A stretch of DNA of 64,000 nucleotides from Lachnospiraceae bacterium JLR.KK002. Lineage in GTDB: Bacteria > Bacillota > Clostridia > Lachnospirales > Lachnospiraceae. The stretch covers positions 3,370,501-3,434,500 of the forward strand of contig JAYMNP010000001.1 in the NCBI GenBank assembly GCA_036941025.1. The letters are read 5' to 3'. Every line of letters starts with the position of its first letter. Position 1 is the first letter of the stretch. Of this stretch, positions 1 to 64,000 are shown one piece after another. The notes under the pieces are model-generated. The model saw only the letters and a program-made list of their open reading frames with translations. It was not told the origin of the DNA and searched no databases. The position numbers and the translations under genes were made by a program.

Positions 1-285
1 TTTCATTGCGTGCTCAATATCCAAACACATCTGCAAGATTAAATATCGAAGATGCATATCTATAGTAGACAATTCCCGTAAATAAGCAAAATCTAAATTT
101 ATGTATTTACCGACTCTCTCACCGGATATGCTTTTATCGTAATTTTCCCTGTAAGAAGCTAACTTCATATAATAATTATTGTTCTGAAGAAACTCTTTGG
201 CCTCCTCTTCACTCATAATTTCAAACTTAATCCCCTTCATTTTCATATGTTCTATTAATTCATCACTTGTTTTTAACAGTTTCAT
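1..285 (-). CDS. Abi family (Abi_2) protein, C-terminus beyond window
   Basis: The first 95 codons are present and the frame is open to the left edge. The start ATG at 285 is preceded by an AAGGGAG ribosome site. The translation shows typical Abi_2/AbiD/AbiF N-terminal signatures: [33 protein letters not shown], then TIDMHLRY and DIEHAMK. Members of this family include lactococcal abortive-infection proteins that stop phage growth; some are related to RNA-targeting systems, and many have no tested role. A weak promoter with TATAAT lies just upstream. The gene stands alone and diverges from nothing obvious. Family assignment is firm; a phage-defence role is inferred from the family only. Confidence 0.85.
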
Positions 286-381
286 AATAACTCCCTTTTT
301 GCTTTTCGTAATATTATATACTACATTATTCAACAATTAAAGAGTTTTTTCGTTCTTAAATATTTTTGATAATAATAAAAA

Positions 382-477
382 GGGCTGTCGCAAAATAGCC
401 GTTGTATATAATATGGCACTCAGATCACACAGTTCTCATCCATATTATATATACAGGCTGCCTTTTGCAACAGCTCC
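382..477 (-). terminator. Long foldback acting as terminator of the xrtG operon
   Basis: The two arms GGGCTGTCGCAAAA and TTTTGCAACAGCTCC enclose a second palindrome, ATATAATATGG/CCATATTATAT, so the 96 bp can fold into one long imperfect stem. On the minus strand the stem is followed by CCCTTTTTATTATT, as in an intrinsic terminator. It lies 15 bp beyond the stop of the last operon gene. The outer arms resemble the GGGGCTGTCGCA ends of the deletion derivative at 48584-48972, so it may be a mobile-element remnant reused as a terminator. Confidence 0.65.
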
Positions 478-491
478 TTTCAAATACACTT

Positions 492-2642
492 TTACCGATT
501 TGCCAGATAATCCTGCAGGATGTAATAAGACTGTTTCAGTCTTTCCCGATATGCGGGCATTACCCATTCCTCCCAGGAATAAGACTCCTTCACCCCGTCA
601 ATGGCAAATTTAATATCTGAAATATGTTCATAGGTAATTTCATCATTTGCATAAAGATTCGCTATGCGCATTTTACTGTTTGGTTTTGAAATATTCAGCA
701 AAAGCCAGGGAATCCGCACTTCCGTCACGTTCCCTTTGATACAGAAATCTGTACGGGAATTATAATCCGGGGATTCCGGGTCCCCATTTCCATGGCGCAG
801 CTTCCCGGTCTCTGTCTGCTCGGTGCCCACCAGGGTTCCGTCGCTTAAGAGAACCGGCCGGTTCAGCATAAGATTTATGGGGACGAAACTGTTGGTATCC
901 GGCGCCGCATATCCTTCCTGCACTTCCAGCACTTCGCTGGCGGCATATAAACCGGTAGTATACAGCCAGTAATTCACATCATAATAAGGGTCCACCTGAA
1001 GGCGGCTTTCTTCCTCCCCTTTGATATCAAGGGCAAAATCCGCTCCGTCATATTCCCCATTTCCCTGATTCTCAATGGTATCCATGGTAATACGGATATT
1101 ATCGTTGTTGCCTCGAATCATCAGATAAACGTATGCCTCGTCGCTTCTTACAAACAACTCCGTATCGCCGCTTTTCAAAAGAGGCTGCTCATCGCTCCAC
1201 TCCTCGTCCTCTCCGTCTACGGTGCAGACAGGAACCTCTCCTGGTTCAAAGGACAGAAGGCCGAAAAACTGTTCGCTGGTCTGCATATCACACCAGTAAG
1301 GTCTTGCTTCCGCGTCCGTGTAGTCCATGGTATTCCAGGTTCTCTTAAACCATTCGTCCTGCCAGATAAACACACAGGCGCCGGCGCATCCCGTATCTGT
1401 TATATCACGCAGCATGGACACAATGGCATTGCCCTGTTCCTCTTCCGTCAGGCCTCCCTGATTAAACCCTGCCTCACGGGCCAGATGGGTGATTCCGCGG
1501 GAAGCCGGCACGCCAAACTCGGAAATTATCACCGGCATGGTATGATATGTATTCAAATCATTCAGATAATGCCTGTAAGGATTCTGAGGCTCATCCGTCA
1601 GAAGCTCCGGCGCATACCGCATCATTTCCGGATAATAGGGATATACATGGTAAGAGGTAAACAGTCCCGCTTTAAATTCCGGTTTTGCCTTGATATGCTC
1701 TGCATCCACCGGCACCGCATCCTCCATCTCCGGATTTGGCTCACCCGGATGGGAAAGGGGGTCCGTAGTTACCCAGTTTGCAAAAGCTGTGGGATGCTGC
1801 ATGTGATAATTTTCTGTTTCATAAGCAATACAGGCGTCCATTCCGGAAGCCAGAAATACTTCAAAAGGCGTAGCTTCTTCTGTATAGAGGTACTTCCCGT
1901 CAAATACATTTTTATCCGGATGACTTTCATTTGTGTTAATAACAAAATCCGGCTGCCACTCAATCCCCAGAATCCATCCGCATAAATACTGAGACACATC
2001 TGCCGTATAAGTACCGCTGGCATTTCCCGGTACCGGGTCAATCACTGCATTTCCATGCACCACGTCCACAATGGTTGCGCACATTTCTATCCAGTCCTGC
2101 GCAATCTTCTCATTTTCTCCGTATGCGTCGCAGATATTACTGATGTCTTCCTCATTGTTATACACACCCTGCATAAAATACAACGGTTCCTCTGCTTCAG
2201 CATTATATTCCGCCAGCGCCTCATAAAATTCCGGCATAAGTATGGTATACACGCGAATGGTGTCTGCGTGCATTTCACTGATTTGCCGGAACCATCTCTT
2301 ATAATCATCCTTCGTAATGGCAAATTCCCCCGGAAATGCTCCTGGCTTGCCGGCGCCCACATTCACGCCTGTCAGAAAAATATCCTGCCAGTTTCCGTCC
2401 GCTCTGTAAATCCGGAACTTTTTGCCGCTTGTCTGAAACAGATAACTGATACCGTCTTCCGTGTATACAGGCAGTGCCGGAATCTCCGGTTTTTCTTCTT
2501 CAGGTTTCGTATTCTGAGTTTCTTCCTGCATGGTTTCCGATTCTGCAGGTTCCTCTGATTTACCGGAAGCACATCCGGCGCACAGACCTGTCATTATAAC
2601 GATACTCAGCAGTATGGCGCCCCACATTCTGACTCTGTTCAT
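492..2642 (-). CDS. Lipoprotein glycoside hydrolase-like protein (clan GH-A type barrel) with C-terminal CBM9-like domain
   Basis: The protein has 716 residues when started at the ATG at 2642, which has an AAAGGAC ribosome site; an upstream in-frame start would spoil the signal peptide. Residues 1-24 form a lipoprotein signal ending LCAGC (lipid Cys24). A barrel-like region follows, with GIEW (Glu228) and ISEFG (Glu375) placed like the acid/base and nucleophile glutamates of clan GH-A enzymes. From about residue 488 there is a VDGEDEEW segment like the DG..xDW starts in the surface protein encoded at 8654-10906, which suggests a CBM9/DOMON-like carbohydrate-binding module. It is the last gene of the xrtG operon. 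A role in trimming a surface glycan is inferred; the substrate is unknown. Confidence 0.7.
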   Translation of the reverse strand: MNRVRMWGAILLSIVIMTGLCAGCASGKSEEPAESETMQEETQNTKPEEEKPEIPALPVYTEDGISYLFQTSGKKFRIYRADGNWQDIFLTGVNVGAGKPGAFPGEFAITKDDYKRWFRQISEMHADTIRVYTILMPEFYEALAEYNAEAEEPLYFMQGVYNNEEDISNICDAYGENEKIAQDWIEMCATIVDVVHGNAVIDPVPGNASGTYTADVSQYLCGWILGIEWQPDFVINTNESHPDKNVFDGKYLYTEEATPFEVFLASGMDACIAYETENYHMQHPTAFANWVTTDPLSHPGEPNPEMEDAVPVDAEHIKAKPEFKAGLFTSYHVYPYYPEMMRYAPELLTDEPQNPYRHYLNDLNTYHTMPVIISEFGVPASRGITHLAREAGFNQGGLTEEEQGNAIVSMLRDITDTGCAGACVFIWQDEWFKRTWNTMDYTDAEARPYWCDMQTSEQFFGLLSFEPGEVPVCTVDGEDEEWSDEQPLLKSGDTELFVRSDEAYVYLMIRGNNDNIRITMDTIENQGNGEYDGADFALDIKGEEESRLQVDPYYDVNYWLYTTGLYAASEVLEVQEGYAAPDTNSFVPINLMLNRPVLLSDGTLVGTEQTETGKLRHGNGDPESPDYNSRTDFCIKGNVTEVRIPWLLLNISKPNSKMRIANLYANDEITYEHISDIKFAIDGVKESYSWEEWVMPAYRERLKQSYYILQDYLANR

Positions 2643-2673
2643 TTTACTTTCTGTCCTTTCCCTTATGCATATT

Positions 2674-3156
2674 CTACCATTTCTTTCCATTTTCACCGAT
2701 AATCCGGTCTACCACATATTCCACCACGCCGGAAATCTGCTGGTTCTGCATTTTTCCAACCTGGTCGATAAACTCCGGCTCATTTCGATGGCTGACAATA
2801 TAACTCCGGGTAGGGGCTTCGCTGCCTTCCAGGGAAACCAGTTCGCCCCCATGCTCCCGCAGCAGAGCCTGAAGATCATCGTTAAAATGATCTGTTACAT
2901 TTTCAATGGTGGGTACAATAATATCAAAAGGCTCAATAGTATTCAGAATCTGATTCTGATATTTTTCCAGATACTGTTCAATGAGATTTTCAAAGGTACG
3001 GAACTCCACAAATTCATCACCGGCCACCACAATGGTAATCACAAATTCCCAGGTATGAGGATGAGTCTGCCCCTGTTTTCCATTGATGATAATATAATGA
3101 TTCATATTCAGATATGACTTTAAACGATATTCCCGGTATAACCTTTCTTTCCTCAT
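2674..3156 (-). CDS. PTPS-like zinc protein, XrtG-associated
   Basis: This 160-residue protein has the zinc triad arrangement of 6-pyruvoyl-tetrahydropterin synthases: His20, then His32 and His34 in the HPHTWEF motif. The remainder has an extended C-terminal half (RSYIVSHRNEP and beyond) that ordinary PTPS enzymes lack. TIGRFAM describes a PTPS-related family found beside XrtG and its glycosyltransferase in Firmicutes, and this gene fits that description in sequence and place. Its ATG overlaps the stop of the upstream sensor gene by 4 bp (ATGA), so the two are translationally coupled. It is unlikely to make pterins here, because no other pterin genes are near. The biochemical role is unknown. 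Confidence 0.75.
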   Translation of the reverse strand: MRKERLYREYRLKSYLNMNHYIIINGKQGQTHPHTWEFVITIVVAGDEFVEFRTFENLIEQYLEKYQNQILNTIEPFDIIVPTIENVTDHFNDDLQALLREHGGELVSLEGSEAPTRSYIVSHRNEPEFIDQVGKMQNQQISGVVEYVVDRIIGENGKKW

Positions 3157-4211
3157 GCACCAGTCACCGCCTTCCAGAACGTGTCAAACTGTGATTTATA
3201 ACTGTTCATATTATCTTCGCAGTACTGCTCTGCCACACCATGGACATCCCAGTTCTCCAGAGACTCTATGATTCTGTCGCTGACGCTCTTTTCATACCGG
3301 ACAAAAATCAAAAGCACCTGATTCTCACCCATGGAAAAGCGCAGCACATTATTGTCCAGCACAATCTGCATATGCTCAAAAAATTCATCTCTGGCTTCCT
3401 CAGACTCCGTTTCAAACACTGCAAAATGCAGTGGATAAACGCCCTTTTTGTCCAGAGTTTCCAGAAATTCATCCAGCACGCTGTTTCTAAACACATGTTT
3501 GCTGGCGCTGAAGGCATATTCCCGTTTAAGCTGTTCATCCAGCAGTTCAATCTGCTGATTCTGCCAGACCACCCGTTCTTCCTGCCGGTCAATGTACAGA
3601 CTCTGTCTGGTAATTCTCTTCGACATAATCATACTCAGTATAATCAGAAGGGCCAGTACAATGGACAGAATAATGATAATAGCATTCCTGCATTCCAGCA
3701 GAACATTATCCTCCAGAATCACCCGGTCATAGGTCAGCAGGCAAATACGGTACTGCTCTCCCTGCCAGTCAAAAATCATGCCTGACGCAATAAAACGGTC
3801 ATTGTCCAGATAGATAATCCGGTGTCCCACCTGATTGACCCCCAGACTGTTCATAAATTCAGAAGCAGTCTCCGTGGCATAATAAGTACCGTCGTTAAAT
3901 CCTCTGTAACGGTTCGTCTCCGTAACGCTCTTTACAAACAGAATGGAATCTCCCCTGCTTAATGTCCAGTATCTGCTGGCTGTAGAATCCAGAGAACTGA
4001 TAATGTTTGTAATATCTGTCTCTGTCCCCTCGTCATCCAGACGATTGATCTGCTCCAGAATAATTTTCACATATCCATCCTGCTCCGCACCGTAAATGTC
4101 CAGAAATCTGGTCTCATAATTATTCAGCTGATAAATGATGAATCCATCCGCTGCCATGGCAAAAAACACCACAATCACCGTCAGGATAAAAAAATTGAAT
4201 TTATGTTTCAT
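3153..4211 (-). CDS. Two-TM membrane sensor with degenerate GGDEF-like C-terminus
   Basis: The 352 residues have membrane segments at about 8-28 and 177-197. They enclose a roughly 150-residue extracellular sensor-like part and leave a cytoplasmic tail. The tail starts with a probable coiled coil (210-235) and then a region whose RFSMGENQVLLIF (291-303) lines up by eye with the RxGGDEFxxL strand of diguanylate cyclases. The catalytic Gly-Gly-Asp/Glu-Glu residues are missing. Degenerate GGDEF domains often bind cyclic di-GMP or control synthases, as PelD does in the Pel system. The gene sits between the glycosyltransferase and a PTPS-like gene, which fits control of glycan synthesis. The GGDEF relationship is a hypothesis; the membrane topology is clear. 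Confidence 0.5.
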   Translation of the reverse strand: MKHKFNFFILTVIVVFFAMAADGFIIYQLNNYETRFLDIYGAEQDGYVKIILEQINRLDDEGTETDITNIISSLDSTASRYWTLSRGDSILFVKSVTETNRYRGFNDGTYYATETASEFMNSLGVNQVGHRIIYLDNDRFIASGMIFDWQGEQYRICLLTYDRVILEDNVLLECRNAIIIILSIVLALLIILSMIMSKRITRQSLYIDRQEERVVWQNQQIELLDEQLKREYAFSASKHVFRNSVLDEFLETLDKKGVYPLHFAVFETESEEARDEFFEHMQIVLDNNVLRFSMGENQVLLIFVRYEKSVSDRIIESLENWDVHGVAEQYCEDNMNSYKSQFDTFWKAVTGA

Positions 4212-4224
4212 AAGCCCCGCTCAC

Positions 4225-5589
4225 CTACTCATAATTTACCGCTTTTCGCATTTTCTGTAATAAATTCATGGGCCGCTGCGCCTCCGACTTTAATTCTTCC
4301 TCAAAATCTTTCCGTTCGTCCGTCAGAGTCCGCGTCTTCCAGGCACTGTCCGTATTGATACTGTTGATAACCCCTGCAAACCGGATGAAAAAGACAATAA
4401 AATTGAAAAAGGGCAGCAGGGGCACCACATACCAGTGCTTTCGGTAATATTTCTTCAAATCATCAAATTCTTTCAGAAATCCCACCGTGGAAAAATAATA
4501 TAAATATCCGCTGATGATATACAGCAGAAAAATAATCCCTGTGGAAATCAGAATTACTTTTGGCGAATAATTCATACACATCAGGCAAATCAGCGCCAGA
4601 TACCAGATCAGCCTCGGAAATGCAAACGTATGGTCATACATCAGCGTACGGACCATTACATTGGTAAACATCTTGTGTACCCGCAAATCTTTCTCCAGAA
4701 ACTGATGGGACACCTCCAGACTTCCTCTCTGCCACCGCTGCCGCTGAGTGTACAGCTTATTTACCCCTTCAATGGGGTCCACACAGAATATGGCATTTTC
4801 ACAGATATGTACCTTAATATGCTGCAGATACCGCATCTGGAAAGTAATATTGGTATCCTCACAGATAGTATCCGTATTGTAAAGCTGAGATTTCAGCACC
4901 GCTGATTTCCGGAATGCGGAAAAAGCGCCGGACAGGGTATAAATGGAATTTGTCTCAGAAGCATAATTCCGGCCTGCCAGAAATGCCTGGGCATATTCCA
5001 TAAATTCCATTTTCCGCAGCAGACGGGAAAAAATCCCTTTATATTCCTCAATCATTTCCGGCATGGTGAGAATGGCTCCGGTCATACAGTCCACATCCGG
5101 ACTGGACTCGAACTTGCGCACCATGTTGCTGATGGCATGGGGTTCAAACTGCCCGTCGCTGTCCACATGAATAATGTATTTCCCGTCAGCATTAAACAGG
5201 GCCAGATTCAGCGCACGGGATTTCCCCTGTCTGGCGTTCAGCCACTGCATCAGCAAATCCGGATACAGCTCCTGACATTTGGTATATACCTGAAAAGAAT
5301 TGTCTTTTCCCTGATTATTGACCAGAAAAATCCGCATTTTGTCATTGGGATAGTCACTGTTGCTGATAGAGCTGATACACTCTTCCAGCGAATCCTGAGA
5401 ATTATATACCGGAATAATCAGCGTGATTTCCGGCCAGATTACCGGGTCCTCATAGCTTTTGGGAAACAGCGTTTTCTTAATCAGAATCAGAAAGCTGCCC
5501 AGCGAGGGAATAATTTCCATCACCAGCGGAATGATAATCCATGCCGCCCAGAATAAAATTGAATTTAAAAAATTATTTATCACTGTCAT
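4225..5589 (-). CDS. GT2 glycosyltransferase, XrtG-associated
   Basis: The protein has 454 residues from the ATG at 5589, which has a GGTGGGAAG ribosome site and overlaps the end of the exosortase gene by 17 bp. It is a processive-type family 2 glycosyltransferase. An N-terminal membrane helix (7-37) precedes the catalytic domain with DSD (143-145), the acceptor-site CED (243-245) and QRQRW (282-286), the motif of cellulose, hyaluronan and chitin synthases. Several membrane helices follow (about 320-430). These enzymes polymerise a nucleotide sugar and export the chain through the same membrane channel. It matches the clade that TIGRFAM ties to XrtG. The product polymer is unknown. Confidence 0.88.
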   Translation of the reverse strand: MTVINNFLNSILFWAAWIIIPLVMEIIPSLGSFLILIKKTLFPKSYEDPVIWPEITLIIPVYNSQDSLEECISSISNSDYPNDKMRIFLVNNQGKDNSFQVYTKCQELYPDLLMQWLNARQGKSRALNLALFNADGKYIIHVDSDGQFEPHAISNMVRKFESSPDVDCMTGAILTMPEMIEEYKGIFSRLLRKMEFMEYAQAFLAGRNYASETNSIYTLSGAFSAFRKSAVLKSQLYNTDTICEDTNITFQMRYLQHIKVHICENAIFCVDPIEGVNKLYTQRQRWQRGSLEVSHQFLEKDLRVHKMFTNVMVRTLMYDHTFAFPRLIWYLALICLMCMNYSPKVILISTGIIFLLYIISGYLYYFSTVGFLKEFDDLKKYYRKHWYVVPLLPFFNFIVFFIRFAGVINSINTDSAWKTRTLTDERKDFEEELKSEAQRPMNLLQKMRKAVNYE

Positions 5590-6172
5590 AACTGAAACTT
5601 CCCACCTTCTGCTTGATAATCTGCGGTTTGGTAAACACGTAAAAATACAGCATAACGGACAATCCATAAAATACAAACCGGCCCACAAAGGTATGGGCAA
5701 TATAGTACATGTCAATTCCGCCGAAATAAATAATCAGACAGATGACGGTGATACGCAGCGCATTTGCCAGTACCATCGCAATTACGCCCAGCACTCCCAC
5801 ATAAACACGTTCATAGACTGTGTAGACCTGATAGAACATCAGCAGGGACAGGTATGCGATAATCTCGATAATTCCGGAGCACTCGAAATCTATTTTCAGT
5901 GAAATGGCTCCCACGGAAGATTCCACGAAAATAACACCGTATTTATAATGGGCACTGTAAATTCCTGCAATCTTACCCGGAAGACTGGCCAGCAACGCCA
6001 CAATCCGGGCCAGAGGCTGGGTCAGCACCGGCTGTAAAAATACCAGCATCAGAATAAATGCCCCTGCGCTTCCAAAAAGAAAATGCCAGAAATTCAGTTT
6101 GCTTTTCTTCAATATGTGTAAAATGAACAGCCAGATAACCAGGCCGATCAGACCCACAATGTATTTTATCAT
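5573..6172 (-). CDS. xrtG: Exosortase-family transpeptidase, XrtG type
   Basis: This is a 199-residue protein, mostly membrane helices. The three conserved exosortase/archaeosortase residues are present: Cys98 in FECSG, Arg140 in ANALRI and His160 in AHTFVGRF, each at the edge of a helix as in the family. Exosortases are proposed to cleave and transfer proteins carrying a C-terminal motif-helix-basic tail. The short length and the neighbours (GT2, PTPS-like proteins) match the Gram-positive XrtG subfamily. The gene abuts the upstream stop directly (TAA then ATG) and overlaps the GT2 gene, so it lies in the middle of a tightly coupled operon. The likely substrate is the surface protein two genes upstream. 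Confidence 0.88.
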   Translation of the reverse strand: MIKYIVGLIGLVIWLFILHILKKSKLNFWHFLFGSAGAFILMLVFLQPVLTQPLARIVALLASLPGKIAGIYSAHYKYGVIFVESSVGAISLKIDFECSGIIEIIAYLSLLMFYQVYTVYERVYVGVLGVIAMVLANALRITVICLIIYFGGIDMYYIAHTFVGRFVFYGLSVMLYFYVFTKPQIIKQKVGSFSYDSDK

Positions 6173-8635
6173 TTACTCCACTTCCTTCTCCGGACTGCCC
6201 GTCTGCAGCCGGCATTTATGTACCGTATAAACCAGAAGAAAGAGGGCTGCCAGGATGGTAACAGCAATCCCCTGGTTCAGATACGGGTATTCCAGTGAAA
6301 TCACCGTAGTTCCTGATTTCACATACGTCAGATGATTTTCCGAATAAATATCCTGGCTTGCTGTAAAACTGTCATGGTACGCCAGTCCGGTGTTCACATC
6401 GTCCCTGTCCGAAACTATCGTCATACGGTCAGATTCATATTGAATGGTATAAGGTACAATTTCCCGCTCCGGCAGCTCATCCGAACTTAAATCCATGGCG
6501 CGGCTTAACAGTTTCCCAACACTTTCATCTTCCGTGAGCCCATAATAATATGTCAGGTTCAGACCAATCATTACAATATTATCATTTTTTGCTGTTCCGT
6601 AAAAGGGAAGCTCCCATTCCGCATCCTTTACCGTTCCCCATACGTCTGTCAGACCGTCCAGATACACGGTACTCCACTCCCGGTAACCGTTGGGAAACAA
6701 ATCTGTCTCCAGTACACCGTCTATGGTATCCAGATCCGGATATCCCTGGGAAAAGGAAACGCCGTTACAGATAACTCCCAGGAAGCTCTGATTCTGGCTG
6801 CCCCTGTCATCGGGAATTCCGTCTGCCGCAATGACAATATGCACACCCGCTTCACTCAAATCCGTAATCAGTTTTTCCGCGGAAGCCTTATCGTTATAAG
6901 TAAAACCTGCCAGATAAATCAGTTCATAATTCTTCAATTCCTCAAAAGTAAATTCATTCAGGTTTATCCGCTCCGACTCTTCCATCACCGGAAACTGCCT
7001 GACAATGGAAGGCGCCGCACTGCCGATACCAATCGCTCTGTATTTTGTGACGGTTCCCCAGTTTCCTTCCGCATTCAGCTTATACAGACGGTAGCTGTCA
7101 TTGTGAGCCACCATCCGATAGCCCACCCGTTCTGCCGCACGGTCCATTTTCTGCAGAGGGGCTTTTGAAGTATCTCCAATAATATCAAGCTGAATAATTA
7201 CCGTGTCATTGCCCATTTCCAGGCAGCGGTCAAAGAGATAGAGATAATTTCCTTCCTCCAGAGAACGGTCAATCTGTTTTATATTGGTAAGGGTAGCCGC
7301 AGATTCTTCCGCTGCTCCGTACATACCTGCCACCGGCTCCCCATATCCCGTCACCAGATAAGCGCTCATGGCTCCCAGACTGCTTTCATCCACCAGAGCC
7401 AGACGCTGTTCTGTCATTTCCTTTGCTTCTCCCACCAGTGTCATATCCGACTGATTAGACAGAATTATTTCCGGAAGCAATCCGTTCTGACTGCCCAGAA
7501 TCAGAGACAGAGAAGGCAGTGCATCCAGAATCAGCAGACCGGCAAAAAGCACAATCCAGCCTTTTTTCAGGGTATCCCATATCAGAAAACTGAAAAGAAC
7601 CATACACAATGCCATGGACACCAGCCGCAGCATCAGCAGAACCTGTCCGCCCGGAACCCTTACAAAAAGCAGATAAAGCGTCTCAGAAGTACAGATTAAT
7701 ATAATAATACCCGTCCAGAAACCGGGCATGGATTTCTTCTTGCTTAAAAACCCTCCAAACACCGCCAGCAGCAACACTGCCAGTCCGAAATAGGCGTCCA
7801 CGCATCCTCTCTGAAAACGTGCCGCAGGATTAATGGACAGGAACATGCTCTGAAAAAAGTCTTCCATAATTTCCAGGCTGCTCTCCGAAACCGCGCTTCC
7901 TGTTCGGGAAGGAATCAGCCATGCACCGGTAAGCAGAACTCCCAGTACAAATGAAACAAATATTTCAACACCTCTGTGCCAGTCATGACGAATCACCCCG
8001 TCAATCACAAAATAAATCAGAAATGATACCAGGAGGATTCCTCCATACTGTACATGACACAGAGAAATAAAAGCAAACATCAGTGACAGCTTCGGCAGGG
8101 TATACCAATGCCTCCACTGAAGATAATCATAAACCCAATACAGTAAAAGGGGCAGAACTGCGATACAGACAGAATGGGGCAGATTGCCCTCATAAAATAA
8201 TCCAATCAGATTGTTGGGCATAAAAAGCCACAGGGCTCCCAAAAATGCTCCGAAATAAGGTCGTTTCACCTTAAATCCCACATAAAGCCACGAAACTGCT
8301 CCGAGAAAACAGATGAACATGACAAAAATAAGATATCCCCCTATGGGGCTGCCGCCGCCAAAAAATTCACAGGCCGCCAGAAGATATACCGGTACAGGCG
8401 CAAGATAGCGCATAAATTCCACACCGTTATACCAGAAAGGGTCAGACAGGGGCCAGAAATTTCCTTCACGGATGGCATGATATAACACATCTCCCTTATA
8501 AAGATGGCTAAGGGTATCCATCCCGCTGGGACAGATACCGCTGTTCTGTACAATATTTGCCATTCCATATGCCAGTAATGCATAAAGAATGGGCATCAAT
8601 AAAATCAGATAATATGACTTTTTACTGTCTTTCAA
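6173..8635 (-). CDS. Large multispanning membrane protein, PTPS-related/YfhO-like, XrtG-associated
   Basis: The protein has 820 residues. About the first 380 hold a dozen or so hydrophobic helices. The early loop has SGMDTLSHLYKGDVLYHA, which resembles the acidic first extracytoplasmic loop of GT-C fold transferases and of the Pfam PTPS_related membrane family. A soluble extracytoplasmic region of about 400 residues follows, then one C-terminal helix (about 795-812) and a basic, acidic-ended tail. Such proteins may transfer lipid-linked sugars or handle glycan export; this is inferred from fold class and not shown. It sits between the surface protein and the exosortase and is separated from the latter by 0 bp. 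Confidence 0.7.
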   Translation of the reverse strand: MKDSKKSYYLILLMPILYALLAYGMANIVQNSGICPSGMDTLSHLYKGDVLYHAIREGNFWPLSDPFWYNGVEFMRYLAPVPVYLLAACEFFGGGSPIGGYLIFVMFICFLGAVSWLYVGFKVKRPYFGAFLGALWLFMPNNLIGLFYEGNLPHSVCIAVLPLLLYWVYDYLQWRHWYTLPKLSLMFAFISLCHVQYGGILLVSFLIYFVIDGVIRHDWHRGVEIFVSFVLGVLLTGAWLIPSRTGSAVSESSLEIMEDFFQSMFLSINPAARFQRGCVDAYFGLAVLLLAVFGGFLSKKKSMPGFWTGIIILICTSETLYLLFVRVPGGQVLLMLRLVSMALCMVLFSFLIWDTLKKGWIVLFAGLLILDALPSLSLILGSQNGLLPEIILSNQSDMTLVGEAKEMTEQRLALVDESSLGAMSAYLVTGYGEPVAGMYGAAEESAATLTNIKQIDRSLEEGNYLYLFDRCLEMGNDTVIIQLDIIGDTSKAPLQKMDRAAERVGYRMVAHNDSYRLYKLNAEGNWGTVTKYRAIGIGSAAPSIVRQFPVMEESERINLNEFTFEELKNYELIYLAGFTYNDKASAEKLITDLSEAGVHIVIAADGIPDDRGSQNQSFLGVICNGVSFSQGYPDLDTIDGVLETDLFPNGYREWSTVYLDGLTDVWGTVKDAEWELPFYGTAKNDNIVMIGLNLTYYYGLTEDESVGKLLSRAMDLSSDELPEREIVPYTIQYESDRMTIVSDRDDVNTGLAYHDSFTASQDIYSENHLTYVKSGTTVISLEYPYLNQGIAVTILAALFLLVYTVHKCRLQTGSPEKEVE

Positions 8636-8653
8636 TGCCCATTCCTCCTATAT

Positions 8654-10906
8654 TTATGCAGCTATCGGCTGCAATTCATTTTTTTTTCTCTTTTTATACC
8701 AGAGTACGATTCCCACCGTAGAGATACAGAGGATTACACCTGCAATCGGCCCGGTAGAAGTACCTGCCGTAAAAATCCACTGCTGTCCGATTCTTCCAAA
8801 CTGTGCTGAAATCTCCTTTAAATCTGTCTCATCCACACCCAGCTTTTTGGCAACCATGGGTAAATCCAGATAAAACTCCATTTCATCCTTTCCGTCTTTT
8901 CCCACTGTCATAATCATTTTGCCATACATCAAATCCATATCGTTCAGGTTGCTGATATTCGTTGAAGTATGCCATGCATCTCTGGAAGCAATATGGAATT
9001 CATATGTACCTTCCGGAAGTCCCAGTAACTGAGGATTCCAGTTGATATTTCCGGCTCCGTCTACCGCCACACACATGGGATAAAATGCCATATTCTGGTC
9101 ATAGGTTCCATTCTGCAAATCACTGCGGTTCTGGTTAAAAGCTATGGTGACAGCCGCTGTAAACTCTCCGCCGGCTTCGTCCAGATGCTGAGGCATGGTT
9201 GTCACCACATGGCCGTATAATTTACCATCACTTGAATACAGGGCGCCTTTCGCATCAATCTGATCTTCCTGAGATCCTGCAGTAGCATACTCAATGGTAC
9301 TGTGTCCGTAATCTTCCCAGTCCTCATAGTTACCGTCATAATTGATTCCGTTAAAAAGATTCTCCAGGTTATTTCCGCTGTCTTCCTGCAAATTCATAAT
9401 TCCGCTTATAAACGGTTCGCCCAGATACAGGCCAAAGGAAAGGCTTTCTTCATATTTCGGAAGCTGGTCTTTCGGAATAGCCAGTTCCCATTCATCTCCT
9501 ACATAAGATACCTGAGCGCCATTCACACCGTTCACTGCCGGTGCGGTAGTAAGCTGAATATCCGTCTCATAACCCAAATCTGAGGTAATGGCAAATTTAC
9601 CATTGGAATGGGTACCTGCGCCGGAAGCATTGCTGCTCTTTCCGTCTTTGATGTAAATATAGAACCAGTCTCCGTCATAAACTGCTGCAACCTGAGACAG
9701 ACATTCTTTATGAGCGTCATTGGGGCAGGAAGCCTCTGTTTTAGCCACTGCTGCCCAGTCGGAATAATCACCGTCAATGGTAATCCCCGCATAAACAGCC
9801 GGAACATCCACAACCACGGATTCTCCGTCCACCTGTTCAATATCACCGGAAGCTACGGAAGTTCCGCCAAAAGTAAGGGTAAATTCCGGACTCTGAAAAT
9901 AGCTGAGAGGCACTGCAAATTCCACCACGTAAGGTCCGGGATTATTTCCATGGGCACTGTTTTTTACCGCAACATCTGCTGCCACATCGCCCCAGTTTGC
10001 ATTCTTTACCGTAGCTCCGTCCTTCCCTGCATTTACAGAAAGAGCGCTGTTTGCACCTGCGGAACCGTCCGGATACTCAAACCGGAAAGCATTGCCGCTG
10101 CTGGCAAATCCATAATCCCATTCCGTTGAAGCAGTTCCGGTATAACTGAAATACATTGTGTTTCCATCAGGAGAATATGCAACTTTCCAGGAATCCACAT
10201 TGGAAGCGCCGGAGGAACGTGACGTCACCCCTGCCCAGTCGGACAGTTCTCCGTCAATATCAATCCTGCCGCCTACGGTGGTCAGGCTCTGTGCCGCAAC
10301 TGCTTCCAGATCTTCCTGTGCTTCGTTATTTTCCTCCGGAAGCACTGTTTTATCATCCTTATCTTTTACATCCTCGCTCTGATTCTTATCCTGGCTTTCC
10401 CCGGTCTGATCTTCTCCTTCTCCGGTCTGGCCTGCATCCGGATTCTGACCGGATGCGCCGCCTTCCGGTGCGGTATTTTCTGTTCCTGTGGAATTCGTAT
10501 TATCTGCCGGAGGGGTCTGTTCTGTTCCCTGGTTCCCTGTGATTCCGCCAGAATCCGTATTATCTGCCGGAGGGGTCTGTTCCGTTCCCTGGTCCCCTGT
10601 GGTTCCGCCGGAATCCGTATTATCTGCCGGAGGAGTCTGTTCGTTTACCTTGCTGTCTGCTGCCCCGGTATCACCATTCTCTGTTCCGGTTCCTGTATTC
10701 TCCGTACCGGAGCCTGTGCTGTCTGTTCCGGGATTATTATTCTCTGTCCCGGCTTTGCCGTCCGTTCCGGTACCGCCTGTCTGTCCTTCTGTCTGCTGAG
10801 ATGCCGTACCGCTGACTTCCGCTGCCGAAACAGGCATCCCCGATAACAGAAGCGATAAAGACATCAGGCCTGCCACAGTACCTCTGAAAATCTTTCTGGC
10901 TTTCAT
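8654..10906 (-). CDS. Surface protein with three CBM9-like modules and exosortase-type C-terminal tail
   Basis: The protein has 750 residues from the ATG at 10906, which has a strong GGGAGGAT ribosome site. A signal peptide (1-29, ending SAA) is followed by a Gly/Thr/Asn-rich linker with 20-residue repeats built on EQTPPADNTDSGG. Then come three modules starting IDGELSDW (217-224), IDGDYSDW (377-384) and YDGNYEDW (523-530), the signature of CBM9/DOMON-like sugar-binding domains. The end is STGP, a hydrophobic helix (about 722-738) and KKRKK. There is no LPxTG, so a classical sortase is unlikely. The tail resembles the Firmicu-CTERM signal that TIGRFAM links to XrtG. It is the best candidate substrate of the exosortase encoded downstream in the same operon. 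Confidence 0.8.
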   Translation of the reverse strand: MKARKIFRGTVAGLMSLSLLLSGMPVSAAEVSGTASQQTEGQTGGTGTDGKAGTENNNPGTDSTGSGTENTGTGTENGDTGAADSKVNEQTPPADNTDSGGTTGDQGTEQTPPADNTDSGGITGNQGTEQTPPADNTNSTGTENTAPEGGASGQNPDAGQTGEGEDQTGESQDKNQSEDVKDKDDKTVLPEENNEAQEDLEAVAAQSLTTVGGRIDIDGELSDWAGVTSRSSGASNVDSWKVAYSPDGNTMYFSYTGTASTEWDYGFASSGNAFRFEYPDGSAGANSALSVNAGKDGATVKNANWGDVAADVAVKNSAHGNNPGPYVVEFAVPLSYFQSPEFTLTFGGTSVASGDIEQVDGESVVVDVPAVYAGITIDGDYSDWAAVAKTEASCPNDAHKECLSQVAAVYDGDWFYIYIKDGKSSNASGAGTHSNGKFAITSDLGYETDIQLTTAPAVNGVNGAQVSYVGDEWELAIPKDQLPKYEESLSFGLYLGEPFISGIMNLQEDSGNNLENLFNGINYDGNYEDWEDYGHSTIEYATAGSQEDQIDAKGALYSSDGKLYGHVVTTMPQHLDEAGGEFTAAVTIAFNQNRSDLQNGTYDQNMAFYPMCVAVDGAGNINWNPQLLGLPEGTYEFHIASRDAWHTSTNISNLNDMDLMYGKMIMTVGKDGKDEMEFYLDLPMVAKKLGVDETDLKEISAQFGRIGQQWIFTAGTSTGPIAGVILCISTVGIVLWYKKRKKNELQPIAA
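10497..10650. repeat. 60-bp tandem repeat inside surface protein gene
   Basis: The string TATCTGCCGGAGG recurs at 10501, 10561 and 10621, exactly 60 bp apart, with only a few substitutions between copies. It encodes the 20-residue PPADN-containing linker repeat. Copy number may vary by slippage, which would change the linker length without breaking the frame. Confidence 0.9.
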
Positions 10907-10943
10907 AAAAATCCTCCCTTGCAATTGTTCCATTGACTCAGTG

Positions 10944-11297
10944 TTAAAATGTTTCTTCGACTATCGCATAAATGCGCAGAGGCGTTTCGCTGATTTCAAA
11001 ACGGGCAAATTTCCAATGCTGCTCTTCCAATGCGTGCTTTACTTTTACATAAAACACCTCGCCCAAATGCTCAATGCTGGTATCCCCTTCAAATTCCGGA
11101 AACTCGTTTAAATATTTATACTGATAAGGCCCAAAAACCTCTTCCAGAATGGAATTCATGCTGGCAAATTCCAGAAAATCTTCTTCCATCTGCCTTGCCA
11201 CAATTTCAATCTCAATCAGATGCTGGTGCTTGTGCTCTATCTTCCCGTCAAAACTGTGCTGCATACATAAACGATACTTTAAACGATGGTATTTCAT
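10944..11297 (-). CDS. Small PTPS-like zinc protein, first gene of xrtG operon
   Basis: The 117 residues span a compact PTPS fold: His14 in CMQHSF, then His24 and His26 in HKHQHLIEIEI, matching the His...HxH zinc triad of 6-pyruvoyl-tetrahydropterin synthase and QueD. It is shorter than the second PTPS-like protein of the operon (2674-3156) and differs from it clearly, so the two are not a recent duplication. It follows the predicted operon promoter by about 60 bp; its ribosome site is weak. Two members of one family in a single operon suggest different partners or a heteromer. Function unknown; the zinc site is inferred from residue spacing. Confidence 0.7.
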   Translation of the reverse strand: MKYHRLKYRLCMQHSFDGKIEHKHQHLIEIEIVARQMEEDFLEFASMNSILEEVFGPYQYKYLNEFPEFEGDTSIEHLGEVFYVKVKHALEEQHWKFARFEISETPLRIYAIVEETF

Positions 11298-11369
11298 CCG
11301 ATTCTACCTGCCCATACTCGTAGTTCTGCCTGCTGCCATGTACCCCCAGGGTACATTAATTATGCATAT

Positions 11370-11397
11370 ATTATATCACCTATATTATTTTTTTCAA
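11370..11397 (-). promoter_or_regulatory. Sigma-A promoter of the xrtG operon
   Basis: On the minus strand TTGAAA (11392-11397) and TATAAT (11370-11375) are separated by 16 bp. The first operon gene starts at 11297, giving a leader of about 65 nt. No other good promoter was seen between the eight genes. Confidence 0.7.
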
Positions 11398-11486
11398 TCC
11401 CAATATAACTCAAATCTTTCCCATTTTTACGATATTCGTCAGACATTTTCCAGGTTTTGTAAAAAAGAATGCGTATAGCGCATTCT

Positions 11487-11608
11487 CCGCGCGCGAGCGG
11501 ATTGCCTGGCAATAAACTTCATCTCCGCGAGCTGCGCATAATTGTTCCTATCTTATAGGAAATTCATACACCTTAACACATCGCAGTAACACGGTATTTC
11601 CCATAAGA
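11487..11608. repeat. Dispersed structured repeat, copy A
   Basis: This copy shares long identical stretches with 24107-24237, for example GCGCGAGCGGATTGCCTGGC and TCTCCGCGAGCTGCGCAT, and the pair TCTTATAGGAAAT/ATTTCC-ATAAGA. It can fold into two parts: a GC-rich stem-loop with an inner ATTGCC/GGCAAT hairpin, and a longer stem from the TTATAGGAAAT arms. It lies between the divergent xrtG promoter and the rpsR terminator. It could be a small mobile element or a structured RNA. Confidence 0.75.
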
Positions 11609-11610
11609 CA

Positions 11611-11640
11611 AAAAAACCAGCCATCCGAAGATGGCTGGTC
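11611..11640 (-). terminator. Terminator of rpsF-ssb-rpsR operon
   Basis: A 10-bp perfect stem, ACCAGCCATC (11616-11625) with GATGGCTGGT (11630-11639), closes a CGAA/TTCG tetraloop and is followed on the minus strand by a run of T. It lies 40 bp after the rpsR stop. Confidence 0.92.
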
Positions 11641-11680
11641 ATTTCCGCAATTCCTGTCAGACAAAATCTGTTTTCAGAAC

Positions 11681-11944
11681 TTAATCTGTAACATAAGGCA
11701 TTAAGGAGATATGTCTTGCTCTCTTGATGGCAACGGTAAGAGCTCTCTGGTGCTTTGCACAGTTGCCGGTGATTCTTCTGGGAAGAATCTTTCCTCTTTC
11801 AGAAATATATCTCTTTAACTTGTTGGTATCTTTATAATCAATCACGTTGTCTTTTCCGCAAAATACGCAAACCTTCTTTCTTCTGCGCATTCCGCCTCTC
11901 CGCTTCATGGGAGCATCGCCTCTGTCTGTTTTATTATAAGCCAT
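11681..11944 (-). CDS. rpsR: 30S ribosomal protein S18
   Basis: The 87-residue product starting MAYNKTD has the S18 core: RRKKVCVFC, the [17 protein letters not shown] segment and the C-terminal [11 protein letters not shown]18 binds the platform of the small ribosomal subunit next to S6. The ATG at 11944 is 8 bp from AGGAGG; the in-frame ATG at 11950 is too close to it. It is the last gene of the conserved rpsF-ssb-rpsR operon and is followed by a strong terminator. The CVFC pair and nearby Cys hint at the zinc-containing form of S18 in some bacteria, though this was not verified. Confidence 0.97.
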
Positions 11945-11961
11945 TTTCATTACCTCCTGTT

Positions 11962-12405
11962 CTAATTAAATGGCAGCTCTTCGTCTATCCCGTCGGGAAT
12001 ATTCATAAAACCATCTCCGACTGCCGCGCTGGGGGCGGGTCTTCCGACCGGCTGGTATCCGCCTGCCTGTCCTTCACTTGCAGCCTTGCTCTCTGCAAAT
12101 TCCTGCTCCTCCACCACAACATCCGTGGTATACACTCTCTGTCCGTCCTGATTGGTGTAGCTTCCGGTCTGAATCCTTCCGGTTATGGCAATCTTGGTTC
12201 CCTTATGGAAATATTTTTCTGCAAATTCACCGCTTCTGCCAAAGGCAACACAATTGATAAAATCTGCGGTCTGCTGGTCACTGTCACGCTTAAATCTTCT
12301 GTCTACAGCCAGTGTATATCTTGCAACTGCCGTTGCCTGCTCACCCTGTGAGTAACGGACTTCCGGATCTCTGGTCAGTCTGCCCATCAGTATTACTTTA
12401 TTCAT
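11962..12405 (-). CDS. ssb: Single-stranded DNA-binding protein
   Basis: The 147-residue protein opens with [19 protein letters not shown] and has the OB-fold core ([21 protein letters not shown], then [13 protein letters not shown]). A flexible linker leads to the acidic tail DEELPFN, whose last residues bind replication and repair partners. SSB coats single-stranded DNA during replication, recombination and repair. Its place between rpsF and rpsR is the standard Firmicute arrangement and marks it as the housekeeping copy. Confidence 0.97.
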
Positions 12406-12422
12406 CTGATCTCCTCTTTGTA

Positions 12423-12719
12423 TTACGCTTCATCCTGTCTAACGCATAAGAAACGCAGTACATTGTCCAGAATACGCACACGTTTTTCGATTTCTGCCGG
12501 ACAATCTGCGTTTGCATCGAACTGAATAAAGTAGTAGAAACCTTCTCTCATTTTCTGAATCTCGTAAGCCAGTCTTTTCTTACCCCATTCATCCACGTTG
12601 GTTATCGTACCGCCGAATCTGGTAATGTATTCTTTTGCTTTCTCTACCACTGCGGCTCTTTCTTCATCTTCGATTTTTGCATTAACAACAAGCGCTAATT
12701 CATATTTGTTCATGCTCAT
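12423..12719 (-). CDS. rpsF: 30S ribosomal protein S6
   Basis: The product starts MSMNKYELALVVNAKIEDE and has the S6 ferredoxin-like core, with EEWGKKRLAYEIQ-like and FYYFIQFDA segments, about 98 residues. The start was set at ATG 12719, just behind an AAGGAGG site; ATG 12713 is equally possible because the spacing is 4 or 10 bp. A longer open frame to 12764 has no ribosome site. S6 pairs with S18 on the small subunit, which explains the shared operon. Confidence 0.95.
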   Translation of the reverse strand: MSMNKYELALVVNAKIEDEERAAVVEKAKEYITRFGGTITNVDEWGKKRLAYEIQKMREGFYYFIQFDANADCPAEIEKRVRILDNVLRFLCVRQDEA

Positions 12720-12803
12720 CGTACCTCCTTCTGGTCTCCGGCCCTCAGTCTGCGCTGAGAGCAAGGATAAACTGTTATATCACGAATTAATATCATAACA
12801 CAA

Positions 12804-13832
12804 TCAATGTTGATTTTCAAGGACTTTGTCTAAAAATCTTTCGATTGTCCCATAATATGTATCGGGCTCCTTATCCTGCGTCTGTCCGTGCCCGGCGTCC
12901 TCCACAATCAGCAGTTCTTTCGGACATTCTGCTTCCTCGTATAAATCCTTCGCCATCTGAACGGAAATCATGGCGTCAGAACTTCCATGAATAAACAAAA
13001 TGGGAATCCTGCTTTTTCGGACTGCTTTAAGGGCGGAAGCGTCTTTCAGGTTGTAGCCGCCCCGCAGCCGGAGAGCCAGGCAGGCCGAATCCACCAGCGG
13101 AAATGCCGGCAGATTGAACCATTCTCTGATTTTCTCCCCAAACATGCTGTAAGCATCCGTATAGGAAGAATCGGAAATCACAGCACGAACCTGTTCCGGC
13201 AAATCTTTTTTCCCCGCCATCATCAGGGCTGCGGCCGCTCCCATGGACTGGCCGTGAAGTACAATCTGAGCCTGGTTGTTCTGAGCCAGAATCTCATCCA
13301 GCCAGAGCATACAGTCAGAAGCATCCGTCCATCCCATACCGATAAAATCCCCTTCGCTCTCTCCCTGACACCGCAAATCCGGCACTACCACATGATAGCC
13401 CTGCTGGTGATACCAGTACGCAAAGGGATACATTTCTTCTTTCCAGCCAGTGTATCCATGAAGGAGCAGTACCCATTTATGACTTTCTCTGTCATTGCTT
13501 TCTCCTGCCGGAAATTCTTCTGCAATCAACCTGTATCCATCCTCCGTTTCCACAGAAAGTTTCCTGTGTTTTGCCGTTTCAAGCCATGTCCTGGTCTCCT
13601 CCAGCGCTTTCTGCCTGTTTCCCTGAATATCTGAAGTCTGTACCTGAGCCGCATAGCTTTCTTCCGTAATCCGCTCAAATGCTTCCAGCTTTTCCATAAA
13701 GGAGGGTACCAGCGCGGCGCTTACCAGAACATTGACCAGAAGGATATAAAGGAACAGCAGCAGGGGCAGGGTAAGTCCTGCTGCCCTGGCAGCTTTTTTC
13801 CTGTTTTTCTTCTCTTTCATAAATTTTTTCAT
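12804..13832 (-). CDS. Membrane-anchored alpha/beta hydrolase
   Basis: The protein has 342 residues. A basic N-terminus and one membrane helix (about 19-42) place the enzyme outside the membrane. The hydrolase domain has the oxyanion loop LLHGYTGW, a nucleophile elbow GQSMG, an acid Asp in HGSSDAMI and a His in DAGHGQ, so the Ser-Asp-His triad is complete. It resembles the YqkD/BAAT-like family of Firmicute serine hydrolases with a peptidase_S9 or DUF1749-like look. The substrate is unknown. It is monocistronic as far as can be seen. The start ATG at 13832 has a modest GGGAAC ribosome site; a second ATG is four codons on. Confidence 0.85.
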   Translation of the reverse strand: MKKFMKEKKNRKKAARAAGLTLPLLLFLYILLVNVLVSAALVPSFMEKLEAFERITEESYAAQVQTSDIQGNRQKALEETRTWLETAKHRKLSVETEDGYRLIAEEFPAGESNDRESHKWVLLLHGYTGWKEEMYPFAYWYHQQGYHVVVPDLRCQGESEGDFIGMGWTDASDCMLWLDEILAQNNQAQIVLHGQSMGAAAALMMAGKKDLPEQVRAVISDSSYTDAYSMFGEKIREWFNLPAFPLVDSACLALRLRGGYNLKDASALKAVRKSRIPILFIHGSSDAMISVQMAKDLYEEAECPKELLIVEDAGHGQTQDKEPDTYYGTIERFLDKVLENQH

Positions 13833-13892
13833 TCTCTTTTGTTCCCGACTGCGTTCTTAAGATTAAGTAATGCCATATTCCCTTTACCATAT

Positions 13893-14180
13893 ACAGGCAA
13901 TTGCGAAACTCAATAATTGTACTGATTTCATGTACAATTCAGAAGATTTGAATATAAATATTTTTTCATGCGAAAGGTGAGAAATGCATTTCAGCACCAT
14001 GGAGGTAAGACTCAGATAACCATGGAGGCCTTTGCTGAACATGGTTATCTGCAGTCGGAGGCTTACCGGAATGTCCGGTGCGTCCGGCATTTCGGCCTTT
14101 TGTATGAGGAAAATATTTAAGAGAAACTGTTGCAGTTGTACATGAAACTTTGATAATCAGATAGTTTCGCAATCACCTGT
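13893..14180. repeat. Foldback MITE, copy 1 (IS1182-like ends)
   Basis: The 288-bp element starts ACAGGCAATTGCGAAAC and ends GTTTCGCAATCACCTGT. The left and right halves are imperfect inverted repeats throughout, including TTTCATGTACAA and its complement, and the centre carries an extra hairpin (AGATAACCATG...CATGGTTATCT). A near-identical 8-bp flank (TACCATAT/TATCATAT) may be the target duplication. A second copy is at 22980-23266, and the ends match the IS1182-type insertion at 44677-46435. Confidence 0.85.
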
Positions 14181-14193
14181 TATCATATACTAT

Positions 14194-14222
14194 GAAAGAA
14201 GCTGTCACAAAACAGCCCTTTT
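14194..14222 (-). terminator. Terminator after DUF951 gene
   Basis: GCTGT (14201-14205) pairs with ACAGC (14212-14216), and on the minus strand the hairpin is followed by TTCTTT. It lies about 55 bp after the stop of the DUF951 gene. The GGGCTGT...ACAGC sequence resembles the arms at 382-477. Confidence 0.5.
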
Positions 14223-14276
14223 AAACTATTATACAGCATATAACCGTAATTTACATCCGGAAAAAAATACCTGTTT

Positions 14277-14471
14277 CTATTCTTCTGCCTGCTTCCGGAT
14301 TCCTCTGGTATTTTTCTCCACCAGTTTTCTGGCCATCATCACCTGATGGCCGCATCCCAGGCATTTCAGGCGGAAATCCGCTCCTGTCCGCAGCACTTCC
14401 CATTCCTGGCTGCCGCAGGGATGCTGCTTTTTCAGACGGACAATATCGCCCACTTCAAATGGTATCGGCAT
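14277..14471 (-). CDS. DUF951 family small protein
   Basis: The 64-residue protein has the full DUF951 signature: VGDIVRLKKQHPCGS, EWEVLRTGADFRLKC and CLGCGHQV. The conserved Cys residues (HPCG, KCLGC) suggest a small zinc-binding domain. DUF951 proteins are widespread in Firmicutes and often lie next to chromosome-segregation or translation genes; their function is not known. It lies 18 bp after the sirtuin gene on the same strand and is probably co-transcribed with it. Its own ribosome site is AGGAGGAACG. Confidence 0.93.
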   Translation of the reverse strand: MPIPFEVGDIVRLKKQHPCGSQEWEVLRTGADFRLKCLGCGHQVMMARKLVEKNTRGIRKQAEE

Positions 14472-14489
14472 ATACGTTCCTCCTGATTC

Positions 14490-15230
14490 TCAGACTGTAA
14501 TTTTCCCGAACAGTTCTCCGATGCTCTCCTGCAGAACAAGATCTGCCATACTGTCCCTGGGTGTGGAGGTTTTGTTGACCAGCACCAGTTTGTTTCCCCG
14601 ATAATAATCCACCAGCCCTGCCGCCGGATATACGGCCAGAGAAGTTCCGCCGATAATCAGCATATCTGCCTGGCTGATATAGTATACCGCCTCCTGTATG
14701 ATCTGATTGTCCAGCCCTTCCTCATACAGTACCACATCCGGTTTGATTTCTCCGCCGCACTCCTCACAATGGGGCACGCCTTCACTGTTCAGCATGTAAG
14801 AAGCATCATAGAGATGGCGGCAGGATTCACAGTAATTCCGGTGAACGCTTCCGTGAAGTTCCAGCACTTTCTTACTCCCCGCAAGCTGATGAAGACCGTC
14901 AATATTCTGAGTAATCACGGCTTTTACCTTTCCGGCGGCTTCCAGCTCCGCCAGCTTCTTATGGGCCATATTGGGCTCTGCATCCAGGCACAGCATTTTA
15001 TTCCGGTAAAACCGATAGAATTCTTCCGGGTTCTTCCGGTAAAAGGTATGGCTTAATATGGTTTCCGGCGGATAGTCGTACTGCTGGTTGTACAGTCCGT
15101 CCACACTGCGGAAATCCGGAATTCCGCTTTCTGTGGAAACGCCTGCGCCGCCGAAAAATACAATGTTGTCCGACTGTTTTACCATGTCCAGAAATTTTGC
15201 TGTTTTTTCTTCTCTGTTCTGATTTCCCAT
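14490..15230 (-). CDS. cobB: NAD-dependent protein deacylase, Sir2 family
   Basis: The 246-residue protein has all sirtuin motifs: GGAGVSTESGIPDFRS for NAD binding, TQNIDGLH, the catalytic His in ELHGSVHRNYC, and two zinc CxxC pairs (YCESC and HCEEC). Sirtuins remove acetyl or longer acyl groups from lysines using NAD and release nicotinamide and O-acyl-ADP-ribose. The length is typical of the bacterial class. It precedes the DUF951 gene and probably forms a two-gene unit. Confidence 0.95.
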   Translation of the reverse strand: MGNQNREEKTAKFLDMVKQSDNIVFFGGAGVSTESGIPDFRSVDGLYNQQYDYPPETILSHTFYRKNPEEFYRFYRNKMLCLDAEPNMAHKKLAELEAAGKVKAVITQNIDGLHQLAGSKKVLELHGSVHRNYCESCRHLYDASYMLNSEGVPHCEECGGEIKPDVVLYEEGLDNQIIQEAVYYISQADMLIIGGTSLAVYPAAGLVDYYRGNKLVLVNKTSTPRDSMADLVLQESIGELFGKITV

Positions 15231-15391
15231 GCTGAATCCTCCCTTTTTATTATCTAAATTGTTGAATAGGTTCTTCCGGAATTATCATCCCCTGCTTTTA
15301 TCAGCAATATCCATTTTCTCCTCTTCCGTACTTTTCTAATCCTTATGTATAATGTATTTATTGTATCACATCTTCTTACAACTGTCATTAA

Positions 15392-15437
15392 TTTCAAAAC
15401 CGCCGGAAACAGACATCTGAACCATTCTGTTTCCGGC
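15392..15437 (-). terminator. Terminator of MacAB-like efflux operon
   Basis: GCCGGAAACAG (15402-15412) pairs perfectly with CTGTTTCCGGC (15427-15437); on the minus strand the stem is followed by GGTTTTGAA. It lies just after the permease stop at 15453. Confidence 0.75.
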
Positions 15438-15452
15438 AGCTCTTTTCCACTG

Positions 15453-16688
15453 TCAGTTTCTCCGCAGGGCCTCAATGGGACTCAGCTTCGCCGCCTTTCT
15501 GGCAGGATATATACCGAAAAACACACCGATTCCGCAGGAAAACAGTGTTGCTCCCAGAACAGTGGTGGCTTTCAGGCCGGGGTGTATGGTACTTCCCATG
15601 GAAGCACTCATCAGGGCACAGGCACCCACAGCCCCCAGCATTCCCAGCAGAATCCCGATAATTCCGCCCACAATCGTAAGGATTGCCGCTTCCGCAAGGA
15701 ACTGCATTAAGATAGAAGATGTTTTGGCCCCCAGAGATTTGCGGATTCCGATTTCTCTGGTACGCTCCGTCACAGAAACCAGCATAATGTTCATAACGCC
15801 GATTCCTCCTACAATCAGGGATATGGCCGCCACACAGGAAATAAATGTGGTGACAATCCCCAGCACCCCGTTTAATTCCGCTATCATATCCTGAAAGCTC
15901 TGAATCTGGTAATATTCCTCTCCGGCGCACTGATGTCTTGTTTCCAGCAGATGTATAATATCTTTTGCCACCTGTTCTCCGCTGGCCGATTCCCCCGCAA
16001 ACACGGTGGCGGAATAAAAGGAATCGCTTTCCCAGCCAAAATTTTCAAATGATGTATAGGGCACATCCAGGGACACCGGCATTCCCTCATAGGTATAGCT
16101 GACAAATCCGCTGTTTTCCTTCTGCTGCATAACGCCTGCAATGCGGTAACTGCCTGTCATGCCATTGATGGTCAGATCAATGTCCATGCCCACCACATCA
16201 TCGGAGCCAAAAAGACGTTTTGCATCTTTATCCGTAATGGCGCAGACCATGCTGCCCTCCTCCACATCTGCCTCTGTGAAATAGGCGCCTCGCTTCATAT
16301 TGTAATTCACGGCTTTCTGCATGGCCTCGGTTCCGCCGCTTAACTGTACGGTAAATTCCCCTTTTCCGGTAGCAGTGGTACCTGAAGCGCTGTCATTGGG
16401 GGTTACACCGTCCACTCCCTCCACCTGCTCCTCCAGGGCCTTCAAATCCTCCGGAGTAATCCATTCTTCTGCCTCCGCAGCGTCCTCACTGCAGTACACG
16501 CTAATCTGGCCGGCGCCAAGGTCAGCCACCTCGGAATTCATGGCATTGGCAGTTCCGTCTCCCACAGCCATTACCATAATGACCGAGGCAATTCCGATAA
16601 TAATACCCAGCATGGTCAGAAAGGAACGTCCTTTGTTGGCAGTAATATTCTTAAATGCCATTTTTATATATTCCGTCATATTTCCCAT
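15453..16688 (-). CDS. MacB-type ABC transporter permease
   Basis: The 411-residue protein has an N-terminal helix (about 20-43) with RSFLTMLGIIIGIASVIMV, a large extracytoplasmic MacB core domain, and three C-terminal helices with the FtsX-like ISLIVGGIGVMNIMLVSVTERTREIG region. MacB-type permeases work as mechanotransmitters that drive export of peptides, toxins or antibiotics with a separate adaptor. The ATPase and the adaptor are encoded just upstream, in the order ATPase, adaptor, permease. There is no outer-membrane partner, as expected for a Gram-positive. Confidence 0.93.
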   Translation of the reverse strand: MGNMTEYIKMAFKNITANKGRSFLTMLGIIIGIASVIMVMAVGDGTANAMNSEVADLGAGQISVYCSEDAAEAEEWITPEDLKALEEQVEGVDGVTPNDSASGTTATGKGEFTVQLSGGTEAMQKAVNYNMKRGAYFTEADVEEGSMVCAITDKDAKRLFGSDDVVGMDIDLTINGMTGSYRIAGVMQQKENSGFVSYTYEGMPVSLDVPYTSFENFGWESDSFYSATVFAGESASGEQVAKDIIHLLETRHQCAGEEYYQIQSFQDMIAELNGVLGIVTTFISCVAAISLIVGGIGVMNIMLVSVTERTREIGIRKSLGAKTSSILMQFLAEAAILTIVGGIIGILLGMLGAVGACALMSASMGSTIHPGLKATTVLGATLFSCGIGVFFGIYPARKAAKLSPIEALRRN

Positions 16689-16710
16689 TATAATACCTCA
16701 AGACTTTCCA

Positions 16711-18402
16711 TTATTCTCCTGCGGGAGCTGCCTGTTCTTCCGAAACACCCCCGTCTTCTCTTTCTTTCAGAAGAATGCTATCGCCTTCCTCATGGCTGCC
16801 TGGGTCCGTAATTACCTGTTCCCCTTCTTCCAGTCCTTCCGTAATTTCCGCACATTCGCCGGAAGTTACGCCTGTGGTAATGCTGCGCCTGGTCAGAATA
16901 CCATCTTCACACACCCAGCAGAAGGTTCCGTCTTTTCCGATATTCACAGCTTCCGTGGGAAGGATAACCACGTCTTTTGCTTCTGCCGCCAGGATTTTTA
17001 CTTTGGCGTCCACACCCAGAAATATATTTTCATCCGGGTTATCCAGATGTATGGAAGCCTGAATTCCGGCTGCGGCCACAGCCGCCTGATTGGTGCCGGC
17101 CGCTCCGTCTGTGGCAATCCGGCTGATACGGCTGACCGTTCCCTGATACGTCCGCCCTGCCAGGGTAACTTCCGCCTTCTGACCTTCTTTTACTTTATCA
17201 TATACATTTTTGGACAATGTTACTTCCACGTTTACGTCATCAATACTCTGCAGGGTAAACAATTCCATACCCTGGGAAACCGTGGCCCCTTCCACCACCT
17301 GCTTACCGGAAATTACCCCGTTAAATTCTGCGGAAATTCCCTGCTGGCCGGCCAGAATCAGTTCTTCCAGAGATTTGCTCTCCAGCTCCGCAAGATTGTT
17401 ATTAGCCTGCATCTGGGCTCTTGCTTCTCCGCTTAAGGTGCCCGTATCCATTTCCGCCATGGATTTCTGGCTTTCCAGGCTTGTTTCCAGCCCGGCCAGC
17501 TCTGCCTGAGCTGCTTCCAGTTTCTGCTGAAGTTCTCCGGCTGCAGGAATTTCTGCATCGGAACCGGCAAGGGAAGACTGAAGTGCTTCTATCTGATTAT
17601 TCAGACTGCTGACTGCCTCCTGATTTGCCTCATAAGCGCCTTTTGTCTGAGCCAGTTTTTCATTGGCTGCATTCAGAACTTCCCGTGCCTGTTCCAGCTC
17701 CTGGGGGTTTCCTCCTGCGGCTGCCGCTTCAAAATTCACCTGTGCGGTCTGCTGCTCCACCTGGGCTTTTTCATACTCTGTTTTGGATTTTTCCAGCTTT
17801 TTCTGTGCATTTTTCAGCTCTTTCTGCAATGCTTTCAACTGATTTCCAAGTTCTTCCTGCTCCTGTTTCCGGGCTTTTGCCTGAGACTGGGCTTCTCCGG
17901 AAATTTCGGCTTTCAGATTCTCAATCTCCTGCTTTTTGGCGTTTACCTGTGCCTGCAGGGAATCGGCCTGGGACCGGGCCTGCGCCTGTTTTACCGCCGC
18001 TTCGTTGGACTTGTTGACGGAATCCTGGTATCCAAGCTGATTTGCCCGGACGGTAAGTTCCGCCTTCTGATTCTGCTCCTCTAAATCTTTCACATCAAAA
18101 GTCACCAGCTTCTGCCCTTCTTTTACCAGATCTCCTGTCTGGAAATCTGCTGCTTCCACCTGAGCATTCACCGGAGAAAAAATGGTTTTCTGCTGGCCGC
18201 TGGCTACTGTCCCGCTGGTTTCCACGGTTTCTGACACATTTCCCCGCTCCACGGTTATGGATTCCACCTTCATGGCTTCCGTCATGGCCTCTTTTGCACG
18301 GCTGGTATTGCTGACTGCCATGGCACCGAAAAGTACCACCACAATCACCACCGGAATTACAATTTTCCATACTTTTTTATTTTTTATCAGTTTCTTTTTC
18401 AT
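16711..18402 (-). CDS. Efflux adaptor protein (HlyD/MacA family)
   Basis: The protein has 563 residues from ATG 18402, which has a strong CAGGAGGAG site; it overlaps the end of the ATPase gene by 26 bp. One N-terminal membrane helix (about 10-32) is followed by the split lipoyl/barrel-sandwich domain, interrupted by a very long coiled-coil hairpin rich in Gln, Ala, Glu and Lys (about 90-330), then beta-barrel and membrane-proximal domains. It links the MacB-like permease to the cell surface. The hairpin is longer than in typical Gram-negative MacA, as often seen in Firmicutes. Confidence 0.9.
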   Translation of the reverse strand: MKKKLIKNKKVWKIVIPVVIVVVLFGAMAVSNTSRAKEAMTEAMKVESITVERGNVSETVETSGTVASGQQKTIFSPVNAQVEAADFQTGDLVKEGQKLVTFDVKDLEEQNQKAELTVRANQLGYQDSVNKSNEAAVKQAQARSQADSLQAQVNAKKQEIENLKAEISGEAQSQAKARKQEQEELGNQLKALQKELKNAQKKLEKSKTEYEKAQVEQQTAQVNFEAAAAGGNPQELEQAREVLNAANEKLAQTKGAYEANQEAVSSLNNQIEALQSSLAGSDAEIPAAGELQQKLEAAQAELAGLETSLESQKSMAEMDTGTLSGEARAQMQANNNLAELESKSLEELILAGQQGISAEFNGVISGKQVVEGATVSQGMELFTLQSIDDVNVEVTLSKNVYDKVKEGQKAEVTLAGRTYQGTVSRISRIATDGAAGTNQAAVAAAGIQASIHLDNPDENIFLGVDAKVKILAAEAKDVVILPTEAVNIGKDGTFCWVCEDGILTRRSITTGVTSGECAEITEGLEEGEQVITDPGSHEEGDSILLKEREDGGVSEEQAAPAGE

Positions 18403-19105
18403 AAGCTCCTCCTGTCCGGTCTTCATTCCAATAATCTTCCACGATTCTGCCATCCAGAATCCGTACCACCCGTTTTGCCTGTTCCGCGATTTCATTGTCA
18501 TGGGTAATCAGGATTACACTTCTTCCCGCCCCATGAAGCCCTTTTAAAATTTCCATAATCTCCTGTGTGGAAGCAGAATCCAGGTTTCCGGTGGGCTCAT
18601 CGGCCAGTATCACCGGAGGTTCTGCTGCAATGGCCCTTGCAATGGCCACCCTCTGCTGCTGTCCGCCCGACATTTCCGAAGGCCTGTGGTCCATTCGTTT
18701 TTCCAGCCCTACTTTTACCAGGGCCTCCCTGGCCAGCCGATGGCGTTCGCTTTTCCCGATTCCCCGGTAAATCAGCGGAAGTTCCACATTTTCCAGCGCA
18801 TTCAGATTTGCTATCAGGTTAAATCCCTGAAAAATAAACCCGATTTCCTGATTGCGGATTTCCGACAACTGATTATCTTTCATGGCGGATACATCCCGTC
18901 CGTTCAGATAATAAGAGCCGGAGGTGGGCACATCCAGACATCCCAGCATATTCATCAGCGTGGACTTTCCGGAACCGGAATGGCCGATAATGGCAATAAA
19001 TTCGCCTTTGTTGATTTCCAGATTCACATGATCCAGGGCACGGACTTCATTTTCACCGGGATTGTACACTTTGCACATGTCCTGAACCTTAATTAAATTT
19101 TCCAA
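18377..19105 (-). CDS. ABC transporter ATP-binding protein, MacB/LolD type
   Basis: The 242-residue ATPase has Walker A GHSGSGKST, Q-loop FIFQGFNL, signature MSGGQQQRVAIARA, Walker B ILADEPTGNLD and the switch His in LITHD. The fold class is that of MacB/LolD/FtsE systems, which pair with four-helix permeases such as the one encoded two genes downstream. The C-terminal tail (DRTGGAYEKETDKK) is an extension past the usual end. It is the first gene of the three-gene efflux operon. No two-component regulator lies nearby, so the inducing signal is not visible. Confidence 0.95.
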   Translation of the reverse strand: MENLIKVQDMCKVYNPGENEVRALDHVNLEINKGEFIAIIGHSGSGKSTLMNMLGCLDVPTSGSYYLNGRDVSAMKDNQLSEIRNQEIGFIFQGFNLIANLNALENVELPLIYRGIGKSERHRLAREALVKVGLEKRMDHRPSEMSGGQQQRVAIARAIAAEPPVILADEPTGNLDSASTQEIMEILKGLHGAGRSVILITHDNEIAEQAKRVVRILDGRIVEDYWNEDRTGGAYEKETDKK

Positions 19106-19290
19106 CCTGTTTCCTCCCCTTTCTTTTTCATACAGAAAACTGCTGCACGCCTGTTTTATACCATTTTATACTATATTACTGAAATGAAACTTAAGGTTTT
19201 CTTACTTTTACCTTACGATTGCGGACAAAGGGGATATCATCTGATATTCTCTGTAAATAAATAACTAACGAAATATTTCAAGGAATTTCT

Positions 19291-19319
19291 TCAAAATTTT
19301 TCCATTAATGTAGTATAAT
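19291..19319 (+). promoter_or_regulatory. Probable promoter of dipeptidase gene
   Basis: A perfect TATAAT lies at 19314-19319, 57 bp before the start codon. The -35 position has only a poor match (TCAAAA at 19291), so this is a moderate call. Confidence 0.45.
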
Positions 19320-19375
19320 ATCTGTAAAAGTTTCACAATTATCGGATGACTATTTATTAAAGGAGACGATTGCCC

Positions 19376-20350
19376 ATGAAAATAACAGATATGCACTGTG
19401 ATACTATTTCCCGCATATATCAGGAACGCAGACAGGGAAAACGTCCGGCTCTGCGCAGCAATTCTTTTCAGATAGATTTGGAAAAAATGAAGGAGTCCGG
19501 GTATCTGCTTCAGAATTTTGCCATGTTTTTGGACATCGGACAGACCTCCGTGCCTTATCAGGAATGCAGGGAACAAATCCGGCTGTTTCTGGAAGAAATG
19601 GAGAAAAATCAGGATATCATCGGACTGGTCACGGATTATGACGGAATCACTGAAAATCAAAAACAGGGCAGAATGTCGGCCCTGATGACACTGGAGGAGG
19701 GAGAAGCCTGCGAGGGAAGTCTCGCAAAACTGCAGGAATTCCATGGGCTGGGCGTTCGTATGATGACCTTTACCTGGAATTATCCCAACAGTCTGGGGTT
19801 TCCCGGCGAACCCGCTGCCAGCCACCTGTCCCAGTCCCAGGGCCTGACGCCCCTGGGTATGGAATTTCTGGAAGAAATGGAACGTCTTGGCATAATTCCC
19901 GATGTGTCCCATTTATCAGACGCCGGAATCCGGGACGTATGTTGTCATGCCAGAAAACCCTTCTGTGCCAGCCATTCCAACGCCCGCGCTCTCTGCAAAC
20001 GGGGCCGGAACCTGCCGGACGAATTTATCCGGGCCATCGCAGAAAAAGGCGGCGTAATCGGCGCCAACTACTACGGGCCCTTCCTTTCCAATACGCCCAA
20101 TGTTCTGGGATGCTATTACGGTTATGTCAGCGATATTGTTTCACATATCCGACATATTACAAATGTGGGCGGCATAGACTGTATGGGGCTTGGTTCTGAT
20201 TTTGACGGAATTGACAATAATCTGGAGATGAAAAACTGCAGTTACCTGGGACTGCTGGAACAGGAACTGAAAAAATCCGGATTCCATGAAAGTGAGATTG
20301 ACAAAATATTTTATCAGAATGTACTGGCCTTTTATAAAGAAGTGTTATAA
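19376..20350 (+). CDS. Membrane dipeptidase family M19 (renal dipeptidase-like)
   Basis: The 324-residue protein starts at ATG 19376, 10 bp from AGGAG; a TTG two codons upstream is too close to it. It has the M19 binuclear zinc pattern: HCDT near the N-terminus, the Glu bridge in LEEGEAC, PDVSHLSD, FCASHSNAR and GLGSDFDGID. These enzymes cleave dipeptides and often accept D-residues. There is no signal peptide, so it acts in the cytoplasm. The next gene encodes a cytoplasmic NlpC/P60 peptidase, which points to breakdown of cell-wall peptides brought back into the cell. Confidence 0.93.
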   Translation: MKITDMHCDTISRIYQERRQGKRPALRSNSFQIDLEKMKESGYLLQNFAMFLDIGQTSVPYQECREQIRLFLEEMEKNQDIIGLVTDYDGITENQKQGRMSALMTLEEGEACEGSLAKLQEFHGLGVRMMTFTWNYPNSLGFPGEPAASHLSQSQGLTPLGMEFLEEMERLGIIPDVSHLSDAGIRDVCCHARKPFCASHSNARALCKRGRNLPDEFIRAIAEKGGVIGANYYGPFLSNTPNVLGCYYGYVSDIVSHIRHITNVGGIDCMGLGSDFDGIDNNLEMKNCSYLGLLEQELKKSGFHESEIDKIFYQNVLAFYKEVL

Positions 20351-20357
20351 TTTTTGC

Positions 20358-20403
20358 AACAGTTCCGCCATAGCCTGTTTCAGAGGCGCGGGCTGAACTG
20401 TTA
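20358..20403. repeat. Small dispersed hairpin repeat
   Basis: AACAGTTCCGCCATAGCCTG recurs almost exactly at 22318 (AACAGTTCAGCCATAGCCTG) and 56327 (AACAGTTCCGCTCATAGCCTG with one insertion). Here the first 8 bases pair with GAACTGTT at 20396-20403, forming a hairpin between the dipeptidase and NlpC/P60 genes. Confidence 0.6.
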
Positions 20404-20429
20404 CTGATTTTCAGACACAGGAGGGTTTT

Positions 20430-21275
20430 ATGTACACAGCCATTGTCACCGCTCCATCTGCTTTTCTTTTCAGCCATCCCAATGACAGAAGTGTCACCGA
20501 TGAACTTTTGTCCGGGTGGCTGGTAACTGTACAGAAGCAGCAGGGAGATTTTCTGAACGTTATCACACAGTACGGATACGCCGGATGGCTGGACTGCCGG
20601 ACTGTCCGGAGTATCTCGCCGGCAGAATCTTCTGCCTGGGACATACATAACAGGAATGGCTGCAGGCCCTGCCTTCTCTGCCGGGGGATTACAGATATTC
20701 TGGAAGAACCAAAGGTACAGGCCCCTGTCCTGTCCACCCTGTTTACGGGCAGCGCCCTGCTGCCTCTGAGCTCCCCGGAAGAAGGCTGGCAGCATGTGAA
20801 AACAGCCGGAGGAATCTGCGGATATATTCCCTCCCGCTCCCTGGGGCCTTTTCCTGCTCCAGGCCCTGTCTGCTGCCTTTCTCCTTCCGAACAGCAGCAG
20901 CTTCGCACATCCATTGTCCATTATGCCTGTGCATACCTGGGCACCCAGTACCGCTGGGGCGGAAAAACCCATGCAGGCATTGACTGCTCCGGCCTTACCT
21001 TTATGAGCTATTATATGTGCGGCATTCTGATTTACCGGGACGCCGCCATTGTGGAAAGTTATCCCGTCCATGAAATACCTGTTTCCCGGATACAGCCTGG
21101 GGACCTTCTCTATTTTCCCGGTCATGTGGCCCTTTATCTTGGAAACGAAACCTACATCCATTCCACCGGAAATCCCGCCAGCTTTGGCTGCGTCATCAAC
21201 AGCCTGAATCCTCAGGCTGAAAACTATCGGAAGGATCTGGCCTGCAGCCTGACTGCTGCGGGAAGCGTATTTTAG
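20430..21275 (+). CDS. Cytoplasmic SH3-NlpC/P60 peptidase (YkfC-like)
   Basis: The 281-residue protein has two SH3-like domains (about 1-65 and 80-140) and then an NlpC/P60 domain with catalytic Cys in GIDCSG, His in GHVALYLG and a third polar residue, His, in YIHST. There is no signal peptide. The architecture and lack of export match Bacillus YkfC, a gamma-D-glutamyl-L-diamino acid endopeptidase that processes recycled murein peptides. The upstream dipeptidase would finish the job. The stop overlaps the convergent cysK stop by 4 bp. Confidence 0.85.
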   Translation: MYTAIVTAPSAFLFSHPNDRSVTDELLSGWLVTVQKQQGDFLNVITQYGYAGWLDCRTVRSISPAESSAWDIHNRNGCRPCLLCRGITDILEEPKVQAPVLSTLFTGSALLPLSSPEEGWQHVKTAGGICGYIPSRSLGPFPAPGPVCCLSPSEQQQLRTSIVHYACAYLGTQYRWGGKTHAGIDCSGLTFMSYYMCGILIYRDAAIVESYPVHEIPVSRIQPGDLLYFPGHVALYLGNETYIHSTGNPASFGCVINSLNPQAENYRKDLACSLTAAGSVF

Positions 21276-22207
21276 AGTTCCTGCCCAAACAGGGGTGTGG
21301 AAAAATACCGCTCTGCCGTATCCGGCAGAATAGTCACCACCGTTTTGCCTTTTCCCAGTTTTTGGGCCAGCTTTAAAGCAGCCGCCACATTGGTTCCGCT
21401 GGAAATTCCGCACATAATACCCTCTTCTGCCGCCAGACGCCTGGAGGTAGAAAGGGCTTCTTCATCGGTGATAATACAGACCTCATCGTAAATCTTCTGG
21501 TTCAGAATCTCCGGAATCAGACCGTCTCCGATTCCCATCTGCAGATGGGTACCGATGGAACCGCCAGACAGAATAGCCGCATGTTCCGGCTCTACCGCCC
21601 AGATTTCCATATCCGGGTTTTTCTCTTTGATGGTTTCTCCCACTCCGGTGATGGTGCCGCCGGTGCCGATACCGGAACAGAATCCATGAATGGGGCCGCC
21701 GGTCTGCTCCAGAATTTCAATTCCGGTCTGAGAGCGATGCACCGCCGGATTGGCCGGATTTTCAAACTGCTGGGGCACGAACACCCGCGGATTTTCTCTG
21801 GCCATGGTAAGGGCTGTCTGAAGACATTCTTCGATACATGCGCCGATATTTCCGGCGTCATGTATCAGAATTACCTCCGCACCGTAATGTTGTACCAGCT
21901 TGCGGCGTTCTTCACTGACGGAATCCGGCATAATAATTTTCGTCTCATATCCCCGCACTGCTCCTACCAGCGCCAGGCCAATGCCCTGATTGCCGCTGGT
22001 GGGCTCCACAATAATAGTATCCTCTTTAATCAGACCCTTTTCTTCCGCATCTTTTATCATATTGTAAGCAGTTCTGGTCTTGATGGAACCGCCCACATTC
22101 AGCCCTTCAAACTTCACCAGCACCTGAGCGCTTTCCGGCTCTGTCATGTGGTTCAGACGGATTAAAGGCGTATTGCCCATTGCTTCCAGTATATTTTCAT
22201 AAATCAT
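21272..22207 (-). CDS. cysK: Cysteine synthase A (O-acetylserine sulfhydrylase)
   Basis: The 311-residue PLP enzyme has the cofactor lysine in GGSIKTRTA, the substrate loop TSGNQG, the phosphate-binding GTGGTITG and the late SSGTN. It joins O-acetylserine and sulfide to make cysteine. The length and motifs are those of CysK; the SIKTRTA sequence differs slightly from the usual SVKDR, so a related beta-replacing enzyme is possible. It stands alone on its strand and is convergent with the NlpC/P60 gene. Confidence 0.9.
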   Translation of the reverse strand: MIYENILEAMGNTPLIRLNHMTEPESAQVLVKFEGLNVGGSIKTRTAYNMIKDAEEKGLIKEDTIIVEPTSGNQGIGLALVGAVRGYETKIIMPDSVSEERRKLVQHYGAEVILIHDAGNIGACIEECLQTALTMARENPRVFVPQQFENPANPAVHRSQTGIEILEQTGGPIHGFCSGIGTGGTITGVGETIKEKNPDMEIWAVEPEHAAILSGGSIGTHLQMGIGDGLIPEILNQKIYDEVCIITDEEALSTSRRLAAEEGIMCGISSGTNVAAALKLAQKLGKGKTVVTILPDTAERYFSTPLFGQEL

Positions 22208-22317
22208 AATTTCAGATCCTTTCTGTATTCCTGCAACGGAAATATCTTACAAATTATAATATGTATTCTCCGGAAATACAACAACCATTCCGTTGATTTT
22301 TGATATTTTTCTTTGGT

Positions 22318-22395
22318 AACAGTTCAGCCATAGCCTGTTTCTGTGTGAATCATACTGGCATGAATGAGCACAGGACACAGGCTATGAGCGGAGCG
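22318..22395. repeat. Dispersed hairpin repeat at antitoxin 5' end
   Basis: AACAGTTCAGCCATAGCCTG is followed about 30 bp later by its partner CAGGCTATGAGCGGA, giving a CATAGCCTG/CAGGCTATG stem of 9 bp with outer partial pairing. It shares sequence with 20358 and 56327 and overlaps the likely 5' end of the antitoxin-like frame. Confidence 0.6.
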
Positions 22396-22521
22396 TCTCT
22401 TAAGCCTCGGACAGAAGCTGCCCTGCGAAATCAGACAAAAGAAAATGGCATTCAGAACATGTCTCCGGAAGAAATCAGTAAAGAAATCCTTCGCACCAGA
22501 TATGGGGAGGACAGGATATGA
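22360..22521 (+). CDS. Possible antitoxin-like small protein, 5' end uncertain
   Basis: A 53-residue frame from ATG 22360 ends in ATGA overlap with the PIN-domain gene, which is the usual antitoxin-toxin layout. The C-terminal part (SPEEISKEILRTRYGEDR) looks like antitoxin tails. The N-terminal half lies inside a dispersed hairpin repeat, so the true start may have been lost or replaced. No DNA-binding motif can be recognised with confidence. Confidence 0.35.
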   Translation: MNEHRTQAMSGASLKPRTEAALRNQTKENGIQNMSPEEISKEILRTRYGEDRI

Positions 22522-22939
22522 CATCTTATGCTGTAACAGACACCAACATCCTTGTTTCTGCCCTGATTACAGAAAATGAAAATTCTGCTGCCACTAAGGT
22601 TTTAAAAGTCTGATTACCGGAAAAATTATTCCTGTTTACAGCAAAAAAATCATGGAAGAATACAATGAAGTTCTCAGCAGAAAAAAATTCAGGTTTTCAA
22701 AAAGAGATATCGGTTATCTTCTTTCTTTCATTTCTACATATGGTATTCTGACATATCCTTTTCCCACAAACATGATTCTTCCTGACAAAAAAGATTTACC
22801 ATTTTATGAAACAGCAGTTCAGCATTTCTCAACTTATCTGATTACCGGCAATTTAAAACATTTCCCCGAAGAACCATTTATTATTACAGCCAGACAAATG
22901 ATTGATTTGATAAATACCGGTTATTCCGTTGATTTTTAA
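22518..22939 (+). pseudogene. PIN-domain toxin, frameshifted
   Basis: The first 31 codons read MTSYAVTDTNILVSALI, with the PIN catalytic Asp in TDTN, and run into a TGA at about 22613. The rest of the protein continues in the next frame as GKIIPVYSKKIMEEY, SRKKFRF, LPDKKDLPFYETA and LITGNLKHFP, typical of the TIGR00305-like toxin family. A single-base shift after AAAAG separates the two halves. PIN toxins cut RNA and are held by an upstream antitoxin. The shift makes the protein inactive unless it is read by frameshifting or is a sequencing error. Confidence 0.75.
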
Positions 22940-22979
22940 TATTATTTTCCTTATACTTATGATATTACTCCGATGATTA

Positions 22980-23266
22980 ACAGGTAATTGCGAAACTCAA
23001 TAATTGTATTAATTTCATGTACAATTTAGAAAGTTTGAGTGCAAATATTTTCTCATACAAAAGGTAAGAAATGCATTTCAGCATCATGGAAGCAAGACTC
23101 AAAGAAGCATGGGAGCCTCTGCTGAACATGATTCTCTGTATTCAGAGGCTTGCTGAAATGTTCGGTGCGTCTGGCATTTCGGGCTTTTGTATGATGAAAA
23201 TATTTAAGAAAACTGTGGTAATTGTACATAAAATTTTAATAATTGAATCGCTTCGCAATTACCTGT
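22980..23266. repeat. Foldback MITE, copy 2, with 9-bp target duplication
   Basis: The 287-bp element starts ACAGGTAATTGCGAAAC and ends CGCAATTACCTGT and is about 75-80 percent identical by eye to copy 1 at 13893. It is flanked by a perfect 9-bp direct repeat, CGATGATTA, at 22971-22979 and 23267-23275, so its insertion boundaries are directly visible. It occupies the gap between the PIN remnant and the AAA ATPase. Confidence 0.9.
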
Positions 23267-23299
23267 CGATGATTAAATCAAAAGGGAGATATAACAGAC

Positions 23300-24043
23300 G
23301 TGAACGATAAATTTATACGAAGCCTTCAGATTGACTGGAGCAACATCGGTTCTGATTCTTATTTGCAGGACATCCCTGCCCTGCGGCAGATTCAGACGAT
23401 GGAATTTCAGAAAAACATCACCATCTTTGCCGGAGAAAACGGAACGGGCAAATCTACTTTGCTGGAAGCCATCGCTACTGCTTACGGATTCAACCCGGAA
23501 GGCGGAACTTTAAATTACCGGTTCAGCACCTTTGACGATGTTTCCGAATTACATCAGGGTATTCATCTCATCAAAGGATTCCGGCGGGCCGCCTCCAATT
23601 ATTTTTTCCGCGCAGAAAGTTTCTTTAACGTGGCAAGCAAGGCGGAAGATTACAGGGATTTTACTCCAAAAGAAATTTTTTATGCCCGGTATGGCGGAAA
23701 ATCCCTGCACGAGCAGTCTCATGGAGAGAGCTTTCTGGCATATTTCCAGTCTTTTTGCGAAGCCGGACTGTACCTGATGGATGAACCGGAAGCAGCACTG
23801 TCTCCCCAGCGGCAGCTCAGTCTGTTTCTTCAAATCAGCAAAATGGCAGAAGCCGGCTCTCAGTTTATTCTGGCTTCCCATTCTCCCATTCTCCTCGGCA
23901 TACCGGGCGCGGATATTATTTCTTTTGATAACGAAGAACTGAAACACTGTGATTATGAAGAAACGGAAAGCTATCAGGTAATGGAAATGTTTATCAATCA
24001 CAGGGAAACCCTGATAAATCGGCTGCTGGATGAAACAGAATAA
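23300..24043 (+). CDS. Small AAA-type ATPase (SMC/ABC-like)
   Basis: The 247-residue protein has Walker A FAGENGTGKST (about 43-53), a signature-like HGESF in place of LSGGQ, Walker B LYLMDEPEAAL and a His switch in LASHSP. This is the AAA_21/AAA_23 stand-alone ATPase family related to RecF/SMC heads without a coiled coil. Members are found next to nucleases, in defence loci or alone; no partner is encoded here. The start ATG follows the MITE by 33 bp, so its promoter may lie in or before that element. Function unknown. Confidence 0.8.
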   Translation: MNDKFIRSLQIDWSNIGSDSYLQDIPALRQIQTMEFQKNITIFAGENGTGKSTLLEAIATAYGFNPEGGTLNYRFSTFDDVSELHQGIHLIKGFRRAASNYFFRAESFFNVASKAEDYRDFTPKEIFYARYGGKSLHEQSHGESFLAYFQSFCEAGLYLMDEPEAALSPQRQLSLFLQISKMAEAGSQFILASHSPILLGIPGADIISFDNEELKHCDYEETESYQVMEMFINHRETLINRLLDETE

Positions 24044-24063
24044 AAAAGCGGACAGGTCCGCTT
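24040..24063 (-). terminator. Minus-strand terminator beyond tRNA and repeat B
   Basis: AAGCGGA (24046-24052) pairs with TCCGCTT (24057-24063); read on the minus strand the stem is followed by TTTTTTATTC. It would end transcripts coming from the tRNA-Met side. For the ATPase gene on the plus strand it lacks a T-run. Confidence 0.6.
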
Positions 24064-24106
24064 CAACTCCCTGAATCCCCCATTCTTGAGGGACCTGGGC
24101 GCTTTG

Positions 24107-24237
24107 CCGCGCGCGAGCGGATTGCCTGGCAATAAATTTCCTCTCCGCGAGCTGCGCATCCCGCCCGGAGGGCTTTTCTCTTATAGGAAATCTATATATT
24201 TTAGCACTTCACAGTGACACGGTATTTCCTATAAGAG
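24107..24237. repeat. Dispersed structured repeat, copy B
   Basis: The same GC-rich hairpin as at 11487-11608 is followed by a perfect stem of TCTCTTATAGGAAAT (24177-24191) with ATTTCCTATAAGAGA. The loop contents and the spacer (CCCGCCCGGAGGG) differ from copy A, while the stems are kept, which is what selection on structure would produce. Confidence 0.75.
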
Positions 24238-24292
24238 AAAAATGCCTTTGAAACAGTTCTCTCCGCTGCTTCAAAGACATTCTTTTTCAAAA

Positions 24293-24366
<74 letters not shown>

Positions 24367-24436
24367 CTGACATGTATTATTATATTCCATAATCCGGTAA
24401 ATGTCAAATTTTTTCTGAGACTTCTTTCCCAAACAT

Positions 24437-24896
24437 GTAACCATTCAGCCTTCCGTGCTTTACCGTACAGCTTTTTCGGTGTTTCTCATCCGGACTGTCC
24501 ATAGAATTGTTATCGAACATTTATCTCCGGGAGCCGGATGTAATCTGGTTTTCCGGCTTCCGTGTCTGAGATTTTCCGGTCTGGTGAATAATACTGCACC
24601 CTGCCGGTTTTCTGCCGGGACAGTCCTTCCGGTTTTTCTAACAGCGGGAACAGAGACGCATGATCCCGGATACGCCTCTGAAACTCAAAACTGCCCATGA
24701 ATAAAAGGAACGGGGGCATCTGTGACGGCAGTTCCTCAGACAGTTCACCCGGCGTACCCGCCCGTCCCTTTTTCCCGCTGATAAGAAAAACACAGAAAGA
24801 ACTTCCAATTGCAGAAGACCGGCAGGGTGCGGTATCTTTCATTCAGACGGAAAATCGAATGCTGTATCATAAAGACAGAAAAGGCTGAATGGTTAC
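24437..24896. repeat. Long foldback element with 16-bp perfect terminal repeats
   Basis: GTAACCATTCAGCCTT (24437-24452) is repeated inverted at 24881-24896. The interior also pairs in part, for example ACCCTGCCGGT near 24598 with its complement near 24820, and the two CAGCGGGAA-type segments. The 460 bp contain open frames on both strands, but none looks like a protein. It fills the space between the tRNA and the ABC permease. Confidence 0.75.
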
Positions 24897-24936
24897 CCAA
24901 TCAGGGCTCTTCTCGCTTCGCGGGCCCCTCCTCATG

Positions 24937-26097
24937 TCAAATACAAACCTCATGTTTTTGGAAGTTACAGAAGCTCCTCCAGGACAACAATGCCATCAGA
25001 CACAGATACACCACCGGAACCCACTGGAAAAAATAAAAATAATGTCCTCCCACAGAAAGAAGCTGATGGGCCGCGGTACTTTGCGGAAATACCATGGAAG
25101 TAGGCATACTGTTTATTAACATAAACAGAAGGCGGTGTCCTCTCACCATATAAATCAGAAACAGCGGCGCAGTTATAAAGGAAAAGCTCACAATAATTAC
25201 CCCAAAAGGCGATTTCATTTTTACGGAACAGAACATGACGAACACCGCTGTCATACAGGTGGAAATAGCACAGCAGGCTGTGACTGTGCCGGCAAATTCC
25301 AGCAGATTCACAGGAAGGCTCAGATAACATCCGGTGGGGCTTACCTGAAGGGGCAGATTCCATCCGCTGAGCCCGTATACGGCCTGAATTTCCAGCAAAA
25401 GTATCCCGCCAAACAGCATGGAAGCCAGAAAGCCAAAAGAAATTCCCGTCAGCAGCTTTGCCTGAATCAGTTTATTTTTTCCAAAACGGGAGGACAGCAC
25501 CAGCCCATCCATATGAGACGTATATTCTCCTGCGAACATGGGAGCCAGAATGATGGCTGCTGCCAGGGACAGAAACACAAAATTCAGAGGCAGCATACGG
25601 AAATAATAATCAAATCCCAGCATATTCCCGTAGGCATAAGGGGTTGTTATCTGTTCATTTTCTTTCATATGAAATGCACGTTCTCCCTCAGAAAGATTCT
25701 GGCCTTTGCTGATATTTTCCAGCATTACCTTACGCATTTTATAAAAATCTTCCGTCGTCATACTTTCTTTGTCAATTTTCCCCACCTGTTGCTCTATCAT
25801 ACTCAACAGCACGTGATAATTATCATATGGCGCATATAATTCCGACATTTCCTGTTCCCTCCGGAAAAAATCCTCATTCAGTTCTCCGATTTCCGGATGT
25901 TCCAGTGCTTCCCGTTCCTTTTTGACCATCTGATAACGGGTGCCTGCCTTCTCTCCTTCCACATAGTAATCCCCGATGATTCCGCTGATTCCGCTGAACA
26001 CCGTCCACAGGGCAACCAGTGCCAGTGCAATCCAGGTGGAGCGTTTCTGAAAAATTTTCTTATATTCATATCCTGTCAGATACATGATTTCTCTCAT
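24937..26097 (-). CDS. ABC-2 type transporter permease
   Basis: The protein has 386 residues from ATG 26097 (MREIMYLTGYEYKK; AGGGAGG site); an ATG one codon earlier overlaps the ATPase stop. It has one N-terminal helix, a long extracytoplasmic region of about 150 residues with coiled-coil character, then five or six helices, as in ABC-2 exporters of the bacitracin/lantibiotic type. It follows the ATPase gene with overlap and is the last gene of an ECF sigma-membrane protein-ATPase-permease operon. The exported substrate is unknown. Confidence 0.85.
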   Translation of the reverse strand: MREIMYLTGYEYKKIFQKRSTWIALALVALWTVFSGISGIIGDYYVEGEKAGTRYQMVKKEREALEHPEIGELNEDFFRREQEMSELYAPYDNYHVLLSMIEQQVGKIDKESMTTEDFYKMRKVMLENISKGQNLSEGERAFHMKENEQITTPYAYGNMLGFDYYFRMLPLNFVFLSLAAAIILAPMFAGEYTSHMDGLVLSSRFGKNKLIQAKLLTGISFGFLASMLFGGILLLEIQAVYGLSGWNLPLQVSPTGCYLSLPVNLLEFAGTVTACCAISTCMTAVFVMFCSVKMKSPFGVIIVSFSFITAPLFLIYMVRGHRLLFMLINSMPTSMVFPQSTAAHQLLSVGGHYFYFFQWVPVVYLCLMALLSWRSFCNFQKHEVCI

Positions 26098-26969
26098 CAT
26101 TTTCCTCCCTGCCCATGCTCGCTGAAATAATAAAGATACAGGTCTTCCAGCCCGGCTTCCACCGGCCAGGCTGATTCCGCAGGCTTCTGCCCGCACACCA
26201 CGCGCAGAAAAGTGCCCTCTTTCTCCTGACGGATATTCAGAACAGGACAGTTTTCCATCAGGCTCTGAGCCTCCTGACTGTCCAGCGTACATTCCCATAC
26301 CCTGCCCTGAATCACCCGGATAATTTCCTCCAGACTTCCCTGGTGGATGATTGCCCCATCCTTCATCATCAGAATAATATCTGCAATATGTTCTACATCC
26401 GACACAATATGGGTGGAAAGGAGCACAATCCTGTCATTTCCAAGTTCTGAAATCAGATTACGGAATTTTACACGCTCTTTTGGGTCCAGCCCGGCGGTAG
26501 GTTCATCCAGTACCAGCACTTCCGGATCATTCAGGAGGGACTGGGCAATTCCAAGGCGCTGCTTCATTCCGCCGGAAAAGGTTTTGATTTTTTTCCGGGC
26601 CGCCGAAGCCAGATCTGTCAGCTCCAGAAGTTCCATGGCTTTCTCCCTGGCCTGCATTCTGGGAATCCCCTTTAAGGCTGCCAGATACATCAGAAAATCC
26701 ATGGCGGAAAAGTCCGGATAATATCCGAATTCCTGAGGCAGATAACCCAGAACATTCCGGTAATCTTCTTCCTCTGCTTTCCTGCCGTCGTAGAGGATTT
26801 CTCCTCTGTCCGGCCTCAGAACCCCGCACATCATGCGCATCAGTGTGGTTTTTCCCGCACCGTTGGCTCCAAGAAGTCCGTACACGCCTTTTTTCAGGGT
26901 AAAAGAAACACGATCCACCGCAATTTTATTTTTATACTGTTTCGTTACCCGGTCAAATACAAGTTCCAT
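26097..26969 (-). CDS. ABC transporter ATP-binding protein
   Basis: The 290-residue ATPase (start ATG 26969, 7 bp from GGAGGA) has Walker A GANGAGKTT, Q-loop YLPQEFGYYPDF, signature FSGGMKQRLGIAQS, Walker B VLVLDEPTAGLDP and a switch His in LSTHI. The order and the C-terminal extension of about 80 residues are typical of drug or peptide exporters with ABC-2 permeases. It is encoded between a membrane protein of unknown role and its permease. Confidence 0.95.
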   Translation of the reverse strand: MELVFDRVTKQYKNKIAVDRVSFTLKKGVYGLLGANGAGKTTLMRMMCGVLRPDRGEILYDGRKAEEEDYRNVLGYLPQEFGYYPDFSAMDFLMYLAALKGIPRMQAREKAMELLELTDLASAARKKIKTFSGGMKQRLGIAQSLLNDPEVLVLDEPTAGLDPKERVKFRNLISELGNDRIVLLSTHIVSDVEHIADIILMMKDGAIIHQGSLEEIIRVIQGRVWECTLDSQEAQSLMENCPVLNIRQEKEGTFLRVVCGQKPAESAWPVEAGLEDLYLYYFSEHGQGGK

Positions 26970-26990
26970 GTTCATTCCTCCATTTCCAGG

Positions 26991-27731
26991 TCAGATCAGA
27001 TTCTGTTTCCAGGATTCCTCCTCATGACGAATCTGCCGTAGCTGTCCGGCCAGACAGACTGCCGACACTGATAATACAGTTATCCAGAGATAAAATTTCT
27101 CCTCGTCGTAGACTATTTCCCGCAGTTTCCCTCCCGGCAGGCTAATTCCCCACAGAAAACATCCGCAGACACAACAGTACCAGATACTTTCCCGGCCCTT
27201 TACATATTTCTCAATCTGGAGCGCCAGTACACAGGTACAAATCCAGGGCGCTGTCAGATACACAGTTCCCCGGAACAGACTGAGTGTTCCCTGTCTCACA
27301 ACAGGCAAAAGTCCGGAAATTATCATCAGCAGGTTTCCTGCCCCCAGAGCTCCCATCCGAATCAGAAGTATCCGGGGCAGGTTATGTCTGGTGGTCATTT
27401 CCAGTTCTGCCATCCCATAAGCACTGGAGCGAAAAGTTTCCGTCACCGTCAGCACAGCCAGAAGCGGCATAACCCCGGACAGAAACCAGAGCTTTTCCTG
27501 GCTGTTCCCCTGCAGAAGATACTCTCCTGCCCAGGAGGCCGCAATTACCAGCAGCAGTGACAGGAGCCAGACTGATTTACGGATATAGCCAATCTGTACC
27601 GCCAGGATTTCCACAGGACTGGTTCCGGGAAAAGGTAATCCTTTCAGAAATTCTTCTTTTTTCTCAGGAGCCGGCGCCGGATATACCCCTTTCAGCTCTC
27701 TCTTTAACTGAGACATTGAATACTTTGACAT
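26991..27731 (-). CDS. Six-TM membrane protein of ECF-ABC operon
   Basis: The 246-residue protein starts with a charged stretch (SMSQLKRELKGVYPAP...KKEEFLKGL) and has about six hydrophobic helices from residue 52. The position directly after an ECF sigma gene and before an ABC ATPase is where anti-sigma or accessory membrane proteins are found in similar Firmicute operons. The N-terminal 45 residues would face the cytoplasm and could bind the sigma factor, but no known anti-sigma motif is visible. The role is therefore open. Confidence 0.6.
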   Translation of the reverse strand: MSKYSMSQLKRELKGVYPAPAPEKKEEFLKGLPFPGTSPVEILAVQIGYIRKSVWLLSLLLVIAASWAGEYLLQGNSQEKLWFLSGVMPLLAVLTVTETFRSSAYGMAELEMTTRHNLPRILLIRMGALGAGNLLMIISGLLPVVRQGTLSLFRGTVYLTAPWICTCVLALQIEKYVKGRESIWYCCVCGCFLWGISLPGGKLREIVYDEEKFYLWITVLSVSAVCLAGQLRQIRHEEESWKQNLI

Positions 27732-27732
27732 G

Positions 27733-28215
27733 CTATCCCTCCTCCAGCATTTTTTTTAATCGCCCCAGAGCTTCTTTTTCCATCCGATATTCACTGCTTC
27801 TGGATAAACCTGTGATTTTGCAGATTTCTTTTACAGAAAGCTGGTTCACATAGCGAAGCAGAATCACTTCCTGCTGTTTTGGCGAAAGTTTTTCCACAGC
27901 CATCTGCAAATGAAGGGCTGTCTCCACATGCTCCATGGGATTTTCCGAACATTTTTCCGTCAGCTGCCGGTGTCCGTTCCGGAAAAAATCTCCCTCTGCC
28001 CCTGCTTTCTGCGGCTTTCGGTAGAAATCCGCACACAGATTCCGGGCAATGGTATAGAGATAAGCCAGTTCCTTTCCCCGATGCACATAAGAAGTCTGAG
28101 CAAAATACCGCAGAAAAGTTTCCTGTGTCAGATCTTCTGCCAGACAGGCATTTTTCACTTTAAAGTAACAATAACGGTATATTTTATCGTACTGTTCACT
28201 GAGATTTACAGACAC
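27733..28215 (-). CDS. ECF-type RNA polymerase sigma factor
   Basis: The 160-residue protein starts at GTG 28215 behind CAAGGAGGG. Region 2 is seen in YDKIYRYCYFKV, LAEDLTQETFLRYF and LYTIARNLCADFYR; region 4 in LSPKQQEVILLRYVNQLSVKEICKITGLSRSSEYR. There is no region 3, which fits the ECF group. It heads an operon with a membrane protein and an ABC exporter, and probably switches on that operon in response to an envelope signal. An IS110 element begins within 50-300 bp upstream and may have changed its promoter. Confidence 0.93.
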   Translation of the reverse strand: MSVNLSEQYDKIYRYCYFKVKNACLAEDLTQETFLRYFAQTSYVHRGKELAYLYTIARNLCADFYRKPQKAGAEGDFFRNGHRQLTEKCSENPMEHVETALHLQMAVEKLSPKQQEVILLRYVNQLSVKEICKITGLSRSSEYRMEKEALGRLKKMLEEG

Positions 28216-28261
28216 CGAAAACCCTCCTTGTATAATGTATTTAGGTTGTTCAAGGGATACC

Positions 28262-28517
28262 TATAAACCCTCAGACCTGCTTCTTTACATCTCCTGTCTG
28301 ATAGGAGATAATAGTTTTATTAGATTGAGAGGATGGTCGTTCCCTCCTTGAGCGGCTCTGCTCGTACTTGAAAGACTGATCCCTCTCTCTAATAAGCTTT
28401 CCGCGTATGAGTTGGATGTTGGTTGCCTTATGGCTTCTCTCCGTATTTAGCACAAGGTAGTGGCGCTTATTAGCTGAGTGGTCTCCCAATCTAAAATTTT
28501 TCTTCTGAGGTGGCTCT
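28262..28517 (+). ncRNA. Candidate bridge RNA region of IS110 copy 1
   Basis: About 255 non-coding bases lie between the left flank and the transposase start, with short stems such as TCTCCTGTCTGATAGGAGA. In IS110-group elements this upstream non-coding end is known to encode the bridge RNA that pairs with target and donor DNA. The exact RNA ends and its loops cannot be fixed without related copies. Confidence 0.5.
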
Positions 28518-29696
28518 ATGTTTTTTGCTGGTATTGATATCGGTAAAAATAACCATGTCGCTTCCATGATGGATGAATCTGGAAAGGTGGTATTTAAGGC
28601 TTTTTCCTTTCCCAATACCTCGGACGGCGGACATGCCCTCTTTTCCAAACTCACTTCTTATTCTTCCAGCACCGGCGACTTTGAAATCGGTATGGAAGCT
28701 ACCGGGCACTACTGGCTCTCTGTCTACTCGTTTCTTTTTGAAAAGGAGTTCCTTCTCCATGTCATCAATCCGATCCAGACTGACGGCTGGCGCAGGGGGA
28801 CAGAGATCCGCAAGCGCAAAAATGATATCATTGATTCCGTCCTGATCGCCGACCTGATCCGTTATGGCCAGTTCGTGGAAACCCGGCTTGCAGATGAGGA
28901 TTTATTCTCCCTGCGTACCCTGACCCGTTTCCGCACCTATCTGGTGGAATCCATCAGTGACCTGAAGCGTAAGGTTGTCTGCGTGCTGGATCAGGTTTTC
29001 CCTGAATACCAGTCCATTTTTTCCGACATCTTTGGCAAGACCTCAAAAGAGATCCTTCTCCAGTTTTCTTCGCCCATTGATTTTGAGTCGGTTTCATCGC
29101 AGACCCTTGCAGAACTGCTGGCAAAACTCAGCCGTAAGCAGGTCGGCTCTGCAAAAGCAGCACAGTTAAAGGCTGCCGCGTCCTGTTCCTTTGGCGTTAC
29201 TTTCGCCAAAAGCAGCTTTACCTTTCAGCTCAAAGCGCTGATTGAACAGATAGCCTTTATTGAAAAACAGGTAAAAGAAACGGAAACCGAAATCGCTGGC
29301 ATCATGGAAAAACTGGAATCCCCCATTACAACCATTACCGGGATCGGCAATGTCACGGGCGCTGCCATTATCAGTGAAATAGGTGACATCTCTAAATTTG
29401 ACAGTCCCAGAAAACTGGTGGCCTTTGCCGGGCTTGATGCCACGGTTACGCAGTCCGGCGAATTTGAAGCAGCCCACAATGTAATGAGCAAACGCGGATC
29501 ACCATACTTGCGGAAAGCCATTTTTCAAGCCGCCCTGGTCGCCGCTTTTAAGGACCCCGTATTAAGTGCCTATTACCAGAAGAAGAGGGCGGAAGGCAAG
29601 CATCATTTAACCTGCATCGGTGCTGTGGCAAGAAAAATGTGCAACATTATTTATGCTGTGGTGAAAAATAATCAGCCTTATGTTCCAAAGGCTTAA
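28518..29696 (+). CDS. IS110 family transposase
   Basis: The 392-residue protein has the N-terminal DEDD (RuvC-like) domain starting AGIDIGKNNHVA, with Glu in EIGMEATG and the KNDIIDS segment, and a C-terminal Transposase_20 domain with TITGIGNVTGAAIISEIGD and the catalytic serine in QSGEF or KRGSPYLRKA. IS110 enzymes cut and rejoin DNA under guidance of a bridge RNA. The frame is intact, so the element may be active. The second copy at 62208 is only distantly related, so they arrived separately. Confidence 0.95.
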   Translation: MFFAGIDIGKNNHVASMMDESGKVVFKAFSFPNTSDGGHALFSKLTSYSSSTGDFEIGMEATGHYWLSVYSFLFEKEFLLHVINPIQTDGWRRGTEIRKRKNDIIDSVLIADLIRYGQFVETRLADEDLFSLRTLTRFRTYLVESISDLKRKVVCVLDQVFPEYQSIFSDIFGKTSKEILLQFSSPIDFESVSSQTLAELLAKLSRKQVGSAKAAQLKAAASCSFGVTFAKSSFTFQLKALIEQIAFIEKQVKETETEIAGIMEKLESPITTITGIGNVTGAAIISEIGDISKFDSPRKLVAFAGLDATVTQSGEFEAAHNVMSKRGSPYLRKAIFQAALVAAFKDPVLSAYYQKKRAEGKHHLTCIGAVARKMCNIIYAVVKNNQPYVPKA

Positions 29697-29854
29697 ATCC
29701 TTTTCCCTTTCCAGCCTGCCTGACAGCAGGTCTTGTTGTTGTGCTCTTTTTTCCTATGATAATTTCTTTTGTTTTTTCAATTATCTACTTGACTTTTAAT
29801 AGTTGGTCTTTCATAATGATTAACGTTTTCCACAGGTGAAATGTGCCAGAAAAA

Positions 29855-29878
29855 AAAGAGTTCTGTTCTGAACTCTTT
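29855..29878 (-). terminator. Terminator of MCP-lipoprotein operon
   Basis: AAAGAGTTC (29855-29863) pairs with GAACTCTTT (29870-29878), followed on the minus strand by a run of T. It lies 40 bp past the stop of the lipoprotein gene. Confidence 0.85.
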
Positions 29879-29920
29879 TTCTCCCGAATTTATAAAGCTG
29901 CCAACCTTTCACCCGTTTCC

Positions 29921-30385
29921 TCATTCCTCTTCTTTTTCCACCGGAATTACCGCAATTTCCGTATCCCCTGTTTCAGCGTGTTCCAGCACTGCTGCAGCCA
30001 GCTTCCGGAAATTCCCCCCGGAGGAAGAAGCACCTGCAACAGTATCAATCTCATCTGCACTCTGCTTCTCCAGCAGCTGAGCCCCATAAACTCGTGTATA
30101 CCGATTGGGATAAGTACCCTGATCAGCATTCATATTCCGCATATAAGCAATATCCCAGGATTTGATAAAGCCCGCAGGATTTTTCGCATTATATTCCACA
30201 CTGACAATTTTGTTATTCATCACGCAGATCGTGACAAACTCCTTCCATCCGAAACTATATTCTTCCATAGTTGCAGTATAATATCCGTCCTGCCACCGGG
30301 AAGACGATTTTCTGCCGCATCCCGAACAGAAGAACGCCAGCGTCAGAATAAGGCAAATCACAATATAAAATTTCTTTTTCCTCAT
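29921..30385 (-). CDS. FMN-binding domain lipoprotein
   Basis: The 154-residue protein has a lipoprotein signal ending FFCSGC (lipid Cys23), then DGYYTATM, IVSVEYN and DEIDTVAGASSSGGNFRKLAAAVL. This is the FMN_bind pattern, in which FMN is attached through the SGAT-type motif; here the acceptor position reads AGASS, with Ser in place of Thr. Such proteins carry electrons or act as redox sensors outside the membrane. The gene starts 1 bp after the stop of the chemoreceptor gene, so they are co-translated. Confidence 0.8.
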   Translation of the reverse strand: MRKKKFYIVICLILTLAFFCSGCGRKSSSRWQDGYYTATMEEYSFGWKEFVTICVMNNKIVSVEYNAKNPAGFIKSWDIAYMRNMNADQGTYPNRYTRVYGAQLLEKQSADEIDTVAGASSSGGNFRKLAAAVLEHAETGDTEIAVIPVEKEEE

Positions 30386-30386
30386 G

Positions 30387-32345
30387 TTATCTGTCCCTCC
30401 TTAACCGAAACTGTCCGGAAATATACTGCAGTTTCTCTGCCTGTTTGTGGAGTTTCTGGCTGGCAGTGGTGCTTTCATAACTTGCATTCAGATTTTTCTG
30501 AGCCACATCATTAATCTGAGCAATCTGCTCTGCCATATTTTCCAGGGATTCTTTCTGAATCTTCACAGATTTCTCAAGCTGTCTGGTGATTTCCGACATC
30601 TGACCGGACACATCTCCGATATTCTCAAAAGATTCTGCCGCCTGATTTGCATAAGCGACACCATTTTTAATGGCTTCCAGAGAGCCTGTGATAATTTCAG
30701 AAGCATGTTGTGCCGATTCCGTACTCTGAGCCGCCAGCATACGCACTTCCTGGGCAACCACAGCAAAGCCTTTTCCTGCCTCTCCTGCACGGCTGGCTTC
30801 CACAGAAGCATTCAACGCCAGCATATTGGTCTGAGAAGCTATATTTTCCAGAATTCTGTTCACCTTGGTGATTTCAATGGAATTGGCGTTAATATCCTCC
30901 ATGGCCTGTAACAGATTCTTCATATTCTTATCGCCGGCGTCCATGCTGGCTATGGCTTTTTCCATCAGTTCTCCCGCACGTCTGGTATTATTGTCCACCT
31001 CATAAATATTTTCTTCAATGGCTCTGGTTTCCTCTGTAAGCACCATCAGGGAATTGGACTGTTCACTGGAACCCGTATGTACCTGAATCGCACTTTCTGA
31101 CACAATACCTGCTGTCTCCAGAACCTCTCCGGAGGAATCCTGCACGGAAGTCAGCATCTGATTCAGGGAAACAATAATCCGGTTCAGGGATTCTTTCATA
31201 ACCACAAAATCACCGTTAAAATCACCTTCCGCCGACACGTCAAAATTCCCCTCGGAAATACTGGAAAGAATTTCGGACAGTTCGGAAATATACCCGTTGA
31301 TACTGGTAATGGTATTATTTAAAGATGCAGAAAGCACCTGAGTTTCATCCTTTGTCCGAATAACGTCCGCAGGCGTTTTCAAATCTCCGTTTGCCAGAAG
31401 CTCAATCCGGCCTGTAACACTTTTCAGAGATTTGCGGATAAGAGATGAAAAACGTATCGTAAAAATCCCGGCCAGAACCAGAAGCCCCAGAGTAATGCAG
31501 ATTCCCATGAAAATACTGTCATTGGCAGGCCCCATAAAATCATTTCTTGGAACAATAATAGTGAGAAACCAGCTGGTTCCATTAATGGGAACATAGCTGA
31601 TGAGCTTCGTATCTCTGGGATCTTCCAGTACAAGAACACCTGTTTCTCCTGAAACTGCTTTTTCCTCCATATCACGGGAGCCCACATACGCTTCCATATC
31701 TGTTTTACTTTTCACCAGTTCTGTATTCCGATGGCCCATAATCAGGCCCTCTGCATTTACAATCAGGGCCTCTCCGTTGGCGCTGATATTGATACTGTTC
31801 AGCACGTCCTTTAAAATATCATAACTGTAACTTCCCACAAGATAATACAGGAATTCTCCTTCACTGTCGGTAATGGGCAGACCTACCGCAAGCTCCAGAC
31901 TGTCATCCTCTGAAAAAACATCATCTACCACCAGATTCTGAGTTTCCTCCATAAGGGCAAACATCTTCCGCCCCTGTATGGATTCCGGACATGCTTCTTC
32001 TCCCAGGTACAGATTTCCTTCCCTGTCATAAAGACCCAGCCATACAAATTCTATTCCGGACTGTGCCTTATCAAGAACCTGCATTTTCTGTTCCTGTGTG
32101 CTGCCTGGCGAAATCATCACCTCATTATCTCCAATCATAAAAATTCGGTCCGCCAGCATGTGCATGCTTCCTTCCACGCTCTGAGACGCAGTCTTTACAA
32201 TAGAGGGAAGCGCATTGGACAACACGCTGTCTGTCAGAGACTTCATGGAACGGGTCATCAATACAATAAATACTGCCGCCAGGAAAACCATCATAATAAT
32301 CGTGTTAAACAGAATTTTTCCACTGATGCTTCTCTTTGCTTTCAC
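30387..32345 (-). CDS. Methyl-accepting chemotaxis protein with dCache-like sensor
   Basis: The 652-residue protein has a membrane helix (about 11-30), a large extracytoplasmic region to about residue 280 with a dCache-like layout, a second helix (about 283-305), a HAMP domain and a long signalling coil. The hairpin tip [33 protein letters not shown] sequence is present and well conserved. Pairing with a FMN-binding lipoprotein suggests sensing of a redox or flavin-linked signal. No other chemotaxis genes are in the window. The stop is 1 bp before the lipoprotein start. Confidence 0.93.
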
Positions 32346-32496
32346 CTTAGTTCCTCCTGTTTCCGTTCTTAATTTTTCTAACTATTTTACTACATTATCT
32401 TCCATATTTCAATTCCGCATTTTTCCATTCCCCCTATAGCCATTTCCGGATTTTTCCGGTATACTGATATACAGAACCCTTTGAAAGGAGAACTTC

Positions 32497-33954
32497 ATGC
32501 CTGATCTGTTTTACACCATGCAGAAATCATGTTTTCTGGACCAGAAACTTCAGTCTTACACAGAAAGCGACTGTTATCCCTTCCATATGCCGGGCCATAA
32601 ACGCGGGAATCTGGAACTTCCCAACCCTTATTCCATTGACATAACGGAAATTGAAGGATTTGACAATCTTCACCACCCGGAAGGTATTCTGCAGGACGCC
32701 CAATCACGGGCGGCAGAAGCCTTTGGGGCCAACGAGACCTTTTATCTGATAAACGGAAGCACCAGCGGTATTTTAAGCGCCATCAGTGCTGCCCTTCCCC
32801 GGAAGGGCACCCTTCTGATGTCCCGAAACAGTCATAAATCCGCTTATCACGCCGCCTATCTGATGGAGTTAGAGACCATTTACCTGCTGCCGATGGCTGC
32901 AAAATTCGGTATTTCCGGTTCCATTCCCCCGGTTTTTGTGGAACAGGCTCTCAATGATTTTCCTCAGATAAACGGTGTGTTTATTACCTCCCCCACTTAT
33001 GACGGCATTGTATCTGACATTCAGGCCATTGCAGACCTTGTGCACGCCCGGAATCTGCCTCTGATTGTGGATGAAGCCCATGGGGCTCATTTTACCTTTT
33101 CCGACAGATTTCCCAGGCCTGCGCTCAAATGCGGTGCAGATATCGTAATACAGAGCCTGCACAAAACTCTCCCCTGCCTGACACAGACAGCTCTGCTCCA
33201 TGTGAATTCCAGCCGGGTGGATACAGGACTGCTGAAACGTTTTCTGAATATTTATCAGACCAGTTCCCCCTCCTATCTGCTGATGGCTTCCATGGAACAG
33301 TGTACCCGCTTTATGCAGGAAGAGGGGGCCGGACGGATGGAGCAATTTACAGAACTGCTGGATCAGTTTTATAAAAACGCAGAAAATCTCCGCCGCCTTA
33401 AGGTTTTTCACAGAGATTCCTGCTCCGATGAAACCTGTTTTGACCATGATTTTTCCAAAATTCTGATTTCCACAGGGAACACCGGGCTGACCGGAATACA
33501 GTTATACCATATGCTACTGCAGAATTATCATCTGCAGATGGAAATGTCCTCCGGCCATTATGTGACAGCCCTGACCTCCCTTATGGACCGGCCCCAGGGA
33601 TTCCAGCGCCTGATTTCAGCGCTGGAAGAAACTGACCGCAAAACACGTCCTTCCGAACCTGTCCGGCCAGACAGGCTTCTGACTGCGGAAATGATTTACC
33701 AGATTCCAAAACCTGGTATGTCCATTTCTGCGGCCATTGACCAGAACAGCGATATCCTGCCGCTGAAAGCCTCCACCGGCCATACCAGCCAGGAATATAT
33801 TTATCTGTATCCCCCCGGAATCCCTCTGGTGGCTCCCGGAGAAATTCTCACCGGAAAGCTCCTTTCCACCATTTCCCAGTGCCGGAAACAGGGACTTTCC
33901 ATTACCGGACCAACAGATATGAAAAATGAAAACATACGGGTGGTGAAACTGTAG
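32497..33954 (+). CDS. Orn/Lys/Arg decarboxylase-family PLP enzyme
   Basis: The 485-residue protein has the family opening FHMPGHKRG, then IDITEIEGFDNLHHPEG, the substrate loop NGSTSGI, DEAHGAHF and the PLP lysine in SLHKTLPCLTQTA, with a C-terminal domain ending near YPPGIPLVAPGE. This is the short Firmicute class related to YaaO and SpeA. It decarboxylates arginine, lysine or ornithine, but the substrate cannot be read from the sequence. In Bacillus the homologue yaaO lies next to tmk and yaaR, as here. An unusual gap is the absence of the N-terminal wing domain, normal for this class. Confidence 0.9.
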   Translation: MPDLFYTMQKSCFLDQKLQSYTESDCYPFHMPGHKRGNLELPNPYSIDITEIEGFDNLHHPEGILQDAQSRAAEAFGANETFYLINGSTSGILSAISAALPRKGTLLMSRNSHKSAYHAAYLMELETIYLLPMAAKFGISGSIPPVFVEQALNDFPQINGVFITSPTYDGIVSDIQAIADLVHARNLPLIVDEAHGAHFTFSDRFPRPALKCGADIVIQSLHKTLPCLTQTALLHVNSSRVDTGLLKRFLNIYQTSSPSYLLMASMEQCTRFMQEEGAGRMEQFTELLDQFYKNAENLRRLKVFHRDSCSDETCFDHDFSKILISTGNTGLTGIQLYHMLLQNYHLQMEMSSGHYVTALTSLMDRPQGFQRLISALEETDRKTRPSEPVRPDRLLTAEMIYQIPKPGMSISAAIDQNSDILPLKASTGHTSQEYIYLYPPGIPLVAPGEILTGKLLSTISQCRKQGLSITGPTDMKNENIRVVKL

Positions 33955-34075
33955 CAGAAGCCATTCTGCTGTTCTGCCCCTGCAGGCGCTGATTTCTTTT
34001 GCATTTTTCAACGGAATATACTATACTGTATCTGCAGCACAAATTTATCTCAGTAATCAAAATCAGAGGACAGCC

Positions 34076-34681
34076 ATGGGAAAAATATTTTGCTTAATGG
34101 GAAAAAGCTCATGCGGGAAAGATACTTTGTACAAACGTATTCTGTCAGACCCCTCTCTCCCCCTGCAGACTCTTGTGCCTTACACCACAAGGCCCATGCG
34201 GGACGGAGAGACAGAAGGCGTGGAATATTATTTTCGGACAGAATCACAGCGGCAGGAGCTGGAACGCCAGGGAAAAATCATTGAACTTCGCTCCTATGAA
34301 ACCGTGCACGGTATCTGGAAATATTTTACGGTAAACGACCACCAGATTCATCTGGAGCGCCATAACTATCTGCTGATCGGCACACTGGAATCTTTTAAAA
34401 AACTCCGGTCATATTTCGGCCCGGATACTCTGGTTCCCATTTATATTGAACTGGAAGACGGAGAACGCCTTCAACGGGCCCTGAACCGGGAACGTCTCCA
34501 GACAGTGCCCGGATACACAGAACTGTGCCGCCGGTTTCTGGCTGATGAAAAAGACTTTTCCCAGGAAAATCTGCAGAAAGCCGGAATCACTCTTTCCTTT
34601 TCCAATCACGATCTGGAAATCTGTACAGAAAACATCATTTCCTTTATAAAGGCAAATATGGATAAAGTTACTTCATCCTGA
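34076..34681 (+). CDS. Guanylate kinase-like P-loop protein
   Basis: The 201-residue protein has a P-loop GKSSCGKDT, the guanylate kinase GMP-site pattern [18 protein letters not shown] and a weaker RERL lid. In Bacillus the corresponding place in this cluster holds thymidylate kinase, so this protein may act on a related nucleotide. The start ATG at 34076 follows GAGGACAGCC. The gene lies 120 bp downstream of the decarboxylase and 90 bp before yaaR. Housekeeping gmk is expected elsewhere in the genome, so this may be a paralogue. Confidence 0.8.
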
Positions 34682-34769
34682 GCCCCAAAAGAAATATTTT
34701 TCACTTTACAACTACAGAGAAAAAACCGATAATATAATTATAATACCATACAGAAAGGCAGGTGATTCC

Positions 34770-35210
34770 ATGGCACTCAAAGTAGATCCCGTAAATGCCC
34801 TGCAGCCGGCAGAACCTTCCCAGCCGGTGGAAAAGGGAGATGGCAGCTTTAAGTTTACCCTGGCAAGTCAGGTAGAAGAAGCGGAACTGCAGGAAAAGCT
34901 CAACGGTCTCATGAACGACATTACCGCGCAGGGAGAAAAGCTGTCCGAACACATGGATATCCGGGATATGAAAAAATACCGGGAGCTGGTAAAAGATTTT
35001 CTGAATGAGGTGGTAAACCGTTCTCACAAATTTTCCAGAGAAAACTTTCTGGACCGCAGAGGCAGGCACCGGGTTTACGGAATTGTCAAACTGGTGGATA
35101 AGAACCTGGATGATCTTGCCAGCGAGCTGGTAAAGGACGAAAAGGACCATCTTGCCATTTTAAGCAAAGTAGGAGAAATCCGCGGTCTGCTTCTGGACAT
35201 TTCCACCTGA
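34770..35210 (+). CDS. yaaR: YaaR family protein (DUF327)
   Basis: The 146-residue protein has the DUF327 features: a disordered N-terminus, then a helical domain with [44 protein letters not shown]. The family is found across Firmicutes beside holB and yaaT, but its job is not known. The AAAGGCAGG ribosome site and 80-bp spacing place it in the same operon as its neighbours. Confidence 0.92.
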
Positions 35211-35287
35211 GATAAGATATACGGAAGATGAACGGAATTTATACCTTTTTGTTATACATCAACAATCAACCGAAATGAGGAATTTTT

Positions 35288-36277
35288 ATGGCAGGCTTTT
35301 CAAGTATCATCGGACATAAACAGATTAAAGAACAGTTGCAGAAGGCAGTTACCACAGACAAGGTTTCCCATGCCTGGATTTTCCATGGGCCGGACAAATC
35401 CGGGAAAATGGCTCTGGCCAGAAGTTTTGCCATGGCTTTGCAATGTGAAAAACATACCGGGGAAGGATGTATGGAATGCCATTCCTGCAAACAGGCAATA
35501 TCCGGCAATCAGCCGGATATCATTTACCTGCAGCATGAAAAGCCTGGCACCATTTCCGTAGACGACATCCGCAGACAGATTAACAGCGATATTTCCATAA
35601 AGCCCTATGCTTCTCCCTACAAAATTTACATTGTGGACGAAGCGGAAAAAATGAACGTACAGGCTCAGAACGCCCTTCTGAAAACCATCGAAGAACCGCC
35701 TGCTTACGGAATTATCCTGCTTCTGACTACCAATACGGCTTCTTTTCTTCCCACAATTCTGTCCCGGTGCATTACCCTGAACCTGAAAGTAGTTCCGGAC
35801 AAGAAGATTCGTGAGTTTCTTATGAAAGAATACGAACTTCCGGATTACCAGGCCGACATCTGCACAGCTTTTGCCCAGGGAAATGTGGGAAAGGCCATTC
35901 AGCTTGCGGAGTCAGAGGATTTCAACGAGATAAAAAATTCCGCTATCCAGCTTCTGAAACGTGTCCGGGACATTGATTTATACGAAATGATGGAAGCGGT
36001 AAAACAAATCAATCATTACAAACTGGAAATCAACGATTATTTCGATATCATGACCATCTGGTACCGGGATGTTCTGTACTATAAAGCTACTTCAGACGCC
36101 AATCATCTGATTTTTAAGGATGAGGTTTACGACATAAAAAAACAGACAGGCAAAAGTTCCTACGAAGGAATTGAACTCATTATCAAAGCGCTGGATAAGG
36201 CCAAAATGCGCCTGAACGCCAATGTGAATTTTGAACTGGTCATGGAACTTCTGCTATGGACCATAAAGGAGAATTAA
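35288..36277 (+). CDS. holB: DNA polymerase III clamp-loader subunit delta prime
   Basis: The 329-residue protein has the AAA+ fold with GPDKSGK in the P-loop position, the zinc-binding Cys cluster CEKHTGEGCMECHSC, and the sensor region AEKMNVQAQNALLKTIEEPP with LSRC. Delta prime is part of the clamp loader that puts the sliding clamp on DNA. Its P-loop is degenerate, as in most delta-prime subunits, so it does not turn over ATP itself. It is followed 1 bp later by yaaT. Confidence 0.93.
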   Translation: MAGFSSIIGHKQIKEQLQKAVTTDKVSHAWIFHGPDKSGKMALARSFAMALQCEKHTGEGCMECHSCKQAISGNQPDIIYLQHEKPGTISVDDIRRQINSDISIKPYASPYKIYIVDEAEKMNVQAQNALLKTIEEPPAYGIILLLTTNTASFLPTILSRCITLNLKVVPDKKIREFLMKEYELPDYQADICTAFAQGNVGKAIQLAESEDFNEIKNSAIQLLKRVRDIDLYEMMEAVKQINHYKLEINDYFDIMTIWYRDVLYYKATSDANHLIFKDEVYDIKKQTGKSSYEGIELIIKALDKAKMRLNANVNFELVMELLLWTIKEN

Positions 36278-36278
36278 T

Positions 36279-37187
36279 ATGATAAAAGTAGTTGGAGTCA
36301 GATTCCGCACCGCCGGAAAAATATATTATTTTGACCCCAAAAATTATAAAATGGAGGAAGGCGACCACGTAATTGTGGAGACAGCCAGAGGGGTGGAATT
36401 CGGTACGGTAATGATTCCTCCCAAAGAAGTGGATTCGGACAGGGTGGTTCAGCCCTTAAAGCCCGTAATCCGGGTGGCCACCGCCGAAGATGAAAAAATT
36501 GAATCAAAAAACCGGCAGAAGGAAAAAGAAGCGTTTAAAATCTGTCTGGAAAAAATACAGAAGCACAAAATGGAAATGAAACTGGTGGACGCAGAGTACA
36601 CTTTCGACAATAACAAACTGCTGTTTTATTTTACAGCGGACGGAAGAATTGATTTCCGGGAACTGGTAAAAGATCTGGCCTCCGTATTCCGTACCAGAAT
36701 TGAGCTGCGCCAGATCGGCGTCCGGGATGAAACCAAAATTTTAGGCGGCATCGGTATCTGCGGCAGGCCCCTTTGCTGCAACACCTTTCTCTCCGAGTTT
36801 GCCCCGGTGTCCATCAAAATGGCCAAGGAACAGAATCTTTCCCTGAATCCTTCCAAAATATCCGGGGTCTGCGGCAGACTCATGTGCTGCCTGAAAAATG
36901 AGGAGGAAACCTATGAATACCTGAACAGCCGCCTTCCCAGCGTGGGAGATTACGTTACCACCGACGACAAATTAAAGGGAGAGGTGCAGAGTGTCAGCGT
37001 GCTGCGCCAGACCGTCAAGGTGATTGTGGAAACCGACGATGAAAAAGAAATCCGGGAATATAAAGTGGAACAGTTGCGGTTTAAGCCCAAGCGCAGAAAG
37101 GAGCACCTGAAGCTCTCTGCGGAGGAATTAAAAGAACTTTCCGCACTGGAAGACAAGGGAAAATCCAAAATTGACGATACTCATTAA
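36279..37187 (+). CDS. yaaT: PSP1 family protein, YaaT/RicT
   Basis: The 302-residue protein has the PSP1 domain with the cysteine cluster GICGRPLCC, VCGRLMCC and PSKISG. In Bacillus YaaT (RicT) forms the Ric/YlbF complex with YlbF and YmcA, which carries iron-sulfur clusters, helps the phosphorelay and directs RNA maturation by RNase Y. The two CGR..CC sets are the expected cluster ligands. It starts 1 bp after holB, a spacing kept in Bacillus. Confidence 0.93.
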   Translation: MIKVVGVRFRTAGKIYYFDPKNYKMEEGDHVIVETARGVEFGTVMIPPKEVDSDRVVQPLKPVIRVATAEDEKIESKNRQKEKEAFKICLEKIQKHKMEMKLVDAEYTFDNNKLLFYFTADGRIDFRELVKDLASVFRTRIELRQIGVRDETKILGGIGICGRPLCCNTFLSEFAPVSIKMAKEQNLSLNPSKISGVCGRLMCCLKNEEETYEYLNSRLPSVGDYVTTDDKLKGEVQSVSVLRQTVKVIVETDDEKEIREYKVEQLRFKPKRRKEHLKLSAEELKELSALEDKGKSKIDDTH

Positions 37188-37202
37188 TCTGTGGAGAATA
37201 TT

Positions 37203-37940
37203 ATGTCTGTAACATTACTGGAACATGAACGGCTGGACGAGCTGCACCGAAACGGATACTTTATCATTCAGAATCCGGAAAAATTCTGTTTCGGCATGGA
37301 CGCAGTGCTTCTTTCCGGTTTTGCCAGAATCAGGCCCGGAGAAACCGTGCTGGATTTGGGAACCGGAACGGGAATTATACCCATCCTGCTGGAAGCCAAA
37401 ACGCAGGGAGAACATTTTACCGGACTGGAAATCCAGACGGAAAGCGCTGATATGGCCAGACGCAGCGTACAGTACAACCATCTGGAAGATAAAATTACCA
37501 TAGAAACCGGCAATATCAAAGATGCTTCAAAACTGTTTGGAGCATCTTCTTTTCATGTGATAACCACCAATCCGCCCTATATGACAGACCGCCATGGCCT
37601 GACCAATCCCAGCGAGGCAAAAGCCATTGCCCGCCATGAAATCCTCTGCTCTCTGGAGGATGTGATTCGGGAAAGCGCCAGAGTGTTAAAGCCCCAGGGG
37701 CGTTTCTATATGGTGCACCGCCCTTTCCGGCTGGCGGAAATCATGGTGCTGATGCATCGATACGGACTGGAACCGAAACGAATGCAGATGGTTCATCCCT
37801 TTGTGGACAAAGAGCCCAATATGGTTCTTATGGAAGGGCTTCGGGGCGGAAAACCCAGGATTACTGTGGAAAAACCCTTAATCGTCTACCGGGAACCCGG
37901 CGTCTATACCGATGAAATCTATGATATTTACGGGTATTAG
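37203..37940 (+). CDS. tRNA1(Val) adenine-N6 methyltransferase-like (TrmN6/YabB)
   Basis: The 245-residue enzyme has the SAM motif DLGTGTGIIPILL and the amino-methyltransferase motif TTNPPYM. The family includes TrmN6, which methylates A37 of tRNA-Val in E. coli; the Bacillus homologue YabB lies at the same place between yaaT and rsmI. The start chosen is ATG 37203, 5-8 bp after GGAG; a GTG at 37191 is also in frame. The next gene begins 13 bp after its stop. Confidence 0.88.
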   Translation: MSVTLLEHERLDELHRNGYFIIQNPEKFCFGMDAVLLSGFARIRPGETVLDLGTGTGIIPILLEAKTQGEHFTGLEIQTESADMARRSVQYNHLEDKITIETGNIKDASKLFGASSFHVITTNPPYMTDRHGLTNPSEAKAIARHEILCSLEDVIRESARVLKPQGRFYMVHRPFRLAEIMVLMHRYGLEPKRMQMVHPFVDKEPNMVLMEGLRGGKPRITVEKPLIVYREPGVYTDEIYDIYGY

Positions 37941-37953
37941 AAAGGAGCTCACC

Positions 37954-38817
37954 ATGCAGGGCAAATTATATCTATGCGCAACTCCTATTGGGAATCTGGA
38001 GGATATTACCTTAAGGGTTCTCAGAACCTTACAGGAAGTGGATTTGATTGCGGCGGAAGATACCCGCAACTCCATCAGGCTTCTGAACCATTTTAACATT
38101 AAAACCCCCATGACCAGCTATCATGAATACAATAAAATTGAAAAAGCGTATCAGCTTGTAGAAAAAATGCGGCAGGGACAGAATGTGGCACTGATTACCG
38201 ACGCCGGAACCCCCGGTATCTCCGACCCCGGAGAAGATTTCGTACGTATCTGCCAGGAATCAGGTATTTCCGTCACCTCCCTGCCAGGGCCCGCCGCCTG
38301 TATTACAGCCCTGACTATATCCGGCCTTCCCACCAGACGCTTTGCCTTTGAAGCCTTTCTGCCCAGAGACAAAAAAGAACGGGCCGCCATACTGGATTCC
38401 CTGCGGCAGGAAACCCGTACCATCATTCTTTATGAAGCGCCCCATCATCTTGTAAAAACACTGGAAGAACTTTATGAGACACTGGGAAACCGCGCCATTA
38501 CCCTCTGCCGGGAGCTTACCAAAAAATATGAAACCGTCTTTTCCACCAGTATTTCCGGTGCGATTTCTTATTACAGAGAACAGGAACCGCGGGGAGAATT
38601 CGTCCTGGTTATTCAGGGAAAGAGTCAGCAGCAGATACTCAGAGAACAGCAGCAGAGCTGGGAAACCATTCCCCTGGAAGAACACATGCAGCAATATGAA
38701 CGTCAGGGCATTTCCAGAAAAGAAGCCATGAAGCTGGTGGCAAAAGACCGGGGGATTTCCAAACGGGATGTGTATGGGATGCTGCTGGAACAAAAAGAAT
38801 CAGAAATAAAAACTTGA
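37954..38817 (+). CDS. rsmI: 16S rRNA (cytidine-2'-O)-methyltransferase
   Basis: The 287-residue protein starts MQGKLYLCATPIGNLEDIT behind AAAGGAGCTCACC and has the tetrapyrrole-methylase fold with DTRNSIRLLNHF, TDAGTPGISDPG and LPGPAACI. RsmI methylates C1402 of 16S rRNA at the 2'-O position in the decoding centre. The C-terminal KEAMKLVAKDRGISKRDVY is also typical. Its last codons and stop overlap the -35 element of a strong promoter for a downstream transcript. Confidence 0.96.
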   Translation: MQGKLYLCATPIGNLEDITLRVLRTLQEVDLIAAEDTRNSIRLLNHFNIKTPMTSYHEYNKIEKAYQLVEKMRQGQNVALITDAGTPGISDPGEDFVRICQESGISVTSLPGPAACITALTISGLPTRRFAFEAFLPRDKKERAAILDSLRQETRTIILYEAPHHLVKTLEELYETLGNRAITLCRELTKKYETVFSTSISGAISYYREQEPRGEFVLVIQGKSQQQILREQQQSWETIPLEEHMQQYERQGISRKEAMKLVAKDRGISKRDVYGMLLEQKESEIKT

Positions 38818-38842
38818 CAAACTCCAAAATTTGTAGCATAAT
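38814..38842 (+). promoter_or_regulatory. Strong sigma-A promoter overlapping the rsmI stop
   Basis: A perfect TTGACA (38814-38819) is followed by 17 bp and CATAAT (38837-38842). The rsmI stop codon is inside the -35 box. There is no CDS on the plus strand downstream. Confidence 0.8.
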
Positions 38843-38848
38843 TATTAC

Positions 38849-38990
38849 AGTTTATATTTTTTTTATAAATTTTATATTTTATTTAGATACATGAGTCTTA
38901 ATTTCAGTAACAGAATGGGAAAGAGAGTGGGATATTGCAGACAGCCCCTGAGAGGCCGGTTTGCAACATCCCTGTTTTATTTAATTATTT
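38849..38990 (+). ncRNA. Candidate small RNA with terminator hairpin
   Basis: About 140 nt run from a strong promoter to a hairpin in which GGGAT (38929-38933) pairs with ATCCC (38968-38972) and TTGCA with TGCAA, followed by a T-rich tail. The first half is AU-rich with no ribosome site or frame. It could be a free-standing small RNA. The family is not recognised. Confidence 0.55.
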
Positions 38991-39128
38991 TTATAAACGA
39001 AACCAGACAGGGAGAAAATCTTGAAGTGTTAAACCATCCATGTACTTTCTATCTAAATTAATTGTATATACAGTCAACTGTTCTATAATCTATAATAAAA
39101 GATATTGGTTTTTTCATTAATTGTAAAA

Positions 39129-39401
39129 TTATATCAGAGGTACTTTATCAGAACGGTTATCCGGTAAAATAATCTTCTGAATCAGGGCCGATAACAAAAG
39201 ATAAAGTAATATATTGTGTTCCTGTTTTTGATGGGAAAGGAAAAGAACAGAAAGAAATCTGAGCAGGTTAAAAAGATGAATTAACCAGAGCGGCAGAGTA
39301 CAAAAAAGCACGGATTCCACAGGGGTAAAAGAAAAAGCTGACTGCCGGGCAGAAGTGATTTCTAAAATAGAAAAAACCGTATATCCGGGAACCGAAAGCA
39401 T
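39129..39401 (-). CDS. Possible small membrane protein
   Basis: The 90-residue frame has two hydrophobic stretches (around 28-50 and 62-76), separated by a charged loop (SHQKQEHN). An AAAGGGAT sequence is directly before the ATG, a little too close. Codon choice resembles genuine genes of the window. No family is recognised; it may be spurious. The only other features nearby are the small RNA candidate and the palindrome at 39449. Confidence 0.3.
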   Translation of the reverse strand: MLSVPGYTVFSILEITSARQSAFSFTPVESVLFCTLPLWLIHLFNLLRFLSVLFLSHQKQEHNILLYLLLSALIQKIILPDNRSDKVPLI

Positions 39402-39448
39402 ATCCCTTTGAACTGAAAATCAAAACTGATACGGAAGGCATTGAAATA

Positions 39449-39492
39449 AGTCAGTCAGCAATATAGAGTACTTCATATATTGCTGACTGACT
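39449..39492. repeat. Perfect 16-bp inverted repeat
   Basis: AGTCAGTCAGCAATAT and its exact complement are separated by 12 bp. There is no T-run on the plus side; it lies 100 bp downstream of the DUF885 gene's stop on the minus strand, so it could act as a weak terminator or be a remnant of a mobile element. Confidence 0.65.
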
Positions 39493-39595
39493 AAAAAATT
39501 AATGGGACAGCATTGGAAAGAGGCTCTTGCAGGATATATCAATGATAAAATTTATCATCATCTGCATATCCCGCAAATCATACTTTACATTTATG

Positions 39596-41365
39596 TTACA
39601 TATCCCAATACTCCCTCAGATATTTTTTCAAAATCTCAAAAGGCGCTGTTCCCATTTTCATCAGGGCACTGTGAAATTTATAGTCACTGTACTGTTCCCC
39701 ATACTGGTTCATGGCGTACTCTCTCAGATTCAGAAATTCCAGATATCCAATGTAATATTTCAGGTAATGAGCCGGCTCCTCCACAATCAGCTTATAGATT
39801 TCCTGAATTACTTTCTTATCCGTAATCCGATACCCGGAAAAAAAATCAATGGTATCCCGCAGGCTCCATCCATCGTAATGAATGCCCAAATCCGCACTGG
39901 CATAAAGGCTCAGCAGGGCAGACTGGTTCTTCTGGAGAAATGCAGCCACCTCCGGAGAGACATCCGCATAATAATAAGACTGCATTTCCACGTAGGTGGC
40001 CCACCCCTCCGCATATCCGCTGCTTCCGAACAGGCTGCGGGCAGGTTCCAGACCGCAGCTTCTCTCCATGACATTCTGATACAGGTGCCCTGGAAATCCC
40101 TCATGGGCCAGAGTGGTATAGAGCTGCATTTTCTCATCGCCTTTGGATTTATTAATATAAATACAGTTCTGAGAGATATCATCAATAGGCGGAGTCAGAT
40201 AAAAAGCAGGAGCCGTATATTCCTCCAGAGAAGGATGTACTTCCTTTATGGTAAAGGAAACCTGAGGCGGCGCCAGAAAATCCTGCTGCATTTTATTCTG
40301 CAAATCCTGCAGGATTTGTTCCGGGTCTTCTGTGGGAAGCTGGTAATTGGTACATTTCCGTCCGATATCCGGATATTTTACGGAAATCTGTGCCAGTGCT
40401 TCCAGATCCTGTTTCCGCTGCGCTTTTGTCTGAGCCTGCATTTCCTCTACGGACATGTCTGAGCCTGTGGTGTCCTTCACCAGATATTTATAAAATTCTT
40501 TCCCTCCCTCCAGTCCGCACAGACCTCCGGTATTTCTTCCGGAGCCTTTTAATTTCAGCAAATCTTCCGCCAGTTTATCATAGGCGGGTATTAATTCTCC
40601 CGTTACAATCTGACGATTCTTTACTTTATATGTTTCCGCCTGCTCCGGTGTGAGAAATTCCGCCTCATCTACCCGGTCGTCAAAGGTGGAAAGGAGATAA
40701 TTATGTTCCGGCTCCTGGGTAAAATTCCTGCACTGACTTACAATGTCATCTACTGCAAAATCCGCCATAAACAGTCCCTGGGCCGCCTTTCTGCGCTCCA
40801 CATCCATAATCTGCAGAAATAAATCCGGTGTGGCGGACATGAGCTCCAGATAATCCTGCACATCTTTTTCATCGTAAAAAGTATACTCCGCCAGCAATAC
40901 CGGAAGCTGAGACTGGAAGCCGGTGGATGGTTTTAAAATCTCCCGGTAAAGGCTGAATTTTTCTGCCGGAAGTTCATCCTCAATATAATCCATCATAATA
41001 TCATATGTCATCTGCTGGGAAACGGACAAATCCTTCTTCCGGAATTTCTTAAGATTTTTTTTCCAGTTTTCCAGCACAGCCCCGGTTTCCCTGTCAGCAT
41101 CCGCAGAAATACTGCCATATGTAACTTTATAATCAGTAATACCATAATTTTCCGGATGAGCCAGATTATAATGCATATTCAGGGTACTGGCTGTAATTTC
41201 CGAGCGGAACATCCTGTCCAGATATGCAGAAAAATCCTCCCTGGTTCCCTGCCCTCCCCCACATCCTGTCTGCAGACATAAAAACAGGACGGGCAGCAGA
41301 AACAGAAGTATTCTTTTTCCGGCTTTTGTAACAGCAGATTTTTTTCTGAAAAATATTTTTTCCAT
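39596..41365 (-). CDS. DUF885 family lipoprotein, putative zinc peptidase
   Basis: The protein has 589 residues from ATG 41365. Residues 1-35 form a lipoprotein signal ending LQTGC. The DUF885 domain fills the rest, with the metal motif HEGFPGH (HExxxGH type) and the downstream EGWATYVE with its Glu ligand, as in the M32/M3-like gluzincin clan. The family includes secreted peptidases and proteins of unknown role. A GTG start four codons earlier is less likely since it lies in the ribosome site. It is divergent from mgtE. Confidence 0.88.
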   Translation of the reverse strand: MEKIFFRKKSAVTKAGKRILLFLLPVLFLCLQTGCGGGQGTREDFSAYLDRMFRSEITASTLNMHYNLAHPENYGITDYKVTYGSISADADRETGAVLENWKKNLKKFRKKDLSVSQQMTYDIMMDYIEDELPAEKFSLYREILKPSTGFQSQLPVLLAEYTFYDEKDVQDYLELMSATPDLFLQIMDVERRKAAQGLFMADFAVDDIVSQCRNFTQEPEHNYLLSTFDDRVDEAEFLTPEQAETYKVKNRQIVTGELIPAYDKLAEDLLKLKGSGRNTGGLCGLEGGKEFYKYLVKDTTGSDMSVEEMQAQTKAQRKQDLEALAQISVKYPDIGRKCTNYQLPTEDPEQILQDLQNKMQQDFLAPPQVSFTIKEVHPSLEEYTAPAFYLTPPIDDISQNCIYINKSKGDEKMQLYTTLAHEGFPGHLYQNVMERSCGLEPARSLFGSSGYAEGWATYVEMQSYYYADVSPEVAAFLQKNQSALLSLYASADLGIHYDGWSLRDTIDFFSGYRITDKKVIQEIYKLIVEEPAHYLKYYIGYLEFLNLREYAMNQYGEQYSDYKFHSALMKMGTAPFEILKKYLREYWDM

Positions 41366-41522
41366 AGAAAAACGCACTTCCTGCGGTATATTCTTTTCAT
41401 CTTATGTGAACGTTTCAGAGGTTATGCAAATAACTGCCTGGTAATCGTGAAAAGAGTATGTTATAATATGCGGGAAGCGAAGCAGATAAGAGAAAATCAC
41501 ACAGAGCAAAGGAGGGATTATT

Positions 41523-42920
41523 ATGGGAACTACAGATAACATCAACCTGGAAGATCTGGATTTTGTGGAAATGGAAATTGAAGAAATCCACAGTCTGGCG
41601 GAACGGCTGCTGGAAGAACGAAAGTACTCCCTGCTGCGGCAGATGCTGAATAATCTGAATTCTGCCGATATTGCCCTTTTGTTCGATGAAATGGACAAAA
41701 AGGAAATTCCCCTGCTCTACCGCCTGCTCCCCAAGGAGGAAGCTGCAGACAGTTTTTCCTATATGAGCCGGGAAATGCAGAAAACTCTGATTAATACCCT
41801 GACAGACCGGGAACTGCGGGCAGTGATGGACGATATTTTTCTGGACGACACCGTGGATATGATTGAAGAAATGCCGGCAAACGTGGTGGCCAGAATCCTG
41901 CGGAACACCGATGAAGAAACACGAAAAATGATTAATCAGGTGCTTAACTATCCCAAAGACAGCGCCGGAAGCCTGATGACCATTGAATATGTAAATATTA
42001 AAAAGGAAATGACGGTGGGAGCGGCCATCAGCCGTATTCGCCATACCGCTGTAAACAAAGAAACCATTTATACCTGCTATGTGACAGAACATCGGAAGTT
42101 AATCGGCATGGTTTCCGTGAAGGATTTGCTGATGGCGGAAGATTCCATGCAGATTGAAGATATTATGGAAACAAATGTTATCTCCGTGGACACCCATGAA
42201 GATAAAGAAGAAGTAGCCCGGATTTTCAGTAAATATGATTTTCTGGCCATCCCTGTGGTAGACCGGGAAGAACGTCTGGTGGGTATCGTCACCTTTGACG
42301 ACGCCATGGACGTTATGCAGGAAGAAAACACCGAAGATATTACGAAAATGGCGGCTATGACCCCCACGGAGGACAGCTATTTCAATACTTCCGCTTTTTC
42401 CCACGCCAGAAGCCGTATTGCCTGGCTGCTGGTGCTGATGTTGTCCGCCACCGTAAGCGGCTCCATTATCACCCATTACCAGGAATCCTTCAAACTCTAT
42501 CCCCTGCTGGTTTCCTTTATTCCCATGCTTACCGGAACCGGCGGAAACTGCGGCTCCCAGAGTTCTACCCTGATGATTCGGGGACTGGCACTGGACGAGA
42601 TTAAATTCAAAGACATTGCCAGAGTTATTTTTAAAGAATTCCGGATTGCCCTTCTGGTAAGCACTGTTCTGGCAGTAGTAAACGGACTGCGCATCTATAT
42701 CCAGTACGGAGATCTGGAAATGGCCTTCGTCATTGCTTTTGCGCTGATTGCCATTGTGATTCTGTCAAAATTCATTGGCTGTTCACTTCCTCTGATTGCA
42801 GAACACATCCATCTGGACCCGGCGCTGATGGCGGCCCCGCTGATTTCCACCATTGTGGATATCTGCTCCATTCTGATTTATTTTAAAATTGCAACGATTG
42901 TGCTGCATATTTCCGTATAA
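41523..42920 (+). CDS. mgtE: Magnesium transporter MgtE
   Basis: The 465-residue protein has the MgtE N-domain of short helical repeats (about 10-130), two CBS domains (about 140-265), a linking helix and five membrane helices (from about 295). The pore signature GTGGNCGSQSSTLMIRGLA is complete. MgtE is a Mg2+ channel that closes when cytoplasmic Mg2+ binds the N and CBS domains. The upstream gap is too short and has no M-box features. A terminator follows at 42927. Confidence 0.96.
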   Translation: MGTTDNINLEDLDFVEMEIEEIHSLAERLLEERKYSLLRQMLNNLNSADIALLFDEMDKKEIPLLYRLLPKEEAADSFSYMSREMQKTLINTLTDRELRAVMDDIFLDDTVDMIEEMPANVVARILRNTDEETRKMINQVLNYPKDSAGSLMTIEYVNIKKEMTVGAAISRIRHTAVNKETIYTCYVTEHRKLIGMVSVKDLLMAEDSMQIEDIMETNVISVDTHEDKEEVARIFSKYDFLAIPVVDREERLVGIVTFDDAMDVMQEENTEDITKMAAMTPTEDSYFNTSAFSHARSRIAWLLVLMLSATVSGSIITHYQESFKLYPLLVSFIPMLTGTGGNCGSQSSTLMIRGLALDEIKFKDIARVIFKEFRIALLVSTVLAVVNGLRIYIQYGDLEMAFVIAFALIAIVILSKFIGCSLPLIAEHIHLDPALMAAPLISTIVDICSILIYFKIATIVLHISV

Positions 42921-42926
42921 ATTAAA

Positions 42927-42970
42927 AAGAATTCCCCGACTGTACGCCACTACGATCGGGGGATTCTTCT
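42927..42970 (+). terminator. Terminator of mgtE
   Basis: AAGAATTCCCCGA (42927-42939) pairs with TCGGGGGATTCTT at 42956-42968 with 12 of 13 matches; CTTTG follows. The stem lies 7 bp after the stop. Confidence 0.85.
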
Positions 42971-43095
42971 TTGCCTGATGGTATCACAGCATTATGAAAA
43001 TGTTAATTGCAAGATACATTTTTTCACAAAACAAAAATTCTGATAAGACACTTTTTATAGCATTTATTAACTGTTATATCTTATCTTCAAAAAGT

Positions 43096-43112
43096 CCGCA
43101 AACCCTTGAAAA
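43096..43112. repeat. Left attachment-site repeat (attL-like)
   Basis: CCGCAAACCCTTGAAAA matches CCGCAAAGCCTTGAAAA at 53112-53128 in 16 of 17 positions, in direct orientation. It lies between the mgtE terminator and the first cargo gene. Confidence 0.65.
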
Positions 43113-43190
43113 CACTAAATTTATAGCAAGTGAGTTTGCCCTTAGACTTTCCCTTGTGTTATATCCTTTTCCCTCATGTTACGAACTCTC

Positions 43191-43212
43191 ATAAGGGCAA
43201 AAATAAGGGAAA
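43191..43212. repeat. Left inner repeat, probable integrase arm site
   Basis: ATAAGGGCAAAAA, then T, then AAGGGAAA; the copy at 53063-53084 differs at one base (C). Both are preceded by ACTTTCCCTTGT at a different distance. Confidence 0.6.
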
Positions 43213-43314
43213 TAAAAACCTGTAACAAATTATAACATGAAATGAACAGGACAGAAAGAACTGATTGGAATGCTTTCACAAATTTCTCAAACAAAATGAA
43301 AGGACGAAAAAGAT

Positions 43315-43554
43315 ATGAGAGTTATTCATGCAACATATAATATGCTCTATAACAGTATTGATGTAACCACTTTTGACGGATATATTTTACGGATATATTG
43401 CAGCAAAGCGGAAGAAGGATTAAAAACAACACCATGCTCTGAATGCGCCTTAAATGCTTTGGCAATAGACAATCCCCTTGAATACGCAACACTGTATCTT
43501 GAGGGCGGTATGCAGAAATGGATAGATGCGGAAGATTCATTAGAATTGTGGTAA
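43315..43554 (+). CDS. DUF6061 family small protein
   Basis: The 79-residue protein starts MRVIHATYNMLYNSIDV and ends with NPLEYATLYLEGGMQKWIDA, the pattern of a small Lachnospiraceae family known as DUF6061, found mostly in mobile elements. Function unknown. The start has AAAGGACGAAAAAGAT in front. It is the first cargo gene of the mobile element; the next starts 110 bp downstream. Confidence 0.7.
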   Translation: MRVIHATYNMLYNSIDVTTFDGYILRIYCSKAEEGLKTTPCSECALNALAIDNPLEYATLYLEGGMQKWIDAEDSLELW

Positions 43555-43666
43555 CATATTTTTCTTTGTACGGAGGACTGGTCAAAATATAAACCAGTTC
43601 TCTCTTTATTTGTAAAAAGAAGAATGTTATAATTTTATTAATCTAAATACATGAAAAGGAATCCTT

Positions 43667-44287
43667 ATGAAAACCGATATTCAAGAACACTACGATTCCA
43701 TACAGTTCAAAAAAGCCTTGCAGGAGTTACATATTACTAATGTTTCAGGACTTAAAGAGTATAATTGCGTTACATTAGCGAATAAACTCCGAACAGGTTA
43801 CAATAAGCTGATGATTATAAGGAAACTGAATGACTTAGGCTATCTTCCTTCTGCCGAAAACGCAATATCAATCCATGACATTCCCATGTCAAGAAAAATG
43901 CGGAATATTTTTTTAAGAAATGGTATCGTATACCTTGCACAGCTTTCTGCATATCCAAGGGAAGAAATATTACAGTTTCGCAACGTAGGTGAATATGCCA
44001 TGTCAGAAATTGATACCCTTTGTGAAAAATATGGGATTCAGATACGTTCCCTTTGCCCCATTAAAGAGGCATTCAGCGAATTTCAATTTCACAAAAAAAT
44101 ATACCCGCTTTTCTTTAGAGGCAACATATTTAGTGTAGATGATATCCGAAACAAATCTGCCCATGATTTATATAATATATGCGAACAGGATTACTGTCTT
44201 ACTATGAAAACATACTATGCACTAAGGAAAAATAGAGTGACACTCTGCGGCTGGAATGACCAGTATCTGTTTGAAATTTTACCCTAA
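43667..44287 (+). CDS. RNA polymerase alpha-CTD-like (helix-hairpin-helix) protein, cut by an in-frame stop
   Basis: The 206-residue frame has helix-hairpin-helix segments like the C-terminal domain of RNA polymerase alpha, most clearly SRKMRNIFLRNGIVYLAQLSAY with the NVGEYAMSEI turn. After the TAA at 44285 the same frame continues in sense to 44452: QLFKQYGIIAVSQLSD, LKIISDSVPALSSL and a normal stop. So either the gene was longer and has a nonsense mutation, or two modules were separated. Such stand-alone alpha-CTD-like proteins are common in Clostridia mobile elements; the role is unknown, but DNA binding is likely. Confidence 0.65.
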   Translation: MKTDIQEHYDSIQFKKALQELHITNVSGLKEYNCVTLANKLRTGYNKLMIIRKLNDLGYLPSAENAISIHDIPMSRKMRNIFLRNGIVYLAQLSAYPREEILQFRNVGEYAMSEIDTLCEKYGIQIRSLCPIKEAFSEFQFHKKIYPLFFRGNIFSVDDIRNKSAHDLYNICEQDYCLTMKTYYALRKNRVTLCGWNDQYLFEILP

Positions 44288-44400
44288 TATAAATCTGTTC
44301 AGTTATTTAAACAATATGGGATTATTGCAGTTTCGCAGCTTTCAGATTGCAGTGGACAGCAGCTCAAAATAATATCCGACAGTGTTCCGGCACTGTCATC

Positions 44401-44620
44401 ATTGATACAAAAGTTATTGGCAAATACACATATGGATAAGGTCGTGGACTGATTAACGTAATTAAGTGTTGTAAAGCTGTTTTAATGTCCGTTTTCTGCT
44501 CAAATTGTCCATTTTCTGCAACGGATATTGATAATCTTTGCAGAATCGTTTATATTGTCAACATTGATAGAAATATTACTGGCAGATACACATATGAATA
44601 AGGGTATGCACTGATTTATG
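44401..44620. repeat. Degenerate tandem duplication of the alpha-CTD-like gene end
   Basis: About 55 bp ending in CACATATGGATAAGG (near 44440) recurs as CACATATGAATAAGG (near 44600), with similar bases on both sides including TTGATA and GGACTGATT/GCACTGATT. The first copy is the 3' end of the interrupted alpha-CTD-like frame. Confidence 0.6.
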
Positions 44621-44676
44621 CAGTTAAATCAATCTTTTGTCATTTCAATCCACACTATTTTAGTTGATTTTCTTTA

Positions 44677-46435
44677 TAGGTAATTGCGAAACAAGTTCAA
44701 AATCTTGATTCCAATAGGGCAAAGGCCCGGTTGAGCCGGACTTACAGGAGGTGGATGTGGATAACAAGAGTTTTAAGACATGAAAACAAAGCAGATAAGG
44801 TTATCTGCCCGTGAAATGGTATGCGGTATGTAAGGTTATGCAATCAGAGGTTTTAAACTGCGGATATATTCATGCCTGTGCAGTTTATCAGCCACCATTA
44901 CTGTAATAAGCTGGGTAATCCCGGCGAGAAGCAGGTCAGCATGAAGCGTTTTTTCATTCTGCGTTTTACGCCCGGCAACACAGAAGCTGTCCTTGAAATG
45001 GTTGATTGATTTCTCAACATTTACCCTGATCTTATAGGTGGAATCCCATTCGGCCGTACTACGGAGCGTACCAGGATAGGCGCGCAGGTTTTTCTCGGGA
45101 TAAATATAAAACATCCTGCCGCAGGGGGATTCCGTACAGGGATTTTCACAGTGGCAGACGCGTTTGCTTTTACCGGTTGATTTATCATATTCCCATTTCA
45201 TTTTCGGGCATACAAACTTCATGGTTGGCAGTCCGCAGCGGAGATGGGATTTGCTTCCTTCCCGTTTCATTGGAAGGGATGGGTCTTTGGGGCAGCAGGG
45301 GATGCCGTCCTTATTCAGCGGGCAGTCGGATTCCGGAAGGGAGATTCTGCCGTTGAGGGGAATGTAAGCTTTCTCAAAGGAGGCTTCCTGTAACAGGTAT
45401 TTGTAGATTTCAATGGAATCAAATGCGGCGTCTCCCAGAAAAGTTTTCGGATTGATAAGCGGATGCTTCCGAAAGAAATCTTTTAAAGTGGGAACCAATG
45501 CCCTGGAATCGGCAAGACTCTTATCTTCATCCGGGGAATCAGATTTTTTTCCAACAATGATGTCAGGATGAGCCGCAAGAAAGTCCTTGTTATAAAAGGA
45601 AATATCCCGGACAATGCCGAGTCCGTTGGTAATAATACCGAATTTATAAGCATAACAGAAATGCCCGTTAATGTACATCTGCTGAATGGCTGGACTGGCG
45701 GCAGCATGGGAAGGCATGGAGCCGTAGGCGGCTTTATAAGGGTCAAAGGAATCGTCCATCCCTTTTGCTTTTTTGAAGGCTTTCAGCTGTTTGATGATAC
45801 GGTTGGCATATTTGGGATTGTTTTCTGTAACCCATGCCTCAATGCCGGAGGTGTCAAAGAGAAGCATGGAAGCTTTCTGTGTATCAATAGAATGGCATAT
45901 CGGTTCGGTCAAGTCAACAAGATGGTCGAACATGGATTGTAAGTCCGATAAAAACTCCTGTTTGAAGCGGGTGAATTTAGAGGCATCCGGGACAACATCA
46001 AACCCGCAGAAGTCCCGCAGTTCCTGAGAGTATTTCAGGAATACAATCAGCAGGGATGTTGTTGGGATTGAGAAGATAAGCTGTAATAACAGAGCCCTGA
46101 GCATTGGATAAAGCAGATGCTTACGGGGCCTGCCAGTGGCGGCATGGAAATGAGAAATAAAGGACACTGGGACAATTTCATCTAAGTTGATGGTATTTTC
46201 GAGAAGTGCAAGGAACTGATATTTATCATTATCAAATTTATTTTGGCAATCGGTAAAAATATCTGCCAAAGAGAGCTGTTTGTATGTTATCATGTAGGTA
46301 CAACTCCTTTACTGGTGGATATGGTTGATTGTTACTCGGCATCTCAATTTTACCACAAACCAGTGAGGAGTTGTTTTATTTTGTGACAAAAAGAATCCCG
46401 TATTTATGCGGGTTCTGGCGTTTCGCAAATGCCTA
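44677..46435 (-). mobile_element. IS1182-type insertion sequence
   Basis: The ends are TAGGTAATTGCGAAAC (44677-44692) and the inverted GTTTCGCAAATGCCTA (46420-46435), matching in 14 of 16 positions. It holds one transposase gene. The two 290-bp foldback elements at 13893 and 22980 have the same ends. No clear target duplication is seen. It is inserted in the mobile element's cargo zone. Confidence 0.8.
44836..46293 (-). CDS. IS1182 family transposase
   Basis: The 485-residue protein has an N-terminal DUF772-like domain (TGRPRKHLLYPMLRALLLQLIF) and a DDE_Tnp_1-type catalytic core with LLFDTSGIEAW (first Asp), FLGDAAFDS (second Asp) and a late Glu in VEKSINHFKD. The family moves by a cut-and-paste mechanism. 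It has a cysteine-rich patch (CHCENPCTESPCGR) between catalytic motifs. The frame is intact and the ends are present, so it could still be active and could move the related MITEs. Confidence 0.93.
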   Translation of the reverse strand: MITYKQLSLADIFTDCQNKFDNDKYQFLALLENTINLDEIVPVSFISHFHAATGRPRKHLLYPMLRALLLQLIFSIPTTSLLIVFLKYSQELRDFCGFDVVPDASKFTRFKQEFLSDLQSMFDHLVDLTEPICHSIDTQKASMLLFDTSGIEAWVTENNPKYANRIIKQLKAFKKAKGMDDSFDPYKAAYGSMPSHAAASPAIQQMYINGHFCYAYKFGIITNGLGIVRDISFYNKDFLAAHPDIIVGKKSDSPDEDKSLADSRALVPTLKDFFRKHPLINPKTFLGDAAFDSIEIYKYLLQEASFEKAYIPLNGRISLPESDCPLNKDGIPCCPKDPSLPMKREGSKSHLRCGLPTMKFVCPKMKWEYDKSTGKSKRVCHCENPCTESPCGRMFYIYPEKNLRAYPGTLRSTAEWDSTYKIRVNVEKSINHFKDSFCVAGRKTQNEKTLHADLLLAGITQLITVMVADKLHRHEYIRSLKPLIA

Positions 46436-46584
46436 AAAGTAAATCAGTATGAAAGGAGCTTTCTGTATAATTCAAATATAGGGAATTCCAAGAAAGAAGG
46501 TTGAGAAAAAAATACCTCAGAGTAAAATAAGATTACTGACTTAGGCGGTTAGTAAAAATCTTATTAAACAGAGAGGTATCTAAA

Positions 46585-46704
46585 ATGAATTGTAACACAC
46601 AGAACGCAAAAATTGCATCCATAACTGAAAAAACTTTGATTGTTGGTATTATGCGCAAAGATTTTCTACATTATCTTGCCATAGACAATATAACCGACAA
46701 TTAG
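46585..46704 (+). CDS. Short TnpW-like protein
   Basis: The 39-residue frame MNCNTQNAKIASITEKTLIVGI resembles the N-terminal half of TnpW-like proteins of Tn1549-type and other clostridial elements, which read NTRIAAKIGKTTYIVGI-like. It then diverges (MRKDFLHYLAID) and stops early, so it may be truncated. A GAGAGG site lies before the ATG, and an inverted repeat (AATAAGATT/AATCTTATT) flanks it upstream. Function unknown. Confidence 0.4.
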   Translation: MNCNTQNAKIASITEKTLIVGIMRKDFLHYLAIDNITDN

Positions 46705-46756
46705 CACTGTAAAAGAAATAAACAGCGAATCATAATTATCCTCTTTTCATAAACTA

Positions 46757-47866
46757 TTATTCATCTAAAAGAGCAATAAGCTTTTCTTTAAATATCTTAC
46801 TGTCTGTTTCAGTGGCAACATAGAAGTTGTAATTATCAAAGGTTACCTGAGAGTCGTAGCCGTAATCTTCCTTGTACAAAATTACCTGTCCATAGGCTTC
46901 GTTGTCGTCCGTCATAACGCTTGCGTGGCAGGGTTGAGTCTTTTTAAGATAACCGTCCCACAGTACACAAGCCATAGCGACTCCGTCGGCATCGTCTGCA
47001 ATCGGTAAGCCTCTTGTTTCTGTATTAAATTCTATCAGTCCGCTGAAGGCTTTGGCGAAGAATTCCGACAGTCCGCCTTTTTTCTCCAGCTCGTCAAGCT
47101 CTTCCTTGGAAAAGTTAGTTTCCTCGGGGAGCATATCGAAGCCGATCGCCGTAATCTCCACACCCGAATCAACCAGCACCTTGTACGCCTCGGCGTCATG
47201 ATAAACATTGAACTCCGCAACAGGCGTTGCGTTGCCAGGTCCAAAACCCGCGGTTCCCATCGACCAGTATTTTTTGACGTGCTTCATCGTTTCGGGATCT
47301 TTGTCAAAGGCGAGCGCAAGATTGGTGACGGGACCAAGAGCGACAATTTCCACCTCGTCGGGATTCGCCTTTACCGTTTCAACGATAAAATCAACAGCGT
47401 CCTTATCCTCAGCCTTGCGCGTGGGATGAATCAAGTCTTGATCCCCCATACCGTCCTTGCCGTAAACGCTGAAGGTTTCACGTTCCTTGCCGGTATATGT
47501 AGTAGAAGCGCCTGCATATACAGGGGTGTCGCTGCCCGCCATTTCCAGCGTCATCAACGCATTTTTAACTGCCTGATCGAGACTGACGTTTCCTGCGGAA
47601 ACCGTCACGCCAAGAATATCAATGTTTTTAGCCTTTGCCGCGATAATCAACGCTGAGGCATCGTCGCCTGCAGTGTCGGTATCAATAATGATTTTTCGCT
47701 TTTGCTGCGGTTCGTCGAACGCTTGTGTGGTTTCTGCAATTGTTGTAGACGTTTCCATTGTCTGCGAATTATCCTTGACGCTGCAGCCGTTCAAGGAAAG
47801 GGCACCTACAAACAGCATAACGGCAGAAAGAAGCACGCTAACTGAACGATTGAATATCATTTTCAT
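46757..47866 (-). CDS. Nucleoside hydrolase, surface lipoprotein
   Basis: The 369-residue protein has a lipoprotein signal ending LSLNGC (lipid Cys at about 28), a short Thr/Ser linker, and the inosine-uridine nucleoside hydrolase fold with the metal motif DTDTAGDDASAL, then GPVTNLALA and the C-terminal active-site region (DADGVAMACVLWD). These enzymes split nucleosides into base and ribose. Most are cytoplasmic; a lipid-anchored form would scavenge nucleosides outside the cell. It uses more CGC/GCC/GTC codons than its neighbours, fitting a separate origin. It is mobile-element cargo. Confidence 0.88.
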   Translation of the reverse strand: MKMIFNRSVSVLLSAVMLFVGALSLNGCSVKDNSQTMETSTTIAETTQAFDEPQQKRKIIIDTDTAGDDASALIIAAKAKNIDILGVTVSAGNVSLDQAVKNALMTLEMAGSDTPVYAGASTTYTGKERETFSVYGKDGMGDQDLIHPTRKAEDKDAVDFIVETVKANPDEVEIVALGPVTNLALAFDKDPETMKHVKKYWSMGTAGFGPGNATPVAEFNVYHDAEAYKVLVDSGVEITAIGFDMLPEETNFSKEELDELEKKGGLSEFFAKAFSGLIEFNTETRGLPIADDADGVAMACVLWDGYLKKTQPCHASVMTDDNEAYGQVILYKEDYGYDSQVTFDNYNFYVATETDSKIFKEKLIALLDE

Positions 47867-48348
47867 TTTAACTTACATTCCTTTCATTATGATTTGTATA
47901 TTATAACAGAAATATAAAAAATAATCCACCATAATTTCGTAAACGGCAGCTAGTGCGTACCTATGCAAAACCGGAGCAAACCTGTATGATAAAAGCAGAT
48001 TTACACATAGAGGTAATTTCATCCATTCTAAATCGTCTGTCACGGACTATAAGTTTAACAGGCAGAGCCAAAATTTTATTGGCATCTTCAGCAAATGAAA
48101 ATGGATATTTCGCATTTATTACTAAGGCAAGTAAAAACATCGGTATTTAACAGCCTTAGTAATATTATGATTTAGGACAATGAGAACAATACCATAGCGG
48201 CTATTGCTGTTAAAAGCTTTCCGTATTTATCATTTGATGCAGTCTCTCCTTCGCCGCCTTAGTAATATCTATTGTCCATCTATCATTCCATGGCTCTTCC
48301 TGCAATATTCCACCTTGCACACTTTCACACACTTCGCCTGTCTGCATG
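47867..48348. other. Gene-poor stretch with small remnants
   Basis: No supported gene. The right third holds, on the minus strand, a short frame reading GGILQEEPWNDRW and KAAKERLHQMI that follows the dehydrogenase remnant and may be the remains of its next gene. A 65-residue plus-strand frame at 47953 has no ribosome site and no recognisable family. Confidence 0.5.
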
Positions 48349-48560
48349 TCATGGCTTGATTACAATTTTCAAAACCGGATCTGTCTTAGATGTCAAACGT
48401 TCAAAAGCGTGTTGAAGCTTTCCAGCGGCAGGACATCCGTTACATACTTTTCAGGGTCAATTATCCCTTTCGCAATCAGGTCAATTGTTTCCTCAAATTC
48501 CTTCCGGGTGCAGGATACGCTTCCAACCAGCTTCATCTCCCGCAGCACGGCCAATGTCAT
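48349..48560 (-). pseudogene. C-terminal remnant of zinc-dependent alcohol dehydrogenase
   Basis: The segment reads LREMKLVGSVSCTRKEFEE, DLIAKGIIDPEKYVTDVLPLESF and, after a one-base deletion, HAFERLTSKTDPVLKIVIKP followed by TGA. This is the end of a medium-chain dehydrogenase of the threonine/sorbitol dehydrogenase type. The rest was lost where the IS1182-type deletion derivative at 48584 lies, so that insertion or a related deletion probably broke it. Confidence 0.75.
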
Positions 48561-48583
48561 TAAGATAAGAAAATATAAATATT

Positions 48584-48972
48584 GGGGCTGTCGCACTAAG
48601 TATCAAAGGGAATCATTGTAAGACACCTTTAGAAGAAAGAACAAAGATACTTCAGGTTGCCAAAACCTTCCTGAAATACAGACAGGAAGATTTGGAACGA
48701 ATCCTCTTGGATGAAGGTATCCTTTTCAGGATAAACCGGAGTATTCAGGCAGAAGTCTCTTTCGGAAATTTAAAACAGGATATGCGGTTTCGGAGATATG
48801 TAAGCAGAGGAACATCAAATGTGCTTGCGGAAAGTACACTGCTTGCCATGGTAGGGAACATAAATAAGCTCCATAATAAGATTATATGGAGCTTTTTCTT
48901 GAAATCATACATAAAAACAGCAAAAATGAAGTTGTCGCTTCATGATTTTTCAATCGTTAGTGCGACAGCCCC
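48584..48972 (+). mobile_element. Internally deleted IS1182-like element
   Basis: Perfect 16-bp inverted ends (GGGGCTGTCGCACTAA and its complement at 48957-48972) enclose 389 bp. Inside is the C-terminal third of a transposase: FRINRSIQAEVSFGNLKQDMRFRRY and VGNINKLHNKI. It lacks the first two catalytic residues, so it cannot move itself. The ends differ from those of the IS1182 element at 44677, so it belongs to another lineage, perhaps the one that left the arms at 382-477. Confidence 0.85.
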
Positions 48973-49028
48973 TTTTGAATCTCTTATAGCTTTTAGTTTT
49001 AAGTCAACTGATTTATAATTGGCTACCT

Positions 49029-50153
49029 CTAATACATCTGATTCCGGTTCATTTTTACACCCATAAGCTGTATCTGCTTTTCGACAGCCTCCACATTCTG
49101 CGCCAACTGCTCTATCGTGCCTGTACGGTTTTCCGGCTGTATCAGTTCTTTTGGGTATTCCTGCCTTGTATGGATATCCATATAGGATTTCAGCCGGTAG
49201 TAATAGCCTTCATTCCTGTTATCTTCAAACACAGGGGAAACCTCGCCCTTTGAGGTCTGCCACCGCATAAGGCGGGGAAACCAGCACAGTCCGTCCATGA
49301 TGATTTCCTTGAAAGAATTGAGCAGCTCCCCAAGTGCGGTAAACAGCCCACGAAAGCTGTTTCCTGCTTCGATATCCGCCCCACGCTCCACATGGTTCGC
49401 AAATTCCTCAATCTCAGCCTCCAGTCCTATTTTATCCGTTGATAGTTTTTCAATCTTTTCTTCCTCTTTTGCAACCTTGTATTCCGCAACCGTCAGGTCA
49501 TGGTTTTTTCCCTTTTTCTTTTCCTTTACTTCCTGCCGGAAGATGGCTTTCATGTAGTGGTTGGCGTCTGCCCGCATTTTATCCTGCAAGACTTCCGACA
49601 GGACTTGGGGCGTGAATACGGACCGCTTTGACACTTTTGTTGACAAGCCACGCTTAAACCCTCTCCCTACCGGAACTCCTACAACGTGCATATGCGGGCT
49701 TGCCTCATCAAAATGGATTACCGCATTGGCAATCTTAAAATCCGGCAGATACTCCTGCAGTTTCAAAAGGAGCTGCTTATAGACCTGTTTCATAAATATT
49801 TTGTCACCGCTGTTCTGTTCCCAGAATTTTTTATCCCCGCATTGTATGATGACTTTTACCGCCATGTCCTGTTCTGTTTCAGATACATGTTCAAAATAAT
49901 CGTCAATCCGTCTTTCCGGTCTTGTCTGTTTTGCATTGTATTCATGCAGTGCAGCATCAAATTCTTTGCGGTATACATTTTTCACATCCTGCATGAGATT
50001 GGTTGTCCCATAAAGAAGTGTGATATTATCCCTGCTGTAATCCTGCGAATGGTACTTTCTCAGATTGTGTTTTGCAACTCCGGTAAGTTTTGCCTTGCTG
50101 TTGATTGCGCTTTTCTTGTTGCTGATGTGGTTGCTGAAAGAAATCTCTCCCAT
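49029..50153 (-). CDS. MobV-family relaxase
   Basis: The protein has 374 residues from ATG 50153 (GGGAGGAAAAC site). Relaxase motifs are visible: the opening SFSNHISNKKSAIN, His35-type motif I (NLRKYHSQDY) and motif III HFDEASPHMHVVG (147-159), the metal-binding HxD/HxH part of MobV/Pre proteins. The C-terminal half is a long coiled coil. MobV relaxases nick oriT and lead the strand into a recipient when a helper supplies the channel. Hairpins and iterons lie just upstream, where oriT is expected. Confidence 0.9.
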   Translation of the reverse strand: MGEISFSNHISNKKSAINSKAKLTGVAKHNLRKYHSQDYSRDNITLLYGTTNLMQDVKNVYRKEFDAALHEYNAKQTRPERRIDDYFEHVSETEQDMAVKVIIQCGDKKFWEQNSGDKIFMKQVYKQLLLKLQEYLPDFKIANAVIHFDEASPHMHVVGVPVGRGFKRGLSTKVSKRSVFTPQVLSEVLQDKMRADANHYMKAIFRQEVKEKKKGKNHDLTVAEYKVAKEEEKIEKLSTDKIGLEAEIEEFANHVERGADIEAGNSFRGLFTALGELLNSFKEIIMDGLCWFPRLMRWQTSKGEVSPVFEDNRNEGYYYRLKSYMDIHTRQEYPKELIQPENRTGTIEQLAQNVEAVEKQIQLMGVKMNRNQMY

Positions 50154-50188
50154 GTTTTCCTCCCTGATTTCCGCGGGCAACGAGCCAA

Positions 50189-50256
50189 GCGGATAAGCTT
50201 GCTTATCCATTTGGCGACTGCCGCGAGAGCTGACGCTTCATTTATGAAGTGTCAGC
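50189..50256. promoter_or_regulatory. Candidate oriT hairpins upstream of relaxase
   Basis: Two stems are adjacent: GGATAAGC with GCTTATCC (near 50190-50208) and GCTGACGCTTCAT (50229-50241) with ATGAAGTGTCAGC (50244-50256), 12 of 13 bases pairing. They lie 36-100 bp before the mobV start, the usual oriT position for this family. The nick site cannot be read directly. Confidence 0.45.
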
Positions 50257-50409
50257 AGCCATATTGGAAACAGTTTTCCGGCTGTTCAATGCTTATTTTA
50301 TTGGCAATCCTTTTATTTCTGCCCGTCCCTGTTATCCTTATCTGTACCCAATATACGGGTTATGCTGAATTGCATTTCTGCTGTTTCCGGCGGTCAACTG
50401 ACTTTATTC

Positions 50410-50555
50410 AAAGTGATTGCACTTTTTAAGTTCATTTTTTTGCGGAACATATCCCATAGCTTTTTCAGTGAACTTACTTTTTAAGTTCATTCTTCAAAAG
50501 TGACTGCATTTTTTGAGTTCATTTTCCAAAAATGATTGTATTTTTTAACTTCACC
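50410..50555. repeat. Four iteron-like direct repeats
   Basis: The pattern AAAGTGATTGCACTTTTTAAG with following TTCATT recurs at 50410, 50466, 50497 and 50529, with a period of 31-32 bp for the last three. Copies differ at a few bases. They lie between the relaxase and the excisionase-like gene. They may be binding sites for a regulator, excisionase or replication/transfer protein. Confidence 0.75.
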
Positions 50556-50574
50556 GCAACTGTTCGCCTGACTC

Positions 50575-50805
50575 TTATACCGCCGTCTTTCTTGTGACGG
50601 TTTTGACATTCCCCCTGTCCCTCAAATCCCTCCCCTCATTGACAGTCATAAACAGTTCCAAAATATCCTTTTTGATAAGTACCTTTCTCCCCACTTTCAG
50701 TACAGGGAGTTTATCCCATTCCACCAGCTTTCTCAGTGTGTTCCGACCGATGCCCGTGTAGTCTGCCGCCTCCTCAATGGAAAGGGCAATCTTCATTTCC
50801 GTCAT
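50575..50805 (-). CDS. Excisionase-like HTH protein
   Basis: The 76-residue protein has an excisionase/MerR-type winged HTH: LSIEEAADYTGIGRNTLRKLVEWDKLPVLKVGRKVLIKKD. These small proteins bend DNA at the element ends for excision, or regulate transfer. The strong GAGGAGGAGAATGA site puts the start at 50805. It is transcribed toward the iterons and the relaxase and away from the XRE regulator. Confidence 0.85.
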   Translation of the reverse strand: MTEMKIALSIEEAADYTGIGRNTLRKLVEWDKLPVLKVGRKVLIKKDILELFMTVNEGRDLRDRGNVKTVTRKTAV

Positions 50806-50980
50806 TCATTCTCCTCCTCTCAAATTGCATTATGCAATTTTTATAGTATGCTTGCTATACATCATTTATATTTCTTTGTCAAGCGTTATGTGATTTCAAA
50901 AATTATTTTTAACTTGCACATTGCAATATTGCTTTTGATATGGTATACTTTCACCATACCGATAAAGGAGGAAACCCAGC

Positions 50981-51595
50981 ATGAAAGACAAAGAGCTGCG
51001 CCGGATAATCGGCGGCAGGGCAAAACAACGGAGACTGGAATTAGGCGTCAACCAACCTTATGTTGCTGAAAAAATGGGCGTTACCGCATCCACCATTCAG
51101 AGGTATGAGGCGGGAACGATTGACAATACCAAGAAACTTGTCCTTGACGGTCTGGCAGACGCACTCCATGTTTCCGTAGAATGGCTGAAGGGCGAAACAG
51201 AGGAATATGAATCTGACATTACGGATAAAAAGGAAATGTTAATACGTGATGCCATGTCCTCCATTCTTTCAAAGCTGCCTTATGACATGGAAACTTCCGA
51301 GTCAGACTTTTCAAAAGACCTGCTGTTGCTGATGCTGCGGGAATATGGATTGTTTGTGGACTCTTTCCGCCTTGCGTGCAGGAAGTTTAAAGGAAGTGAA
51401 GAAAGCGCCAGACTTGCAAAGACAATGGGGTTTGAATCGGGAAGGGAATATGATGAAATCATGTTCCTCAGGGAGATTACCCACACCGTAAATGCCCTTA
51501 ATGATATGGGCGACATAGTGAGGCTCTATTCCAAAAATCCTGACGCCGCCGCTGCAAGGCTTTCCAGTCTTTTATCAGAGGAAGATCCCGATTAG
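50981..51595 (+). CDS. XRE family repressor-like regulator
   Basis: The 204-residue protein has an HTH (GVNQPYVAEKMGVTASTIQRYEAGTID) and a longer C-terminal part with no recognised motif. It is divergent from the excisionase-like gene and directly upstream of the integrase, the usual place for the switch that keeps an integrated element quiet. An AAAGGAGG site sits 9 bp before the ATG. The intergenic region (50806-50980) probably has both promoters. Confidence 0.85.
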   Translation: MKDKELRRIIGGRAKQRRLELGVNQPYVAEKMGVTASTIQRYEAGTIDNTKKLVLDGLADALHVSVEWLKGETEEYESDITDKKEMLIRDAMSSILSKLPYDMETSESDFSKDLLLLMLREYGLFVDSFRLACRKFKGSEESARLAKTMGFESGREYDEIMFLREITHTVNALNDMGDIVRLYSKNPDAAAARLSSLLSEEDPD

Positions 51596-51719
51596 GTATG
51601 GAAGGACAGCAGATTTTATGCTATCCTTATTTGCAGAAAGCATTCCATCAGTTCCGACTGCCATATCTGTTCAATGTATTACATACGCAGAAATGCGTTC
51701 ATTGAAAGGAGAAACGATT

Positions 51720-53018
51720 ATGGCAAAAGGATCAGTACGGAAGAAAGGGAAAAAATGGTACTACCGCTTCTATGTGGAGGACGCAAGCGGTAACATGGTA
51801 CAGAAAGAGTGTGCAGGAACAGAAAACAAAAGCGAAACGGAAAAGCTGTTGAGGCAGGCAATGGAGGACTATGAAAGCAAGAAATTCATTGCAAAGGCGG
51901 ACAATATCACTCTCGGACAGTTGCTTGACACATGGGCGGAGGAAGAATTAAAGACAGGAACATTGAGCAATGGCACTGTCGGTACTTATTTACAGGCAAT
52001 CAACCGCATGAAACAGCATCCTGTAAGCAGACGGAAACTTAAAACGGTCACTTCGGGGCATTTACAGCAGTTTATGGATTTGCTCTCATTCGGCGGAACG
52101 GTTGAGGACTTTGTTTCAAAGGGATATTCTATTGACTATATACGGTCTTATTCCGCAGTATTGCAACAGTCCTTCCGTTTTGTGGTGTTCCCGAAGCAGT
52201 ACATCACATTCAATCCCATGCAGTATGTGGTAATGAGGCACAAAAAGGACGATATGGATTTGTTTGCGGAGGAAACGGACACTGATACTGGCAGTGTCAA
52301 GCCGCTGTCATTTGAGCAGTACCAAAAACTGATTGCACAGCTTGGAAAGCGGAGCAAGGACGCAATCCTGCCCGTACAGATAGCCTATTTCACAGGACTC
52401 AGGCTTGGGGAAGTGGCAGGGCTGACCTGGCAGGACATCAACCTTGAGGAAAAATGCCTGACAGTCCGCAGGAGCGTCCGTTACAACGGGGCTACCCATA
52501 AACATGAGATAGGTCCTACAAAGCGGAAAAAAGTGCGTATAGTTGATTTTGGGAACGCCCTCGCCGACATCTTAAAGAAAGCAAGAAAACAGCAGCTTAA
52601 AAACCGTATGCAGTATGGCGAACTCTATCACAGGAATTTCTACAGGGAAGTTACAGAGAAAAACAGGGTGCATTATGAGTATTACAACCTGGCAATGACG
52701 GAAGATGTGCCGGAGGATTATACGGAAATCTCCTTTGTATGTTTGAGGGAAGATGGCTGTCTTGAACTTCCCGCCACCGTAGAAACAGCCTGCCGGACAG
52801 CGGCAAGGAAAGTACCGGAGTTAGAGGGTTTCCATTTCCACACATTACGGCACACCTACACAACGAACCTGTTATCAAACGGGGCGCAGCCAAAAGACGT
52901 GCAGGAACTTTTAGGACATTCGGACGTAAGCACTACAATGAATGTCTATGCACACGCTACAAGGGAGGCGAAGCGGGATTCCGCAAAGTTATTGGATAAG
53001 GTTGTGGGAATGAGTTAA
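51720..53018 (+). CDS. int: Tyrosine recombinase (integrase), Tn916-type
   Basis: The 432-residue protein (start ATG 51720, GAAAGGAG site) has an N-terminal arm-binding domain (SVRKKGKKWYYRF), a core-binding SAM-like domain and a catalytic domain with Arg in TGLRLGEVAGLTW, HTLRHTYTT (His-x-x-Arg) and GHSDVSTTMNVYAH with the nucleophile Tyr. It integrates and excises the element. The right attachment repeat lies 94 bp after its stop, the usual arrangement. Confidence 0.95.
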   Translation: MAKGSVRKKGKKWYYRFYVEDASGNMVQKECAGTENKSETEKLLRQAMEDYESKKFIAKADNITLGQLLDTWAEEELKTGTLSNGTVGTYLQAINRMKQHPVSRRKLKTVTSGHLQQFMDLLSFGGTVEDFVSKGYSIDYIRSYSAVLQQSFRFVVFPKQYITFNPMQYVVMRHKKDDMDLFAEETDTDTGSVKPLSFEQYQKLIAQLGKRSKDAILPVQIAYFTGLRLGEVAGLTWQDINLEEKCLTVRRSVRYNGATHKHEIGPTKRKKVRIVDFGNALADILKKARKQQLKNRMQYGELYHRNFYREVTEKNRVHYEYYNLAMTEDVPEDYTEISFVCLREDGCLELPATVETACRTAARKVPELEGFHFHTLRHTYTTNLLSNGAQPKDVQELLGHSDVSTTMNVYAHATREAKRDSAKLLDKVVGMS

Positions 53019-53062
53019 GCAATGAAAACTGAATAACAAAAACTTTCCCTTGTAACTTGCTG

Positions 53063-53084
53063 ATAAGGGCAAAAACAAGGGAAA
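53063..53084. repeat. Right inner repeat, probable integrase arm site
   Basis: One base differs from the repeat at 43191-43212. It lies 45 bp past the integrase stop and 28 bp before the right attachment repeat. Confidence 0.6.
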
Positions 53085-53111
53085 AGGATACATATTTTGA
53101 GGTCAGGCATA

Positions 53112-53128
53112 CCGCAAAGCCTTGAAAA
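53112..53128. repeat. Right attachment-site repeat (attR-like)
   Basis: CCGCAAAGCCTTGAAAA matches the sequence at 43096-43112 in 16 of 17 positions. The following stretch to 53344 is AT-rich and holds no gene. Confidence 0.65.
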
Positions 53129-53344
53129 TTAAGGAAAGTTAAGGCAGTTAGTAGATAAACAAAAATTTATCCTTATCTGATATCCATCAAAGATAAAAAA
53201 CAATTTTAATTATAAAGACTTTTTTACTATATTTCTGATAAATATTTTCTGATTTAATAAAATTAAAACTACGAAAAATTTTAACAGTCTGACAATCAAT
53301 ATGAAAGAAAATTATGATATATACATCATTTTATTAGCTGTACC

Positions 53345-53641
53345 TTATTCTGTCTTTTCATAATGTGTCCACATGCGTATTATTTTTACGGTTCCCTGAT
53401 ATCGTAAATCATTAACTGTGACTGGCTCCTGATATACCTGATATACAAGACGATGTTGTATATTAATACGTCTGGAGTATAATCCGCTCAGATTTCCAAC
53501 CAGCTTTTCGTATCGGGGTGGTTTCTGATATGGATTTTCTCTGATCATATCCACCAGCTTCCTGGCCCTTTCTGAAAGACCGGAAAATTTTAATTTTTCG
53601 AGATCTTTCAATGCCTGCTTTTCGAAAACAATTCTATACAT
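53345..53641 (-). CDS. Txe/YoeB family toxin
   Basis: The 98-residue protein has the YoeB pattern: FEKQALKDLEKLK, NPYQKPPRYEKL and RRINIQHRLVYQV, with a C-terminal IIRMWTHYE. YoeB cuts mRNA at the ribosome. It follows its antitoxin gene directly (0 bp). The presence of the His and Arg in RRINIQHRL suggests an active toxin. It lies 220 bp outside the mobile element's right end. Confidence 0.93.
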   Translation of the reverse strand: MYRIVFEKQALKDLEKLKFSGLSERARKLVDMIRENPYQKPPRYEKLVGNLSGLYSRRINIQHRLVYQVYQEPVTVNDLRYQGTVKIIRMWTHYEKTE

Positions 53642-53890
53642 TCACCATTTTACCATATCTTCTGAAATGCAATCTTCCACAGACGTTTTCGCTCCGTTCA
53701 CAATAGATTCCACCATGCCTTCTATGGAATTCAGGTACAATGTCTCCTGTATTGCATTCCAATCGTCCTCTGATAACAGAACTGCATTTCCTTTTTTTCC
53801 AACAATTAATGCGGGTTCGCTGTAAAGGTTTACGTTCTCTACCAGATTGTAAAGATCCTTTCTTGCTGTTGTAATATTAATTGTTGACAC
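53642..53890 (-). CDS. YefM/Phd family antitoxin
   Basis: The 82-residue protein starts at GTG 53890 behind AAAAGGAG and has NITTARKDLYNLVENVN, PALIVGKKGNAVLLSEDDWNAIQETLYL, the YefM fold that binds DNA and neutralises YoeB. It is encoded just before the toxin, the standard order, and the pair represses its own promoter. The -10 region is likely near 53920-53990, but no clear promoter was fixed. Confidence 0.93.
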   Translation of the reverse strand: MSTINITTARKDLYNLVENVNLYSEPALIVGKKGNAVLLSEDDWNAIQETLYLNSIEGMVESIVNGAKTSVEDCISEDMVKW

Positions 53891-54165
53891 TATAAAATCT
53901 CCTTTTCTTATTTTTGCAATGTGATTATTTATAAAATTCCTTTGTATATTGATTATCTCTCGTTCATTTTCGTATAAGTAATGTCTTTATTTTATCATAT
54001 AAATTGTATACTTTATCTGTAATGACGAGATTTTATAAGTCATATTTATTATAGCGTACGTTTATACGTACGTCAATAGGAATTCCTACTTCCCCAGGAT
54101 AAACTTATAAACTGTTATGCACCGCAGCACCATTTCTGATGCTGCAAAAAATATAAAGAGATGAT

Positions 54166-55479
54166 CTATTTCACGGGAGATTTCCCTTTTGACTCTAATG
54201 CCGCTCTAATGCTCTCCACATCCAGCATAGACAGCATCTTTTCTATCTCGTTTTCATAATCCAGGGACAGCTCATACCGGATCCGCTTCATGCTTAGCTT
54301 ATAGCTTTCTTTTACCAGACCCAAAATCGCCAGCGCTATCTTTTTCATGATCTGCAGGTTCTTTGCGCTTGTCTTCCCCATGCTTGTATTCTTATCGTCC
54401 CCAAATGTAAAATCCAGGTGCCAGTGAAGCTTTGCCTCCACTCCCCAGTGCCCTCTTGCCGCCCGTTCAAATTCTTCTGCATCTTCCCCTATGCTGCATA
54501 TATAATATCGATATTCTTCTTCCTTCGTTCCAGCTGCCTTTTCCACCCTCTTATGGACCATTCCGAAACTCTTGAGCTTTTTCCACTTTCCCAGTTCACT
54601 GTACCAGCCTGTATCCTCCGTGATATAGTATTCCCTGACCGCGGTTCCTCCATGTTCCGGCCCCACTGTCTTTTTATAACAGCCTTCTTTCCCTTTCAAT
54701 TCTTCCAGTACGTCCTTCCCAAAATAATCCCTGACTTCTTCATAAAACAGCCCTTGGTTTCCCTTCAGCGCCAGCACATAGTCCCCTTTCCCTGACACGA
54801 TCGCAGAAACGGTATCCTTCTGGCAGTTCATGGCATCTGCCGTTACGATCGTATCCCGCAGGTCCATCAGTCCCAGCAGCTCCTGCGCCGCCGGTATCTC
54901 ATTTGTCTTTTCTTCTATAAATTTCTGTGACAGGCATATTCCACAGTCATTTGAATACACATTCAGAGTCTGCAATGCCTTTACTTCCCCCTGCACCCCG
55001 GACTTCCTTTTAGATCCCCTGCTTTCTTTTCCATCTACAGATACGATGGCTTTCTCATGGATACCGTCGTTTTTTCCAGACAGTAGCACAATCCCCTCTA
55101 TTGTATGGAGCAACAGCTCTACCGCAGTCTGGTAAAAGTGTTCCGTATTAACATTTCCCATCACGATACGGTAAGTATCATCTGTTGGAATACCAAATGG
55201 AAGTTCCAGATATTTACGCAGCCATTTCTCTTTCCTTTTTGCGAAGCTTTCTATCTCTCCCCATTCATCCGCATTTCCAAGGACTGCAAAAAAGACGATC
55301 ATGATAATGTCGCCCAGAAGATGTCTGGTATAGGAAGGATGCCTGTAATCCGGCACAGCATCCGCACATTTTTTGATATTCTGTATTAGGGAATCATTCA
55401 ACTGTATTGTATCAGGTGAAACTCCGTTTTCTTCAAAAGTACTGTGTAGCGCCTCCAGACGGGTTGATTTCTTAGCCAT
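54166..55479 (-). CDS. ISAs1 family transposase
   Basis: The 437-residue protein (start ATG 55479; AAAGGAAC site) has the N-terminal DDE_Tnp_1-associated domain (DYRHPSYTRHLLGDIIMIVFFAVLGNADEWGEIE), SVDGKESRG (first Asp), TADAMNCQKD (second Asp) and the late FTFGDDKNTS. This is the ISAs1 pattern. The frame is complete. The upstream side has a 23-bp stem at 55529, and the downstream side toward 54166 holds no obvious repeat, so the element ends are not fixed. Confidence 0.94.
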   Translation of the reverse strand: MAKKSTRLEALHSTFEENGVSPDTIQLNDSLIQNIKKCADAVPDYRHPSYTRHLLGDIIMIVFFAVLGNADEWGEIESFAKRKEKWLRKYLELPFGIPTDDTYRIVMGNVNTEHFYQTAVELLLHTIEGIVLLSGKNDGIHEKAIVSVDGKESRGSKRKSGVQGEVKALQTLNVYSNDCGICLSQKFIEEKTNEIPAAQELLGLMDLRDTIVTADAMNCQKDTVSAIVSGKGDYVLALKGNQGLFYEEVRDYFGKDVLEELKGKEGCYKKTVGPEHGGTAVREYYITEDTGWYSELGKWKKLKSFGMVHKRVEKAAGTKEEEYRYYICSIGEDAEEFERAARGHWGVEAKLHWHLDFTFGDDKNTSMGKTSAKNLQIMKKIALAILGLVKESYKLSMKRIRYELSLDYENEIEKMLSMLDVESIRAALESKGKSPVK

Positions 55480-55528
55480 ACCTGTTTTGTTCCTTTCTGA
55501 TATAAGCATTCTAAAATAAATATAGCAG

Positions 55529-55578
55529 ACAAACCATCAAAAAAGAATAGGCTTCCCTATTCTTTTTTGATGGTTTGT
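55529..55578. terminator. Perfect 23-bp stem between ISAs1 and marR
   Basis: The two arms (55529-55551 and 55556-55578) are exact complements around a CTTC loop and contain TTTTTT tracts on both strands. This would end marR transcription and protect it from the ISAs1 side, or be an end of the insertion. Confidence 0.8.
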
Positions 55579-55609
55579 AATACTTTTGTAATTTTAAAAG
55601 TTTATCCTG

Positions 55610-56050
55610 CTACTTCCCATATCCCCGGAAAAACCCGCTCAGGTTCTGCAGCGCCTGCACCAGAACTTCTATCTGTTCCTTTTCCATCCCTTTCAATGTT
55701 GCCTGTACCATCTCCTCATGGAATTTTTTATGATGGTCAAATGCTTTTTCACCTTTCCCGGAAAGTGAAATTAAAACAACCCGGCGGTCTTCCTCGCTGC
55801 GCACCCGATTGACATAACCTTTTTTTACCAGATTATTAATGGCAATGGTCAGGGTGCCCACTGTCACCGACAGAGCTTTGGCCACCGTGGACATACTTTT
55901 TGCCTCACCTTTTCCAATAGCCTCTATCACATGCATGTCATTGTTGGAGATATCCCTGTATTCCTCCGTGATAATAGCTTTTTCTTCTATATCCATGATT
56001 TCATTGAAAAGTTTTACCAGAACTTCATTGATTGTATTATAATTATCCAC
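55610..56050 (-). CDS. MarR family regulator
   Basis: The 146-residue protein has a winged HTH: SNNDMHVIEAIG, MSTVAKALSVTVGTLTIAINNLVKKGYVNRVRSEEDRRVVLISL. The RSEEDRR wing is typical. The sequence is close in type to FabT-like regulators of fatty acid synthesis in Gram-positives, but no fab genes are here, so the target is not known. Its leader carries three tandem 53-bp repeats (56088-56268). It is read from an extended -10 promoter. Confidence 0.9.
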   Translation of the reverse strand: MDNYNTINEVLVKLFNEIMDIEEKAIITEEYRDISNNDMHVIEAIGKGEAKSMSTVAKALSVTVGTLTIAINNLVKKGYVNRVRSEEDRRVVLISLSGKGEKAFDHHKKFHEEMVQATLKGMEKEQIEVLVQALQNLSGFFRGYGK

Positions 56051-56087
56051 AGGATACCTCCTTTGAAATGATTTATTCCGTATAAAC

Positions 56088-56268
56088 GGGTTCCTCCTCA
56101 GTTCATATTTTCCGCACTCAGGTCTCCTCCCATCTTCGATGGGTCCCTCCTCAGTTCATATTTTCCGCACTCAGGTCTCCTCCCATCTTCGATGGGTCCC
56201 TCCTCAGTGCATATTTTCCGCACTCAGGTCTCCTCCCATCTTCGATGGGTCCCTCCTCAGTGCATATT
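56088..56268. repeat. Tandem 53-bp repeats in marR leader
   Basis: Three full units (56088, 56141, 56194) and a 22-bp partial (56247) have almost identical sequences. In RNA each unit has a CCCATC-GAA-GATGGG hairpin and Shine-Dalgarno-like GGAGGAG and GAGGAGGG. They lie between the marR promoter and start codon, so they are in the transcript. Not CRISPR: there are no unique spacers. Confidence 0.92.
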
Positions 56269-56274
56269 ATACCA
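56266..56274 (-). promoter_or_regulatory. Extended -10 promoter of marR
   Basis: On the minus strand TGGTATAAT gives a perfect -10 with the TGn extension. The -35 region shows no good match, as is common for such promoters. The start is near the outermost repeat. Confidence 0.6.
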
Positions 56275-56326
56275 TATTTTTTAATTATAATAACAGATGA
56301 ATTGTAATAATTGAGAACAATATCGT

Positions 56327-56347
56327 AACAGTTCCGCTCATAGCCTG
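56327..56347. repeat. Third copy of AACAGTTC-type dispersed repeat
   Basis: AACAGTTCCGCTCATAGCCTG is shared in part with 20358 and 22318. It lies in the space between marR and spmA and may be a truncated copy of the hairpin element. Confidence 0.5.
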
Positions 56348-56444
56348 CATACTCCGGCCTTTTCATATATTTTCCCAGGACCAGCACATTTTTCTTCTCT
56401 GTGCATAAGATATAAACAACTGTATTTTCTGGAGAACTGATACC

Positions 56445-57107
56445 ATGCTGAATTATTTATGGGGTTTTATGATTATCATCGGCATTCTCTATGCCGCATT
56501 TACCGGAAACCTCCCTGAGGTCACCAACGCTGCGCTGGATTCTTCCAAAGAAGCTGTGGCACTTTGTATCACCATGCTGGGTGTTATGTCCCTGTGGGTG
56601 GGACTTATGCGAATTGCGGAAAGCTGCAGTATTATTTCAGGCGCCACCCGGATGCTGAACCCGCTGCTTCGCTTTATGTTTCCCAAAATTCCAAAAGGAC
56701 ATAAAGCAAATGAGTACATATCTACAAATATAATTGCCAATGTCTTCGGCCTGGGCTGGGCTGCCACTCCCGCCGGACTGAAAGCCATGGAAGAAATGAG
56801 CGAACTGAATCATCACAGTAAAGTTGCCAGCAAAGACATGTGCACTTTTCTGATTCTGAATGTTTCTTCTTTCCAGCTTATTCCGGTCAACATGATTGCC
56901 TACCGCAGCCAGTACGGCTCTACTAATCCTGCGGCTATCCTGGGGCCCGCCATAATCGCCACCTGCTTTTCCACGCTGGCCGGAATTATATTTGCAAAAG
57001 TCATGTATCTGCTGCCGGAAAAACAGCCTTCCGCATACGGCGGCAGTCTGCCTCACCGGGAACAGGAAATTTCCCGCAAAAAGAAAAAAGGAGGAATCTT
57101 CCATTGA
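56445..57107 (+). CDS. spmA: Spore maturation protein A
   Basis: The 220-residue membrane protein has the nucleoside-recognition (Gate) domain fold: GVMSLWVGLMRIAE, ANVFGLGWAATPAGLKAM and SSFQLIPVNMIAYRS. SpmA and SpmB together help dehydrate the spore core in Bacillus. The gene overlaps spmB by 4 bp (TTGA). The C-terminal end is basic (EQEISRKKKKGG). Its presence supports a spore-forming host. Confidence 0.94.
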   Translation: MLNYLWGFMIIIGILYAAFTGNLPEVTNAALDSSKEAVALCITMLGVMSLWVGLMRIAESCSIISGATRMLNPLLRFMFPKIPKGHKANEYISTNIIANVFGLGWAATPAGLKAMEEMSELNHHSKVASKDMCTFLILNVSSFQLIPVNMIAYRSQYGSTNPAAILGPAIIATCFSTLAGIIFAKVMYLLPEKQPSAYGGSLPHREQEISRKKKKGGIFH

Positions 57108-57628
57108 AAATTCTCCTTTTTTTATCAGACGCCATGATTCCTCTTCTGATTTTTCTGATTGTAGGATACGGCATTTTAAATCATCACCATGTATATGACG
57201 ACTTTATCAAAGGTGCCAAAGACGGATTCCAGACAGTCATCGGCATTATGCCCACTCTGATTGGCCTGATGGTGGGCGTTGGAATCCTGCGGGCGTCAGG
57301 ATTTCTGGATTTGCTGTCAACAGGCCTTGGAATCTTCACGGAACCTCTGCATTTTCCTGCCGCCCTGGTACCCGTATCCGTAGTAAAAATGTTTTCTTCC
57401 TCTGCCGCAACCGGACTGGTCATTGACATTTTTAAGGAATACGGGCCGGATTCTTATTATGGAACCATAACATCTATTATGATGAGCTGCACCGAAACCA
57501 TTTTTTATACCATGAGCGTCTATTTTATGACGGCCAAAGTGCAGAAAACACGCTATACACTGGCAGGAGCATTGTTTGCCACCCTAGTGGGCACCATTGC
57601 AAGCGTGATTCTGGCACAGATTATGTAA
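57104..57628 (+). CDS. spmB: Spore maturation protein B
   Basis: The 174-residue membrane protein has the Gate domain: IPLLIFLIVGYGI, DDFIKGAKDGFQTVIGIMPTLIGLMVGVGILRASG and PVSVVKMFSSSAATG. It starts at TTG 57104 with AAGGAGGAATC in front, overlapping the spmA stop. Together with SpmA it probably forms one complex in the spore membrane. The pair is convergent with the alanine symporter gene. Confidence 0.94.
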   Translation: MKILLFLSDAMIPLLIFLIVGYGILNHHHVYDDFIKGAKDGFQTVIGIMPTLIGLMVGVGILRASGFLDLLSTGLGIFTEPLHFPAALVPVSVVKMFSSSAATGLVIDIFKEYGPDSYYGTITSIMMSCTETIFYTMSVYFMTAKVQKTRYTLAGALFATLVGTIASVILAQIM

Positions 57629-57666
57629 CGGATAATCCGGTACTGTCAGGTATAAACATAAAAGTA

Positions 57667-59073
57667 TTATCCCAATTTATCCACTTTTTTCAGATACTGC
57701 CTGGTCTCTGCCGCAACCACACCGTTCAGAGCAATAATGGCAATCAGATTCGGAATTGCCATCAGTCCGTTAAAAATATCTGCAATGGTCCATACTGCGG
57801 AAACGGTCATAAACGGTCCGATGAACACACAGAGTATGTAAACCCAGCGATATGTTTTCACTGCCTGCCGGCTTCCGCCGGTCAGGTATTCCAGACATTT
57901 TTCGCTGTAATAATTCCATCCCAGAATGGTGGTAAATGCGAAGCATACCAGGCAGATCATCAGAATAAAAGAGGAAACCGCCGGTGCGAAAGGCAATCCT
58001 GTCTGAAATGCTTTTGTGGTTACGTCCACTCCGTCCAGGCCGATATTCCATGTATCGGTAATCACAATGATCAGCCCCGTCATGGTACAGATAATCACAG
58101 TATCAATAACGGTGCCCAGCATGGAAACAAGGCCCTGAGACGCCGGCTCTTCTGTCTGCACTGCGGCAGCGGCAATGGGAGCGCTTCCCAGCCCGGCTTC
58201 ATTGGAAAAGATTCCTCTGGCAACACCTTTCTGCATGGCTGTCATCATGGCGCCGAGAGCGCCGCCTGCAGCGGCTTTTATTCCAAATGCACTCTGTACG
58301 ATTGTTACAAAAGCTGCCGGAATTTCACTGGCATGGAATATAAGAATCAGCAAAGCCGCTGTGATATAGGTAGCCGCCATCAGCGGCACCAGCACCTGCG
58401 CCACACCGGAAATCCGCTGCAGCCCTCCGATTACCACCAGAGCCACGCATACGGTCAGAATCACTCCTGCTATCACAACTGTCCAGGAATATTCTCTTCC
58501 AAAAAGTTCCACCGTCCACTGGTTTTTTGGGTCAAAAAAGCTGTTTACCGCTCCGGTAATCCCATTAATCTGGGTAAAAGTTCCAATTCCCAGAAGCCCC
58601 GCACCCACGCCAAAGAAAGCAAACAACTTACCCAGCCATTTCCAGTTCTTCCCCATGCCGCGCTCAATATAGTAAAAAGGCCCGCCTACCACATGTCCGT
58701 CTTCTGCTGTTACCCTGTATTTAATGGCCAGCATACATTCCGCATATTTCGTGACAGTGCCCAGAACAGCCGCCACCACCATCCAGAACAATGCCCCCGG
58801 TCCGCCTGCTACCAGCGCTGTGGCAACTCCCACAATATTTCCCGTTCCTATGGTGGCTGACAGAGCTGTACACAGTGCTCCGAATCCGGACACTTCTCCT
58901 TCCTGCCCCGACGATTCATTAAAAATCAGGTTACGTATTGCCAGAGGCAGGCGGCGAATCTGAAGGCCCCTCAAACGCACGGTCAGAAAAATTCCCACTG
59001 CCAGAATCAATACAATCAGAGGAATTCCCCACACCAAATCATCAATTGTCTTTAACATTGTCTCTACTGACAT
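57667..59073 (-). CDS. Alanine/glycine:cation symporter (AGCS family)
   Basis: The 468-residue protein has about 11 membrane helices with the AGCS signatures: GALCTALSATIGTGNIVGVATAL, GGPGALFWM and FSNEAGLGSAPIAAAAV. The family takes up alanine or glycine with Na+ or H+. In spore-formers it can take part in amino acid supply during growth; no link to the spm pair is shown. It is followed 12 bp before by the unknown Glu-rich gene on the same strand. Confidence 0.94.
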   Translation of the reverse strand: MSVETMLKTIDDLVWGIPLIVLILAVGIFLTVRLRGLQIRRLPLAIRNLIFNESSGQEGEVSGFGALCTALSATIGTGNIVGVATALVAGGPGALFWMVVAAVLGTVTKYAECMLAIKYRVTAEDGHVVGGPFYYIERGMGKNWKWLGKLFAFFGVGAGLLGIGTFTQINGITGAVNSFFDPKNQWTVELFGREYSWTVVIAGVILTVCVALVVIGGLQRISGVAQVLVPLMAATYITAALLILIFHASEIPAAFVTIVQSAFGIKAAAGGALGAMMTAMQKGVARGIFSNEAGLGSAPIAAAAVQTEEPASQGLVSMLGTVIDTVIICTMTGLIIVITDTWNIGLDGVDVTTKAFQTGLPFAPAVSSFILMICLVCFAFTTILGWNYYSEKCLEYLTGGSRQAVKTYRWVYILCVFIGPFMTVSAVWTIADIFNGLMAIPNLIAIIALNGVVAAETRQYLKKVDKLG

Positions 59074-59085
59074 AAATCCTCCCTT

Positions 59086-60093
59086 TTAATCCAGATATCT
59101 GCCAAACTGTGGTATCCAGTCTCCAATAAAAATCTCATCTCTAAGTGCCATTTCCAGAATAGGCGTAAAAAATTTCACCAGAAGCTGTATTACCTGGCTC
59201 CAGGAAGGACCGTATATTCCTTCCCGGCTGTTCTGGATTTCCCACCGTTTCTTCATATACCCATAATCTTCATATTCATTGATAATATCCAGACGGGTTT
59301 TCAGCAATGGTATGGGACATTCCATGAGAAGCTGTCCAAAACTCTGAGAGACTTTCTTTCCTATAATAACTTCTTTTAAAAGGATATCATAAATTTCCCT
59401 GTACCAGGATAAATTGCCGATTAACTCCAGATTGTCCATAATTTCATAAAAACTTCTGGATATATACTCCTCCGGAGTCAGCATAAAATAAGTAATTTCC
59501 TGTTCTTCTCTCTCCCTTCCCCGGAACACCTTTTCCTGAAACTCTCTGACCTCTCCCTTATAGGGAATAATTTCAATTTCAAAAGGAATATGATAGGGCC
59601 TTTCCGTAATTTTCAGGTGTATGCGGGGATTCTTTTCCCCTTCCTCCCATCGTTCTTCCCGCCTGCTGCAAAGAACCACACAGAGTCCATCCGGTTCTTC
59701 TTTTATCTCTGAAACATCTTCCTCTGATTCTTTTGGTTCTTCCGGTTCCCTTTCAGTTTCCGGTATATATTCCTCCGGTTCTTCCGGTTCCCTTTCAGTT
59801 TCCGATATACCCTCCTCTGACTCTTTCCGTGTTTCTTCAAATTCCGGAGTAAACAGGCTCTCCAGAATTTCCACAATATCAGCAACTTCTTCTTCGGGAG
59901 AAAAAAATTCCAGATGATTCACCAGAATTTTCTGATACCATTCTTCATTCAGACAACTGTCGTTTCTGAGAAGCAATTTCTCTCCGAGTAAAGCACTTCC
60001 AATCTTCCGTATTATTATTTCCGTTCCGCGTCCTGCAGCCAGATTCATCTCCGGTACCTGATAAATTCTGCTTCCTTTGTCCATTTTTTCCAT
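59086..60093 (-). CDS. Unknown Glu-rich protein with tandem ETEREPEEP repeats
   Basis: The 335-residue protein has no recognised family. An N-terminal region (1-85) is followed by an acidic, low-complexity part with copies of ETEREPEEPEE (about 90-140), a folded-looking central part and a C-terminal region rich in aromatics (SREGIYGPSWSQVIQLLVKFFTPILEMALRDE). There is no signal peptide or membrane helix. The gene lies 12 bp upstream of the symporter on the same strand, so the two may share a transcript. Function unknown. Confidence 0.7.
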   Translation of the reverse strand: MEKMDKGSRIYQVPEMNLAAGRGTEIIIRKIGSALLGEKLLLRNDSCLNEEWYQKILVNHLEFFSPEEEVADIVEILESLFTPEFEETRKESEEGISETEREPEEPEEYIPETEREPEEPKESEEDVSEIKEEPDGLCVVLCSRREERWEEGEKNPRIHLKITERPYHIPFEIEIIPYKGEVREFQEKVFRGREREEQEITYFMLTPEEYISRSFYEIMDNLELIGNLSWYREIYDILLKEVIIGKKVSQSFGQLLMECPIPLLKTRLDIINEYEDYGYMKKRWEIQNSREGIYGPSWSQVIQLLVKFFTPILEMALRDEIFIGDWIPQFGRYLD

Positions 60094-60169
60094 CCTGTTT
60101 CTGTTCTTATCCGATGATAAACGTATGTTTTTATTATATTCTTATCCAGTTTCTCTGTCAATTATGAAT

Positions 60170-60201
60170 AAAAAAGAATCTCCGCTGAGAGATTCTTTTT
60201 T
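60170..60201. terminator. Bidirectional terminator
   Basis: AAAAAAGAATCTC (60170-60182) pairs with GAGATTCTTTTTT (60189-60201); both strands have T-runs. On the minus strand it ends the LRR gene, whose stop is 10 bp away. Confidence 0.9.
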
Positions 60202-60211
60202 ATAATATTCC

Positions 60212-61819
60212 TTAGTTCTGAATACTGCCGCTTTTCTTCTTATTACTCCAGGCTCCATACAGCTTCTGGCTCTTACCGTTTACTTTAATATTTTTATATG
60301 AACGTATCCTTACGTAATATTTCCTGCCCTCTTTCAGTTTTGAAAATGTTTTGGAAGTGGTATTTTTATTTTTTACGATTGTGGTTTTTGTAACCTTTTT
60401 GTCTTTAAATTTACTGTCCGTGCTGTACTGTATTTCATAACCTGCAGCTCTTTTATCCTTCTTCCAGGTGACTTTTAATTTCTTTCCCTTCACCGTATTC
60501 AGAGATTTTATGACAGCTTTTTCAGGTTTCACTTTAACTGCGATTTTCACAGTTTTTTCTCTGTACTTATCGGTTTCCTCCGCCTTTACGGTAATAGTGG
60601 CAATACCGGTGCCTTTGATGGTGACTTTTCCTTTCTTATCCACAGCCGCCACTTTTTTATCCGAACTTCCATAAGTAAGAAATCCATCTCCCTTTTTCAC
60701 TCTGACATTCAGGTTAAAGGACTTATCTCCGTAAATTTTATTGTAACTTTTCCGATAATCCAGCGTCTGGCTTTCCTTCTCCTTATCATAAATAGTAAAG
60801 GTTTTCTCCACTGTTCCGGTGTATTTCCCTGTTCCGGTAATTACCACCGTGGCAGTTCCGGGATTAATGTTATTACGGTATTCCAGCGTATAATCTGTTT
60901 TTTCCTTTAATGTATAACTTCCGTCCTTTATAGTTACTTCAGGAGTTTTTTCCTTCCCGTCCCAGACATAAGAATCAGGATGTACGGTAATTTCACAGGA
61001 AGAAATATTTCTGACATTTCCAAAGGGAATGTTGTTTTCTTTCGCCCAGGTCTCTATATAGGAACCTTTCTTTCCGTAAATAGTCAGTTTACCGCATTTC
61101 TTAAAAACATCCTTTCCCATTTCCTTTACCGTTTCCGGAATAAATACAGACGTAAGATTCGTACACATCTGGAATGCAGTGTTTCCGATGGTTTTGACTC
61201 CTTTCGGAATGGTAATACTTTTCAGACTGGTACAGGAACCAAAGGCTTTGCTTCCAATCACTGTCAGTGTACCCGGAAGTTCCACATCTTCCAGTGCGCT
61301 GCATCCGTTAAATACGGCTGATCCTAACTCTGTGGTTCCTTCTGCAATGGTAACACGTTTCAATGATTTGCAGGCCATAAACGCAGAGAAACTTAATTTT
61401 TTCACGCTTCCCGGAATGGAAATGCTGCTGACCCCGGAAGCATAAAAAGCTAATTCTCCGATACTTTCCAGTCCTGTGTTCAGTCTGACGCTGCCAAGTG
61501 TGTTGCAGCCGTAAAAAGCCGACGTTCCGATACTTTTCACCGTACCCGGAATTACCACGCTTTTCAGAAAATCGCACTCGGAAAATGCCAGCTCGCCGAT
61601 AGCAGTTACCGTACCCGGAATCTCTACATGTTCCGCCTTCCCGGTGTATTTTTTTAATACCCCGTTTTCTATTTCAAATCCATTTACATCGGCCGCCCTT
61701 GTCTGACTTTCCTGTCTCATGGGTTCCTGTTCTTCAGCAGATATCACAGGCGCCGGAATCAGTAACACGGTGCTCATAACCAAAGCTGTCATACGTTTCC
61801 GGAATTTTTTGTTTCTCAT
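60212..61819 (-). CDS. BspA-like leucine-rich-repeat surface protein
   Basis: The 535-residue protein has a signal peptide (1-28), then six or more LRR_5 (BspA-type) repeats of about 23 residues with VxIPGTVxxIGxxAFxxC-like cores (50-270), an Ig-like or FIVAR-like region (290-400) and a C-terminal fibronectin type III domain (about 430-530). There is no LPxTG or C-terminal helix, so it is secreted and may be held by wall interactions. Such proteins bind host or bacterial surfaces in other organisms. An AGGAGGAAGCACA site lies before ATG 61819. Confidence 0.9.
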   Translation of the reverse strand: MRNKKFRKRMTALVMSTVLLIPAPVISAEEQEPMRQESQTRAADVNGFEIENGVLKKYTGKAEHVEIPGTVTAIGELAFSECDFLKSVVIPGTVKSIGTSAFYGCNTLGSVRLNTGLESIGELAFYASGVSSISIPGSVKKLSFSAFMACKSLKRVTIAEGTTELGSAVFNGCSALEDVELPGTLTVIGSKAFGSCTSLKSITIPKGVKTIGNTAFQMCTNLTSVFIPETVKEMGKDVFKKCGKLTIYGKKGSYIETWAKENNIPFGNVRNISSCEITVHPDSYVWDGKEKTPEVTIKDGSYTLKEKTDYTLEYRNNINPGTATVVITGTGKYTGTVEKTFTIYDKEKESQTLDYRKSYNKIYGDKSFNLNVRVKKGDGFLTYGSSDKKVAAVDKKGKVTIKGTGIATITVKAEETDKYREKTVKIAVKVKPEKAVIKSLNTVKGKKLKVTWKKDKRAAGYEIQYSTDSKFKDKKVTKTTIVKNKNTTSKTFSKLKEGRKYYVRIRSYKNIKVNGKSQKLYGAWSNKKKSGSIQN

Positions 61820-61859
61820 TGTGCTTCCTCCTAGTATAATAATGGTGTAGTCAAGAATG

Positions 61860-62207
61860 ACTACTGGTTAATAGTTACAAAGTCCAATCTAATAAATCTA
61901 TATAGATATAACGGAAGGAGGAGTTCCCCCTCCATCAGAAGTTATAAAGTAACATTATTTACCATGTCTGAGGTTTCCTTAATGCACCAGACAAAAGATA
62001 GAGGTATAATCACTGGAGGCAGGATCATTGACGACACCTCCTTGGGAACCGGCCTTCCGGCTGGTGAAACCTCTTAGAAAGTCTGTCAGTCCATTCGGTG
62101 GTGATTTATGTTTTGGCTGGTTGGGAAGCCCCAGGCTATACCTGTATAAACCGCTAGGTTGTGTATCCGCCCTCTGGAAATGGATGCCTGCCAGAAAGGA
62201 TAAAACC
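61860..62207 (+). ncRNA. Candidate bridge RNA region of IS110 copy 2
   Basis: The 350 bp upstream of the transposase have GC-rich stems, such as GGAGGAGTTCCCCCTCC and GAACCGGCCTTCCGGCTGG, and no good frame. This is the location of the bridge RNA in IS110-group elements. A frame extending the transposase upstream from 62208 is open but looks non-coding. Confidence 0.45.
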
Positions 62208-63542
62208 ATGAAATACCCAAAAGTACTTATGATGCTTGAAAGCATCCCTTATCTCTCAGTCGGGCTTGATGTCGGCGCAGACTTCACCTGGATGTCCATC
62301 ATGCTGCCCAATGGCATTCTCACCGGGAAACCTTTTAAGATCATTCATTCTGATCCGCAGTCCCGTGAGCTTGCTGTCGCAAAAATAAAGGAAGCACAAG
62401 AGATGTATTCCCTCGAAAGCCGCTGCTTCCTTGAGTCCACCGGGATCTACCACATCCCGCTCCTGTACTTCCTTCGTGATAAGGGGTTTGACTGCTCAGT
62501 CATTAATCCTATCATCACTAAGAATAGCACAAATATGAACGTAAGGAAACTGCATAATGATAAATTTGATTCAAAAAAAGCTGCCAAAGTCGGCCTGGAT
62601 GCTTCCCTTAAGACTTCCATCATACCAGATGATGAGGTCATTGACCTGCGCAACCTGGTACGGGACTACTATTACTTCAAAGACCTGCAGTCCGCTGTCG
62701 TCCTGAAGCTCACGGCGGAACTGAAAGTGTCCTTTCCCGCATACCGGAAGGTGTTTAGCACGGTCACTACCCAAACTTCCTTAAATCTTCTGGAAGCTTA
62801 CCCCTTTGCCGCAGACATGCTTGCCGCCCCAAAAGACATACTTGTGGAAACCATACGCAAAACCGCACGTTTCGGTGAAAAATATGCCGTTTCCAAATAT
62901 GATGCCATACGTGCTGCCGCAAAGGACGCCGCTGTTTTCGGACGTGCGCTTCAAAGCAGTGCACTCCGGATCCGGCTGTATATCAAAACCTACCGGGAAT
63001 ACCAGGAGCATCTGGACAATATACTTGAGGACCTGCATAAGGCTGTTGATAAGCTGGAAGGGACGCCGGTTTATGACCGTATCTTCCTTCTCCAGTCCCT
63101 ACGTGGTGTCGGTTTTCTCAGTGCAGCCGTCCTGATCGCTGAAATGGGCTCCTTTGACCTGTTTTCTTCCCCAAAGAAGCTTTATGCTTACTTCGGCTTG
63201 GATCCTGCCGTGAAGCAATCCGGCAAGTTCAATGGGGATAAAGTCCACATGTCCAAGAGGGGTTCTAGCCTTGCCAGGCGTATCCTGCATATGGTGGCTA
63301 TCAATAATCTTAAGGTGGATAAAGGGACAAAAACACCAGTAAATCCAGTTATCCACGGCTATTATACCGACAAATGCAAAAGCAAGAAGAAAAACGTGGC
63401 TGTCGGGGCTGTCATGCATAAAATCTGCAATATCATTTTTGCCATGCTCCGGGATAATAAACCATTTGAGATCATCACTCCTCAGGAACACTGTGAGCGG
63501 TATCTGGCAGCGCATCCCGACAAGATACAGAACGCAGCCTAA
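62208..63542 (+). CDS. IS110 family transposase
   Basis: The 444-residue protein (start ATG 62208 with AAAGGAT in front) has the DEDD domain with VGLDVGADFTWMS, FLESTGIY and HNDKFDSKKAAKV, and the C-terminal domain with LQSLRGVGFLSAAVLIAEMG and SGKFNGDKVHMSKRGSSLARR. The longer open frame from 62028 runs through the non-coding end and is not a real start. It is distant from the copy at 28518. The frame is intact. Confidence 0.94.
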   Translation: MKYPKVLMMLESIPYLSVGLDVGADFTWMSIMLPNGILTGKPFKIIHSDPQSRELAVAKIKEAQEMYSLESRCFLESTGIYHIPLLYFLRDKGFDCSVINPIITKNSTNMNVRKLHNDKFDSKKAAKVGLDASLKTSIIPDDEVIDLRNLVRDYYYFKDLQSAVVLKLTAELKVSFPAYRKVFSTVTTQTSLNLLEAYPFAADMLAAPKDILVETIRKTARFGEKYAVSKYDAIRAAAKDAAVFGRALQSSALRIRLYIKTYREYQEHLDNILEDLHKAVDKLEGTPVYDRIFLLQSLRGVGFLSAAVLIAEMGSFDLFSSPKKLYAYFGLDPAVKQSGKFNGDKVHMSKRGSSLARRILHMVAINNLKVDKGTKTPVNPVIHGYYTDKCKSKKKNVAVGAVMHKICNIIFAMLRDNKPFEIITPQEHCERYLAAHPDKIQNAA

Positions 63543-63754
63543 CAGGTTTATCATGAATTTTAAAGATTTCCACATGGGTGGGCTTATTAAAGTTACCCTT
63601 TTTTACATCAACTGCTTGAAAAAAACTTTTTTAACATTTTTCACTTTACCTATTGACATTTCTTAGCTGGACTTTCAGGATGCCTGAAACGTTACGGTTG
63701 TGTCTTATTTATTATCGCACACTTTTCGGCAAATTTGGAGGTTTTTTATAATAT

Positions 63755-64000
63755 TTACTTCCGATGTTTCTTTTTCCGGAATTTTATTTCCTTAAAACTC
63801 ATTTTCTGCTGCCTTCTGCATTCCATCTTATATTTAATCAGATAAAAATTATCCACAAAATGATAAATTCCAAATCCGATTCCTGCAAGAAGCAACACTG
63901 CCAGAACGCCCAGCACTATATATTTTACATTTATTTTAAGTACCTTTTTTTCTTTTGCGGCTTTTTCTGTTTCCGGTTCCTTTTGTTTGTGGAAGGTAAA
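63755..64000 (-). CDS. C-terminal end of a membrane-anchored protein (partial)
   Basis: The last 81 codons of a minus-strand gene enter from the right edge. They read EPETEKAAKEKKVLKINVKYIVLGVLAV-type sequence: an acidic then Lys-rich segment, one hydrophobic helix (IVLGVLAVLLLAGIGFGIY), and a long basic tail ending FRKKKHRK. The family cannot be named from this part. The gap to the IS110 element (63621-63754) has no gene. Confidence 0.6.
   Translation of the reverse strand, partial: FTFHKQKEPETEKAAKEKKVLKINVKYIVLGVLAVLLLAGIGFGIYHFVDNFYLIKYKMECRRQQKMSFKEIKFRKKKHRK

Follow-up and report, generated by a model that had tools for sequence, protein, structure and literature searches.

The 64,000-nucleotide stretch analysed here (the window), from the gut organism Lachnospiraceae bacterium JLR.KK002, contains at positions 492-11297 an eight-gene operon whose probable task is to make and retain a sugar polymer at the cell surface; operons of this type have been met in genome mining. 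Judging from sequence, we lean towards a reading in which its products form a single glycan-synthase complex of the envelope, where XrtG, an exosortase dedicated to this task, handles the glycan-side protein. New here, by comparison of relatives, are a correlation between fusion of XrtG to its substrate's ectodomain and loss of the catalytic Cys, a split of the PTPS-like proteins into two lineages around xrtG, and the co-occurrence of XrtG and TIGR03112 in Lachnospiraceae.

Gene content and boundaries of the operon

All eight genes lie on the minus strand and overlap or are tightly packed.

11460..11488, minus: hairpin and T run, terminator-like, between the operon promoter and rpsR
11370..11397, minus: promoter TTGAAA-16-TATAAT with extended -10
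10944..11297, minus: PT1, PTPS-like T-fold protein of the upstream lineage, 117 aa (TIGR03112 72.9 bits, cut-off 69.35; PF01242 42.8 bits)
8654..10933, minus: CTE, secreted Firmicu-CTERM surface protein, 759 aa (TIGR04145 113.2 bits)
8657..8770, minus: sorting tail at the CTE C-terminus, with TAGTSTGP, then a hydrophobic helix and a basic end
6173..8635, minus: GTC, GT-C type membrane glycosyltransferase, 820 aa (PF10131 400.1 bits, gathering cut-off 26.4)
5573..6172, minus: xrtG, exosortase with Cys98, Arg140 and His160, 199 aa (TIGR03110 175.5 bits, cut-off 102.75)
4225..5589, minus: GT2, family-2 membrane glycosyltransferase with QRQRW, 454 aa (TIGR03111 621.5 bits; start codon by eye)
3153..4211, minus: SEN, 352 aa, with TM, CACHE/PAS-like ectodomain, TM, coiled coil and degenerate GGDEF-like domain
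2674..3156, minus: PT2, PTPS-like T-fold protein of the downstream lineage, 160 aa (TIGR03112 123.9 bits)
492..2642, minus: GH, putative lipoprotein glycoside hydrolase, weakly GH-A-like (start codon by eye)
376..476, minus: palindromic dispersed repeat, taken earlier for the operon terminator

An earlier note had read the eight minus-strand genes as one unit, and this reading stands because the gene set is kept across relatives. Among 56 loci whose sequence extends over 6.5 kb to either side of xrtG, HMMs built from the window proteins found GT2 in 55, GTC in 53, CTE in 48, PT2 in 47, PT1 in 44, SEN in 43 and GH in 17. That note had also proposed a comparison of gene order in relatives, which found the operon gene set conserved, and searches with TIGR03110, TIGR03111, TIGR03112 and PF10131, each of which scored above its cut-off. 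XrtG, its GT2, PT1, PT2, the PF10131 protein and the Firmicu-CTERM protein all exceed curated NCBIfam or Pfam cut-offs, bearing out the exosortase, GT2 polymerase gene, two PTPS-like proteins and tailed surface protein that had been named.

With TIGR03111, TIGR03112 and TIGR04145 co-located with TIGR03110, all above cut-off, the operon belongs to the XrtG/Firmicu-CTERM systems. These are named in annotation and spread over Lachnospiraceae, where XrtG and TIGR03112 exceed their cut-offs in the identical 29 of 397 genomes sampled, and other Bacillota; a search of the openly licensed literature found no established joint function for them. In Lactiplantibacillus plantarum, the available part of an expression report (PMC12854382; no knock-out) describes the joint over-expression, as one system, of XrtG, a CTERM protein and a pair of associated glycosyltransferases. 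Beyond the components named in that part of the report, the unit here has a GT-C and a GH, a sensor and a pair of PTPS-like proteins.

The promoter claimed in the earlier note, located here at 11370..11397, is kept in 18 of 21 upstream regions. The terminator of that note is not supported as worded: the element at 376..476 (fold z -5.74, computed as DNA) is a dispersed repeat with 8 copies across the genome at 72-100%, which may terminate transcription nonetheless. At the other end, a terminator scan near the promoter gives 11640-11615 alone; the hairpin at 11460..11488, seen by reading the sequence and in a fold of 11455-11545 (z -1.86), is a second terminator-like site. A riboswitch or another Rfam RNA was also considered and dropped, as none matched positions 1-20000 up to an E of 1.

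Exosortase, surface partner and glycosyltransferases

XrtG was located in 71 of 72 sources, the exception being L105. In an alignment of 70 loci, Cys98, Arg140 and His160 fall in conserved columns (Cys 67/70, Arg 70/70, His 70/70), and all 67 unfused loci keep the Cys. These 67 comprise 64 distinct XrtG-like sequences and L126, a distant exosortase at 23.6 bits, below the XrtG cut-off; within the 70-locus set, L013 equals L100 and the window equals L004 in sequence. Locus L125 is outside this set, its XrtG and GT2 forming one 482-aa frame in which the Cys is kept and the GT2 part shortened. The ectodomain model has no match among the unfused XrtG frames, which span 194-270 aa. In G573 a further XrtG match, with E 4e-4 and three stops, was judged a chance match because no XrtG was found in its neighbourhood, L105. 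Searches of this genome found no further exosortase (PF09721), no PF10131 protein beyond GTC and no Firmicu-CTERM protein besides CTE, the two matched stretches being the same ORF.

CTE consists of DGxxxDW ectodomains and a low-complexity linker (domains assigned by eye) ahead of its tail. When the tails of 57 proteins were compared, 36 carried GxSTG within the last 60 residues; Syntrophomonas-type relatives carry SPIP. We leave the ectodomain without a family name because an impression by eye that it is CBM9-like found no backing in Pfam or in PDB profile searches (best no better than E 0.1). Pfam matched neither of two free ectodomains of relatives, and on the fused ones gave no carbohydrate-binding family, with an FG-GAP match in L119 below cut-off. 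Since no Pfam family matches, glycan binding by the ectodomain is a guess. The C-domain of GH, also tried as the same ectodomain, reached at best 33.7% in hhalign. Distant loci have small ectodomains to which the CTE model is blind (0/7).

Among GT2 homologues adjoining xrtG, QxxRW is present in 68/69 and DxDG in 61/69, and by its QxxRW and DxD motifs GT2 is a predicted processive synthase that would make a polymer. It resembles PgaC/IcaA-type synthases in its GT2 match and QxxRW, yet its 124.9 bits against the PgaC_IcaA model are far under the cut-off of 422.3, and it has its own equivalog, TIGR03111.

The earlier label of GTC as a PTPS-related membrane protein agrees with its PF10131 match but undersells it, as PF10131 belongs to the GT-C glycosyltransferase clan according to the available part of PMC7801869. 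A simple, non-alignment pattern for the acidic GT-C motif in the first outer loop matched 19 of 72 GTC proteins, and GTC had no sequence match in the PDB. The operon recalls the YfhO-type scheme, in which GtrA, GtrB and a GT-C form a three-component glycosylation system: it has the PF10131 GT-C, and relatives' operons hold GtrA and GT2-GtrA genes, with YfhO in L082. It differs in having an exosortase besides and neither GtrA nor GtrB in the window's operon by NCBIfam and Pfam. GtrA matches lie at three genome sites away from the operon. When relatives' GT2-GtrA genes were sought there, the 353-366 aa kind was unmatched; the 259-aa GT2 of L107 matches two of the three sites at 28% identity.

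Two PTPS-like lineages, a sensor and a putative lipoprotein

PTPS-like domains split into two paralogous lineages, one encoded upstream of xrtG and the other downstream, in 105 of 106 cases. The Zn His triad is present at each of its three columns in 54/54 PT2 and 48/52 PT1 proteins, and the substrate Glu in 54/54 and 46/52. The nucleophile and the Asp-His pair, whose catalytic roles we take to be those of known PTPS, are not kept as in PTPS or QueD. By alignment the PTPS nucleophile is lost in PT2, which has Gly (53/54) or Ser (1/54) at this position and Gln at that of the catalytic Asp (54/54). In PT1, Asp is not one of the five residues seen most often in its column, and the next column is His in 3/52; the nucleophile position is Glu in 27/52. 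Because Glu takes the place of Cys in some PTPS, PT1 may be enzymatically alive. Against the QueD model the two proteins scored 25.1 and 24.1 bits (cut-off 89.25). Searched by itself, PT2 had no sequence match in the PDB, and prok_STING was rejected for it at E 0.023, below cut-off.

Fusions hint at which operon proteins are in contact. Of 106 PTPS domains, 16 are fused to the N-terminus of GTC, 1 to that of CTE and 4 to the C-terminus of SEN; in L117 and L124 a CTE-like ectodomain, assigned by eye, sits at the GTC C-terminus. With the GT-C, the CTERM protein and the sensor all among its fusion partners in relatives, the PTPS-like domain looks like a shared cytosolic adaptor. A PT1/PT2 hetero-oligomer would not be universal, since 12 of 54 loci with PT2 (L085 and L094 among them near a contig end) showed no PT1, present in the other 42.

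SEN has the GGDEF-like fold of the sensor claimed earlier, in a degenerate form: the GG[DE]EF signature occurs in none of 120 homologues and none of 49 SEN proteins from the loci, and c-di-GMP synthesis by SEN was rejected on this ground. GH has at least 2974 homologues and no Pfam or NCBIfam match. The gene claimed as a GH-A lipoprotein is present, and a GH-A fold is weakly supported, by a PDB match to the GH2-type chain 9fz9 (E 0.0019) and none by profile. A GH-A enzyme would have a TIM barrel with two catalytic Glu; the invariant residues of GH include Glu233 and Glu380 besides others.

Ectodomain-fused XrtG and the glycan-synthase reading

In a Syntrophomonas-type clade of at least 48 proteins, the substrate's ectodomain is joined to XrtG itself. 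By hhalign this ectodomain matches the CTE C-domain at 95.7% and free or GTC-fused single ectodomains at 100%, against at most 0.5% for unrelated controls. The catalytic Cys is absent from all 48 listed (Asn 35, Ser 13), whereas the 67 unfused ones all keep it; Arg is retained in 48/48 and His in 44/48, with Gln in the other 4. Frames of 388-403 aa at 47-95% identity to the query make up 47 of the 48, P0288 being a partial record, and GTC and GT2 still flank the gene, contig permitting. The fused proteins come from a search that scored 8000 candidates; its length limit leaves out unfused 200-aa XrtG, so the unfused side was taken from genome loci. A Fisher p value was set aside, since it presumes independent loci and the members of one clade do not meet that assumption. 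The clade is a natural experiment parting proteolysis from other exosortase roles, and its fused partner and lost cutting residue make XrtG's role testable, although what a fused XrtG without Cys does is no proof of what the Cys-bearing one in the window does.

In the complex towards which we lean, GT2 would polymerise a polysaccharide and extrude it, and GTC would add sugars on the outside from a polyprenyl-phosphate donor. XrtG would dock its single partner, CTE, which in this lineage it probably cleaves near GTSTGP, and the CTE ectodomain would act next to the growing glycan. SEN would sense outside and signal inside through its dead GGDEF domain, PT1 and PT2 would form a common cytosolic T-fold assembly linking it with the GT-C/CTERM side, and trimming of the product would fall to the GH lipoprotein. 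The families above cut-off, the 29 genomes shared by XrtG and TIGR03112, the conserved gene set, the fusions, the GtrA and GT2-GtrA genes of relatives and the one exosortase, one Firmicu-CTERM protein and one PF10131 protein found in this genome count for the complex. GH in only 17 of 56 loci, the lack of GtrB/GtrA in the operon, the Glu of many PT1 proteins, the PT2 loci without PT1, the 19 of 72 GTC proteins that fit the acidic pattern and the ectodomain's lack of a Pfam match count against it. Of the glycan synthesis, sorting and trimming that the earlier note had proposed, sorting needs caution given the fused clade's lost nucleophile, and trimming rests on a GH present in 17 of 56 loci whose fold match is weak.

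Classical sorting, in which XrtG cuts CTE and links it covalently to a GT2/GTC-made glycan or lipid to yield a wall protein-glycan conjugate, is a serious possibility, though we would not count on it. The invariant Cys of unfused loci, the Arg and His of all 70, the tail with its motif, helix and basic terminus, the co-located glycosyltransferases and the cleavage-and-transfer model proposed for PEP-CTERM/EpsH (in the available part of PMC1569441) all speak for it. The ectodomain-fused, Cys-less clade keeps its locus, however, and Cys-dependent transfer would therefore be dispensable there. Only tentatively, and with some doubt, we suggest that XrtG is primarily a docking subunit of the glycan synthase that holds the glycan-side ectodomain at the membrane by GT2/GT-C, not an exporting protease, with the paralogous pseudo-PTPS pair as a cytosolic ring tying the sensor to the glycosyltransferases. 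In the Syntrophomonas-type clade the tether would have become a gene fusion and the nucleophile been lost, giving a substrate-fused pseudo-exosortase. If true, "exosortase" denotes a scaffold in part of the XrtG family, and the fold of a pterin enzyme has gained a second use as adaptor of a membrane complex.

That the fused genes are decaying or use Asn/Ser chemistry, and so say nothing about XrtG, seems unlikely to us. Ser in 13 proteins and Gln for His in 4 would fit it, as would a tree that places the fused set in one clade (support 0.914), which may stem from one event; but the retained Arg and His and the uniform, conserved frames argue otherwise, and by general chemistry the Asn of 35 proteins is implausible as a peptidase nucleophile. 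We hold it improbable that PT1 and PT2 are active pterin or deazapurine enzymes supplying a small molecule to the system. Their PF01242 matches above cut-off, Zn triad, substrate Glu and the Glu at the PT1 nucleophile position are what such enzymes would show; the replaced nucleophile and Asp of PT2, and PTPS domains fused to three different membrane proteins, are not, and no other protein in this genome matches the PTPS domain.

Another of the closest known systems is PEP-CTERM/EpsH, where, in the available part of the report (Haft 2006, PMC1569441), an exosortase is likewise tied to polysaccharide genes and the tail has the same build. One substrate was found here against many there, the host here is Gram-positive, and the motif differs, being GxSTGP here and SPIP in the Syntrophomonas-type relatives.

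The xrtG operon and its conservation

At the left end of the window lie eight genes on the minus strand, transcribed in the following order.

Genes of the xrtG operon, in order of transcription
PT1, 11297-10944, minus strand: PTPS-like T-fold protein, upstream lineage (TIGR03112 over curated cut-off)
CTE, 10933-8654, minus strand: Firmicu-CTERM surface protein with ectodomains and sorting tail (TIGR04145 over curated cut-off)
GTC, 8635-6173, minus strand: GT-C membrane glycosyltransferase (PF10131 cut-off passed)
xrtG, 6172-5573, minus strand: exosortase (TIGR03110 over curated cut-off)
GT2, 5589-4225, minus strand: glycosyltransferase (TIGR03111 over curated cut-off)
SEN, 4211-3153, minus strand: sensor with GGDEF-like domain
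PT2, 3156-2674, minus strand: PTPS-like T-fold protein, downstream lineage (TIGR03112 over curated cut-off)
GH, about 2642-492, minus strand: putative GH-A-like lipoprotein

The family assignments that the earlier note had proposed for XrtG, GT2, PT1, PT2 and GTC thus all pass their models. The host genome is a Lachnospiraceae; Eubacterium sp. 14-2 and Petralouisia lie near it, with XrtG identities of 95 and 86%. As a set of family models, the XrtG system is already known; it has also been reported as a set of transcripts from L. plantarum (PMC12854382), and a table lists an exosortase G-associated GT2 of L. brevis (PMC8951740). Our search of open-licence papers found none on the function of the system, on PTPS fusions in its loci or on Cys-less fused XrtG.

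XrtG exceeds its cut-off in 29 of 397 genomes of the family and in 9 of 398 of the phylum, where 13 reach E ≤ 0.001; the search of 391 genomes of the class gave 13. Neighbourhoods were compared for 50 regions and for 21 more from named genomes; 70 loci (L-numbers below) have a labelled XrtG, 56 of them with more than 6.5 kb on both sides. In these 56, GT2 (55), GTC (53) and CTE (48) accompany xrtG, as do PT2 (47), PT1 (44), SEN (43) and GH (17), which bears out the proposal that the genes form one unit. TIGR03112 passes its cut-off in the same 29 of 397 Lachnospiraceae genomes as XrtG, with weak matches below cut-off in five more; because this model was derived from XrtG-type neighbourhoods, the co-occurrence confirms a link and is no discovery.

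The proposed promoter (11397-11370) scores 11/12 in a scan that returned 29 sites against 25.1 by chance (sd 4.7). Since the scan shows no excess, conservation is the better evidence, and it upholds the promoter: 18 of the 21 upstream regions contain TTGAAA followed 15-19 bases later by TATAAT, the exceptions being L016, L023 and L024. The genes upstream of the operon, identified by eye as rpsR, ssb and rpsF, are separated from it by two terminator-like hairpins. The supposed terminator fared less well. The palindrome of about 100 bases at 376-476 has a strong predicted fold and may end transcription, but it is one of eight genomic copies of a repeat (72-100% identity; consensus ends GGGCTGCCGCAAAAT...TTTTGCAACAGCCCC) and, among the loci compared, occurs at this position only in L004, whose operon duplicates that of the window. 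It is no conserved component of the operon. The repeat resembles a miniature mobile or REP-type element; immediately past it lies an Abi_2-like gene truncated by the window edge (1-336; PF07751, 35.5 bits), and an ORF at 28518-29696 resembles, by eye, an IS110-type transposase.

Glycosyltransferases and PTPS-like proteins

QxxRW is present in 68 of 69 GT2 homologues adjoining xrtG, and PF10131 is placed in the GT-C clan (PMC7801869). A polyprenyl-phosphate donor would be expected for the system, given the GtrA (L107), GT2-GtrA fusion (L092, L119) and YfhO (L082) genes in relatives' operons; the window's operon contains none of these, and the three GtrA matches in the host genome all lie outside it. 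Pfam has no model for the large family to which GH (492-2642) belongs (at least 2974 homologues among 7999 scored); some members, about 1,050-1,100 aa long, contain HEAT repeats. In L010, L016 and L018 a membrane-tailed GT2 occupies the position of GH.

The 106 PTPS-like domains of the loci form an upstream and a downstream lineage (support 0.878) that agree with gene position in 105 cases; PT1 is held by 51 loci, PT2 by 54 and both by 42. The PTPS-like profile matches the solved PTPS structure 2dj6 (E 7e-6), and no further PTPS-domain match was found in the host genome. The zinc-binding His triad and substrate Glu are retained. At the nucleophile position PT2 has Gly in 53 of 54 and Ser in one, with Gln replacing Asp of the Asp-His pair in all 54; PT1 is more variable (Glu at the nucleophile position in 27 of 52).

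Upstream-lineage domains are joined to the GTC N terminus in 16 cases (L109 and L110 being near-duplicates) and to the CTE N terminus in one (L078), and downstream-lineage domains to the SEN C terminus in four. In three of these (L077, L084, L103) the PTPS domain directly follows the sensor part, at the expected position of the GGDEF-like domain; in L088 a SEN-like stretch intervenes. L083 has a downstream-lineage domain with its own tail. We read the PTPS-like proteins as an inner-face adaptor or receptor, for which we infer an oligomer, joining sensor, GT-C and CTERM protein. The 344-aa CTERM protein of L078 (10283-11317) comprises a cytosolic PTPS domain, a membrane helix, an ectodomain and a sorting tail.

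Substrate fusion and loss of the XrtG cysteine

One exosortase and one Firmicu-CTERM protein were found in the host genome, and GxSTG occurs in the tails of 36 of 57 CTERM proteins. Relatives of the Syntrophomonas type have, ahead of xrtG, a gene for a single ectodomain of 221-232 aa that carries SPIP and a helix (L120, L129, L134; partial in L130, L132 and L133), and in others of this type the two genes are merged into a 400-aa ectodomain-helix-XrtG protein. By profile the fused ectodomain matches the CTE C-domain (95.7% over 123 columns, against no more than 0.5% for controls). Where the contig allows, the fused gene is preceded by GTC and followed by GT2.

None of 48 fused XrtG proteins from a protein search has the predicted nucleophile Cys (Asn in 35, Ser in 13), while Arg is kept in all 48 and His in 44 (Gln in 4). 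All 67 unfused proteins from the loci have Cys (64 distinct XrtG-like sequences plus L126, a far exosortase under the XrtG cut-off). The rule holds in 14 of 14 loci of the family of genome G015 (Asn in the 8 fused, Cys in the 6 unfused), and fused proteins of two further families carry Ser (L151) and Asn (L118). The fused proteins form one clade (support 0.914), whose nearest unfused relative, L120, carries Cys. Cys loss tracks substrate-domain fusion rather than fusion as such, because a 482-aa XrtG-GT2 frame at a single locus (L125, 9784-11232) retains Cys, with a shortened GT2 part.

With substrate and exosortase as a single chain, Cys-dependent cleavage is dispensable while the remainder of XrtG is retained. 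The simplest reading is that XrtG additionally holds its partner at the synthase. EpsH is proposed to cut and transfer its substrate (PMC1569441), and the window's Cys-bearing XrtG may do likewise. Several of the Cys-less fused proteins are labelled 'exosortase family protein XrtG' by NCBI, and one genome (G1176) has two gene copies of such a protein, on two contigs (L135, L138).
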